Virus record (IMG/VR): IMGVR_UViG_3300047491_000684
Span: 1 to 38,997 of that record
DNA: 38,997 nt
Strand: one strand, 5' to 3'
From: a virus
Shown: positions 1 through 38,997 of the stretch, piece after piece
Layout: each line of letters opens with the position of its first letter
How positions within the stretch are numbered: the first letter of the stretch is position 1
Program-made: the position numbers and the translations under genes
Notes under the pieces: model-generated
Databases searched by the model: none
What the model saw: the letters and a program-made list of their open reading frames with translations, nothing else
What the model was told of the DNA's origin: nothing

Positions 1-54
1 AATAGATCGATGGACGGTGAAGATATAGAAGGACGCACGGCGATTAACTCATAA
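1..54 (+). CDS. C-terminal end of an unidentified upstream gene (partial)
   Basis: Frame 1 is open from the left edge of the window to a TAA at 52-54 and gives 17 residues ending in GRTAINS. Its location directly before a same-strand gene, with about 75 nt between, fits the tail end of a structural gene. Too little is visible to identify it, and a chance open frame of this length cannot be excluded. Confidence 0.4.
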   Translation, partial: NRSMDGEDIEGRTAINS

Positions 55-105
55 GTTTACGACAGACGAAAAAGCAAGTTTCGTAGGTTTTAATTGGACT
101 CCATT

Positions 106-114
106 ATATTTATA
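106..114 (+). promoter_or_regulatory. ATATTTATA box upstream of the gene at 130
   Basis: The 9-mer ATATTTATA, within the longer TTATATTTATATT, lies 15 nt before the ATG at 130. The same longer string precedes the genes at 12689 and, with one change, 26260. The 9-mer also precedes 3538 and 25443. I infer a phage late-promoter-like element. Its reverse complement contains TATAAATA, the T4 late-promoter core, but here it is in the opposite orientation, so equivalence is not established. Confidence 0.35.
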
Positions 115-129
115 TTGTAAAGAGAAAAT

Positions 130-879
130 ATGAAAAAAGAACTTTTAGAGGCATTGACCAGGGTGTGTATACGTGAGGTGATTACGCAAATGAGAGAAGC
201 CGCCGATGAAACGGATGAACAATCCGATGACGGTGGCAATACGAAGGGCGCTCCCGCACCACCCGAAGATGGCCAAGGCACAGCCGATCAGCCGGAGATT
301 CCGAAGAATGATTCGCCAAACGATAGTGGGAATTCCGATGATGCGACGCTTCCCAATGATGGCGAACCTGGCGAAAAAGAACCTGCGCCGTCAGAGAAGA
401 GATTAAAAGGAGCCATTTTCATAAACCCTGCGGATAAATCCAGACTTCAACCAATGCAGATATTGCCCACTATGGATAGAGCTACCATAGAAAGAACCCT
501 ATACCGTGCGGCATCGGCGGTTGCGGGTCCAAGAGTAAAAGTTTCACTTGCGGCTCAGCGCATGGTAGATGATGCCGCAAAAATGCCATCTTCGCCTGTA
601 TATCTTTATTTAGGAAAATACGATCCCGACTCGGAGGAAATTTTTCTTATGGCGGATAAGAGTTTACAGATTGCCAAAAGTTCGTCAATTCCCGCCACTG
701 AATTGAGAGGATCACAGACGGGTGCTATTGCTCCCGGCGCATTCAATCCTATGACAGCGACGCCTCGTGAATTTGGCGCACATATGACGCAGAGGGGTCA
801 ATCTCCAGTGCATAATGTTGATGAAGAATTTAGACAAATAGTTAAAAAACTTGTTGGTGAAATTTTAAATAAGAGATAA
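130..879 (+). CDS. Unknown phage protein with acidic low-complexity linker, probable virion or prohead component
   Basis: A 249-aa protein with no family I can name. Three parts are visible. The N-terminal amphipathic helix contains ELLEALTRVCIREV. A long acidic, Pro/Asp/Glu-rich linker spans about residues 25-90. A more globular C-terminal half ends in a second basic helix (EEFRQIVKKLVGEIL). The helix type recurs in the proteins at 882, 12689 and 26260, which suggests a shared docking or capsid-targeting role; this is inference. The start is the ATG at 130, preceded by the purine run AAGAGA and by an ATATTTATA box. The stop is 2 nt before the next gene, so the two are probably co-translated. 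No membrane segment or catalytic motif is evident. Confidence 0.75.
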   Translation: MKKELLEALTRVCIREVITQMREAADETDEQSDDGGNTKGAPAPPEDGQGTADQPEIPKNDSPNDSGNSDDATLPNDGEPGEKEPAPSEKRLKGAIFINPADKSRLQPMQILPTMDRATIERTLYRAASAVAGPRVKVSLAAQRMVDDAAKMPSSPVYLYLGKYDPDSEEIFLMADKSLQIAKSSSIPATELRGSQTGAIAPGAFNPMTATPREFGAHMTQRGQSPVHNVDEEFRQIVKKLVGEILNKR

Positions 880-881
880 TT

Positions 882-1784
882 ATGGGATGGTACATTACGA
901 TTTTCACAGATAAGCGGATAAAGGACGGTGATGTTAACGATATTATCAATAATAAGTTCGAAGCAGGACCGGCGCAAAAATTTAGAAAATCGTCAAGTCG
1001 GATGACATCTTGGGGATGGCATAGCAACGTGGATGTTCACACTCCTGAAAAAAATAAGCTTGTTATTAGAGGGGCTTTTTATAGTTACGGCGAGGTGACA
1101 GGTGCGCTTAGAAGCATGGCGGATGGTCTTGAGAGAAAAGGATATAAAATTATCGGTGTAGATGCGGATGAAGGGTTGGAGGATACGGATATTGTCAAAT
1201 CCTTTCCGAAAGCTACGGTAGATCCGGATGGATACTATGATCAATTGCTTCCTGATGATGAGAGTGATAAGATAAACAATCTTATAAAGGGAATAAAAAT
1301 AAGAATGGATAACGGAGAAGAGATTTCTCACGATAAAATTTTAGACCTTTATAAAATAGCAAAAGCAAAAAATAGTGAAGTGTTGATGGATTTTGTAAAG
1401 AACTTAAGCCAACAGGTACGAGAAAATACTACTACAATGTCCCGAAAACAACTCGACGAACTTATTCGTTTAATAACCCGCAAAATATTGCGTGAGTTTA
1501 TGAACATAGATCCAACGTCCAATTCGGATATTCACTCTAGCAGTTCGAGTACGGCTCCGAATGTTGCAAATAAAATTGATAAAAATAAAGAAGCGGATGG
1601 CGAAGATCCGATTAAGCACAAGCAAAATGTTCAAAAAGCATTGAAAGATTTAGAGTGGAAGCGCAAGTCCAAAGAAGCTGATAATGCAAGAAATCAGCAA
1701 ATGGTTCAGCAATATAAGCAAGTGGACAAGCCTGCACTTTTAAAACAACGGAATGATTTAAAACAACAACTTAGAACAGTATAG
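882..1784 (+). CDS. Unknown two-part phage protein, probable virion or prohead component
   Basis: A 300-aa protein starting 2 nt after the previous stop. Residues 1-180 look like a compact domain (opening MGWYITIFTDKRI) that I do not recognise. Near residue 186 a second part begins with a basic amphipathic helix (QLDELIRLITRKILREF), followed by a Ser-rich linker and a charged C-terminal coiled region. This helix resembles the N-terminus of the preceding protein, so the gene looks like a fusion of a domain with a helix-plus-linker module. An in-frame ATG at 1437 could start the second part alone, but no good ribosome-binding site precedes it. The position before baseplate genes suggests a virion role. 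Confidence 0.7.
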   Translation: MGWYITIFTDKRIKDGDVNDIINNKFEAGPAQKFRKSSSRMTSWGWHSNVDVHTPEKNKLVIRGAFYSYGEVTGALRSMADGLERKGYKIIGVDADEGLEDTDIVKSFPKATVDPDGYYDQLLPDDESDKINNLIKGIKIRMDNGEEISHDKILDLYKIAKAKNSEVLMDFVKNLSQQVRENTTTMSRKQLDELIRLITRKILREFMNIDPTSNSDIHSSSSSTAPNVANKIDKNKEADGEDPIKHKQNVQKALKDLEWKRKSKEADNARNQQMVQQYKQVDKPALLKQRNDLKQQLRTV

Positions 1785-1830
1785 GAAATATACGAAGAAA
1801 TTTGTAAAAATAAACGAAAATACATTTAGA

Positions 1831-2049
1831 TTGGCCGAGGCGAGTAATTTAAATACAATGCAGAGTGACAGTCCGTTGCCCAAGACAAAAGGACACCCGG
1901 AGGGTCAGTTGGAAAGAGCGAATAAACAACTTCGAAATTTTACTTCTCTATTACGAACGCACGGTGAGGGTGGATTGCCCCTTATGGCCAGAGACATGGC
2001 AGTAATGGCCAGACAAATTTTTCGTGGGGAGCCGATAGACACTTATTAA
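1831..2049 (+). CDS. Small unknown protein
   Basis: A 72-aa ORF opening with TTG at 1831. A more conventional start is the in-frame ATG at 1858, giving 63 aa beginning MQSDSPLPKTK. Neither has a strong ribosome-binding site. The C-terminal half contains a helix rich in Met and Arg (LMARDMAVMARQIF). The ORF fills the gap between two convincing genes on the same strand, which favours it being real. I recognise no family. Confidence 0.5.
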   Translation: MAEASNLNTMQSDSPLPKTKGHPEGQLERANKQLRNFTSLLRTHGEGGLPLMARDMAVMARQIFRGEPIDTY

Positions 2050-2129
2050 AGATAGAAGTTCATTAATATAATAAATCGAAAACTCGGCATAGCGAATATA
2101 TATTCTCGAAGGTAACAATATATAAAGCT

Positions 2130-2960
2130 ATGCCAGACGAAATTATTCCTATTACAAGACCCGGTGTAAGTGCTCCAATTCCGCCCTCACAAAAGGCTGA
2201 GAGCAAATTTCCAACCGAAGTTATTAATCTTCCATCTAAAGGATGGTTTTATCCATTGAACAGTCCACTGTCTTCGGGCACGTTGGAACTCAAGATGATG
2301 ACGGCCAAGGAGGAAGATATTCTCACTTCGAAAAATCTAATCCAGAAAAACATTGTCTTGGACAAATTATTGGAATCTGTAATAATCAATAAATCCATTA
2401 ATCCCGAAGATATGTTAATTTGCGACAGAAACGCCGCATTCTTTGCTATTAGAAGGTTAGCGTACGGCGATCAATATGATGCCACACTTACGTGTGGCAG
2501 ATGTGGAAAAGAGAATAGTGTTTCTATAGATCTCGGAAAAATGGATAATCGCCCATTTAATTTTGATGCATATCAAAAAGGCGTTAATAATTTTGATTTT
2601 ACACTTCCCGCATCAAAAGTAAGAGTGACATTTAAATTATTATCCAAGAAGGATGAGAGTGCAATTGAGCAGGAACTTCAAGGATTGGCCAAGGTTTCCA
2701 AAGATTTCACTCGTGAAATCACCACTCGTTTAAGTCATATTATTACAAGTGTAAATGAAAATGCCGAACGTATAGCGATTCGTAAGTTTGTAAATGACGA
2801 ATTAATGTCGAGAGACAGTTTGGCATTGCGAAATTACGTTAGAGCTACTATGCCTGATATTAATACTGATTTCGATTTCTCATGCGCCCACTGTGGTCTT
2901 GAGCGAAAGGAGGAAACGCCAATGGGCGTCAACTTTTTTTGGCCTAACGGATCAGTATAA
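2130..2960 (+). CDS. Baseplate hub assembly protein, T4 gp26-like
   Basis: A 276-aa protein. I recognise the T4 baseplate (gp26-type) pattern: an early NLPSKGWFYP segment, a central MMTAKEEDIL helix, and an end in NFFWPNGSV, a common C-terminus for this family. Two Cys pairs, C122/C125 (CGRCG) and C252/C255 (CAHCG), could form a zinc site. In T4, gene 26 is followed by gene 51, with the tape-measure gene 29 shortly after; the order here is compatible. The gene overlaps the next ORF by 68 nt in the +1 frame. The overlap contains an internal AAAGGAGG (2906-2913) and a run of seven T (2934-2940), which raises the question of frameshifting. The assignment rests on recognition by eye. Confidence 0.72.
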   Translation: MPDEIIPITRPGVSAPIPPSQKAESKFPTEVINLPSKGWFYPLNSPLSSGTLELKMMTAKEEDILTSKNLIQKNIVLDKLLESVIINKSINPEDMLICDRNAAFFAIRRLAYGDQYDATLTCGRCGKENSVSIDLGKMDNRPFNFDAYQKGVNNFDFTLPASKVRVTFKLLSKKDESAIEQELQGLAKVSKDFTREITTRLSHIITSVNENAERIAIRKFVNDELMSRDSLALRNYVRATMPDINTDFDFSCAHCGLERKEETPMGVNFFWPNGSV

Positions 2961-3183
2961 GGTAGATCTTCACGAATTGATATTTGATTTAGTTCACCAC
3001 GGACATGTAGAATATTTTGCAGTGTACGGAATGCCCGTGCAATATCGCACCTTCTATGTTAGAAAGTTGATGAATATGAAGGAGAAGGAGCGTATTAGTA
3101 TGGACAAAGCCGCAGGCAAAGAAGATGCGGCGTCATCTTCTTCTAAAATAGCCAGAGGTCCACAAATCAACCGTGGTAATTAA
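2893..3183 (+). CDS. Baseplate assembly protein, T4 gp51-like (overlapping ORF)
   Basis: A 96-aa ORF in the +1 frame relative to the gp26-like gene. The likely functional part follows the overlap: HELIFDLVHHGHVEYF, then a MPVQYRTFYVRKL stretch. This is the pattern I associate with short gp51-type proteins of T4-like phages. The C-terminal 30 residues are charged and Ser-rich. No ATG exists in this frame; possible starts are GTG 2893 or TTG 2899. The strong Shine-Dalgarno-like AAAGGAGG (2906-2913) has no start at normal spacing in this frame. Expression may therefore be by reinitiation, or by +1 (or -2) frameshifting at the T run, yielding a 26-51 fusion. Position just before the tape measure matches tail-chaperone-like genes. 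Confidence 0.6.
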   Translation: MVLSERRKRQWASTFFGLTDQYKVDLHELIFDLVHHGHVEYFAVYGMPVQYRTFYVRKLMNMKEKERISMDKAAGKEDAASSSSKIARGPQINRGN

Positions 3184-3452
3184 TATACCACGTGGCAATA
3201 GACGAAGAATATCCACCCGATTATTGCGATTATCCATAGAAGTAATCGGATAGATTTCATATCAGCTTCGGCTCGATCTTCATAATCGCTGTACATCACG
3301 TACTGCCTTCGCTTCATATGTTTGATAAACGGCCCGAAAATGGGAGCGATGAGGCACATTACAAATGCAAGCAACAGCAATAGCCATCCGAGAGTTTTCG
3401 CTCGGTCAATAATGGCATTGCTCCACGCATTGATAGGGTCATATTCATTCAT
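3180..3452 (-). CDS. Antisense two-TM membrane protein
   Basis: A 90-aa protein beginning MNEYDPINAW on the opposite strand to all surrounding tail genes. It has two hydrophobic segments separated by a basic/acidic loop: one around GWLLLLLAFVMCLIAP and one around LLLWIIAIIGWIFFV. I chose the ATG at 3452 because a sigma70-like promoter (3460-3488, minus strand) ends 7 nt before it; a longer reading to 3566 would need transcription from inside the tape-measure start. Size and topology fit a small holin-like or superinfection-type membrane protein, but no family was recognised. It fills the 355-nt space between the gp51-like gene and the tape measure, and its stop overlaps the convergent gene by 4 nt. 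Confidence 0.6.
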   Translation of the reverse strand: MNEYDPINAWSNAIIDRAKTLGWLLLLLAFVMCLIAPIFGPFIKHMKRRQYVMYSDYEDRAEADMKSIRLLLWIIAIIGWIFFVYCHVVY

Positions 3453-3459
3453 GGGACAT

Positions 3460-3488
3460 ACTTTAGCACCTTTTTTTAATTGAGTCAA
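3460..3488 (-). promoter_or_regulatory. Sigma70-like promoter for the antisense gene
   Basis: On the minus strand, TTGACT (3488-3483) and TAAAGT (3465-3460) are separated by exactly 17 nt. The predicted transcription start would fall at or next to the ATG at 3452, implying a very short leader or leaderless message. Confidence 0.45.
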
Positions 3489-3510
3489 GCGCAGAAAATC
3501 CATTTGCCCC

Positions 3511-3519
3511 ATATTTATA
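3511..3519 (+). promoter_or_regulatory. ATATTTATA box upstream of the tape-measure gene
   Basis: An exact ATATTTATA lies 18 nt before the ATG at 3538. On the minus strand the same bases read TATAAATAT, which includes the T4-type late box. It could therefore act in either direction in this divergent gap. Inferred only from recurrence before other genes. Confidence 0.3.
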
Positions 3520-3537
3520 ATTAACCAATCGTAAATT

Positions 3538-6180
3538 ATGGCGAATGAATTTATCAACATGCCCACAGAAGAGAATCGTGAGATTCTTGGGAAGATATTT
3601 GATCTTCAAAAACAACTCTTGGATGTTATACACAAGCAAGCGACAACTTATGAGAAGATCGGCCACATTAATTTAGATCTGGAACATAGAGCCAAAGAGC
3701 GGTATAAAGTAGAAAAGGCTAATATAGAAGATAATTTGGCAGATACTCTTGCGATGGAGCGAGAATTGATACAATTGCGTGGAATAACCGATAAGACGGA
3801 GCGCATATTACAACAACAATCTCTCAGCGAAATGGCCGAGCGAATTAGTGTAAGAAATCTCGAGAACTCGCTAATACGTCAAGCGATGACATATGAGCAA
3901 GAGATAGAAACTTTGCGTGAAAAAGAGCGAAGTAAGTGGGGATTCTTTCTTAAAAAAATTGCAAGTGAACAATTTAAACTTAATGGTGGATTTTTTGGAG
4001 AGCTGGCAAATGTTAAAAATATCACCGCAGAACTTCAGAAGCATCCATATAGTTTAAAAGCGGGTGCGGTATGGGTAGGAGTTTTAGTAACTTATTTGAA
4101 GGGTGCGTGGGAATTATTTCAAAGGTTTGATACCGCTGCGTGGAATGTTCGTAAAGCGATTGGAATGACTCGTGACGATATGCGTGAAATTCGCAAATCC
4201 GCCGAGAGGATTGCTGTAGATTATGCACACATAGGAGTTACCGCCGAAATGGCGTATAATGCCTATATGAACTTGGGCAAAGAAATGGGAAGTATACATA
4301 TCGTTTCTGGCGATCTTGTAAAGAATGCAGCGGTTTTACAATCACAACTTGGAGTTTCGGTAGAGCACTCCACGGGATTTCTCCGCAATATGGCATCGAT
4401 ATCTAAATCGAGTATGGAGTCTAAGCAAGATATGATGTATATTGCTGCGGATATGTCCCGTGCTGCGGGAATTCCATTAAATGAGGTTATGGGAGATATT
4501 GCCACAGCAAGTGGTAAAACGCTCACTATGATGTCTCGCTTGCCGAACGTGGTTCTTAGAAGTGCAATAGAAGCAAAGAGGATGGGAACATCGCTGAGAA
4601 GCATGGCCGAGAGCAGCAGATCACTATTGGATTTTCAGGAAAGTGTTAATGCGGAAATGGATGCGTCTGTGCTTCTTGGACGAGCAGTTAATTTGCAACG
4701 TGCCCGTGAACTTGCATATAGGCGAGATTTGGAAGGCTCCACGAAAGAGATTCTTCGCATCACGAAGCAAATGGATTTCGAAAATATGGATGTTTTTCAA
4801 CAGGAAGCATTCGCCAAAGCGACGGGCAGAAGCGTTGATGAACTTGTAAAGATGGTGCAAGCTGAAAGACAATTGGAGAAGGCTCGCAGAGATCCGAATC
4901 TTAAAGGTAAGGTGGAAGCATATGAGAGACTTCGAGATGCAAATAGTAAATTTCAAAAGGATAGCGCCAAGAATTATGAGTTGGAATTAAACCGCAACGC
5001 AAATCAAGAACGCTTGGTGGCCATTAGTAATAAGTGGAATCGGATAATGATGAAGGCCCAAACAGTCTTCTTACCAATTATAGATGGCATTCTTGTTGCG
5101 GTCAACGGATTGATGGAGGTTGGAGTCGTCGTGGCCGCTATCGTTGGACATATACAGACATTTGGTGCCGAGACTATGAAAGCACTAAGCGGGGTCATAC
5201 ATATCGGAAAAACGGTCGCCCAACTTGGAAAATCCATTAAAGCATTGGGAGTAGATTTAAAGGCGAGTTGGATATGGAAACTTGGGGACGCTGTCCAAAC
5301 TATTGGCTCAACTATCGCAAGTTGGCAACGCAGCCTTTCAGCCGCTTTTAATTTTAGTAAAGTCGGAAAATTTTTCGGGGAAATATTTGCGAGGCTTGGA
5401 GAGGTTGGGAAATTTTTTGCAAAAATCGGCTCGTGGATTGGAAAGGCGTTTTCGTTTCTTGGGAAGTTTGGAGCCGCATTTGGAAAATTCGGCGGATTGT
5501 TGGCGGGATTTGGAAAATTCATTCCGATCATCGGATGGGTAATAACGGGATTTCAACTTCTTGGAAATTTATTTGAACGGTTTTCGTCAATTGAATTTGT
5601 AAAGGGGGATTGGGTAGGAAACATATGGAAGGGAATCAAGGCAATTGGCGGAGCGTTATACGACACTTTAATTCAACCATTTGTAGATGCGTGGAATTGG
5701 ATAAAAGGTATTTTTGTTGGAAATTCTCCCTCTCGGCTCGCATTAGGAATTTTAAATGGTATTGTTTCGGTTGGGGCGATGATGTTTGATGCACTGACTG
5801 CACCGTGGAGGCGTGCATTGGCGTGGATTGCTGAGAAAATTCCAGGTATGGGAAAGGTTGCCGAAAAGCTTCGTGGGGGAATGGGTGGGATGGTAGAGTC
5901 AGTAGAGCGCCGAGTTACCGCAGGATATACTTCTACCGTGGCGGCAACTCCACAAGATGCAAAAATTGCTAAACAGCAGCAACAACAAATAACAGCAGAA
6001 AAGAATAATGAGCAAGTTGATAACTCCAAACTTCTTCAATGTATTTTGGATGGAATTGTTCAACTCAACAGAAATTTGGAATCGGGTAAGATCGGATTCT
6101 ATGTAGACGGTCAACTTTTAAGTGCGACCATTGCGAGACAAACCGAATTTCGTGGAGGTTTTGGCACCAATAGGATATGA
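3538..6180 (+). CDS. Tail tape-measure protein
   Basis: An 880-aa protein. Residues 1-130 are charged and coiled-coil-like. A long helical, Ala/Met-rich middle follows. A hydrophobic stretch lies near residues 509-540 (VFLPIIDGILVAVNG and GVVVAAIVGH). Gly/Phe/Lys-rich repeats follow at about 600-680 (GKFFGEIF, GKFFAKIG, GKFGAAFGKFGG), and then a second hydrophobic part. This mix is typical of tape-measure proteins, which set tail length and enter the host envelope. The position after gp26/gp51-like genes and before baseplate-tube genes agrees. Its length is above T4 gp29 (about 590 aa), which would imply a longer tail if the usual proportionality holds. Start ATG 3538 has no strong ribosome-binding site. 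Confidence 0.8.
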   Translation: MANEFINMPTEENREILGKIFDLQKQLLDVIHKQATTYEKIGHINLDLEHRAKERYKVEKANIEDNLADTLAMERELIQLRGITDKTERILQQQSLSEMAERISVRNLENSLIRQAMTYEQEIETLREKERSKWGFFLKKIASEQFKLNGGFFGELANVKNITAELQKHPYSLKAGAVWVGVLVTYLKGAWELFQRFDTAAWNVRKAIGMTRDDMREIRKSAERIAVDYAHIGVTAEMAYNAYMNLGKEMGSIHIVSGDLVKNAAVLQSQLGVSVEHSTGFLRNMASISKSSMESKQDMMYIAADMSRAAGIPLNEVMGDIATASGKTLTMMSRLPNVVLRSAIEAKRMGTSLRSMAESSRSLLDFQESVNAEMDASVLLGRAVNLQRARELAYRRDLEGSTKEILRITKQMDFENMDVFQQEAFAKATGRSVDELVKMVQAERQLEKARRDPNLKGKVEAYERLRDANSKFQKDSAKNYELELNRNANQERLVAISNKWNRIMMKAQTVFLPIIDGILVAVNGLMEVGVVVAAIVGHIQTFGAETMKALSGVIHIGKTVAQLGKSIKALGVDLKASWIWKLGDAVQTIGSTIASWQRSLSAAFNFSKVGKFFGEIFARLGEVGKFFAKIGSWIGKAFSFLGKFGAAFGKFGGLLAGFGKFIPIIGWVITGFQLLGNLFERFSSIEFVKGDWVGNIWKGIKAIGGALYDTLIQPFVDAWNWIKGIFVGNSPSRLALGILNGIVSVGAMMFDALTAPWRRALAWIAEKIPGMGKVAEKLRGGMGGMVESVERRVTAGYTSTVAATPQDAKIAKQQQQQITAEKNNEQVDNSKLLQCILDGIVQLNRNLESGKIGFYVDGQLLSATIARQTEFRGGFGTNRI

Positions 6181-6209
6181 TGACTTTTAAAGGTTAGGTA
6201 TTACAACAT

Positions 6210-8501
6210 ATGCCACAAACAAATTTTCAGCCCACGTGGGCACTGATCAAACAACCGTTGGGATATCCCGAACATCCACAGGCGAATAAGATCGAGATGA
6301 TCTTCAATACTAATAGCACATCACTATATCATCGTCTTTCGCCGTATGCCAACTATCACCAAGGTGTATTAACTTGGGGAACTCAACCATTTTATTGGAC
6401 TTACCCGGATGAAGCCGGTAGGGGTCTTTCTGCTCTTCGCAAATATGAATCACGGCTATTTCCGATTGGATCGGCTCCGATGGATGTTATTCGTGTATCA
6501 AAGTTTATGGTTTCGGGAGCGGGATTGAAGTTCATGGCGAAGCAGTTTTTACTTCAAACCGGAAATCCATACAATGAAACTAGAATTTATAATCCAACGT
6601 CTCCAATTGTAGCCGCTGCTGCGACAATAACCTTTGGATCAATTCGCCCGCAGCGTTTCATAGATACTTCGGGTGGTCTTCTAGGTATTGCGAATAGTCT
6701 TTTCGGGCCGATTACTAATTTATTCGGAGAACCAAAAATTAATCCTCCGTCAGGTACGACCGGTCTTAAAGCGTTATCTGACCCGATGAAATCTGTTGGA
6801 GGCAAGGGGCTTATCAGGGCAGGAACCGCCAAACGTGCTGAAAGTCGCTTGCTCGCATCATGGCCAGCAACAACAGGTGGTTCGGGCGGCTTCGGCGGGT
6901 TTGGAAAGGCGGTTGTTGGGATGGTCACATCACTCTTCCAAAATTTCATTCCACAAAATCAAAACGGAAAAGAATTCCGGAGCGATGAGGGTGCATACGG
7001 ATTAATGATAGGAGCGGGCAATTCGAAATTTAAATATTTAGATGCGAGTGGTAAAGAAATAGAATTTGGTCAATTGTGGATTGGTGGCGGTAAACTCTCA
7101 CGAAAGGATGGACAATACCCAACACAAGCTTCACGTACATTTATCAAGTATGAGGGTGGATTTTATAGAAGCTATCAAAATTTCAGTACGAGTGGATTTC
7201 ATTTCTATATGCCGAATGTCGGCGGAGTAGGATATGATGTTAAAGAAAGCACAGGCGGGAAACCGGGGTATCGGTATGGAGATTCGGTCGGCGAATCTAT
7301 CAGTACTAGAAATGGCGAATTTTATGAAAATTCGGATGTGATGGTTCAATATAAGTTTTATAAAGATCAGCCATTTCCAACTAAAAATCCAGATAGTAAA
7401 AAGCAAGAATTAAATAAAATTAATGATACATTGAAGCGGACGATCAATGCCATAAAACAATCGGGGGTTTACACGTATACGGGCAAGGACTCTCCAATTC
7501 TTCGCAACGGGCAAGGAACTTATGATTATGATCGGTTATTTGATACGAAGACTAAAACTACGGGTAAGCCAAGCGCATTAAATTATCCACTTGGAGTTTT
7601 ATCGGCATATCGTCGAGCGGGTGAATCAATTATGGTAGATGCGTCGATTTCCGAAATGCCCGCTAAAAGGTCAGTAAAACTTCCGACTAATGGTACGGTA
7701 GACGCTATTAATACATTGGAAGTTTTGAGCGGTGATAAATCTATTAATAATTCCACGATCACAGGATGGGATAAATGGAGTCCATATGACGATGATTTAG
7801 TTGCAATGTATTTTTACGATGTGGTCAATAAAAAATATATTCCATTCAGAACTGCTATTAAAGGATTGAATGAGTCGGCAAATGCGTCGTGGGAAGAAAT
7901 GTCTTTTATTGGTAGAGCGGATAAAACATACTCGTATGCGGGATTCACTAGAAATTTATCGTTCAATCTTAATATTGTTATCAGCAGCATTGCGGAATTG
8001 CTTCCGACGTGGCAGCGTATTAATTACATAACGACGGCAGTAAAGCCCGGAAATTATACTCAGTCGGATTATGCGGGTGTTACGAATAGATTTATCGTTC
8101 CTCCAATGTTTATGTTGACGCTTGGTGATATGTATCGTGATCAGCCAATCCTTTTCCAAGCAGTAACATTAACGGTGCCCGATGATGCGGCGTGGGAGAC
8201 TGTAAATGTCGATAACTATGGAGACCCGTGGTCTTATTTATCGGGAATGATTAAAGCTCCGAGAATTCTTTCGGGACAATTTCCTAGAGAAGTTGAGATC
8301 GGATTTACACTTTATTTATTGGAAAAGGAACGTGCAATTGTGGGTGGAGCGAATTTCGGACACGCACCACGACGAGATGATTCGCTTTCACATTGGAATT
8401 CTTCCGCTATTGGCGGATCTCCCAATAAAGTTGGAAAGTTTTTAGTAGTAAACAACGCCAGAGACGACGGAAAAGTATTTGATGATTATGAAAAGGTATG
8501 A
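6210..8501 (+). CDS. Large baseplate protein, probable tail-tube initiator
   Basis: A 763-aa protein. The N-terminal half contains RIYNPTSPIVAAAATITFG and a Gly-rich linker (GGSGGFGGFG). The C-terminal 200 residues resemble contractile-injection-system tube-initiator proteins: FIGRADKTYSYAGFTRNLSF, then RFIVPPMFMLTLGDMYRDQP and VTLTVPDDAAWE. In T4 the comparable role is played by gp48/gp54, which cap the baseplate and nucleate the tube. The next gene encodes a LysM/gp53-like protein, the same neighbour seen in contractile systems, which supports the call. The start is ATG 6210, preceded by AAAGG about 15 nt upstream. The 3' end overlaps the next gene. Exact T4 equivalence is uncertain. Confidence 0.6.
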   Translation: MPQTNFQPTWALIKQPLGYPEHPQANKIEMIFNTNSTSLYHRLSPYANYHQGVLTWGTQPFYWTYPDEAGRGLSALRKYESRLFPIGSAPMDVIRVSKFMVSGAGLKFMAKQFLLQTGNPYNETRIYNPTSPIVAAAATITFGSIRPQRFIDTSGGLLGIANSLFGPITNLFGEPKINPPSGTTGLKALSDPMKSVGGKGLIRAGTAKRAESRLLASWPATTGGSGGFGGFGKAVVGMVTSLFQNFIPQNQNGKEFRSDEGAYGLMIGAGNSKFKYLDASGKEIEFGQLWIGGGKLSRKDGQYPTQASRTFIKYEGGFYRSYQNFSTSGFHFYMPNVGGVGYDVKESTGGKPGYRYGDSVGESISTRNGEFYENSDVMVQYKFYKDQPFPTKNPDSKKQELNKINDTLKRTINAIKQSGVYTYTGKDSPILRNGQGTYDYDRLFDTKTKTTGKPSALNYPLGVLSAYRRAGESIMVDASISEMPAKRSVKLPTNGTVDAINTLEVLSGDKSINNSTITGWDKWSPYDDDLVAMYFYDVVNKKYIPFRTAIKGLNESANASWEEMSFIGRADKTYSYAGFTRNLSFNLNIVISSIAELLPTWQRINYITTAVKPGNYTQSDYAGVTNRFIVPPMFMLTLGDMYRDQPILFQAVTLTVPDDAAWETVNVDNYGDPWSYLSGMIKAPRILSGQFPREVEIGFTLYLLEKERAIVGGANFGHAPRRDDSLSHWNSSAIGGSPNKVGKFLVVNNARDDGKVFDDYEKV

Positions 8502-8784
8502 TAATATTTCAATAGATACTAGATGGGATGGGAAGCGGGTTTATAAATCCGTGGATTATCCTATTATAAGCCCATCTCCGTCGGATGTAATTGTCATATC
8601 AAATGAGGGTGATTTTTTAGATACTCTTGCCTATAAATATTATGGAGATCCGACGTTATATTGGATTATTGCCAGAGCAAATAACATCGGCAAGGGACGG
8701 ATGAGTGTTCAGGAAGGGTTAACTCTCAGAATACCGGCAGATCCAATCTCAATTGTACACGAATATAATAGATTAAATTCATAA
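8482..8784 (+). CDS. LysM-domain baseplate wedge protein, gp53-like
   Basis: A 100-aa protein whose core GDFLDTLAYKYYGDPTLYW, followed by IIARANNI, is the characteristic LysM-type segment of T4 gp53-like and Afp7-like baseplate proteins. The following VQEGLTLRIPADP strand also fits the LysM pattern. The start lies inside the preceding gene. ATG 8482 has GGAAAAG upstream; ATG 8488 and TTG 8479 are alternatives. The overlap of about 20 nt with the upstream gene suggests translational coupling. Expected to link the hub or tube initiator to the baseplate wedges. Confidence 0.78.
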   Translation: MIMKRYDNISIDTRWDGKRVYKSVDYPIISPSPSDVIVISNEGDFLDTLAYKYYGDPTLYWIIARANNIGKGRMSVQEGLTLRIPADPISIVHEYNRLNS

Positions 8785-8789
8785 GTTAT

Positions 8790-11234
8790 ATGGCAGCACC
8801 TTTAATTCCGTGGGAACCCTGTAATATACCTGAAGAACTTCAGGCAGAACTCAGCCGTAGAAAAGTAAATCGCAGTTTAAATTATATTGATGCTGCTGAA
8901 GGTAATTGGGATGATAACACGGGAGACTGGTCCAAATATAAAGGACCGATGGTACCGTGGATACGATGTTGTTCCAACGGAAAGGGTCGTGAGAGTGGAC
9001 CTGATGCAGGAAAAGAGGGCTTTGTTTTTTATGGCGGCAAGAGTTTTTATACGGGATATGGATTTAATACACATAGAGATGATCCGTCTATTATTGGATA
9101 TATGCCTAATCGGCAGAATACTCCCCATATAATTTCCAATGATATGACGGCGGATTATCCCATCCACGTGCCTCCGCCCGAAATTGAAAAATTGAGTGCG
9201 ACCATTCAAAAGGAACATTTCCGTAGAGTTACATTGGAGTGGGTATGCTTTTCCAAGCGACAATTGGAATATATGACTCCATATTTTCTTGTGCCGGGAA
9301 TTTCGTGCATTATTGAATGGGGATGGAATCATTTTGATCACACGTCATTATTGAATTTATCCGATGACAATACTCTCAAAGATATATTTCATAATCCATA
9401 TCCTCTTTATACAGATAACATTTTAAAATCCAAGGGAAATTACGATGCGATTTTCGGAATTGTTACCCACTTCGAGTGGTCTATAGACGGTAACAAAATC
9501 AAATGTAAAACAGAAGTGACTTCCAAAGACCGTATTTATTCGGGTCTTATAATAGATTCCAATTCCACGGACACGGGCGGTGAGACGGGCGATGTTAAAC
9601 CGTTGGGAAAATTGACGGAATTTATAGATAAAAGTCTTACTCAATTTAAAGCAATCAAGGGTGATGGAGATTTAAAATCTGTCCCACAGTTGGCAGAATT
9701 CCTGACTTATGTTGCAGAATATCACCCTAAAGATAAGTGGAAAGAATATATATACGGCATTTTCTATGGCAGAAATCCCGAAGATTCCACAAACCCGTTT
9801 AGATTAGAAGCGAATACTGATAGAGATTTCGATTACGTCAATGGAAAAAATGCGGAATTGTGGTTGAATTTTGGATTGGTTATAGAAGCTATTAACTTTC
9901 ATTCTGCTCCTCTTACAGGTATGCAGAAAAAGGAAATGTTTAGAGTAGACATAGATGATTGTGTAATCGGGGCACATCCAAATATGATTTCGTCGGATGG
10001 AAGAATTTGTCTAATCCCGAATGCGATAGCGCCGAAGTATCATTGCGGCAACTATGGCCCCGACTTTACAAAATCCACCAATTACAATCCCGAAGATTGG
10101 AGCAAATTAATTCCAAGCACCGAAGCGCCCGGAGTTAATTTGAAATATGATGCTGCGGAAAAGGCGGGTATGCTTTATGATTATAGATTGAGGAAGGTGT
10201 GTTTGCAAAGTGCGCCCACTCGTGATAATCTGGATGAAATAATTAATTGGATTAGATATTCGGTTATTGGAGGTAAGACTTCATTCGCATTCCCTTTCAG
10301 ACACGGCGTGGGATCAGTTGGAGACAAGCCATATCCTGCAAGATATTCGGGTCATATAAAAGACATTTATGTTAATGTGACGTTCTTGACGGATTTGTTA
10401 AAGCGCAGCGATGAAATTAAAACTTATCCCAAGTTTATAGAAAAAATTTTGGAGGGTATTAATTCAGCGTGTGGAAATTTCTGGGATTTGCGGTTGGTGG
10501 ATTCCACGGGAAATAGTAAACTTAAAAAAAGCGAAATTGCCACGATGAAGATCGTGGATTATAAATTCATGTATTTCGCCAATCGTGGAAAAGTGTGGAC
10601 ATTCGATTATATGGATTCCGACAGTTTATTGTTAGGAATGAGTTTTAAACCCACACTAAGCAATGCCGCAGCAATTCGCACAATGTTTGCGGGAACTAAC
10701 AATCCCGACAAACGGACTATAATAACGAATGGATCTAATGAATTGTTAGATTATCATTTTAGAGATAGATTGCTTCTAGCAGAAGATATCAAGGGCGAAG
10801 CTCCGAAAAAATCCAGAGATAGTGAGAGTTACAAGGATACAATGCGTACTCTGCAACAGATCAAGCCCGTGGACGGCTCGTATCAGATCACCAATAAACA
10901 GGATAATAAGATTATTATTCGTCGAATGGTTCTTCCTGATCCGGAAATAGTTCAAATGTTGTTAGACGACACGGATGAAAAAAATAATCCGAAATATACG
11001 GGGATAATGCCAAATATTCAGGCCAGTTTTACTATTCAGGGAATTGGAGGAATTCGTACATTTATGATGTTTTTGGTTCGGAATCTTCCAGAACCATATT
11101 CGCATAAAAATATTGTATTTCGAGTAGTAGATGTTCAAGAAGCCATAGAGGCGGGAAAGTGGACAACTACGATTGTTGCTGGAATTATTCCGTTGCGAGA
11201 TTACATTAAGGCTCGGCTTAGTATTGCCAATTAA
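8790..11234 (+). CDS. Large baseplate/tail protein, probable hub component
   Basis: An 814-aa protein with no catalytic motif I can see. Recognisable stretches are RRVTLEWVCFSKRQLEYMTP followed by GISCIIEWGW, and FEWSIDGNKIKCKTEVTSKD. These are patterns I have seen in hub-like proteins of T4-like marine phages and which may correspond to gp27-type hub folds. A C-terminal part (IQASFTIQGIGGIRTFM, NIVFRVVDVQEAI) looks like a beta-rich structural domain. Its place directly after the LysM protein matches the hub/spike gene in contractile systems. The start is ATG 8790, 5 nt after the previous stop. The precise role is inferred from context. Confidence 0.55.
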   Translation: MAAPLIPWEPCNIPEELQAELSRRKVNRSLNYIDAAEGNWDDNTGDWSKYKGPMVPWIRCCSNGKGRESGPDAGKEGFVFYGGKSFYTGYGFNTHRDDPSIIGYMPNRQNTPHIISNDMTADYPIHVPPPEIEKLSATIQKEHFRRVTLEWVCFSKRQLEYMTPYFLVPGISCIIEWGWNHFDHTSLLNLSDDNTLKDIFHNPYPLYTDNILKSKGNYDAIFGIVTHFEWSIDGNKIKCKTEVTSKDRIYSGLIIDSNSTDTGGETGDVKPLGKLTEFIDKSLTQFKAIKGDGDLKSVPQLAEFLTYVAEYHPKDKWKEYIYGIFYGRNPEDSTNPFRLEANTDRDFDYVNGKNAELWLNFGLVIEAINFHSAPLTGMQKKEMFRVDIDDCVIGAHPNMISSDGRICLIPNAIAPKYHCGNYGPDFTKSTNYNPEDWSKLIPSTEAPGVNLKYDAAEKAGMLYDYRLRKVCLQSAPTRDNLDEIINWIRYSVIGGKTSFAFPFRHGVGSVGDKPYPARYSGHIKDIYVNVTFLTDLLKRSDEIKTYPKFIEKILEGINSACGNFWDLRLVDSTGNSKLKKSEIATMKIVDYKFMYFANRGKVWTFDYMDSDSLLLGMSFKPTLSNAAAIRTMFAGTNNPDKRTIITNGSNELLDYHFRDRLLLAEDIKGEAPKKSRDSESYKDTMRTLQQIKPVDGSYQITNKQDNKIIIRRMVLPDPEIVQMLLDDTDEKNNPKYTGIMPNIQASFTIQGIGGIRTFMMFLVRNLPEPYSHKNIVFRVVDVQEAIEAGKWTTTIVAGIIPLRDYIKARLSIAN

Positions 11235-11242
11235 GAGATCGA

Positions 11243-11270
11243 TTGACTTTGGCATAATTCATGGTAAACT
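11243..11270 (+). promoter_or_regulatory. Possible sigma70-like promoter before the DNA polymerase gene
   Basis: TTGACT (11243-11248) and TAAACT (11265-11270) are 16 nt apart in the 45-nt gap before the ATG at 11280. The -10 match is only 4 of 6. It would separate expression of this replication gene from the structural genes upstream. Confidence 0.3.
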
Positions 11271-11279
11271 CATTGCCAA

Positions 11280-12635
11280 ATGCCAGAAATAACTTTAAAT
11301 CCTCGTATATTCCACGAACAAAACGTGGAGGATGATTTGATTGTACATGCCGTACCCGTAGAAAATGCGACACATCCAGTCATCAACAAGCCAAGTATTC
11401 TATTTATCAGGAATGCACGGACGGGGGTAACTTACACAATCCCTATAGAACATCCCGACTCTGTTCAGCAATATTCCATTCATAAATTCGTGGCCGATTT
11501 CATATCGCCTTATCGGGGCAAGATATGGGCGTTAGATAAAAAAGTATTTGGCCATTTGACGGGAATACCTAATGTTTTTGATATTAATTTCTTAAACCAT
11601 ATCCAAACCAGTGAAACATTTGTGGAATCGGATTATGATACTCGTGCTCACTTTCTCATTCGTAAAAATTCGGGAATTCATCCTAGAATAAATCTGGCGA
11701 TTCCGCTATTAAAACATAAAGAGGCATTTAACAATTTTGCGGATGATTCTACAGAACTGCTGAAACAATATCCTCCCGATGTGGGATTTATAAAATTTAA
11801 CGATCTCATAATAGAAACGTTGAGATTATTGGAGGCGAATGGTCTTTTTGTTGATCGGGAATTGTTTAAGCAAAGATTTGGGATAGATGTGGGGTCGGCG
11901 GGGATTGTACATAGTCAATATAATGTATATACTGCGACGGGGCGTCCTAGCAACAGATTTGATAGTGTAAACTATGCGGCGTTGAATTCCGAGGATTGTA
12001 CTCGTAAGTGTTTTCGCTCACGGTGGGGAGATGATGGGCGATTGATTGCAATTGATTATACGACATTTCATCCTAGAATTGTCACATATCTTACCAAGTA
12101 TTCGTTATCCTCCGATATAAACATTTACGAATATCTTGCGCAGCTTTATTTTCAAAAGAAAAGCGTGGATGATATTGACATAGATGAGGCAAAAACACTC
12201 ACATTTCGTCAACTTTACGGCGGAGTTGAAGATAAATATTCGCACATAAAATGGCTTGCCAGTCTCAAATCATACATAGGTTCGCTGTGGGAATGTTTTC
12301 AGAGAGATGGCTATATAACAACTCCACTTTTTCAGAGAAAAATAACAAACAAACATATTTTAGATCCAAATCCTCCCAAGGTTTTTAATTATATTTTACA
12401 AGCAACTGAGGGCGAAATATCCATTCCAAGATTGCGAATGGTGATGGATTTCTTAAAATCCAAGCGCACACGTCCAATTCTTTACACTTACGATGCGGTT
12501 CTTTATGATTTCCATAAAGAGGATGGAAAAGAAACGCTTGCGGAAATTCGTAGAATTATGAGTTTCGACAATAAATTTCCCACGAAAACTTATATCGGAG
12601 ATACGTACCATAAGATGAATCATATTGCATCGTAA
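11280..12635 (+). CDS. Divergent short family A DNA polymerase
   Basis: A 451-aa protein with the ordered motifs of the Pol I polymerase domain. TATGRPSN (R222) matches the TGRLSS motif. AIDYTTFHPR (D259) matches motif A. AKTLTFRQLYGG (K305, F309, Y313) matches motif B. A QATEGEI segment follows, then LYTYDAVLYDF (D405) as motif C. The two catalytic Asp and the K/F/Y of the O-helix are kept. The motif A Glu of DYSQIELR is replaced by His, and the motif C HDE reads YDA. No 3'-5' exonuclease domain is visible; the N-terminal 200 residues are unlike the usual one. An exonuclease could be encoded elsewhere. The gene lies between tail genes and the gp32/UvsX block. Activity is likely but its fidelity and role are open. 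Confidence 0.75.
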   Translation: MPEITLNPRIFHEQNVEDDLIVHAVPVENATHPVINKPSILFIRNARTGVTYTIPIEHPDSVQQYSIHKFVADFISPYRGKIWALDKKVFGHLTGIPNVFDINFLNHIQTSETFVESDYDTRAHFLIRKNSGIHPRINLAIPLLKHKEAFNNFADDSTELLKQYPPDVGFIKFNDLIIETLRLLEANGLFVDRELFKQRFGIDVGSAGIVHSQYNVYTATGRPSNRFDSVNYAALNSEDCTRKCFRSRWGDDGRLIAIDYTTFHPRIVTYLTKYSLSSDINIYEYLAQLYFQKKSVDDIDIDEAKTLTFRQLYGGVEDKYSHIKWLASLKSYIGSLWECFQRDGYITTPLFQRKITNKHILDPNPPKVFNYILQATEGEISIPRLRMVMDFLKSKRTRPILYTYDAVLYDFHKEDGKETLAEIRRIMSFDNKFPTKTYIGDTYHKMNHIAS

Positions 12636-12663
12636 AAATAATTTACTTTGGATTTGCTTTCTT

Positions 12664-12672
12664 ATATTTATA
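12664..12672 (+). promoter_or_regulatory. ATATTTATA box upstream of the gene at 12689
   Basis: Same TTATATTTATATT string as at 104-116, placed 16 nt before the ATG at 12689; spacing differs by only 1 nt from the first copy. Confidence 0.35.
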
Positions 12673-12688
12673 TTCCGAATATATCGCT

Positions 12689-13450
12689 ATGAAACAAAAG
12701 TTACTGGATATAATTTTCAATGAAGTTTGCCTAGATAATCGAATATCTGATGGCATTTTTAAGATGGATGAAGAACAGCATATGGATGCTCTTCGTGATT
12801 ATTTTGTAAATCAGGGTCTTACCGTAGAATCTGCGATCACGGTAACGAATAGAATGGTAGAAGGCAAATATCCCGAACGTCAGGCTTACAATAAGGATGG
12901 AATTTTAGTAACGTTTCCGACGCCACAACACAAACATCGTGCGATTGCTCGTGGAAGTCATTTTGAAAAAAACCCAAATCCTCAAAAACCGCCCACAGAG
13001 ACAGACAAAAACGCTCCAAAAGTAGCGCCACCGGGATCAAAGCCCGAACCGGGCGAAGTTCCAAATTCGAAGGATGCGGGAAAAGACGAGCCGATAGATG
13101 CCGATGATATAGAAGATGATGAAGAGACAGACAAGAAGGAGCCGAACATCTTTCAAGGGGATCGGGGATTAAGTATAGAACCTCCAAAAGGAAGTGAGAA
13201 AACGAATCCGCCTCCACCACAGGCTCCAACTCAACCATCCATTCCGAGGACGCCTGAACGAATTGCAGCAGAAAAAGAAGTAGTTAAGCAAATCATGGCG
13301 ACCGATGATACTACACTGTCGAACATTACGAATGCATTGTGTATAAATGAAGATGTACTTAAAGTGCAGTTGCGTGAATTATACAAATACGCAGACAAGA
13401 CGGGGCTTCGTGAAGCTGTTACATTCCTCACACGATATGTAGAGTCATAA
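12689..13450 (+). CDS. Unknown protein with Pro/Glu-rich linker, probable virion or prohead component
   Basis: A 253-aa protein in three parts. The N-terminal helix is MKQKLLDIIFNEVCLDNR. A small domain follows to about residue 85. A long Pro/Asp/Lys-rich linker spans about 90-190. A helical C-terminal domain of about 60 residues begins IAAEKEVVKQIM. The helix-plus-linker architecture and the box upstream are shared with the gene at 130. No enzyme motif or membrane segment is seen. I infer a structural or internal capsid role. Confidence 0.65.
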   Translation: MKQKLLDIIFNEVCLDNRISDGIFKMDEEQHMDALRDYFVNQGLTVESAITVTNRMVEGKYPERQAYNKDGILVTFPTPQHKHRAIARGSHFEKNPNPQKPPTETDKNAPKVAPPGSKPEPGEVPNSKDAGKDEPIDADDIEDDEETDKKEPNIFQGDRGLSIEPPKGSEKTNPPPPQAPTQPSIPRTPERIAAEKEVVKQIMATDDTTLSNITNALCINEDVLKVQLRELYKYADKTGLREAVTFLTRYVES

Positions 13451-13466
13451 TTTAATATTGCATTAT

Positions 13467-13868
13467 ATGATGGATAGAACAGATAACAGGCAGTTGCTAT
13501 GCACATTCTCAAATGACAGAGATTTCAAAACAACGGCGGAAGACATCAAGAAATTTTATAATATTTATAACAACAGAATCTTCGTTTTTGTAAACTCTAC
13601 AAATCCAAAAGAAATTTATCTCACATATAATGTTTTCTCTACAAGGAAAGATGTTCCGAAATTTCCCAATACGATTCTTATTCATAGAAAAAAACAAACG
13701 AATACGCTTTATACCTTAAATGCGATGAATCGGTTGATAGAAGAAGAAAATGGAACATTTGATCCAACGTATGTGGTATCGTGGAAACTCTATGAAAACT
13801 CTCTTATAATTACGGGAGAAGTCTATATCCGTATTATCCCTCTAAAAATTAGTTCTGTTTTGCAGTAA
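13467..13868 (+). CDS. Unknown 133-aa protein
   Basis: The frame opens at TTG 13458, but ATG 13467 (or 13470) is a better start, giving a protein that begins MMDRTDNRQLL. The composition is balanced with alternating beta/alpha character (NRIFVFVNS, EIYLTYNVF, NTILIHRKK). No family recognised. It closes the rightward block before a likely promoter gap. Similar small proteins are common in large phage genomes, but I cannot assign a function. Confidence 0.6.
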   Translation: MMDRTDNRQLLCTFSNDRDFKTTAEDIKKFYNIYNNRIFVFVNSTNPKEIYLTYNVFSTRKDVPKFPNTILIHRKKQTNTLYTLNAMNRLIEEENGTFDPTYVVSWKLYENSLIITGEVYIRIIPLKISSVLQ

Positions 13869-13889
13869 TAAAAAATCGAATAAAATAAG

Positions 13890-13918
13890 TTGTAATTCTC
13901 ACGTTTTAGTTGTATAGT
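13890..13918 (+). promoter_or_regulatory. Sigma70-like promoter for the gp32-like gene
   Basis: TTGTAA (13890-13895), a 17-nt spacer and TATAGT (13913-13918) sit about 100 nt before the ATG at 14021. This is the only sizeable gap before the replication block, so a promoter is expected here. Confidence 0.4.
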
Positions 13919-13925
13919 GTTATAT

Positions 13926-14020
13926 GTATTGGAGCTAAGAAGTTGAGATTTGAATTCTGGTTCAATGATTAACTGATTACTCTAATTAATTAATTCATTC
14001 ATTATAAAGGAAAAATAATT
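13926..14020 (+). other. A/U-rich leader of the gp32-like gene
   Basis: About 95 nt lie between the predicted start site and the ATG. The 3' part holds the repetitive unstructured run TAATTAATTAATTCATTCA (13984-14002), followed by the good ribosome-binding site AAAGGA (14006-14011). In T4, gp32 represses its own translation by binding an unstructured leader next to a pseudoknot; this layout would allow something similar, which is inference. Confidence 0.35.
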
Positions 14021-14812
14021 ATGTCGATAAATGTAGCAAAGCTTGCAGATCGCCTCAGACAATTCGAAGAGGGAGCCAAGGCTTCCGAATTCGCAAAATA
14101 CCTATGGAAACCCAAAGAAGGATTACAAACCGTACGCATTGTTCCGTACAAGTTCAATCCCGAAAATCCGTTCATAGAATTGAAGTTCTATTATAAGATT
14201 GGAGACAAGAATTATCTCGCTCCGTGTACCTTTGGGAAGCCCGATCCGATCATGGAAACCATAGAAACTCTTCGTTCAAGTGGAAGCAATGAAGAGACGG
14301 CGCTCGCAGCCAAACTGTCACCCGTAGCACGTACATATGTTCCTATCCTCGTTCGTGGCGAAGAGGAACTGGGAGTGCGATTCTGGGGATTTGGCGTGCA
14401 AGTCTATAAGCAGCTTCTAAAGTTGATGACCAATCAGAAATATGGCGATATTACATCTTATACCGAAGGTCGGGATATTGAGGTAGAATTCCACAAGGAA
14501 AGCAAGAAGAAGAACGGTCAGGGACAATCATTCCCCGAAACGAATATCCTTGCCGATCCCAATGTTTCACCTGTAGTTAATCCACAACGCCGAGACTTGA
14601 TGGAAAAGGTGCGTGATCAAGTGGATATTTTAACCGTCTTTCCATTAAAGTCATACGAGGAGCTTAAGGAAGCGGTTGAGAAGTGGATAAATCCCGAAGG
14701 CGCAGATCCCGGTCGAGTTACGTCGCAGGGATCGCCCGCAGTGACGCCATCTAACGCTCCGGCGGCTCAAGATCTAGCCAATGTATTCGATAGTTTCTTC
14801 CAAAAGTCCTAA
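14021..14812 (+). CDS. Single-stranded DNA-binding protein, gp32-like
   Basis: A 263-aa protein with the gp32-type OB-fold pattern: LWKPKEGLQTVRIVPYKF, then LKFYYKIGDKNYLAP, and later RFWGFGVQVYKQLLKLM and DIEVEF strands. The N-terminal 20 residues are basic/acidic helical, as in the cooperativity arm. A Pro/Ala linker precedes a short C-terminus ending NVFDSFFQKS. This end is less acidic than that of T4 gp32, which contacts other replication proteins. The zinc-binding His/Cys set of T4 gp32 is absent; only one Cys lies in the corresponding area (YLAPCTF). It stands first in the replication block, ahead of the UvsX-like gene, with its own promoter and a clear ribosome-binding site. Confidence 0.82.
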   Translation: MSINVAKLADRLRQFEEGAKASEFAKYLWKPKEGLQTVRIVPYKFNPENPFIELKFYYKIGDKNYLAPCTFGKPDPIMETIETLRSSGSNEETALAAKLSPVARTYVPILVRGEEELGVRFWGFGVQVYKQLLKLMTNQKYGDITSYTEGRDIEVEFHKESKKKNGQGQSFPETNILADPNVSPVVNPQRRDLMEKVRDQVDILTVFPLKSYEELKEAVEKWINPEGADPGRVTSQGSPAVTPSNAPAAQDLANVFDSFFQKS

Positions 14813-14847
14813 CATTGGAAGATAATTGACCGGATAAATAAAATAAC

Positions 14848-14883
14848 TTGAGGGATGATGGCAATGATGCTATCATCCCTCAA
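14848..14883 (+). terminator. Long perfect hairpin between gp32-like and uvsX-like genes
   Basis: The arms at 14848-14859 and 14872-14883 are perfectly complementary (12 bp). Three further pairs (one G-U) extend the stem to 15 bp around a 6-nt loop. There is no T run after it, so it may be an attenuator or RNA-processing/stability element rather than a simple terminator. The uvsX-like ATG is 15 nt downstream. Confidence 0.6.
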
Positions 14884-14897
14884 TCCATATAAAGTTT

Positions 14898-16085
14898 ATG
14901 ACCACAGAAAAAAAGAAATCCTCCAGTAAGCATATTGTAAGTGACGTAGTCGAGCGTGATGATTTAGCGTTGCTACTTCAAAAAGAGTTAAATAAATCAA
15001 ACAAGGATGGGAGCAAGGCGTCATTTTTCTTAGATGATGATGACAATCCTGCGCAAGTCCTAGAATGGGTATCTACGGGTTCTACATTGTTGGATTTAGC
15101 AATTTCAAATCGTCCACATGGTGGATTGCCCGTTGGACGAATGATAGAGCTTAGTGGGTTGGAAGGCACTGGCAAATCTCTAATCTGTGCTTCTATTATC
15201 GCCGAGACGCAGAAGCGTGGAGGGCTGGCGGTATTCTTTGATTCCGAATTTTCAGTAGATAGAAATTTCTGGACAGCACTCGGAGTGGATATTAAAAATG
15301 TCAATTATGTCCCATTCACCACGCTTGAAGAATTTTTTAATAAATTCGAACTTTGTGTTGGCGCATTTAGAAAGGCGAATAAGGATCGTCTTCTTACAAT
15401 TTTCGTGGATTCTGTAACTCAAGCGTCGGTCGAAAAAGAGATGGAAAGTGACCACGGAGTTGATGGGTATAATACTGGTAGAGCAATTGTAATTAGCAAA
15501 GCCATGCGCAAATGCACTGGGCTAATAGCACGTCAGCGGATTCTCCCCGTCTTTACAAATCAAGTCCGTTATAATATGAACTCAGGTCCATTTGGTGATA
15601 AGTGGATTGTTCCGGGTGGTAAAGCTTTACCATTCGCATGTTCCGTTCGTGTTCGGCTTGCCAATTTGGGCAAGATTAAAGATGGAAAGACTAAAGATGT
15701 CATCGGGATGGAATGTCAAGCGCAGGTGATTAAAAATCGTTGCGGACCAAATTATCGTACCGCAGGATTCGATATTCACTATGATTCGGGAATTCAAGAC
15801 TTGGCGAGCTGGTTAACAGTGATGAAAAAATATGGCATTGTATCGGGCGATGGGCGTGGATATGAATACAAACGCCCCGATGGATCTACGATTGAATTCA
15901 CAACTCCCAAATTTGTTGAGTTGATGAATACCGATTCAACCTTGAAGGAAGAAGTCTATCAATCTATATGTCGTAGTTATATTATGCAATATCGTGATCC
16001 GAATAGCACCATTGTTGAGGATACTGAGCGGACAGGCGATGAAAATGATGACATCACCAAAAACGCCATAACCGAAGACGAATAG
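14898..16085 (+). CDS. uvsX: RecA/UvsX-like recombinase
   Basis: A 395-aa RecA-fold protein. Walker A is GLEGTGKS (K93). The Walker B region is LLTIFVDSV. The FFDSEFS strand and the loop region with FTNQVRYNMNSG and GGKALPFACSVRVRL match UvsX-type recombinases, which pair homologous DNA and drive recombination-dependent replication. The C-terminal 60 residues are acidic (DTERTGDENDD), as in UvsX. The frame begins at ATG 14898, just after a 15-bp hairpin. The neighbours gp32-like and FEN-like are natural partners. The next gene starts 5 nt after the stop. Family is certain; the UvsX name is by phage context. Confidence 0.9.
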   Translation: MTTEKKKSSSKHIVSDVVERDDLALLLQKELNKSNKDGSKASFFLDDDDNPAQVLEWVSTGSTLLDLAISNRPHGGLPVGRMIELSGLEGTGKSLICASIIAETQKRGGLAVFFDSEFSVDRNFWTALGVDIKNVNYVPFTTLEEFFNKFELCVGAFRKANKDRLLTIFVDSVTQASVEKEMESDHGVDGYNTGRAIVISKAMRKCTGLIARQRILPVFTNQVRYNMNSGPFGDKWIVPGGKALPFACSVRVRLANLGKIKDGKTKDVIGMECQAQVIKNRCGPNYRTAGFDIHYDSGIQDLASWLTVMKKYGIVSGDGRGYEYKRPDGSTIEFTTPKFVELMNTDSTLKEEVYQSICRSYIMQYRDPNSTIVEDTERTGDENDDITKNAITEDE

Positions 16086-16090
16086 CGGTT

Positions 16091-16315
16091 ATGAAAAGAC
16101 AAAGTAATAAACATACTGGATATGCCGTATATTCGGAATATAGAGATGAGTTTATTTCGCCAGTCTATGGTACGTTGGAAGAGTTGGACGACGATTTGAA
16201 AAATAATAAATTGGAGATAACCGATGAGGATTATATGAATAATCTGATTATTTATACAATGACTCCCGTTACATCGGTGGAGATATGTCAGGCTTATTCT
16301 CTTATTAAAACATGA
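16091..16315 (+). CDS. Small acidic unknown protein
   Basis: A 74-aa protein beginning MKRQSNKHTGYAVYS, with an acidic middle (EELDDDLKNN). The start is 5 nt after the recombinase stop, and the end overlaps the next start as ATGA. This tight packing supports a real, translationally coupled gene. No family recognised. Confidence 0.65.
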   Translation: MKRQSNKHTGYAVYSEYRDEFISPVYGTLEELDDDLKNNKLEITDEDYMNNLIIYTMTPVTSVEICQAYSLIKT

Positions 16316-17385
16316 ACCTGAGTAAAGAAGAGCGACAGAACTTGTGGTCCGTGTTTAAGAAAGGAGTCGCCGTCACGAAAGAAGAATGGACTCGAAAAAC
16401 GAATTCCAATATACTTTTGGTGGATGGAACTAATACTTTTATTAGATGCTGGGCGGCGAATCCAACATTAGATGAAAATGGAAATCATACCGGAGGAATT
16501 GTGGGGTTTCTCAAATCCGTCGGATACGGCATTAAACTTCTCGGTCCAACGAGATGTGTGGTTGTGTTTGATGGAATAGGCGGCTCATATAAGCGGCGTC
16601 AGATTTTCCCGCAGTATAAGGAGAACAGAAAAGGACGCATTCGGCTTAACAGAGCGTATGAAGAAATGTCTGATCCGAAGACGGAAGAGGAGCAGATGCG
16701 GAAACAATTCATCAGATTGGTTCAGTATTTGCAGACTCTTCCAATCAATATGTTATCAATAGATCACGTCGAGGCAGATGATGTGATTGCATACCTTGCC
16801 ACGGATTATTTCAAATCGTCCCGCAGAGTATACATTATGTCTAGTGATAAAGATTTTTTACAATTATGCACGGATAATGTGTGTGTGTATTCTCCAACAA
16901 AGAAGCGCATTTATGGTCCTTCCGAAATACTTGCGGAATATAACATTCATCCTAATAACTTTGTTCTTTTCCGAGCACTGAGCGGTGATGATTCTGATAA
17001 TATAGATGGAATAGAATTAGCGGGACCGAAAACGATTGTAAAACATTTTCCTTGGCTAAAGGAAGAGACTGTACATACTACGGATGAAATTGTATCTTTA
17101 GCAGAAGGCATACGAAACAAATACAAAGTTTGTGAAAACATTGCCTCTAATAAAAATTTAATAGATCGAAATGTTGCGCTTATGCAACTTCGGGATACGG
17201 CACTGACCACGACGGCTCAATTGCATTGTAACGAATGTCTTGATACGCCAAAAATTCCCAGATTAGATCGGGGGACATTCTTTAAGATGGTTCGGGAAGA
17301 TTTGTTGGATAATGGTATTCCGAATCACGTTTCGTGGTTAGACGAAGTATTTGTACCAATGGATAGTGTAACTAGAAGCGAATGA
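16312..17385 (+). CDS. 5'-3' exonuclease/flap endonuclease, T4 RNase H-like
   Basis: A 357-aa protein of the FEN/5'-nuclease family. Visible acidic metal-binding motifs are ILLVDGTNTFIRCW near the N-terminus, VVVFDGIGG, HVEADDVIAYLA, then MSSDKDFLQLC. A helix-hairpin-helix-like region follows with LSGDDSDNIDGI and LAGPKTIVKHFP. The enzyme removes RNA primers and 5' flaps. In T4 the same role is played by RNase H (gene rnh). It overlaps the upstream gene by 4 nt (ATGA) and the downstream one likewise. Because the family A polymerase in this window lacks such a domain, the two together could stand in for full-length Pol I functions; this is inference. Confidence 0.87.
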   Translation: MNLSKEERQNLWSVFKKGVAVTKEEWTRKTNSNILLVDGTNTFIRCWAANPTLDENGNHTGGIVGFLKSVGYGIKLLGPTRCVVVFDGIGGSYKRRQIFPQYKENRKGRIRLNRAYEEMSDPKTEEEQMRKQFIRLVQYLQTLPINMLSIDHVEADDVIAYLATDYFKSSRRVYIMSSDKDFLQLCTDNVCVYSPTKKRIYGPSEILAEYNIHPNNFVLFRALSGDDSDNIDGIELAGPKTIVKHFPWLKEETVHTTDEIVSLAEGIRNKYKVCENIASNKNLIDRNVALMQLRDTALTTTAQLHCNECLDTPKIPRLDRGTFFKMVREDLLDNGIPNHVSWLDEVFVPMDSVTRSE

Positions 17386-17624
17386 CGGAGAATATGAGAA
17401 AATATACATTTTTTAGATTTGGCCGCACTTATGTGAGACGGGACAGAATGATGGCGGTTAAATTGCTACATGGCAATAGAAAAAGTGGATATATATTTGC
17501 TGTCATCCTTGCGCACCCATATTTTTTGGTGGAAAAGCTCAGACTTCAAAGTCGAATAATATTGAATGATCGGAGTTGGATAGAAGTTGAAATGAATGCA
17601 GTAATTGGAAATGGTAAAATTTGA
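17382..17624 (+). CDS. Small basic unknown protein
   Basis: An 80-aa protein whose ATG overlaps the exonuclease stop (ATGA). An in-frame ATG at 17394 is an alternative. The sequence is basic (FFRFGRTYVRRDRMM) with a hydrophobic middle (GYIFAVILAHPYFLV) that is short for a TM segment. No family recognised. The overlap and the following 38-nt A-rich gap support it as the last gene of this sub-operon. Confidence 0.5.
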   Translation: MTENMRKYTFFRFGRTYVRRDRMMAVKLLHGNRKSGYIFAVILAHPYFLVEKLRLQSRIILNDRSWIEVEMNAVIGNGKI

Positions 17625-17662
17625 GACGGATAGATAAAAAATAAACAAATAAATAAGTAAAT

Positions 17663-18343
17663 ATGAAAAGAATGATAAGTAACATTGTATTAGCGATGAC
17701 ATTGGTGTTTTCGGCAAATGCCGGGATGATTCTGTATACGGATCAACCATCATTTGTAACCGCAATTGGAGATCATCCATATGCGGTGAATAATTTTGAT
17801 GATTTGAAAGATGTATGGGGATCTACGCCAAACTTGAGATATACCTACGGTAATATAAATTATAATATTGCAAGTTTACCCGAAGATGCAGCGTACGCTA
17901 TGAATGGAGCAGTCGGAGCATTGGATAATGGCGTAGATGGTCCCGTATTGCGGGTATTTATAGACTCGTATATCAGAGCCATCGGCATGAATGTATTTGG
18001 TACAGACGCCGAAGCAAACTCGAAGCCAGCTACCGATTTCACGATTGATATGTACGGCGTAGATGAGGGTGGATATTATGTCGGCGGAGCCACGGATGGG
18101 TTCTACGGCTTTATATTGGGCAGCAAGCAAACCGGCGCATATTTGGACATCTATAATCCTAATTGGGCCACGGATAACATATATCCAAGCTTGGACGATA
18201 TCTACATTTCCACAATGGATAATTCGGGTGGGATTGGATCGGTGGATACTCCCGAGCCCGCCGTTATGATTTTAAACGGAATTGTATTAGCGGTTGGCGG
18301 AGGTATTGCATATATTCGCAGAAAAAATATAATTACGACTTAG
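17663..18343 (+). CDS. Exported protein with PEP-CTERM-like sorting tail
   Basis: A 226-aa protein. Residues 1-20 form a signal peptide (KRMISNIVLAMTLVFSANA, cleavage likely after ANA). The body is Asp/Gly/Tyr-rich and beta-like, with no catalytic motif. The C-terminus has the three-part PEP-CTERM layout: PEP at 197-199, a hydrophobic segment (VMILNGIVLAVGGGIAYI) and a basic end (RRKN). In exosortase-bearing bacteria this tail directs processing at the envelope. Such proteins are hallmarks of bacterial, not phage, genomes, so the gene was probably taken from a host. It sits between the exonuclease and helicase genes, next to a secreted protease. The tail call is strong by eye; the function is unknown. 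Confidence 0.75.
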   Translation: MKRMISNIVLAMTLVFSANAGMILYTDQPSFVTAIGDHPYAVNNFDDLKDVWGSTPNLRYTYGNINYNIASLPEDAAYAMNGAVGALDNGVDGPVLRVFIDSYIRAIGMNVFGTDAEANSKPATDFTIDMYGVDEGGYYVGGATDGFYGFILGSKQTGAYLDIYNPNWATDNIYPSLDDIYISTMDNSGGIGSVDTPEPAVMILNGIVLAVGGGIAYIRRKNIITT

Positions 18344-18387
18344 GTTGAATATATGTATCGAGGATACAAACTCAAAATTATTTCGAC

Positions 18388-18423
18388 GGCCATCTCCAAC
18401 GAATATTAAGTTGGAGATTGGCC
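18388..18423 (+). terminator. Hairpin between PEP-CTERM-like and subtilase genes
   Basis: Arms at 18388-18400 and 18410-18423 pair over 13 bp with one bulged T and a 9-nt loop. It is followed by AATTATTTAT and then the ATG at 18434. It could end transcription of the upstream gene or control translation of the protease. Confidence 0.55.
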
Positions 18424-18433
18424 AATTATTTAT

Positions 18434-20947
18434 ATGAAACATAGAATATTCAACATAGTGATAGGTGTGATACTGATGGTGGGTGCGTTAAGTCCTACAA
18501 AAATCTTCGCTGATAATATAATTTACAGAGATACCCCCACCATTTCTCGAGCAAATGCAATTACAAATAATGCGGTATTGATAAAATTGCGGAATAACAG
18601 ACAGAAGGATGTTGACAGATTAATATCGGCCTTTAATAAGCATCATTATCGCAATATTGGATTGATCAAGATGGATGTTAAGAGGGATAGTAGAATTATC
18701 AAACTACTTGAAGCCAACGGGTTGATAGAATTTGTAAATGAAGATAAATTAATAAGTTTAAATTTAGACTCCAACGATACTTTTTATTCTGCTCAGTGGG
18801 GATTGACCAATGCGATGGTTAATATGGCGTGGGATTATCGTATTGGCGGATTAGATGCGATAGTGGCCATTTTAGATACGGGGATTGATTGCACTCATCC
18901 CGATTTAATAAATAATATTTGGTTTGATATAGATGGGACGAGTGGATGGACTGCAAGAGACGGTGTACTAACCAAGGGTTCTATGGATGATCACGGGCAC
19001 GGCACACATTGTGCGGGAATTGTCGGTGCAGTTGGAAATAACGGATACGGAATAGCGGGGATTAATTGGCAGACTAAAATGGTGGGATTTAAATTTTTGA
19101 AAAGCGACGGTCGAGGGTGGGAGTCGGATGCTATATTATTAATAGATAAGATCATCGAATTAAAACAGTCGGGATTAAATATACGAATTGTAAATAACTC
19201 GTGGAGTAGTGCGGGGTTAAAATTGGATGAGAGTTTAAGATTGGCATTCCAACGTTTAGAAGAGAGTGATATATTGTCTACTGTAGCAGCGGGTAATGAT
19301 GGGAATAACATTGATGCGACGCTGATAGAACCGGCTTGTTATACAAATAGAGGCATTTTAACAGTGATGGCAATAGATAAAAATAATTTTAAACCTATAT
19401 GGTCTAATTATGGTTATTGTGTGGTGGATATAGCAGCGCCGGGAGTAAATATTTTAAGCACCGTGCCATTTAACACTAATTTGGCAATGGGAAATGTGAG
19501 TGGATTTGCGTTGGCGTCGGGAACTTCTATGGCAACGCCGCATGTATCGGGCATTGCTGCCCTCGCTCTGTCTCATAATCCCATGTTATCTGTTTATGAA
19601 TTGAAGGATTTGTTGTTAAATCATAATAGCACGGACACGCTGACTAATGTGGCTGCTATTTCTACAACTCATCGTAAAATCAATGCTTACAAAGTAATAA
19701 CAAATCCGTTATTATTCAGCCCGGCAACAAATACGCTGCCGACGATGGATGTTATATATAGCAAGACGGTGCGTGGCGGGGAAAATATTTATATTTCAGT
19801 TATTGTGACCGATCCCGACAATACTCCTATACATTATTTATTAACTTCAGAAGACGGCGTGGATAGTCCGGGGTCATTTGCGCCAAGAATTACATTCCCC
19901 ACAATAGAAAATCAGCCACAGATGGTAATTAAAGCGCCACAATATAGTATAGACTATGTGGCTAGATTTACGTTGCGAGTATTTGATGGATGTGGTGGAA
20001 TGATATCTCAAAAGTTTTATGTTAACATTCTACGATCTGCGGTATCATACACGATGCCAACTATGGTTGAGAATGTATACTTTACTAATGGTAATATTTA
20101 CTCGCAGCTATGCTATGAACCGAGCGATAAAATTGCTCCATTCATGTCGCATTTATTTTTTGTATCTAGTAAAAATAATAACGTTGGACTAGTCAGACAC
20201 CCCGTGGCGAATTGTGAAGAGGTTGAAAATCCGTGGCTTCTTCCCGACGTACTTCCTCGGGAAACTAATAGCAACACATATGTGGTAATGTCTCGAGTAG
20301 AAGATTCCGCACGTAATATATTCAAACTTCCGTCGCAGTATGTTCGAGTCGGTAATGATACGAATTATAATTATCAAGCTCCGACCGTTATATTAAAAAT
20401 TACAAATGATGTAGATCCCCTGTCGATTAATTATGATTTGCGGGATTCATATGATCCGAAAGGAAGTATTGTTCAATTTATATTAGCGGGACCGAACGGG
20501 TGGAAATTTCACCTGCCTACTACCGGAAAAATAACATTTCCTGAGCCGGGGACGTATATGGTAGAAGTATTTGGCATCGGGATGGATGGGTTTTGGGTTT
20601 CGGAATATGCATATGCAACAGTATTTGGTCCATCGCCAATAGTGGAATCGCCCCCCGTGGTAATGTTGAAAAAAATAACCAATCTGAAAGTTACTCGTAG
20701 TATGGCGAATGTTTTACTTTCTTGGGTGGACAATTCCACCAACGAGGCGGCATACGAAGTTGCAGCGTCTTCACAAGGCACGACCAACGTTTATAAACTA
20801 CCTCCGAACAGTACATCTTTCTCGTATGTTATCCAATACTCTATTCCACACACATTTCAGATCAGATCTACATTCGGCGCTGAAATGGCCCCCGTGGAAA
20901 CAAAGGTGGTACAAATATTGCGACCTAAAAACGTAGAAGTTAAATAA
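18434..20947 (+). CDS. Secreted subtilisin-like serine protease (S8)
   Basis: An 837-aa protein. A signal peptide covers about residues 1-27 (FNIVIGVILMVGALSP, then IFA). A propeptide-like region follows (about 30-115; VLIKLRNNRQKDVDRLI). The S8 catalytic domain contains AILDTGIDCTHPDL (D148), DDHGHGTHCAGI (H189), the oxyanion AAGNDG, and SGTSMATPHVSG (S365); all catalytic residues are intact. The C-terminal 450 residues are beta-rich domains. One near the end looks like fibronectin type III (ITNLKVTRSMANVLLSWVD). The enzyme should act outside the cytoplasm. It pairs with the preceding exported protein and is flanked by hairpins. A host origin is likely. Possible roles are surface-protein cleavage at lysis or receptor removal; neither is shown by sequence. 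Confidence 0.88.
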   Translation: MKHRIFNIVIGVILMVGALSPTKIFADNIIYRDTPTISRANAITNNAVLIKLRNNRQKDVDRLISAFNKHHYRNIGLIKMDVKRDSRIIKLLEANGLIEFVNEDKLISLNLDSNDTFYSAQWGLTNAMVNMAWDYRIGGLDAIVAILDTGIDCTHPDLINNIWFDIDGTSGWTARDGVLTKGSMDDHGHGTHCAGIVGAVGNNGYGIAGINWQTKMVGFKFLKSDGRGWESDAILLIDKIIELKQSGLNIRIVNNSWSSAGLKLDESLRLAFQRLEESDILSTVAAGNDGNNIDATLIEPACYTNRGILTVMAIDKNNFKPIWSNYGYCVVDIAAPGVNILSTVPFNTNLAMGNVSGFALASGTSMATPHVSGIAALALSHNPMLSVYELKDLLLNHNSTDTLTNVAAISTTHRKINAYKVITNPLLFSPATNTLPTMDVIYSKTVRGGENIYISVIVTDPDNTPIHYLLTSEDGVDSPGSFAPRITFPTIENQPQMVIKAPQYSIDYVARFTLRVFDGCGGMISQKFYVNILRSAVSYTMPTMVENVYFTNGNIYSQLCYEPSDKIAPFMSHLFFVSSKNNNVGLVRHPVANCEEVENPWLLPDVLPRETNSNTYVVMSRVEDSARNIFKLPSQYVRVGNDTNYNYQAPTVILKITNDVDPLSINYDLRDSYDPKGSIVQFILAGPNGWKFHLPTTGKITFPEPGTYMVEVFGIGMDGFWVSEYAYATVFGPSPIVESPPVVMLKKITNLKVTRSMANVLLSWVDNSTNEAAYEVAASSQGTTNVYKLPPNSTSFSYVIQYSIPHTFQIRSTFGAEMAPVETKVVQILRPKNVEVK

Positions 20948-20978
20948 ATCGCATAGAATTTAATATTCTGTGTAGTAC

Positions 20979-20995
20979 GACCCACATTGTGGGTC
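20979..20995 (+). terminator. Hairpin after the subtilase gene
   Basis: GACCCAC (20979-20985) and GTGGGTC (20989-20995) form a 7-bp stem with a 3-nt loop, 30 nt after the stop. An AT-rich stretch with ATATTTTT follows at 21005-21012. Probable terminator ahead of the helicase gene. Confidence 0.5.
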
Positions 20996-21091
20996 TAAAG
21001 TTTCATATTTTTCGAAGTATTGTCGTCGGACTTATTATAAATTTACATTTTTGAAAAAATATGGTAGGATATTGGATATAAACAACGAAAT

Positions 21092-22507
21092 ATGAATAAT
21101 AACTTAAGCGAAAGTAACAATCTTAAAAAGTACGGAAAAGTTTTTCAGTCCAAATGTATTGCAATTTTAATTTCTGATCGTGCATTCATAGAACGCACGA
21201 TGGATATTATTTCCCCGGATTATTTCGAAACTGATGCCCACCGATGGATTCTTAAATTGACAATGGAATATTTCCCGAAGTATAGAAATATTCCGACAAT
21301 GGAAGTATTCAAAGTAGAAATTCAAAAGATTTCGGACGTGGTTATGAGTGCGGCGGTGTTTGAAGCAGTCAAGGATGCATATCAACATGTCTCGGCATCT
21401 GACAGTGAATATGTTAAGGCACAATTTCTGGAATTTTGTAAAAATCAGAAGTTAAAAAATGCAATATGGGCTGCGCAAGCATATCTTAACGATGGCGATT
21501 ATGATAGTATATGGCACGTCATAAATGAAGCCTCCAGAGCAGGTATGGAGCGAAATCTTGGCCACGAATATTTGTCTGAAGTGGATTTGCGTCATTCCGA
21601 TATGTCTCGTGAAACGATCAAGACGAATTGGGATATCATAGATACACACCTAGACGGCGGCTTAGGGAAAGGAGAGCTTGGATTCATCGTTGCTCCTGCG
21701 GGTTCGGGAAAATCGTGGTTTTTGACTCACTTGGGAGCGGAGGCAATGCGACAAGGAAAAAACGTGATGCATTTCACGATGGAATTGAACGAAAAATATG
21801 TCGGACTTCGATATGATTCTGCCTTTACGGGCATCGCATTTCAAGAAGTTCGAAAACAAACGTCCGATGTTAAAGCAAAGTTGGATGTGCTTAAATCCAA
21901 TGGACTTGGGAAATTATTTGTTAAATATTTTCCAACAAAAACAGCATCCGCTGCAACGCTTAAGATGCACATTGATAGAGTGCAATTAGTCACAGGTCTT
22001 AAAATAGACTTAGTAATTGTGGATTACGCCGATCTTCTTCGTCCGTTTATGATAGAAAAGGGATCGAGCACATACAATGATGCGGGAAGCGTATATGAAG
22101 AATTGCGGGGAGCGTTGGGCGAACTCCAAGTGCCGGGGTGGACCGCATCTCAATCAAACCGTGGAGCACACGAGGAAGATATCATAGAAGCATTGGATGT
22201 GGCGGATAGTTATCGAAAAATTATGATTGGTGATTTTATCATGTCACTTTCACGTAAGATGCAAGATAAAATAGCAGGCACAGGACGAATATATGTTATG
22301 AAAAACAGATTCGGTCCCGATGGCATAATGTATCCTTGCGCATTCGATAGCTCATGTGGATCTATCAATATCTACGATAAGAAATCGATAGAGGGTATGG
22401 AAATTCTTAATAAAGCTAAGAGCGCACAGGAGGGTCTGAAAGATCTCCTTCGTAAAGGATGGGGAGATACTCATCACAAAAAGAATAACCATTCGGACTC
22501 GGAATAA
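21092..22507 (+). CDS. Replicative DNA helicase, DnaB/gp41-like
   Basis: A 471-aa protein with a DnaB-type N-terminal helical domain (ISPDYFETDAHRWILKL) and a RecA-like helicase core. Walker A is APAGSGKSW (K207). The linker before it (HLDGGLGKGELGFIVAP) and the following MHFTMELNEKYVGLRYDS are typical of DnaB-family helicases. Walker B is IDLVIVDYADLLRP. The Q-rich motif appears as GWTASQSNRG. It unwinds DNA ahead of the polymerase as a hexamer and would recruit primase; no primase gene is visible in the window. The end is Lys/His/Ser-rich. It precedes the ribonucleotide reductase gene, separated from it by a 20-bp hairpin. Confidence 0.88.
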   Translation: MNNNLSESNNLKKYGKVFQSKCIAILISDRAFIERTMDIISPDYFETDAHRWILKLTMEYFPKYRNIPTMEVFKVEIQKISDVVMSAAVFEAVKDAYQHVSASDSEYVKAQFLEFCKNQKLKNAIWAAQAYLNDGDYDSIWHVINEASRAGMERNLGHEYLSEVDLRHSDMSRETIKTNWDIIDTHLDGGLGKGELGFIVAPAGSGKSWFLTHLGAEAMRQGKNVMHFTMELNEKYVGLRYDSAFTGIAFQEVRKQTSDVKAKLDVLKSNGLGKLFVKYFPTKTASAATLKMHIDRVQLVTGLKIDLVIVDYADLLRPFMIEKGSSTYNDAGSVYEELRGALGELQVPGWTASQSNRGAHEEDIIEALDVADSYRKIMIGDFIMSLSRKMQDKIAGTGRIYVMKNRFGPDGIMYPCAFDSSCGSINIYDKKSIEGMEILNKAKSAQEGLKDLLRKGWGDTHHKKNNHSDSE

Positions 22508-22520
22508 ATATTAAACTGAT

Positions 22521-22566
22521 GACATAATGTTGCTAAAAATGAAAAAATTTTTAGTAATGTTATGTC
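22521..22566 (+). terminator. 20-bp hairpin between helicase and nrdJ
   Basis: Arms 22521-22540 and 22547-22566 pair over 20 bp with three G-U pairs and a 6-nt A-rich loop. The right arm includes the ATG at 22562, which would otherwise be the first in-frame ATG of the reductase. It is either a terminator-like element or a translational switch. Confidence 0.55.
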
Positions 22567-22597
22567 TTATAATTATCTACTTATTATTGCACATAAA

Positions 22598-25183
22598 ATG
22601 GAAACGAAAAAAAGTAATATGAATACGATGAAAAAAGGTGTAGTTGCGTTTGAACAGGCATTTATAGATTCCACTCGATATTTTGACGGAGATGAGATGG
22701 CAGCGAAAACGTTTTTAGATGCGAACGCTTTGCGAGATTTGGATGGAAACTTATTGGAAAATTCTCCTGAGATGATGCATCGACGCATGGCGAAGGAATT
22801 TGCAAGAATAGAAAAAAACAAATTTAGGCAACCACTATCGGAAGAGAAAATATATTCCTTGTTTGATAAATTTAAATATCTAATTCCGCAGAGTTCGCCA
22901 ATGACCGGAATCGGAAACGATATTCAAATTTTATCTCTGAGTAATTGCTTTGTAACCGATTCTCCAAAAGATAGTTATGGTGGAATTTGCAGAGTTGATG
23001 AGAATATTGCGCAATTATCTAAGCGACGGGGAGGAGTCGGTGTTAATTTGTCTAATTTACGTCCTGCCGGGACTCCTACTACAAATGCATCACGGACGGC
23101 GACGGGAGTTATTACTTTTGCTGAAAGATATTCCAATACAATTCGAGAGGTTGGTCAAAACGGTCGCCGGGGAGCCTTGATGGCAATGTTAAACATTCAT
23201 CATCCGGAGAGTGTTATTATTCCAGACTCTACCGATGCTTCGTGGGCCAGTCCCGAACAAATAGTTATCAAAGGAAATTCATCCTTCGGAGAGCGAGATA
23301 TTTCAACATTATCGTGTTATTATAATCCAAAAAAACTGGATTTTGTTTCGATGAAGCTGGATCGAACGAAGGTGACCGGCGCAAATGTGTCGGTAGCGTT
23401 GACAGATGAATTTTTAGATGCAGTAAAAACTAATACCGATTACGAACAGCGATTTCCAGTAGATTCCAAAAGCCCATCGATACGAAAGATGGTAAATGCG
23501 AAAAATGCGTGGAAAAAAATCATTCATATGGCATGGCAAAGTGCTGAGCCGGGTGTAATTTTTTGGGACCGTATGATTAAATATAATGCCGTAGATTGTT
23601 ATAAGGATGATGGGTTTGATACTGTTTGCACAAATCCGTGTGGAGAAATTCCACTTTGTGCGGATGATAGCTGTCGTCTCATGGTTGTAAATTTATTATC
23701 ATTCGTGGATGATCCATTCACAAAAAAATCTTCGTTCAATTTCGAGTTATTTAAAGAATATGTGTCCATTGGGCAGAGATTGATGGATGATTTGATTGAT
23801 ATGGAAGTTGAAAAGGTGGATCGTATAATTAAAAAGATTGAAGGCGATCCGGAAGATATATCTCTTAAGCAAAATGAATTGGATTTGTGGAAGCGGGTTA
23901 GAATTAAAGCAGTGAATGGTCGGCGAACCGGGCTTGGAATTACTGCATTAGCTGATATGCTTGCCGCACTTAATATTAAGTTTGATAGCGACGAAGCCAT
24001 GATATTTGTAGACACGGTTATGATGAACTTTAAACATGCCGCATTCGAATCTTCGTGTAATATGGCTAAGGAATTGGGCGCATTTCCCATTTGGAATTGG
24101 GAAAAAGAAAAGAATAGCGAATTTCTACTTCAACTTAAAGCTGAAAACCCACACCTATACGAAAAGATATCCAAATACGGTCGTAGAAATATTGGGTTAT
24201 TGACACTGGCCCCGACCGGGACTCCTAGCATATTTGCACAGACGAGTAGTAGTGGAGAGCCGGTATATTCTCTTTCATATATGCGGCGAAAGAAAATAAA
24301 TCCGGGCGATAAGAATTCTAAAATTGATTTTGTGGATGGTAAGGGGGATTCGTGGCAACATTTTGCAGTATATCACAAACCCCTCGAAATGTGGATGAAA
24401 ATAAATGGTGAATCCGATATTAAGAAATCTCCGTGGAGTGGGTGTTGTTCAAATGAAATTGATTGGAAACGGAGAGTGATTCTTCAATCCGTAATTCAGA
24501 AGCATATAGATCATTCTATTAGTTCAACTGTTAATTTGCCTAATTCCGCCACCGAGGAAGATGTGTCTATGATATATGAGACTGCGTGGAAGAGTGGGTG
24601 TAAAGGAATAACCGTATATCGTGATGGATGTCGCAGTGGAGTGTTAGTATCCGATAATAATTCTAATAATGCTAAAATAATCAAGACGACTGCTATCAAG
24701 CGACCGAGAGAATTGAGGGGAGAAATTTATGCTACGCATTATAAGCGGGAAAAAATATATGTTGCGTTGGGGTTTTTGGGAGATGATTTGTATGAAGTAT
24801 TTACGGGGATAAATTTCAGGAATAAAATCGGATCTGCCTCTGGAAAAATTGTAAAACTTTCTAAACAAAAATATATGTTTGTTACCGATAGCGGGGCGGA
24901 GTATTTATTAACCAACGGTCATAGCGACGACAATGCCGATGCTTTAACTCGGATGATTTCGTGTGCTCTTAGACACGGAGCCTCTATTCATATGATATGT
25001 GATCAATTACAAAAAACTATAGGGGATATGACTGCATTTTCTAAGGTAATAGCCAGAATACTCAAAAAACATGTTAAAGAAAATACTATATCGACTGAAA
25101 GTTGCCCTCAATGCAATTCGAAATTGGTATATCAAAATGGATGCAAATCATGTCTCTCTTGCGGACATAGTGCTTGTAAATGA
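22598..25183 (+). CDS. nrdJ: Adenosylcobalamin-dependent (class II) ribonucleotide reductase
   Basis: An 861-aa enzyme that makes deoxyribonucleotides without oxygen or a small subunit. Visible marks are SLSNCFV (active-site Cys near 117), RRGGVGVNLSNLRP, NPCGEIPL near 345, LAPTGTPS, and GCKGITVYRDGCRSG near the end of the catalytic domain. A TSCPD-like domain follows (EIYATHYKREKIYVALGF to ALRHGAS). A C-terminal zinc ribbon comes last, with CPQCNSKL and CKSCLSCGHSACK, which also supplies redox Cys. This matches NrdJ of the TIGR02504 type. The first in-frame ATG (22562) is buried in a hairpin, so I prefer 22598; 22619 is also possible. No ribosome-binding site decides between them. It needs cobalamin from the host. 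Confidence 0.9.
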   Translation: METKKSNMNTMKKGVVAFEQAFIDSTRYFDGDEMAAKTFLDANALRDLDGNLLENSPEMMHRRMAKEFARIEKNKFRQPLSEEKIYSLFDKFKYLIPQSSPMTGIGNDIQILSLSNCFVTDSPKDSYGGICRVDENIAQLSKRRGGVGVNLSNLRPAGTPTTNASRTATGVITFAERYSNTIREVGQNGRRGALMAMLNIHHPESVIIPDSTDASWASPEQIVIKGNSSFGERDISTLSCYYNPKKLDFVSMKLDRTKVTGANVSVALTDEFLDAVKTNTDYEQRFPVDSKSPSIRKMVNAKNAWKKIIHMAWQSAEPGVIFWDRMIKYNAVDCYKDDGFDTVCTNPCGEIPLCADDSCRLMVVNLLSFVDDPFTKKSSFNFELFKEYVSIGQRLMDDLIDMEVEKVDRIIKKIEGDPEDISLKQNELDLWKRVRIKAVNGRRTGLGITALADMLAALNIKFDSDEAMIFVDTVMMNFKHAAFESSCNMAKELGAFPIWNWEKEKNSEFLLQLKAENPHLYEKISKYGRRNIGLLTLAPTGTPSIFAQTSSSGEPVYSLSYMRRKKINPGDKNSKIDFVDGKGDSWQHFAVYHKPLEMWMKINGESDIKKSPWSGCCSNEIDWKRRVILQSVIQKHIDHSISSTVNLPNSATEEDVSMIYETAWKSGCKGITVYRDGCRSGVLVSDNNSNNAKIIKTTAIKRPRELRGEIYATHYKREKIYVALGFLGDDLYEVFTGINFRNKIGSASGKIVKLSKQKYMFVTDSGAEYLLTNGHSDDNADALTRMISCALRHGASIHMICDQLQKTIGDMTAFSKVIARILKKHVKENTISTESCPQCNSKLVYQNGCKSCLSCGHSACK

Positions 25184-25199
25184 AATAAATATGTTTTAG

Positions 25200-25238
25200 T
25201 TGAGCGACCATATACTCATATAGTATATGGTCGCTCAA
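25200..25238 (+). terminator. 17-bp perfect hairpin after nrdJ
   Basis: Arms 25200-25216 and 25222-25238 are fully complementary, with a 5-nt loop CATAT. It lies 16 nt after the nrdJ stop. The right arm contains the ATG (25227-25229) of a 49-aa micro-ORF, so the structure may both stop transcription and hide that start. Confidence 0.65.
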
Positions 25239-25376
25239 ATTTGTACTAAATGTTCTATTTCTAAAGTTATTAGCGAGTTTCCCATCGGAAGACGGCAATG
25301 TTATTCATGTTGGAGGAGGTATCATAATAACAGAAATTTATGTAATGGTAGAACTAAAAATCTCAATTTAAAATAA
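25227..25376 (+). CDS. 49-aa zinc-ribbon micro-protein
   Basis: A short ORF with two CxxC pairs: ICTKCSISKVISEFP and then RQCYSCWRRYHNN. The spacing, with a conserved-looking SEF, is the same as in the zinc ribbon that often precedes HNH nuclease domains in phage proteins. No HNH part follows; the ORF ends after a basic tail (GRTKNLNLK). It may be a stand-alone DNA- or RNA-binding peptide or the remnant of a homing endonuclease. The ATG lies inside the right arm of the 17-bp hairpin. Its coding nature rests on the four Cys and the uninterrupted frame. Confidence 0.5.
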   Translation: MVAQICTKCSISKVISEFPIGRRQCYSCWRRYHNNRNLCNGRTKNLNLK

Positions 25377-25395
25377 AGGTTACGTGTTTATTTAT

Positions 25396-25404
25396 ATATT
25401 TATA
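25396..25404 (+). promoter_or_regulatory. ATATTTATA box upstream of the gene at 25443
   Basis: An exact ATATTTATA lies 38 nt before the ATG at 25443, inside a very AT-rich stretch that also reads TATAAATG on the same strand. The longer distance and the composition make it less convincing than the copies at 106 and 12664. Confidence 0.25.
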
Positions 25405-25442
25405 AATGAGTAGATGATTTTTATTTATAATCGAGATTTAAT

Positions 25443-26219
25443 ATGAGCCCCAAATTTATTTCTAAAGAGGAACCCATTGGTGGTGTTCACTTGGAGCCTA
25501 GAGTTGCCAAGTTGGAACTTGGCATGGAAAGACTTACCGATGATTTGAGAGATCTGGCTCAAGTAGTGCGAACGCAAGGTACTCAGATAGAGCAAGATAT
25601 TCAGAAATTGGTTATTGCAGTTACGCAGGCATCAGGTCCACGAAAAACTGACTGGTCTACGATTATTGCGGCGGCGATGTTAGTCCTGACAATAGCCGGT
25701 GCTGCATTCTGGCCGCTCAATCAGCAGGTGCAAGAATTAAAAAATCAACAGCAATTATATCATGATTCCATGATAGATCATCAAAAGTTGGACAATCATC
25801 CTGTAGGAACTGCACTTGTTCAGCGATTGGAGGACCAGTTGAAAATTCATCAGCAAATTAATGAAAAGGAAGTTGCAAATTTAGTAATACAGGCGTCTCG
25901 GGATCATGATTCTTTACAATCGCAATTTCGACAGGAATTAGCCTTTACTGAGCGAAATTTGGCGGGTCAAGTAAGTGCGATCAATTCCGCCATCGATCTT
26001 TACACTGATAAAATACATGATCGGCTTCTCAGATTGGAGGCGACTACCGAATATAATATAACTGCCGATTTAGATGAATTGAGACAGTGGCGTTTGAAAG
26101 CAATGAATGGCGACACTAAAAGTGGTGGAGTTTCAAATGTGACTAATACTCGTGAACAATATACGCCGAATGCAGTATTGTCGCCAAAATCTCAATCTTT
26201 CACTAGAAAGAAAAAGTAG
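25443..26219 (+). CDS. Single-TM coiled-coil protein
   Basis: A 258-aa protein. Residues 1-70 are an amphipathic, probably coiled-coil segment (RVAKLELGMERLTDDLRDLA). One hydrophobic segment spans about 73-93 (TIIAAAMLVLTIAGAAF). A long coiled-coil region follows to about residue 215. The tail is Ser/Thr/Lys-rich. The topology would place the coiled coil in the periplasm if the N-terminus is inside. This resembles inner-membrane spanins or other phage envelope proteins, but the size is larger than typical i-spanins and no partner lipoprotein is visible nearby. No family recognised. Confidence 0.65.
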   Translation: MSPKFISKEEPIGGVHLEPRVAKLELGMERLTDDLRDLAQVVRTQGTQIEQDIQKLVIAVTQASGPRKTDWSTIIAAAMLVLTIAGAAFWPLNQQVQELKNQQQLYHDSMIDHQKLDNHPVGTALVQRLEDQLKIHQQINEKEVANLVIQASRDHDSLQSQFRQELAFTERNLAGQVSAINSAIDLYTDKIHDRLLRLEATTEYNITADLDELRQWRLKAMNGDTKSGGVSNVTNTREQYTPNAVLSPKSQSFTRKKK

Positions 26220-26243
26220 GCCGAGTTTTTGTATTATTCATTT

Positions 26244-26252
26244 ATATTTATA
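26244..26252 (+). promoter_or_regulatory. ATATTTATA box upstream of the gene at 26260
   Basis: TTATATTTATACT (26242-26254) matches the strings at 104 and 12662 except for one base. It is only 7 nt before the ATG, so if it is a promoter the transcript would be leaderless or nearly so. Confidence 0.3.
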
Positions 26253-26259
26253 CTCTGAT

Positions 26260-27009
26260 ATGAACAAACTTGGACAAAAATTTCACACGATGGTAAACCG
26301 AATCCTCCGAGAGGAATTGGACAAGACTAGTGCAGTTGGTACTAAATCACCCTTACGGGTACCTGAAATGAATGGTAATGGCATTAATGCTGATAAAAAG
26401 CCAAAAACATTCGGTTCCGATGCTAATAGTAAGGATTTGCAAACTAAAGAAAGTTTGCTCGCAGACTTGATTAAAGTGACGAAGGGAATCGGCGAAGATA
26501 TTTTGGTGGTATGGAATGACCACGATGATTTAATGGTTAGTGCAAGAGATCTTAATTATATTCGTATTTCACCCCGATGGACTGATTATTATGTTATTGA
26601 AATGATGACTCGTAACGAAGATCGGATATGGGTCACGGGTCAATCGTGGGAACAAGTTAAAGAATTCGTTAAAACAAATTTAAAAGATTTAGCCAAACAG
26701 CCAACTTATACAGAAAAAGCTTACGATAAATCATATAGAAGTAGAGAAGATCAAACTCCATCTCCAGATAAAGGTTTACCACAAAAAGACAAGCCATCTT
26801 TAAAACCGCTTACTAATGAACCCCAAAAAGATACTAGTAAAAATAAAGAAAAAAATTATACCGAGAAACAAGTAAAGACTGACGATGATTTGCCAGAAAA
26901 GCCGATGAAAGAGGTTAAAAATTTTAAAAAGCAAAGTGATTACAAAGTTCAAGAACCCGTGAAGCTTCGCAAGAAAAAACCAGACACAAAGTTAACAGTT
27001 AAATCGTAA
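26260..27009 (+). CDS. Charged unknown protein with N-terminal basic helix, probable virion or prohead component
   Basis: A 249-aa protein. The frame extends upstream to 26152 but overlaps the preceding gene there; ATG 26260 follows the intergenic box and gives the helix KFHTMVNRILREELDK, the same type as in the proteins at 130 and 882. Residues 65-145 form a small domain (DILVVWNDHDDLMV, YYVIEMMTRNEDRIWV). The last 100 residues are Lys/Asp/Pro-rich and disordered-looking. The gene ends just before an intrinsic terminator. Function unknown; the shared helix and box suggest packaging with the virion proteins. Confidence 0.65.
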   Translation: MNKLGQKFHTMVNRILREELDKTSAVGTKSPLRVPEMNGNGINADKKPKTFGSDANSKDLQTKESLLADLIKVTKGIGEDILVVWNDHDDLMVSARDLNYIRISPRWTDYYVIEMMTRNEDRIWVTGQSWEQVKEFVKTNLKDLAKQPTYTEKAYDKSYRSREDQTPSPDKGLPQKDKPSLKPLTNEPQKDTSKNKEKNYTEKQVKTDDDLPEKPMKEVKNFKKQSDYKVQEPVKLRKKKPDTKLTVKS

Positions 27010-27013
27010 TACT

Positions 27014-27037
27014 GCGGCTCTTCGGAGCCGCTTTTTT
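27014..27037 (+). terminator. Intrinsic terminator with UUCG tetraloop
   Basis: GCGGCTC (27014-27020), TTCG (27021-27024) and GAGCCGC (27025-27031) form a 7-bp G/C-rich stem followed by six T. This is a textbook rho-independent terminator closing the transcript of the preceding genes. Confidence 0.9.
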
Positions 27038-27077
27038 ATTTGACACTCGTACAATTTTGTGGCATCATCTGCGGCAA

Positions 27078-28013
27078 ATGAGTGATATTACGATAAATGA
27101 TGTTATACGCAAGTGTAATTCTTTCAAGCCGGAAGAATTGATAATCGACGATTTGAAGTGGAAATATCTCGTGCGAGCAGTAATGCGTGCGAAGAATATT
27201 ATGATCGTCGGGCCATCGGGCTGTGCCAAAACTATGGCTGCACGATGCGTTTGTAAATCGTTGGCGAGGCCATTCTTTGTATTTAATTGCGGCGGCGGTC
27301 AGGACGCTAGAGCAACATTGATCGGCAATACCGTTTTAAAAAAAGAATTGGGAACCTTATTTCATCAATCCCAATTTGCGCAGGCGATCCAGACTGAGAA
27401 TGCCGTGATTTTGTTGGATGAACTGACAAGAGGTGGGCATGATTTTTGGAATATTTTATTTCCCGTTTTAGATCCAACTCAGCGCACATTAAGATTGGAC
27501 GAGCAGGAAGGATCTCCAACTATTAGTGTTGCTAAGACTGTTTGTTTTATCGCTACGGCTAATATCGGAAATGAATATACTGCCACGAGAGTCTTGGATC
27601 GGGCGTTATCTCGGCGATTCCCTATAAAATTAGAAATGCTCCCGCTGAATGGGGAACAATTAAAAACTCTCTTTTCTATTCTTTTTCCTACACGTACACA
27701 AGAACAAATAACGGCGATGGGCACGTTAATAGCAATTTCGGAAGATTTGATTGCTCAATGCAAAATGGAAGATGCTAAAATTTCTACGTTTATTTCTCCC
27801 GCAAATATAGTAGAAATGGCCGAATTGGTTATGGATGGATTTACGACTGAAGAGATTGCCGAAGCTGCTATTTATCCTGAGTATCCCGATGATGGGGGCA
27901 TAGGAGAGAGTGAGCGGGTATATGTGAAGGGAGTTGTTCAAAAACATTTCCCAAAAAACGTAAAGAGTCCGATCAACGATCCACTCGCAAGTAGATCTCG
28001 AGCTAAATTCTAA
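27078..28013 (+). CDS. MoxR-type AAA+ ATPase
   Basis: A 311-aa AAA+ ATPase of the MoxR/CbbQ/CobS group. Walker A is GPSGCAKT (K51). Walker B is AVILLDELTRG (D114, E115). The sensor I region is VCFIATANIGNEY and the arginine finger region is LDRALSRRFPIKL. I chose ATG 27078 over the longer TTG frame at 27057, which begins inside the region after the terminator. The stop and the start of the next gene overlap as TAATG, so the two are translationally coupled. MoxR ATPases usually work with VWA-domain partners in protein remodelling or metal-cofactor insertion; the coupled gene has such a domain. Its target in the infected cell is unknown. Confidence 0.85.
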   Translation: MSDITINDVIRKCNSFKPEELIIDDLKWKYLVRAVMRAKNIMIVGPSGCAKTMAARCVCKSLARPFFVFNCGGGQDARATLIGNTVLKKELGTLFHQSQFAQAIQTENAVILLDELTRGGHDFWNILFPVLDPTQRTLRLDEQEGSPTISVAKTVCFIATANIGNEYTATRVLDRALSRRFPIKLEMLPLNGEQLKTLFSILFPTRTQEQITAMGTLIAISEDLIAQCKMEDAKISTFISPANIVEMAELVMDGFTTEEIAEAAIYPEYPDDGGIGESERVYVKGVVQKHFPKNVKSPINDPLASRSRAKF

Positions 28014-30199
28014 TGGGACACGGCAGAACAATTTCGCCTGCGGAAGCTGAATTTTGGATGGATACCGGTGTATTTACTGGGTTTATAGAGGAACAAACAA
28101 ATTCGTCCAATCAGACACTTACGTTTAATATCGATATGGTGAGACTGGCATCGGTAAGAACCGCCATCTCTAATTTTGTTCGTATCTTGACTCGCAAGGC
28201 AATTCCTGTTTATTTTCACGATGGTTCGAGTGTGAATTATGGCGGTGATGTTATTTATATATCTGCCAAAATAACTAATATGCACGAGTTTGATCGGGCG
28301 GTTGGACTTGCATTGCACGAAGCGTCTCATACTCTCCTTACAGATTTTGATCAAATAAAATGTGCTTGGGCTAACATCCCACGTCACATCCTTGCGCTAT
28401 CCGATAAAAAAAATATCTGTCGATCATCTTTGGAAAAATTTATCCACGGTATGTGGAATGTTATAGAAGATCGATATGTGGATACTTATGTTTTTAACGA
28501 AGCCCCCGGCTATAGAGGATATTATGCCGCTTTATATGATGATTTAAATAATAACGCCATAGGGCAATATTTGCAGGGTGATTATTTTCGTTATCCCAGT
28601 TTAAAATCTTACGATTTCAGAATTGCCAACTTCACTAATGAACTTACAGACTTGTCCGCCTTGCCTCAATTAGAAGATATTGCGAGAACGATTGGTATTT
28701 CGAATATAGGCCGTTTGAACACGACAAAAAAGCGAATTCAGTGTGCGTTTGATGTTACGGAGATGGTTTTGAAATGTATTGATAAGCACGAAGAAATGGG
28801 CGGGCAGGATAGTAATAAATCTCAAAAACATAAGAAATTCGCAGATCCATCTGACTATTTTGATTTTGGCGATGATTCTGCCAAATCTACGGAAAGTGGC
28901 GAAAATAATGATGGGGATGGTGAGGTTGATCTTGGCAAGAAGATGGTCGGCGAAATCTCTGATATTGTAAATGGGCGCATGTCGCCGTATAAATCCACAG
29001 AGAATAAGGATGCGGTTGAGAAGATTTCGGATAGCCAGATAGATGCTGAGATAGAAAAGGAAATTAAAACTCTCGTAGAACAGCAAAAACAATTTCTTAC
29101 GGGCAACATAAAGAAAGAAGCAGTTACAAAGCAGCAAAAAGCATTATTGGATTTGATCGAAAAGCACGGCATAACTTTGGTTCGGGTGGATGTGCCATCG
29201 GCTTTGAGTGGGAATGATGTTAGTCTAAAGATAGATTGTGTCGTAGTTCAAAAAATGACCAGAGAGTTGGTTCTTTCGGGCACGGATATGTTTCCATTAT
29301 CGGGAGGGATGAAAATTGGAGATAGCGATCCCACTCCTCCCGACGAAATGTTGAATGCCGTAAGAGCTGGCGAAAATCTCGGAGCCAAACTTGGACGTAG
29401 ACTTCAGATTAGAGCCGAGGCCAACCCCGTTAAAAGCATTCGAAAGAAGTGTGGCAAAATTAATAAACGGCGACTTCACGCCGCAGGATTTGACGCAGAT
29501 GATCTCTTTTATAAAATACATGTAGAAGAGTACCCCGCTGCCAATCTTCATATTACCGTGGATGCAAGTAGTTCTATGACGGGTGAAAAATGGTATAAGA
29601 CTATGACGGCGGTAACTGCGATCTGCAAGGCGGCGTCTATGGTGAATAATATTCACATTACAGTATCATTTAGAAGTACACAGACTTCTGGAGACACAGA
29701 GCTTCCATACATTGTAATGGCATATGATTCAAAAGTAGATAAGTTTTCAAAAATCAGAACTTTGTTTCCATATTTGCTTCCGTCTGGATGTACTCCTGAA
29801 GGACTTGCTTTTAGCGCCATAATGAATCTTTTTGAAGAAATCGCCCCCGATGAAGAAGATCGTTATATGCTCAACCTTTCAGATGGCGAGCCATATTTCA
29901 GAATGATTGCTCCTGAGACAAGATCCATTGTTACATATAACGATGATCTCGGAACATCTCATACGAAGACACAGATAGATAAAATTCGGCAACACGGGGT
30001 TGAGATTTTAAGTTATTTCATTGAAGAGTCGTGGATGAGTCCTAAAGCGACATCCACAAAAACGGTCACAACTGAAAGCCACCTTCGTAAAAATTTTAGA
30101 AAAATGTATGGCAAAGATTCTAAATTTATTCGAGTGGATGAAATTGGCGATCTGGCAAAGACGCTGAACGCATTGTTTTTGAGCAAGAGTGGAAAATAA
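28013..30199 (+). CDS. VWA-domain protein with HExxH metallopeptidase-like N-terminus
   Basis: A 728-aa protein with two recognisable parts. In the N-terminal part, GLALHEASHTLL gives an HExxH zinc site (H102, E103, H106), and NVIEDRYVDTY supplies a likely third ligand (E152), the gluzincin-like pattern seen in CobT-related proteins. A low-complexity acidic stretch (about 265-320) and a Lys/Gln-rich helix follow. The C-terminal part is a VWA domain with an intact MIDAS: DASSS (D517, S519, S521), a Thr in SGCTPEG, and an Asp in LSDGEP. It is coupled to the MoxR ATPase by a 1-nt overlap. I infer a chaperone-protease-like pair acting on a host or viral complex; the substrate is unknown. Confidence 0.82.
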   Translation: MGHGRTISPAEAEFWMDTGVFTGFIEEQTNSSNQTLTFNIDMVRLASVRTAISNFVRILTRKAIPVYFHDGSSVNYGGDVIYISAKITNMHEFDRAVGLALHEASHTLLTDFDQIKCAWANIPRHILALSDKKNICRSSLEKFIHGMWNVIEDRYVDTYVFNEAPGYRGYYAALYDDLNNNAIGQYLQGDYFRYPSLKSYDFRIANFTNELTDLSALPQLEDIARTIGISNIGRLNTTKKRIQCAFDVTEMVLKCIDKHEEMGGQDSNKSQKHKKFADPSDYFDFGDDSAKSTESGENNDGDGEVDLGKKMVGEISDIVNGRMSPYKSTENKDAVEKISDSQIDAEIEKEIKTLVEQQKQFLTGNIKKEAVTKQQKALLDLIEKHGITLVRVDVPSALSGNDVSLKIDCVVVQKMTRELVLSGTDMFPLSGGMKIGDSDPTPPDEMLNAVRAGENLGAKLGRRLQIRAEANPVKSIRKKCGKINKRRLHAAGFDADDLFYKIHVEEYPAANLHITVDASSSMTGEKWYKTMTAVTAICKAASMVNNIHITVSFRSTQTSGDTELPYIVMAYDSKVDKFSKIRTLFPYLLPSGCTPEGLAFSAIMNLFEEIAPDEEDRYMLNLSDGEPYFRMIAPETRSIVTYNDDLGTSHTKTQIDKIRQHGVEILSYFIEESWMSPKATSTKTVTTESHLRKNFRKMYGKDSKFIRVDEIGDLAKTLNALFLSKSGK

Positions 30200-30206
30200 A
30201 ACTTGC

Positions 30207-30235
30207 TTGACATTTGATAATAGATCGAGTAATAT
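30207..30235 (+). promoter_or_regulatory. Strong sigma70-like promoter
   Basis: TTGACA (30207-30212) matches the -35 consensus exactly. TAATAT (30230-30235) lies 17 nt downstream. The next ATG is at 30275. This is the best host-type promoter in the window and suggests early expression of the genes that follow. Confidence 0.7.
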
Positions 30236-30274
30236 GTGGGCGTTAGGTTAAACCAATTATAACGTAATTAATTT

Positions 30275-30640
30275 ATGACACATCGAAAAAATCAAACTCC
30301 AGTATGGCCGACTGATTCGCATTTCACGTTCCAAACGTTACACACACTTAATCCCAATTTTGTGGCGATCACGCTGAGGACGCATTTAATGGAAGCGGTT
30401 GAAACAAAAGCAGTTGCCGAAATAGGATTAGTTCCCGGCGGAAAGGGAAGACCTCCCAAAGTATATGCATTAACCCCCGTGACTAAGACTATTCTTGCAA
30501 AGGCCGAGCAGGATGGTATTATAATGGCAGACAATGCGAACATTTTAGTTTCTGTGCCGATGGCAGCGCCTACCACAAAGCCATCCACAAAGCCATCCAC
30601 GATGCCATCCACGATGCCATCCATCGCCATAGCGTATTAG
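30275..30640 (+). CDS. Small winged-helix-like protein with repeat tail
   Basis: A 121-aa protein. Residues 15-75 look like a winged helix: HFTFQTLHTLNPNFVAITL, then AVAEIGLVPGGKGRPPKVYA, where the GRPPKVY stretch resembles the wing of small DNA-binding proteins. The C-terminal tail repeats T-K-P-S/T-M-P-S four times, encoded by a 12-bp tandem repeat. It is the first gene after the strongest promoter, a usual place for an early transcriptional regulator. The regulator role is inferred. Confidence 0.6.
   Translation: MTHRKNQTPVWPTDSHFTFQTLHTLNPNFVAITLRTHLMEAVETKAVAEIGLVPGGKGRPPKVYALTPVTKTILAKAEQDGIIMADNANILVSVPMAAPTTKPSTKPSTMPSTMPSIAIAY
30569..30628 (+). repeat. 12-bp tandem repeat inside a gene
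   Basis: Five 12-bp units in frame: two outer, imperfect ones and three near-identical central ones (CCATCCACAAAG, then CCATCCACGATG twice). They encode the Thr/Pro/Ser tail of the winged-helix-like protein. Copy number could vary by slippage without changing the frame. Confidence 0.85.
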
Positions 30641-30677
30641 AAAAAATGCTGTATATTTGAGAAACTCTTAATCGGTT

Positions 30678-30881
30678 ATGCCTTCGGATAAAAAAAAGAA
30701 AACAAAGCAATTAAGAGCTTTAAAATTAAGAAAATATCGAATATACGGCATTTTTGATTTTTTGAATAAGAAGCTTATCTATGTCGATTTGAACATCGAG
30801 GATACGTATTTTAAATTTGATTTGGAAGGATATGATTCCGCCAATTATGGCGTTGTATCATTCAATGTAATGCTTGCTTAA
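30678..30881 (+). CDS. Small unknown phage protein
   Basis: A 67-aa protein: a Lys-rich N-terminus (PSDKKKKTKQLRAL), then a compact beta-like core YRIYGIFDFLNKKLIYVDL and a VVSFNVML end. The pattern 'GIF-x-x-x-x-x-K-L-x-Y-V' is one I associate with short conserved proteins of large phages, with no function known to me. It is convergent with the minus-strand gene at 30878, overlapping by 4 nt. Confidence 0.65.
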   Translation: MPSDKKKKTKQLRALKLRKYRIYGIFDFLNKKLIYVDLNIEDTYFKFDLEGYDSANYGVVSFNVMLA

Positions 30882-31177
30882 TATCTAATAAGATATCGCC
30901 CAATATTTTTTATTGGAGCGTTATAAGTTTGAATTCGGCGATATCCTTCCTGTCCGAGAACGTAGGAATAAATACGGACGATGGTATCGGCCTTAACTTT
31001 AAGGTAATCGTCCATTTGTTTGAGATGAGTAATAACAATATTTTTAGAGCCAAAGATTATAGGTATGGTTAAATCACGATCAAATAAGATGGCTGTATTA
31101 AGATCGAGATAGAAGATGTGAAACACTCTTCCATCTATTGTTTTCTTTTCAGGATTTAGAACATTGGCGGCTAACAT
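30878..31177 (-). CDS. Unknown protein on the minus strand
   Basis: A 99-aa protein beginning MLAANVLNPEKKTIDGR. It alternates strands and helices (VFHIFYLDLNTAILFD, IPIIFGSKNIVITH) without a recognised motif. It is the only gene on this strand among the + strand early genes, and its upstream region is the 136-nt gap that also holds a rightward promoter. Balanced composition and neat packing against the convergent gene support coding. Confidence 0.55.
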   Translation of the reverse strand: MLAANVLNPEKKTIDGRVFHIFYLDLNTAILFDRDLTIPIIFGSKNIVITHLKQMDDYLKVKADTIVRIYSYVLGQEGYRRIQTYNAPIKNIGRYLIRY

Positions 31178-31237
31178 ATTTTTAATTGTATATACTAATA
31201 AATAGCGTAAAAAATAAGATCGCAGAATTAAAATAAT

Positions 31238-31266
31238 TTGAATGTATCGTCATAATATGATAAAAT
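31238..31266 (+). promoter_or_regulatory. Sigma70-like promoter in the divergent gap
   Basis: TTGAAT (31238-31243), 17 nt, TAAAAT (31261-31266). The gap from 31178 to 31313 has no gene, and the first downstream ORF begins at 31314. Likely promoter for the clamp-loader cluster. Confidence 0.45.
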
Positions 31267-31313
31267 GCGATCATCTTACAATTTATGGCAATAGTTAAAC
31301 TAAATATATAAGT

Positions 31314-31478
31314 ATGGGTAAAACAGTTCGTAGAGATCAACAGTTCAGGTCACGGAAGCAGGGGCGAGTTTTTACAAAAGATTCCGATTGGAAAACTCGC
31401 AAAAATCGAAAAAATTCCAAAGAATGGGCAAAGACACCGGGCAATTCGGTTACTAGGGATGATATATTCGGTGTATGA
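31314..31478 (+). CDS. 54-aa very basic protein
   Basis: A short ORF beginning MGKTVRRDQQFRSRKQGR, with about a third Lys/Arg, ending TRDDIFGV. Its stop overlaps the start of the next gene as ATGA, which supports real translation. Probably a nucleic-acid-binding or virion-associated peptide; no family recognised. Confidence 0.55.
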   Translation: MGKTVRRDQQFRSRKQGRVFTKDSDWKTRKNRKNSKEWAKTPGNSVTRDDIFGV

Positions 31479-31684
31479 TGATATTCACAATAATTTTATT
31501 ATTGCTCGGATATTTGTCGGCAGGATATTTATTTTATGCTTTTCGTAAAAAACTTAAAGCGGTTTCTGATAAGCAAACAACAATTGCCGCTAAGTGTGAC
31601 ATTCTTTATCAAAATAATCTTACTTTAGCAAACGACCTTAAGAAATTGCGATATGATCTCCAAAAAAAAGCGGGAAGTAAGTAA
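31475..31684 (+). CDS. Small single-TM protein with coiled-coil tail
   Basis: A 69-aa protein with a hydrophobic N-terminus (MIFTIILLLLGYLSAGYLFY) followed by a basic, coiled-coil-like tail (LANDLKKLRYDLQKK). The start overlaps the previous stop (ATGA) and the end overlaps the next gene by 32 nt. The topology resembles small inner-membrane lysis or envelope proteins, but it is too short for a confident assignment. Confidence 0.55.
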   Translation: MMIFTIILLLLGYLSAGYLFYAFRKKLKAVSDKQTTIAAKCDILYQNNLTLANDLKKLRYDLQKKAGSK

Positions 31685-32147
31685 TGCTCCAAAGCGAATT
31701 TCACTATTCGATCATGTAAAGCATATCAGACAGGTTCAAGATCCTAATTATTATATTAATCTGTCCGAGGATGATAGGAAAACATTCTCTCATTTTATGA
31801 TTTTGCGGGCATTATCAATGGATGAGACTATTCTCGAAGATATTGCTGAACTTTACAAGGTCTTTGATAAAATACCATCTCCGCAATTTTATCAACTTTT
31901 AATTGCACTCGTTCCTAAGAATTTTCGGTTCTATCCTTGGATAAAGAGCAGGTCGATGAAGCACGATAAAAAGTTATTGGATTTGGTTGCTTCAAGGTAT
32001 AAAGTACCACGGTATCAGGCGAATGAATATATTAATCTTCTTCTAAGAACCGAAGACGGGCAATCTGAACTTGTTGCGATATGCAAGGCGTTTGGATTGG
32101 ATGATGCGGAGGTAGAAGATATTTTTGAGGAGAAAAAGGACGAGTGA
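31653..32147 (+). CDS. Clamp-loader small subunit, T4 gp62-like
   Basis: A 164-aa protein. The segment FSHFMILRALSMDETILED, then the PQFYQLLIALVPKNFRFYPW region and LLDLVASRYKVPRYQANEYI, matches the order and feel of T4 gp62, the non-ATPase subunit that with gp44 loads the gp45 sliding clamp. The basic N-terminus and acidic C-terminus (EDIFEEKKDE) also agree. Length is slightly below T4 gp62 (about 187 aa). The gp44 and gp45 counterparts are not in the window. The start lies inside the preceding ORF, indicating coupling. Divergence is high; structural comparison would settle it. Confidence 0.68.
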   Translation: MISKKKREVSNAPKRISLFDHVKHIRQVQDPNYYINLSEDDRKTFSHFMILRALSMDETILEDIAELYKVFDKIPSPQFYQLLIALVPKNFRFYPWIKSRSMKHDKKLLDLVASRYKVPRYQANEYINLLLRTEDGQSELVAICKAFGLDDAEVEDIFEEKKDE

Positions 32148-32158
32148 AGGTTTAAGAT

Positions 32159-32422
32159 ATGCATTTTGAAGTAGATATATCGCCCAATAAACGGTGGGTT
32201 CTCTTAGAGGTATCTCAATTAGGTACTACGATGACTATGCAATATGGTAAAACTGATGCCGCCCCGATATTGGAAAATTTGAAAGATGTGGCAAAGCGGA
32301 TGGAAGATATAATTGCGGGGTTACCGGCACAACTCGACGTTAGGGAGGAGGCGCTTTTAAATGCTAGGGAAGCTATGGAAGAGGCATTTAAAGCCGTTTT
32401 AATTCCGAAGAAGGAAGGTTAA
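32159..32422 (+). CDS. Small unknown protein
   Basis: An 87-aa protein opening with a beta-like stretch (MHFEVDISPNKRWVLLEVS) and ending in an Ala/Glu-rich helix (EEALLNAREAMEEAFKAVL). No family recognised. It starts 11 nt after the clamp-loader gene. A strong Shine-Dalgarno (AAGGAAGG) inside its 3' end serves the decayed gene that follows. Confidence 0.55.
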   Translation: MHFEVDISPNKRWVLLEVSQLGTTMTMQYGKTDAAPILENLKDVAKRMEDIIAGLPAQLDVREEALLNAREAMEEAFKAVLIPKKEG

Positions 32423-32424
32423 AT

Positions 32425-32890
32425 ATGATGGTTATATTAACCGAGGATGAGTAATTGAAGCCGAAACTTCAACACGACGAGGACCGAAAGACCTTTGTTA
32501 AGCGAATTGATGTGGAGCTTTCATTGTGGGAATGTGTAGAAGACTTGGTTAAGTTGTACGCTCAGTAATATGGGGCTCCGCCCGAATTTCTCAATCCCAG
32601 ATTCAACGCCGCAATTTCAAAGTTTTGGGAAAGGATAGAATATACAGGCCCGATTTTTTGTTGATGGCAAAATATTAGTAGAAATAAAACCGAAGAAATT
32701 GTGGAATACCGAAGAAGTGGTTGCCAAAAAACTAGCTGCGGAAGTCTTTTGTAATAAAAATGGCTATGAATATAAACTAGTTGATGTAATTCCCAATTCG
32801 AAATTATTGAAAGAAAAGTATCTAAATGGTGAAATAAGATTTGTTGAAAAATATAAAGAAAGGTTTGAACGATATGCGGGAATCATCTAA
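32425..32890 (+). pseudogene. Decayed TnsA-like/PD-(D/E)xK nuclease gene
   Basis: A strong AAGGAAGG (32410-32417) precedes ATG 32425. The frame then reads coherently (MMVILTEDE, KRIDVELSLWECVEDLVKLY, YGAPPEFLNPRFNAAISKFW) but is broken by in-frame TAA at 32452-32454 and 32566-32568. A frameshift near the T run 32654-32659 moves the C-terminal half to another frame: FFVDGKILVEIKPKKLW, then AAEVFCNKNGYEYKLVDV, ending at 32890. The VEIKPKK stretch and the Cys-Gly-Tyr helix are typical of TnsA-like phage nucleases, in which a preceding PDF supplies the metal-binding Asp; here the frameshift falls exactly at that place. Real decay or assembly errors are both possible. The end overlaps the dNMP kinase start. 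Confidence 0.65.
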
Positions 32891-33557
32891 TATAAAAGTG
32901 ATCGGGTGTAGCGGTTATGCCCGCTGTGGGAAAGATACATTTGTGAATATAGCCAAAGATATTTTGGTTAAAAACAATTATACTCCATTGCGAGTAGCCT
33001 TCGCCGATAAACTAAAGGTAGAAGTTGGAGAGATGTTGGCGGATTGCGGGTTCGCAACGCCCAGCAATGCGGAAGATGAGGAACAAAAAAGACGCATTCG
33101 GCCTTTATATGTGTGGTGGGGATGTCAGCGAAGATACGAGAGTGAGGGTCAATTATATTGGGTCAACGCCGTGGATGATCAATTGAAAGCTATAGTGGCT
33201 GATATGACTCATAATGGAATGAGTGACGAGCGAATAGTGGCGATGGTGGCGGATGTTCGATTCGTCAATGAAGCTATGTGGATTCACAATCAGTGGGGTG
33301 GAAAAGTTATCCATTTAAAACGCTATAAACTTGCTTTTGATAAAGTTTTAAAAGATCGGAAGGAATACGATCCTGCACCAAATGAAGAGGAGGCGAAGAA
33401 TGATCCTCTGGTACAAGACATTGCGGATTTTCATATAGAGTGGGAAAGTCGCAGAAAATATACGCCCGGGGCTGCGGTGACAGATTTGTATCTTCGGAGC
33501 ATAGTTCTTAAAACCCTCAACGATATGGGGATTTTTACCGAGACACTGTCGCTATAA
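32874..33557 (+). CDS. Deoxynucleoside monophosphate kinase, T4 gp1-like
   Basis: A 227-aa kinase with the P-loop GCSGYARCGKDT (K20) near the N-terminus. LRVAFADKLKVEVGEML and VADVRFVNEAMWI correspond to the nucleotide and substrate regions of T4 dNMP kinase (gene 1). It converts dNMPs to dNDPs and complements the class II ribonucleotide reductase. ATG 32874 has AAGAAAGG (32856-32863) at good spacing; the longer TTG frame at 32841 is less likely. It overlaps the end of the decayed nuclease gene, and its 3' end overlaps the convergent minus-strand gene by 23 nt. Confidence 0.78.
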   Translation: MRESSNIKVIGCSGYARCGKDTFVNIAKDILVKNNYTPLRVAFADKLKVEVGEMLADCGFATPSNAEDEEQKRRIRPLYVWWGCQRRYESEGQLYWVNAVDDQLKAIVADMTHNGMSDERIVAMVADVRFVNEAMWIHNQWGGKVIHLKRYKLAFDKVLKDRKEYDPAPNEEEAKNDPLVQDIADFHIEWESRRKYTPGAAVTDLYLRSIVLKTLNDMGIFTETLSL

Positions 33558-33828
33558 GTCCGCCGTCATCATAGTAAAATGCAATGCGTCCTTCGGGTAT
33601 TTTTTGTAGGAGGGCGTTTTTGTATTTTGGGACAATGTGAATTACTGCGCTGTTATATAATTTACAGCACATCGCATACATGCGTTGCTTGTCCTCGACT
33701 TTATAACAATTGCAAGATGCTTGAAAATTATTCATACATTGAATGATTTGCAAAAATCCATTGTCTAAGGATTGAAATCCATTTGAACTTATAAAGCTTG
33801 TGAATTGTGTTACGTTGCGAATATCCAT
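33535..33828 (-). CDS. Unknown 97-aa protein, last gene of the leftward operon
   Basis: A protein beginning MDIRNVTQFTSFISSNGF with five Cys in the middle (SCNCYKVED, AMCCKLYN) and a beta-like end (EGRIAFYYDDGGLIATVS). No family recognised. It follows the membrane-protein gene by 1 nt and converges on the dNMP kinase gene. No clear terminator separates the two convergent transcripts. Confidence 0.55.
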   Translation of the reverse strand: MDIRNVTQFTSFISSNGFQSLDNGFLQIIQCMNNFQASCNCYKVEDKQRMYAMCCKLYNSAVIHIVPKYKNALLQKIPEGRIAFYYDDGGLIATVSR

Positions 33829-33829
33829 A

Positions 33830-34165
33830 TTATCCTAAAAGTTTGTCTATGATTAAAAATAGAAGCAATCCTCCCACAATATAAATTGGTATAAGACAGA
33901 GTGCGGTCAATATTCCAAATCCAATTCCCCACCATACGGCTTGACAGATCGGACAGGTAAGCATTCTAATTGCAAAACAGTTGTGGTACATCCGCAAATA
34001 TTTGAGATAAGTTAGGGATGCATCTTCTTTGTATTTGGAATCGAAATCTTTATAATACGACATCCAATTTAAATGAAAAATGCGGGTATATTCTAACCAA
34101 GCCTCAGTTCGAAACCATATTAATAAATTTATGGCAATTAAACATATGACGATGAGTATGTTCAT
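33830..34165 (-). CDS. Small membrane protein with CPxC motif
   Basis: A 111-aa protein with hydrophobic segments at the N-terminus (ILIVICLIAINLLIWF) and in the C-terminal half (GIGFGILTALCLIPIYIVGG and LLLFLIIDKLLG). Between them lie a soluble Tyr-rich region and MLTCPICQAVWWG, a motif placed just before a TM helix, as in several small phage membrane proteins of unknown role. It sits directly after the glycosyltransferase gene in the leftward operon, so it may belong to the same surface-modification function. Confidence 0.6.
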   Translation of the reverse strand: MNILIVICLIAINLLIWFRTEAWLEYTRIFHLNWMSYYKDFDSKYKEDASLTYLKYLRMYHNCFAIRMLTCPICQAVWWGIGFGILTALCLIPIYIVGGLLLFLIIDKLLG

Positions 34166-34179
34166 AATTATAAATATAA

Positions 34180-35481
34180 TTAGATTACTTGAAATGTAAG
34201 ATTTAACGGCGGATTTGTGACTCGTATGTTTTCTTTTATTTTATTAACCACTTTATTAATAACGAGAGTGCCAACTCCATCCAATTCAAATTCCCCCGGC
34301 TCCTCATTACGATTGGCGTGAATTATATCATTCAAGTGATGGAATATATGAGGATATTTGTTGAATATTTCACCAAAAGAACGATTATTTAGAGAAACAT
34401 TGAGAATTATATCGTCGTCGGTGATTATGTTATTAGAATAAATGTCATTAAACTCCCACGTATGATAATATTTTTTATAAATTTCCCAATTGTCTTGAGA
34501 AATATTTAATAAATCGTTTGCGGGCCGATGAAATTGTCCATATACTTTTTGCAATTCACGCCTAGTTTCTTCGTTATCTATAAAGATCCGGTTGAATATT
34601 GCGTAATATTTTAACAGATCATAATCCCGTGGAGAGGCATTGCGGAAATTGACGGAGATGGGATACTTATATTCGGTTTCGGGATTAAATGTAGTATCGT
34701 GTTTAAAAGAAGGCCACTTTCGGAGAAAGCGTTGCATTTCTATTGCGTCAGCCGCTTGTTGAAGCTGCGTTCGCATCTTTGCCTTTTCGGTCCACCACTC
34801 GATCCCACGAGACGATGTACATGTAAAGTGATAAACAATTGCATTCCACGTTTGTTTGATTTTTAGTCCCATCATCGAGAATCTGTAAAGCAAATCCGAA
34901 TCTTCTCGTGAGCGGCGAAATAATGTATCGTGACCTCCAATATTATTCCAGTTCTTTTTATATAAAGTAAATGGGGCAAACCAACAGTCGGTCAATTTAT
35001 CCGCTTTGCATTTTTCGGCAAATGCGGAGAGCGCATTTAAATCAAACGTTTTTGGATCTAACCCAAAATCATATGTAATTTTTTCGGGGGATGGGGGATG
35101 AAGTGGGGGTTCTATGCGAGTGGCTGAGATAATAGTATCTTCTTGAAGATGTTTAAGGATTTCCACATCATAATTTGGTCCGAGCACCATATCGCTTTGT
35201 ATGTAAGATACGATTGGATGCTTGGCCATTTCAAACATTAAATTTATATTTCGGGCATATCCCAGTGGGATGGGGAGGGGATTGATGATGATCTTAAGAT
35301 GTGGAAAATATTCCTTTTGAGATTTTAGAAATCCCACAGTATCTTGGTTGTCATTTTCTACATAAACGAGAATCTCATGGTCTGTTTGGGAAAGATTCTG
35401 CCGCATTGAGCGAAATAAAAGTTCAATGTGCTGTCGTTCATTTATTGCAGTGTTAATGCAAAAGCTTATTTGCTCTATCAT
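34180..35481 (-). CDS. Family 2-type glycosyltransferase
   Basis: A 433-aa protein. Residues 1-250 show a GT-A fold: FCINTAINERQHIELLFRSM, HEILVYVENDNQDT, LGYARNINLMFEMA, then IVSYIQSDMVLGPNYD as the metal-binding DxD-like region. NIGGHDTLFRRSREDSDLLY (the acceptor/ED motif) follows. The C-terminal 170 residues are unassigned. It transfers a sugar from a nucleotide donor; the acceptor is unknown. It overlaps the epimerase gene by 29 nt, indicating joint expression. It may add the product of the upstream enzymes to phage or host surface molecules; this is inference. Confidence 0.8.
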   Translation of the reverse strand: MIEQISFCINTAINERQHIELLFRSMRQNLSQTDHEILVYVENDNQDTVGFLKSQKEYFPHLKIIINPLPIPLGYARNINLMFEMAKHPIVSYIQSDMVLGPNYDVEILKHLQEDTIISATRIEPPLHPPSPEKITYDFGLDPKTFDLNALSAFAEKCKADKLTDCWFAPFTLYKKNWNNIGGHDTLFRRSREDSDLLYRFSMMGLKIKQTWNAIVYHFTCTSSRGIEWWTEKAKMRTQLQQAADAIEMQRFLRKWPSFKHDTTFNPETEYKYPISVNFRNASPRDYDLLKYYAIFNRIFIDNEETRRELQKVYGQFHRPANDLLNISQDNWEIYKKYYHTWEFNDIYSNNIITDDDIILNVSLNNRSFGEIFNKYPHIFHHLNDIIHANRNEEPGEFELDGVGTLVINKVVNKIKENIRVTNPPLNLTFQVI

Positions 35482-36316
35482 ACTGTTTTAATTTTTTATA
35501 ACATTCCATTATGCCTGCGTCCATTCCTTTTAATTGAATATTTAACCGTGATAGACGCAATCCACATCCGCTGTAATTTTTACCACAGGTGCTATTCTCA
35601 ATAATAATATCTACTTTGTGATCGTCCATTGCATTTATAATATTTGCAATATCACTCAGCCGTGGGGTAGTCAGGTATGACATATTCATATCCACCGTTT
35701 CTCTTATTGGTGATGATGGTTGGAGAAAATGCCGTATTACGGTTGCTAAGTCTTCCATATAGAAAAAGTCCATATACCTGTCTTGTGGTATGATAATTGG
35801 ACGCTGATTTATATAGTTTTCTATACTTGCTCTAATCATTCTGGTTGGAAGTTCATTATGGTAGAAGCATCCAAATATTCTCAAATTAATAGCGTTTGGA
35901 AGTGTAAGCAATCGTTTTGCAATAATACTCTTTGCGAGACCATAATAATCTGTAGGAACGTCATCCCATATCGCTCCCTCGAATTTTTTTGAAATGCTGT
36001 TCCATCGATTGTATTCTGCGCCACTTCCGATGTTGATGAATAAATTTCCACAATATTCGGAGTAAAGATTTTCGAACATTGACAAATTGTTATAAAAATC
36101 CAATGCGGTGTCCGTGTCTCTGCCATTCCCTTCCACTGCGCAATGAATGACTGCATTTATATTGTTGACGGTTTTAAATTCACGGATTGATTTTCGAGAA
36201 TATAGATCTATATCCGCTCGACTGCCCGCAAATAAGGTAATATCGGGAACGTTTGCCAATAAAGTTATTAGATTAGATCCGATGAATCCGCCACTTCCTG
36301 TTATTAATACTCTCAT
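35453..36316 (-). CDS. NAD-dependent epimerase/dehydratase (extended SDR)
   Basis: A 287-aa Rossmann-fold enzyme. The cofactor motif GSGGFIGS (residues 7-14), Ser98 in NIGSGAEY and the catalytic YxxxK (Y125, K129 in YYGLAKS) are intact. The family acts on nucleotide sugars (epimerisation, dehydration or reduction). The position between the aldolase and glycosyltransferase genes of a leftward operon fits synthesis of an unusual sugar. The 109 nt before its start show no clear promoter or gene, only an A/T-rich stretch. Confidence 0.85.
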   Translation of the reverse strand: MRVLITGSGGFIGSNLITLLANVPDITLFAGSRADIDLYSRKSIREFKTVNNINAVIHCAVEGNGRDTDTALDFYNNLSMFENLYSEYCGNLFINIGSGAEYNRWNSISKKFEGAIWDDVPTDYYGLAKSIIAKRLLTLPNAINLRIFGCFYHNELPTRMIRASIENYINQRPIIIPQDRYMDFFYMEDLATVIRHFLQPSSPIRETVDMNMSYLTTPRLSDIANIINAMDDHKVDIIIENSTCGKNYSGCGLRLSRLNIQLKGMDAGIMECYKKLKQYDRANKLLH

Positions 36317-36425
36317 TTTATTAAATTTATATACTGTTCTGTCAATTCCTTCTTCGGCCCGTTAAATTCTTATACGGGATGTAATTTTAGAATATTCTCA
36401 TCTTTGGCGTAAATATCTCCTATTC

Positions 36426-37436
36426 CTATTTCGTTGATCTTTTTTTCAAATTTTGACCCACTTCTAATATTATATCTTCTTGTCCTGCGACTAGTTTTCG
36501 ATTGCCCAATTCGAAAATTAAAGATGAATACTGCAATCCGTATAATTTAGACGCTTTTATTATAGGCTTTTCAAATCCCGAAAATAATTTATTAAGTCCT
36601 GTGAGAATATTGATCGGAGCAGTAATTGGGGCATTTTTAATCATGTATTCCATGACGGTATCTGCTTCTAATATTATTTTTTGAAAATCGATGTTTGTGT
36701 GATATCCGGATTGTTCTAATACTGGAATTAATGCCTCTAATTGAGTATTGCCAGCACCGGCACCGAATCCACGAATACACGCATCAATGACGCTTGCTCC
36801 ATACTGAACTGCTATTAATGAATTGGCAATTGCCAGTCCCAAATTGTTGTGGCCGTGAAATCCAACTTCAATTGATAGATTGTCTTTTAAAGCTTTTATT
36901 CTTTCTTCTACATCCGCAGGGAGATATGTTCCTGTGGAATCCATCATTAGAAAAGTTTTGGCACCGTAATCTTCCATTTTTCTTGCTTCGGATACTAAAG
37001 TATTAACGTCTGCCAACGCAGACATCATAAGAACACCATATGCGGTCTTTCCCTTATTTATTACGTGCTCAATATGTTTTTGTGTAATGTTTGCTTCAGT
37101 AACATGACTGGCAATTCTAAAAATATCAACTCCTAATTCTATCGCCGGTTGAATATCTCTATCAATTGTGGCAAGTCCCGGAATAACATGAACTCCCAAT
37201 TTGGATTTTTTAAGATTTTCTCTTGCAACAGATAGCATTCTTCTATCTGTATGAGGCATCTGCCCTATTAATAAGGATGATGCCCCCAATCCATTACCAT
37301 GTCCTACTTCTACCACGGGAATTCCTGCCGAATCCGCAAAACGACAATATCGTTCGACTGCGTTTATATCAATCTGATGCTTTACGCAATGATTTCCATC
37401 TCGAAGAGATGGGTCGCTAATTAATATATTTTTCAT
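36426..37436 (-). CDS. 4-hydroxy-2-oxovalerate aldolase-like enzyme (DmpG/MhpE family)
   Basis: A 336-aa TIM-barrel aldolase of the HMG-CoA-lyase-like family. SLRDGNH (R12, D13) supplies the catalytic Arg and metal-binding Asp. VEVGHGNGLGASS, GVHVIPG and the metal-binding HGHNNLGLA also match DmpG/MhpE. A C-terminal small domain as in DmpG is present, and length matches the family (about 337-345 aa). DmpG splits 4-hydroxy-2-oxovalerate to pyruvate and acetaldehyde, reversibly, and channels acetaldehyde to its partner DmpF. The partner gene is immediately upstream and overlaps by 4 nt (ATGA). The hydratase of the catabolic pathway is absent, so degradation of aromatics is unlikely; a synthetic role is suggested. 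Confidence 0.88.
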   Translation of the reverse strand: MKNILISDPSLRDGNHCVKHQIDINAVERYCRFADSAGIPVVEVGHGNGLGASSLLIGQMPHTDRRMLSVARENLKKSKLGVHVIPGLATIDRDIQPAIELGVDIFRIASHVTEANITQKHIEHVINKGKTAYGVLMMSALADVNTLVSEARKMEDYGAKTFLMMDSTGTYLPADVEERIKALKDNLSIEVGFHGHNNLGLAIANSLIAVQYGASVIDACIRGFGAGAGNTQLEALIPVLEQSGYHTNIDFQKIILEADTVMEYMIKNAPITAPINILTGLNKLFSGFEKPIIKASKLYGLQYSSLIFELGNRKLVAGQEDIILEVGQNLKKRSTK

Positions 37437-38290
37437 AATATTCCTTCCGCAACTTTAATAGCGGCACAGTTAATAATATCCAAATTTCCGGCATAACTTG
37501 GGAGGTAATCTCCAACTCCACGAACACGAATGCTAAACATTAAAACTCCATCTTCATTAATGACAGGCATCATTACCATTTCATAATTGGGAACATATTC
37601 TCTAACCTCTTTAATACGCTCATTGAGTTTTTCTTGAACTTTATTAAAATTAATATCCGCCCCCTTGATAAACATCGTCGTCTGCATATCAACACACGGT
37701 TCGGCTGGATTAATATTAAGAATAACCTTGCATTTGTTACATTTTGTAAATTGTCTAATAGCGTCTTCCGTTGTGTGAATGTAATGGTCGATGTTTTTTC
37801 TAGTGGCCAATCCGGCACTTTTTGAAGCGATCTGAGATACAATTTCAATATAATCGATTTTATCGCAACATTGTGATATTAAGTGCAGAACTGGAATTGA
37901 TGTTTGACCTCCACATGTTATCATGTTAACATTTTGTTTTTTTGCAATGATATTTTTATTAATAATGGGAACACACATCGGTCCTATTTTGGATGGAGTC
38001 AGATCAATGACACGGATTCCCAATTCGTGAAATATAATATTGTTTTCTTTTGCTGTAAACGCATCGGTACAATCAAACACGATGCGAACATTATGATGTG
38101 CAGATTTAAAGTAATTGATTCCGTCTGTGGATGTTTTTATACCCAATTCTTTCGCTCTTTTAATACCGTCCGAATCATCACGGCGACCAACGAAGGCGGC
38201 ACATTCTAATTTCTCATTTCGCACAAGCTTCATGAGAAGGTCTGTTCCAATATTTCCAGTACCTATAATTCCTACAGGATATTTACTCAT
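37433..38290 (-). CDS. Acylating acetaldehyde dehydrogenase-like enzyme (DmpF family)
   Basis: A 285-aa enzyme. The NAD-binding motif IIGTGNIGTDL lies at the N-terminus. The catalytic Cys126 is in ITCGGQTSIP, the DmpF signature. A C-terminal dimerisation region follows (RVRGVGDYLPSYAGNLDI). DmpF interconverts acetaldehyde and acetyl-CoA with NAD and forms a complex with the aldolase DmpG. The two genes overlap as in bacterial pairs. It also overlaps the TPP-enzyme gene by 4 nt (ATGA). Length is slightly shorter than DmpF (about 312 aa). In this operon it could supply acetaldehyde for carbon-carbon bond formation. Confidence 0.87.
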   Translation of the reverse strand: MSKYPVGIIGTGNIGTDLLMKLVRNEKLECAAFVGRRDDSDGIKRAKELGIKTSTDGINYFKSAHHNVRIVFDCTDAFTAKENNIIFHELGIRVIDLTPSKIGPMCVPIINKNIIAKKQNVNMITCGGQTSIPVLHLISQCCDKIDYIEIVSQIASKSAGLATRKNIDHYIHTTEDAIRQFTKCNKCKVILNINPAEPCVDMQTTMFIKGADINFNKVQEKLNERIKEVREYVPNYEMVMMPVINEDGVLMFSIRVRGVGDYLPSYAGNLDIINCAAIKVAEGIL

Positions 38291-38997
38291 AATCGTTTGA
38301 TTTGTTTAGATTTTTCACTCAATCCGCCAATCATTACTTCTTTCATTTCTTCAATCGAAAGAAGTGGCGACATTTCTTCCAATGGCGATGGTGTAATAGT
38401 TCCGTCTTCATTTGCTAATCCCTTTACTTTAGGTAGAAACTCTTGTTCTGGGTCCATGAATACTTCCAATATCGAGGGGGTTTTATGTTTTAAATATTCG
38501 GTTATGACTTTTTCAAAATTTATCCACGCACGTAATTTCCAAGTTCTAAATCCAAAACTTGTTCCTATATCAGTATAATTTGGAAGGCTTAAGCCTGTAT
38601 TAATATTGACCGACGTTCGGTATCCTTTGAAAAGCATATTTTGAGTATGTTTAATCATCAAATAACCATCGTTATTAAATACTACTATTTTTATATTCAT
38701 TTTATGATGAATTATGGTTTGTAATTCTTGCAAATTCATCATCATACCACCATCACAGTTTAAACAGATGATTTGCCTATTTGGAAATGCTTTTGCTGCA
38801 CCAATCGCTCCGGGTAATCCATATCCCATTTCGCCCAATCCCAGCGAAGTAAACATAATTTGATCCGGTTTTAATCGCATAGAATAATGCCCGCTTAATA
38901 GTGCAGTTCCCATATCGGTAACAATAATTGCGTCGTCGTCTATGTAATCGTTTAATTTATCTAAGAAATGATAAGAATTTATATAATTTGACGTATT
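38287..38997 (-). CDS. Thiamine-diphosphate-dependent enzyme, acetolactate-synthase-like (partial)
   Basis: The 236 visible residues are the C-terminal third of a ThDP enzyme; the gene runs off the right edge. LGLGEMGYGLPGAIGAAKAF and the ThDP/metal motif NCDGGMMMNLQELQT, ending in FNNDGYLMI, are clear. The usual GDG is CDG here. The tail (EQEFLPKVKG, DGTITPSPLEEMSPLL) matches acetolactate-synthase-like enzymes. These decarboxylate pyruvate or another 2-oxo acid and add the fragment to an acceptor. The following genes in the operon make or use acetaldehyde and pyruvate. It may form a branched sugar or keto compound, as YerE does; inference. Confidence 0.82.
   Translation of the reverse strand, partial: NTSNYINSYHFLDKLNDYIDDDAIIVTDMGTALLSGHYSMRLKPDQIMFTSLGLGEMGYGLPGAIGAAKAFPNRQIICLNCDGGMMMNLQELQTIIHHKMNIKIVVFNNDGYLMIKHTQNMLFKGYRTSVNINTGLSLPNYTDIGTSFGFRTWKLRAWINFEKVITEYLKHKTPSILEVFMDPEQEFLPKVKGLANEDGTITPSPLEEMSPLLSIEEMKEVMIGGLSEKSKQIKRL

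Follow-up and report, generated by a model that had tools for sequence, protein, structure and literature searches.

A gene cassette at the end of the window, the whole 38,997-nucleotide stretch of viral DNA analysed here (IMG/VR record IMGVR_UViG_3300047491_000684), probably encodes the core of an erwiniose (YerE-like) nucleotide-sugar pathway in T4-type phages related to Immutovirus. The core consists of a ThDP-dependent carboligase, a DmpF-like dehydrogenase and a DmpG-like aldolase (Table 1). While the pathway is already known from bacteria, its phage-carried form is new. In the literature library searched, no relevant paper on phages and branched-chain sugars turned up, and a 2025 review of YerE-like carboligases regards viruses as an unexplored source (PMC12247030).

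Table 1. Features of the window that belong to, adjoin or help to place the cassette
Feature	Coordinates	Strand	Profile match or remark
ThDP-dependent YerE-like/JanthE-type carboligase, C-terminal 236 aa	38287..38997	-	PF02775 4e-31
DmpF-like acylating acetaldehyde dehydrogenase, 285 aa	37433..38290	-	AcetDehyd-dimer 3e-40
DmpG-like pyruvate aldolase with communication domain, 336 aa	36426..37436	-	HMGL-like 8e-43, DmpG_comm 4e-14
Extended SDR, NAD epimerase/dehydratase family, 287 aa	35453..36316	-	PF01370 (Epimerase) 2e-15
GT-A family 2 glycosyltransferase, 433 aa	34180..35481	-	PF00535 (Glycos_transf_2) 6e-6
F16, small protein with two hydrophobic segments	33830..34165	-	after the glycosyltransferase in nearest relatives
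F40, small conserved protein, cassette end	33535..33828	-	also in L010, L011, L012, L044
F41, phage deoxynucleoside monophosphate kinase-like gene	32841..33557	+	phrog_139 4.5e-19
Phage replication module	11280..22507	+	content and order like Immutovirus

The earlier note on this DNA had described five genes, from the ThDP gene to the glycosyltransferase gene; all five are minus-strand reading frames at the positions in Table 1, with profile matches to the families it had named, and the ATGA junctions it pointed out (ThDP/DmpF and DmpF/DmpG) are both real overlaps. The ThDP gene has lost its 5′ end at the contig end, and only its C-terminal 236 codons lie in the window. The SDR gene starts 109 bp past the end of the aldolase gene and is therefore not translationally coupled to it; the open stretch between the two (36317-36425) gave no convincing match. 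The glycosyltransferase and SDR genes overlap by 29 bp. As for the proposed “five-gene operon”, a fixed three-gene core plus the SDR gene stands, but the glycosyltransferase is a gene of the lineage, present in Immutovirus without the core. On its other side the cassette finishes with F40, which lies tail-to-tail with the phage backbone, and F41, the first backbone gene, is the same neighbour in the related contigs L010, L011, L012 and L044. In close pairs, dN/dS values of about 0.04-0.17 indicate purifying selection on the core.

Of 40 other IMG/VR contigs, 37 keep the order ThDP-DmpF-DmpG; the remaining three are fragments whose start falls inside DmpG. An SDR gene comes next after DmpG in 37/40 viral loci, and 35 of the 37 related loci have a 4-bp overlap between the ThDP and DmpF genes, so that the order of the cassette is not a matter of chance. 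Five large core-bearing contigs encode an Immutovirus-type (T4-like) capsid protein with 56-63% identity, and other copies of the cassette are flanked by endolysin, holin and further Immutovirus genes. The window has no capsid gene; an Immutovirus-related glycosyltransferase is present, and so is an Immutovirus-related replication module (family-A polymerase part, ssDNA-binding protein, recombinase, exonuclease and DnaB helicase). The cassette genes are real phage genes, and their carriers appear to resemble virulent T4-type phages. Terminase profile PF17289 had no match among the phage contigs. In isolate-phage records, matches to the aldolase/dehydrogenase pair came either from a Salmonella contig misfiled as phage or from distant superfamily members; ThDP matches reached at most 31.5% identity and were acetolactate synthases where annotated, and many sat in bacterial or unannotated contigs.

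The ThDP enzyme of the window is cut; the full-length homologue compared in its place, from L010, has 75% identity to the part present in the window. Its closest solved relative by far is JanthE from Janthinobacterium sp. HH01 (PDB 8RPH, 619 bits; next match 271 bits). The CDG ThDP-binding motif and a lysine matching K567 of JanthE, on an alignment that assumes a one-residue offset in chain numbering, are found in all 39 phage-clade rows, including the window. Judged by sequence, the phage enzyme is of the JanthE type, nearer to characterised carboligases than to acetolactate synthase, although the phage enzymes make a clade of their own. JanthE takes 4-hydroxy-2-oxovalerate (PMC12188165), and ErwE needs such hydroxy keto acids to yield erwiniose (PMC12247030). 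Since JanthE also takes pyruvate, the ThDP enzyme by itself does not prove a four-carbon donor. DmpF and DmpG, however, lie next to the carboligase in all complete phage loci and would supply it with a 4-hydroxy-2-keto acid donor; in the direction of aldol addition, the DmpG reaction gives 4-hydroxy-2-oxovalerate, a JanthE substrate. Likewise, the JanthE orthologue in locus L077 (1099 bits) is adjoined by RfbH, DmpF and DmpG.

Both partners score above the cut-offs of NCBIfam equivalogs, DmpF with TIGR03215 (333 bits, cut-off 282) and DmpG with TIGR03217 (326 bits, cut-off 286). C126 in the TCGGQ motif of DmpF is invariant across the 14 aligned phage copies, as are R12, D13, H16, H194 and H196 of DmpG in its phage copies. 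Families, catalytic residues and communication domain are thus those of the aromatic-degradation pairs DmpF/DmpG, BphJ/BphI and MhpF/MhpE, from which the phage pair differs in its biosynthetic context, its separate tree branch and its lack of a hydratase partner. Indeed, as the earlier note had observed, the hydratase is missing: neither it nor another catabolic gene adjoins the cassette in the window or its relatives, whereas a hydratase and other degradation genes flank dmpFG on reference plasmids. Furthermore, H83 and F285 of phage DmpG stand where BphI has Leu87 and Tyr290, the residues setting stereochemistry in that enzyme. The pair is His/Phe in 38/38 phage copies and Leu/Tyr in 5/5 catabolic references, and because both residues are changed in all phage copies, the (4R) form of the aldol product is predicted.

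Sugar genes that could provide the acceptor are found with the carboligase at the level of the cassette family. Of 33 phage contigs, 24 have an RfbH orthologue and one more has a partial copy; where scored, the orthologues lie above the equivalog cut-off, and His replaces the PLP lysine. A clear RfbH is absent from eight of the 33, some of them longer than 100 kb, so the acceptor may differ among phages. A 4,6-dehydratase gene lies upstream in related islands. The window contig ends short of the region that holds both genes in relatives, and those of its own lineage presumably sit beyond the contig end. With the dTDP model the phage dehydratases reach 280-302 bits, below its cut-off of 365, and with the CDP model 77 at most; the nucleotide carrier is unsure because even the best-scoring model stays below its cut-off. 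A stand-alone cytidylyltransferase was found in none of 22 phage contigs, and the signature of a CDP carrier (RfbF and CDP-glucose dehydratase) was not seen in the phages, while bacterial locus L046 has both enzymes.

Bacterial relatives were collected by DmpG alignment, which gave 80 loci; a scan of bacterial genomes with a single DmpF sequence gave no match. DmpF and DmpG stand beside a ThDP gene in many of these loci, across several phyla, and the same gene set does occur in surface-polysaccharide loci, as the earlier note had stated. In all three trees (ThDP, DmpF and DmpG) the core forms one phage clade, which neighbours the homologues from bacterial polysaccharide loci; catabolic DmpG stands apart. 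L046, a Flavobacteriaceae locus, carries a complete RfbF-RfbG-RfbH-ThDP-DmpF-DmpG series, with RfbF, RfbG and RfbH each above the cut-off, and in the trees its core falls together with that of the phages. For DmpG, an AU test of L046 inside against beside the phages did not reject the phages alone as a single clade (p 0.57).

From the observed gene order, families, conservation, catalytic residues, phylogeny and RfbH co-occurrence, we infer the direction, donor, acceptor, stereochemistry and product of the reactions as follows. DmpF would work in the reducing direction, from acetyl-CoA and NADH to acetaldehyde, which would be channelled to DmpG and joined with pyruvate to 4-hydroxy-2-oxopentanoate, predicted to be (4R). 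The JanthE-type enzyme would decarboxylate this acid and couple the resulting four-carbon acyl group to the ketone at C4 of a nucleotide-linked 4-keto-3,6-dideoxyhexose, made by the 4,6-dehydratase and RfbH encoded in the same island of most relatives. The SDR encoded after DmpG would then reduce the side-chain ketone in a YerF-like role, giving a 4-C-branched ten-carbon sugar, although with dN of about 0.6-0.75 the SDR family is too variable to argue strongly for one fixed reductase. Finally, phage glycosyltransferases may transfer the sugar to a cytosolic acceptor, with a virion protein the likeliest candidate; this is the least certain step. A branched-sugar product, as suggested in the earlier note, is the best reading. 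The scheme resembles the erwiniose pathway of Pectobacterium atrosepticum in its ThDP carboligase (ErwE being compared by description), in the predicted joining of a chain from a hydroxy keto acid to a nucleotide 4-keto-3,6-dideoxy sugar, and in the RfbH-type acceptor route of most related phage islands. It differs in being phage-borne, in a 4,6-dehydratase nearer the dTDP type and in the lack of a stand-alone cytidylyltransferase. The fullest version is doubtful as a whole: the phages would have long owned the cassette and shifted it to a dTDP carrier, and would glycosylate their virion proteins with a (4R) ten-carbon 4-C-branched sugar, the first branched-chain higher-carbon sugar of viral making.

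The glycosyltransferase has no transmembrane segments, and its AlphaFold2 model (pLDDT 92.6) has the GT-A fold, its best PDB matches including K4CP and TarP; the structure search yielded no donor specificity. Its homologue is Immutovirus gp169, and since Immutovirus has this gene and lacks the core, the tie of the glycosyltransferase to the branched sugar is unproven.

The destination of the sugar bears on the choice between two readings. Neither a Wzx-type flippase (PF01943) nor an initiating transferase (PF02397) was found in 19 phage contigs and Immutovirus, and a virion or other cytosolic acceptor is therefore favoured; the branched sugar is probably destined for a phage-made sugar coat. 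The same pathway might instead serve the host surface, altering O-antigen or capsule on infected cells and, for example, keeping other phages off. Bacterial homologues do sit in surface-polysaccharide loci, and phage-borne O-antigen sugar genes have been reported and so interpreted (PMC11295528). Besides the lack of flippase and initiating transferase, however, none of 674 phage island-region proteins of at least 150 aa has four or more hydrophobic segments, against multi-spanning proteins in 40 of 80 bacterial loci, and phages that seem to be virulent and T4-type would gain less from a lasting surface change, so that we regard this destination as unlikely. Decoration of DNA, also raised in the earlier note, found no support.

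Other readings concern the core itself. Pyruvate is the substrate of YerE and is accepted by JanthE too (PMC12247030, PMC12188165), so the ThDP enzyme might make a two-carbon, yersiniose-like branch, with DmpF and DmpG serving separately, for example in clearing or making acetaldehyde. Such a branch requires neither protein, yet wherever the phage locus is complete, the genes for both are coupled to the ThDP gene; they stand beside it in bacteria of several phyla too, and the combined product of DmpF and DmpG is of the donor type that ErwE prefers (PMC12247030); we hold this reading quite improbable. Very improbable is a catabolic cassette, in which DmpG would cleave 4-hydroxy-2-oxopentanoate and DmpF would turn acetaldehyde into acetyl-CoA, feeding the infected cell as an auxiliary metabolic gene. 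TIGR03215 and TIGR03217 carry the names of catabolic enzymes, and one virome study entered the aldolase under amino-acid metabolism (PMC13303688). Phage DmpG, however, is surrounded by sugar genes, groups with polysaccharide-locus enzymes away from the catabolic branch and departs at both stereo-control residues, and the hydratase, dioxygenase and decarboxylase that flank dmpFG on reference plasmids are all absent nearby. It is extremely improbable that the cassette is an artefact of contig chimerism or of bacterial sequence contaminating the viral collection, even though the core is known from metagenomic contigs only and the isolate-phage collection yielded just the misfiled Salmonella contig. 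Cassette and flank are connected alike in five different contigs: L010, L011, L012 and L044 join the same phage genes to it, so the window is not chimeric at 33.5 kb, in line with the earlier note's view of a phage contig. The capsid proteins in core-bearing contigs, the separate clade of the core and the lysis and other Immutovirus genes beside other copies agree with this.

If the erwiniose-type reading is true, a phage performs carbon-carbon bond-forming sugar chemistry, beyond sugar transfer, and a biosynthetic role is possible for aldolase/dehydrogenase pairs that virome annotation lists as catabolic auxiliary metabolic genes. A rare branched sugar, familiar otherwise from bacterial surface polysaccharides, would, if confirmed, be unusual chemistry for any virus. 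Chloroviruses and mimiviruses likewise combine nucleotide-sugar enzymes for rare sugars with glycosyltransferases of their own; the pathways listed in the review concerned lead to rhamnose, fucose, viosamine and similar sugars, and carbon-branching is not among its headings (PMC4691112). With roughly 40 related loci in phages, one phage clade, a defined reaction order and a two-residue stereochemical prediction as a resource, the use of sugar islands by large tailed phages becomes directly testable. The isolate Flavobacterium phage Immutovirus immuto has an island with neither the ThDP-DmpF-DmpG core nor an RfbH orthologue; shared with the core-bearing phages are the T4-like capsid protein (in the five contigs), the order of replication genes and a sugar island with a related glycosyltransferase, lying between lysis and small backbone genes.

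All five reading frames described in the earlier note lie on the minus strand of the window, and the families of their products are upheld by Pfam and NCBIfam. The dehydrogenase and the aldolase exceed the curated equivalog cut-offs of TIGR03215 (acetaldehyde dehydrogenase) and TIGR03217 (4-hydroxy-2-oxovalerate aldolase), respectively. Two ATGA overlaps of 4 bp each, joining the three core enzymes, are read directly in the window sequence. The observation on the five-gene set is sound. Because the 38,997-base linear IMG/VR contig ends inside the ThDP gene, the window has only a C-terminal piece of this enzyme. The SDR and glycosyltransferase genes overlap by 29 bp. The 109 bp that separate the aldolase and SDR genes could encode a short peptide without a convincing match, and may be what is left of a lost gene.

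Coordinates of the cassette genes and of other features in the window and related loci
Sequence	Feature	Position	Strand
Window	728-aa protein	28013-30199	+
Window	Glycosyltransferase	34180-35481	-
Window	SDR	35453-36316	-
Window	Stretch between aldolase and SDR	36317-36425	-
Window	DmpG-like aldolase	36426-37436	-
Window	DmpF-like dehydrogenase	37433-38290	-
Window	ThDP enzyme	38287-38997	-
L018 (viral)	616-aa fusion protein	1132-2982	
L037 (viral)	Cohesin/Por_Secre_tail protein	13970-15871	
L046 (Flavobacteriaceae MAG contig)	RfbF-RfbG-RfbH-ThDP-DmpF-DmpG	4244-11014	

The proposal that the cassette would make a branched sugar is well supported by comparison. The viral locus L010 encodes a full-length ThDP relative, 75% identical to the window piece over the window part, whose match to JanthE (PDB 8RPH) scores 619 bits; the next structure reaches 271. 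All phage ThDP copies have an unusual CDG motif and a lysine aligned to JanthE K567. Erwiniose is a 3,6-dideoxyhexose that bears an additional chain of four carbons at C4. Its maker, ErwE, takes 4-hydroxy-2-oxo acids and not pyruvate (PMC12247030). JanthE is among the YerE-like enzymes, which branch lipopolysaccharide sugars by adding a decarboxylated keto acid to a ketone, and it accepts 4-hydroxy-2-oxovalerate (PMC12188165). DmpF and DmpG, run backwards from acetyl-CoA and pyruvate, would give a 4-hydroxy-2-oxo acid of this donor type, and the carbon count of the proposed DmpF/DmpG/ThDP product fits erwiniose.

The phage aldolase keeps all catalytic residues, and in 38 of 38 phage copies His83 aligns with Leu87 and Phe285 with Tyr290 of BphI. 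At these two positions it differs from every catabolic reference aldolase; the same changes are found in most DmpG copies of bacterial polysaccharide loci. In BphI, Y290F abolishes stereocontrol, and L87N/Y290F or L87W/Y290F switches the product to the (4R) form, the variants compared having Asn or Trp, not His, at 87 (PMC3962088). From these residues and the engineered variants, the phage aldolase is predicted to make (4R)-4-hydroxy-2-oxopentanoate.

The acceptor for branching would be a 4-keto-3,6-dideoxy sugar formed by RfbH. Of 33 phage contigs, 24 encode an RfbH orthologue and one more has a cut copy; RfbH exceeds the equivalog cut-off in three loci (L011, L018 and L044), and the PLP lysine is replaced by the diagnostic histidine. 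There are core-bearing contigs of over 100 kb without a clear orthologue (those of L033, L037 and L038), and thus the acceptor may vary within the phage lineage. L011, L018 and L027 each encode a 4,6-dehydratase just ahead of the ThDP gene. Since the phage dehydratase is nearer to the dTDP-glucose than the CDP-glucose type (below the cut-off of both), and no stand-alone cytidylyltransferase was found in 22 phage contigs, the carrier may be dTDP, or the phages may draw on the host's precursor. L018 also encodes an unusual fusion for a phage sugar island, in which an N-terminal nucleotidyltransferase domain is followed by a middle region resembling the capsule biosynthesis phosphatase EcbF/BcbF.

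The order of the three core genes proved recurrent in viral contigs. In the viral collection, two scans yielded 44 loci on 40 distinct contigs, of which 37 have the ThDP-DmpF-DmpG core; the remaining three are fragments beginning inside DmpG. The 4-bp ThDP/DmpF overlap is kept in 35 of 37 loci, 37 of 40 have an SDR-family gene after DmpG, and 29 of 37 have an SDR-superfamily gene, 4,6-dehydratase-like in the representatives scanned, ahead of the ThDP gene. Core dN/dS is roughly 0.04-0.17 in close pairs. Among 50,697 phage records, the sole full-length match to the core dehydrogenase and aldolase was a Salmonella contig filed as phage; AFYI01000006.1 and its sister records are apparently such chromosome contigs, and give false phage matches for metabolic enzymes.

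Comparable bacterial gene sets, mentioned in the earlier note, were indeed found in number: DmpF, DmpG and the ThDP enzyme, often with RfbH, occur in polysaccharide loci of many bacteria, for example Pseudomonas sp. P7548 (L077), which has a JanthE orthologue. The Flavobacteriaceae contig L046 has the complete textbook set RfbF-RfbG-RfbH-ThDP-DmpF-DmpG in one run; in the trees its core genes fall with the phage copies and its RfbH does not, making the operon a candidate for phage/host gene exchange. In trees of DmpG, the ThDP enzyme and DmpF, the phage copies and L046 form one side of a top-support branch, and in the DmpG tree the catabolic aldolases from pWW0, pWW53, NAH7, Rhodococcus and E. 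coli (MhpE) lie apart as a group of their own. Phage RfbH sequences also form one group. The depth of the phage clade suggests that the module has long been kept by these phages, not picked up anew each time. A pathway of this kind is known from bacteria; new, as far as the collections and literature searched show, is its stable presence as a branch owned by phages, in which the nucleotide carrier may have changed. RfbH (PMC11295528) and a DmpG-type aldolase (PMC13303688) have isolated entries in virome gene lists, without branched-sugar context.

As to the destination of the sugar, the glycosyltransferase model is a confident GT-A fold (pLDDT 92.6) related to K4CP and TarP domains, a match that does not indicate the donor. 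This phage-lineage gene is present also where the core is absent, so its link to the branched sugar is unproven. Neither a Wzx-type flippase nor an initiating transferase was found in 19 phage contigs and Immutovirus immuto, a T4-like Flavobacterium phage, and among 674 island-region proteins (150 aa or longer) there is none with at least four hydrophobic segments; multi-spanning proteins occur in half of the bacterial loci. This favours a putative cytosolic acceptor, e.g., a virion protein, rather than a new host-surface polymer. Transfer onto a virion protein would resemble the autonomous glycosylation of large eukaryotic viruses (PMC4691112). The sugar might also feed the host's own machinery; DNA decoration, another suggested use, found no specific support.

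The window is phage DNA. The rest of it holds a replication module (part of a family-A polymerase, UvsX-like recombinase, exonuclease, DnaB-like helicase and ribonucleotide reductase) alike in order and content to that of Immutovirus. Cassette and phage backbone meet tail to tail at about 33.5 kb, and the gene-family sequence across this junction recurs in L010, L011, L012 and L044. Furthermore, the major capsid proteins of five larger core-bearing contigs (131-183 kb) share 56-63% identity with that of Immutovirus, and in other core-bearing contigs the island adjoins an Immutovirus-type endolysin and holin, or gp168-gp164 homologues. Chimerism or contamination is therefore very unlikely. Immutovirus has its own island in the same kind of place, with other sugar genes and without the core. 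Among isolate-phage records, the 728-aa protein of the window is related only to proteins of Microcystis phage Mel-JY01 and of a 484-kb uncultured phage, at 27-32% identity. A phage protein of L037, related to an Immutovirus protein, combines a cohesin domain with a Por_Secre_tail sorting domain, which points to Bacteroidota as probable hosts.
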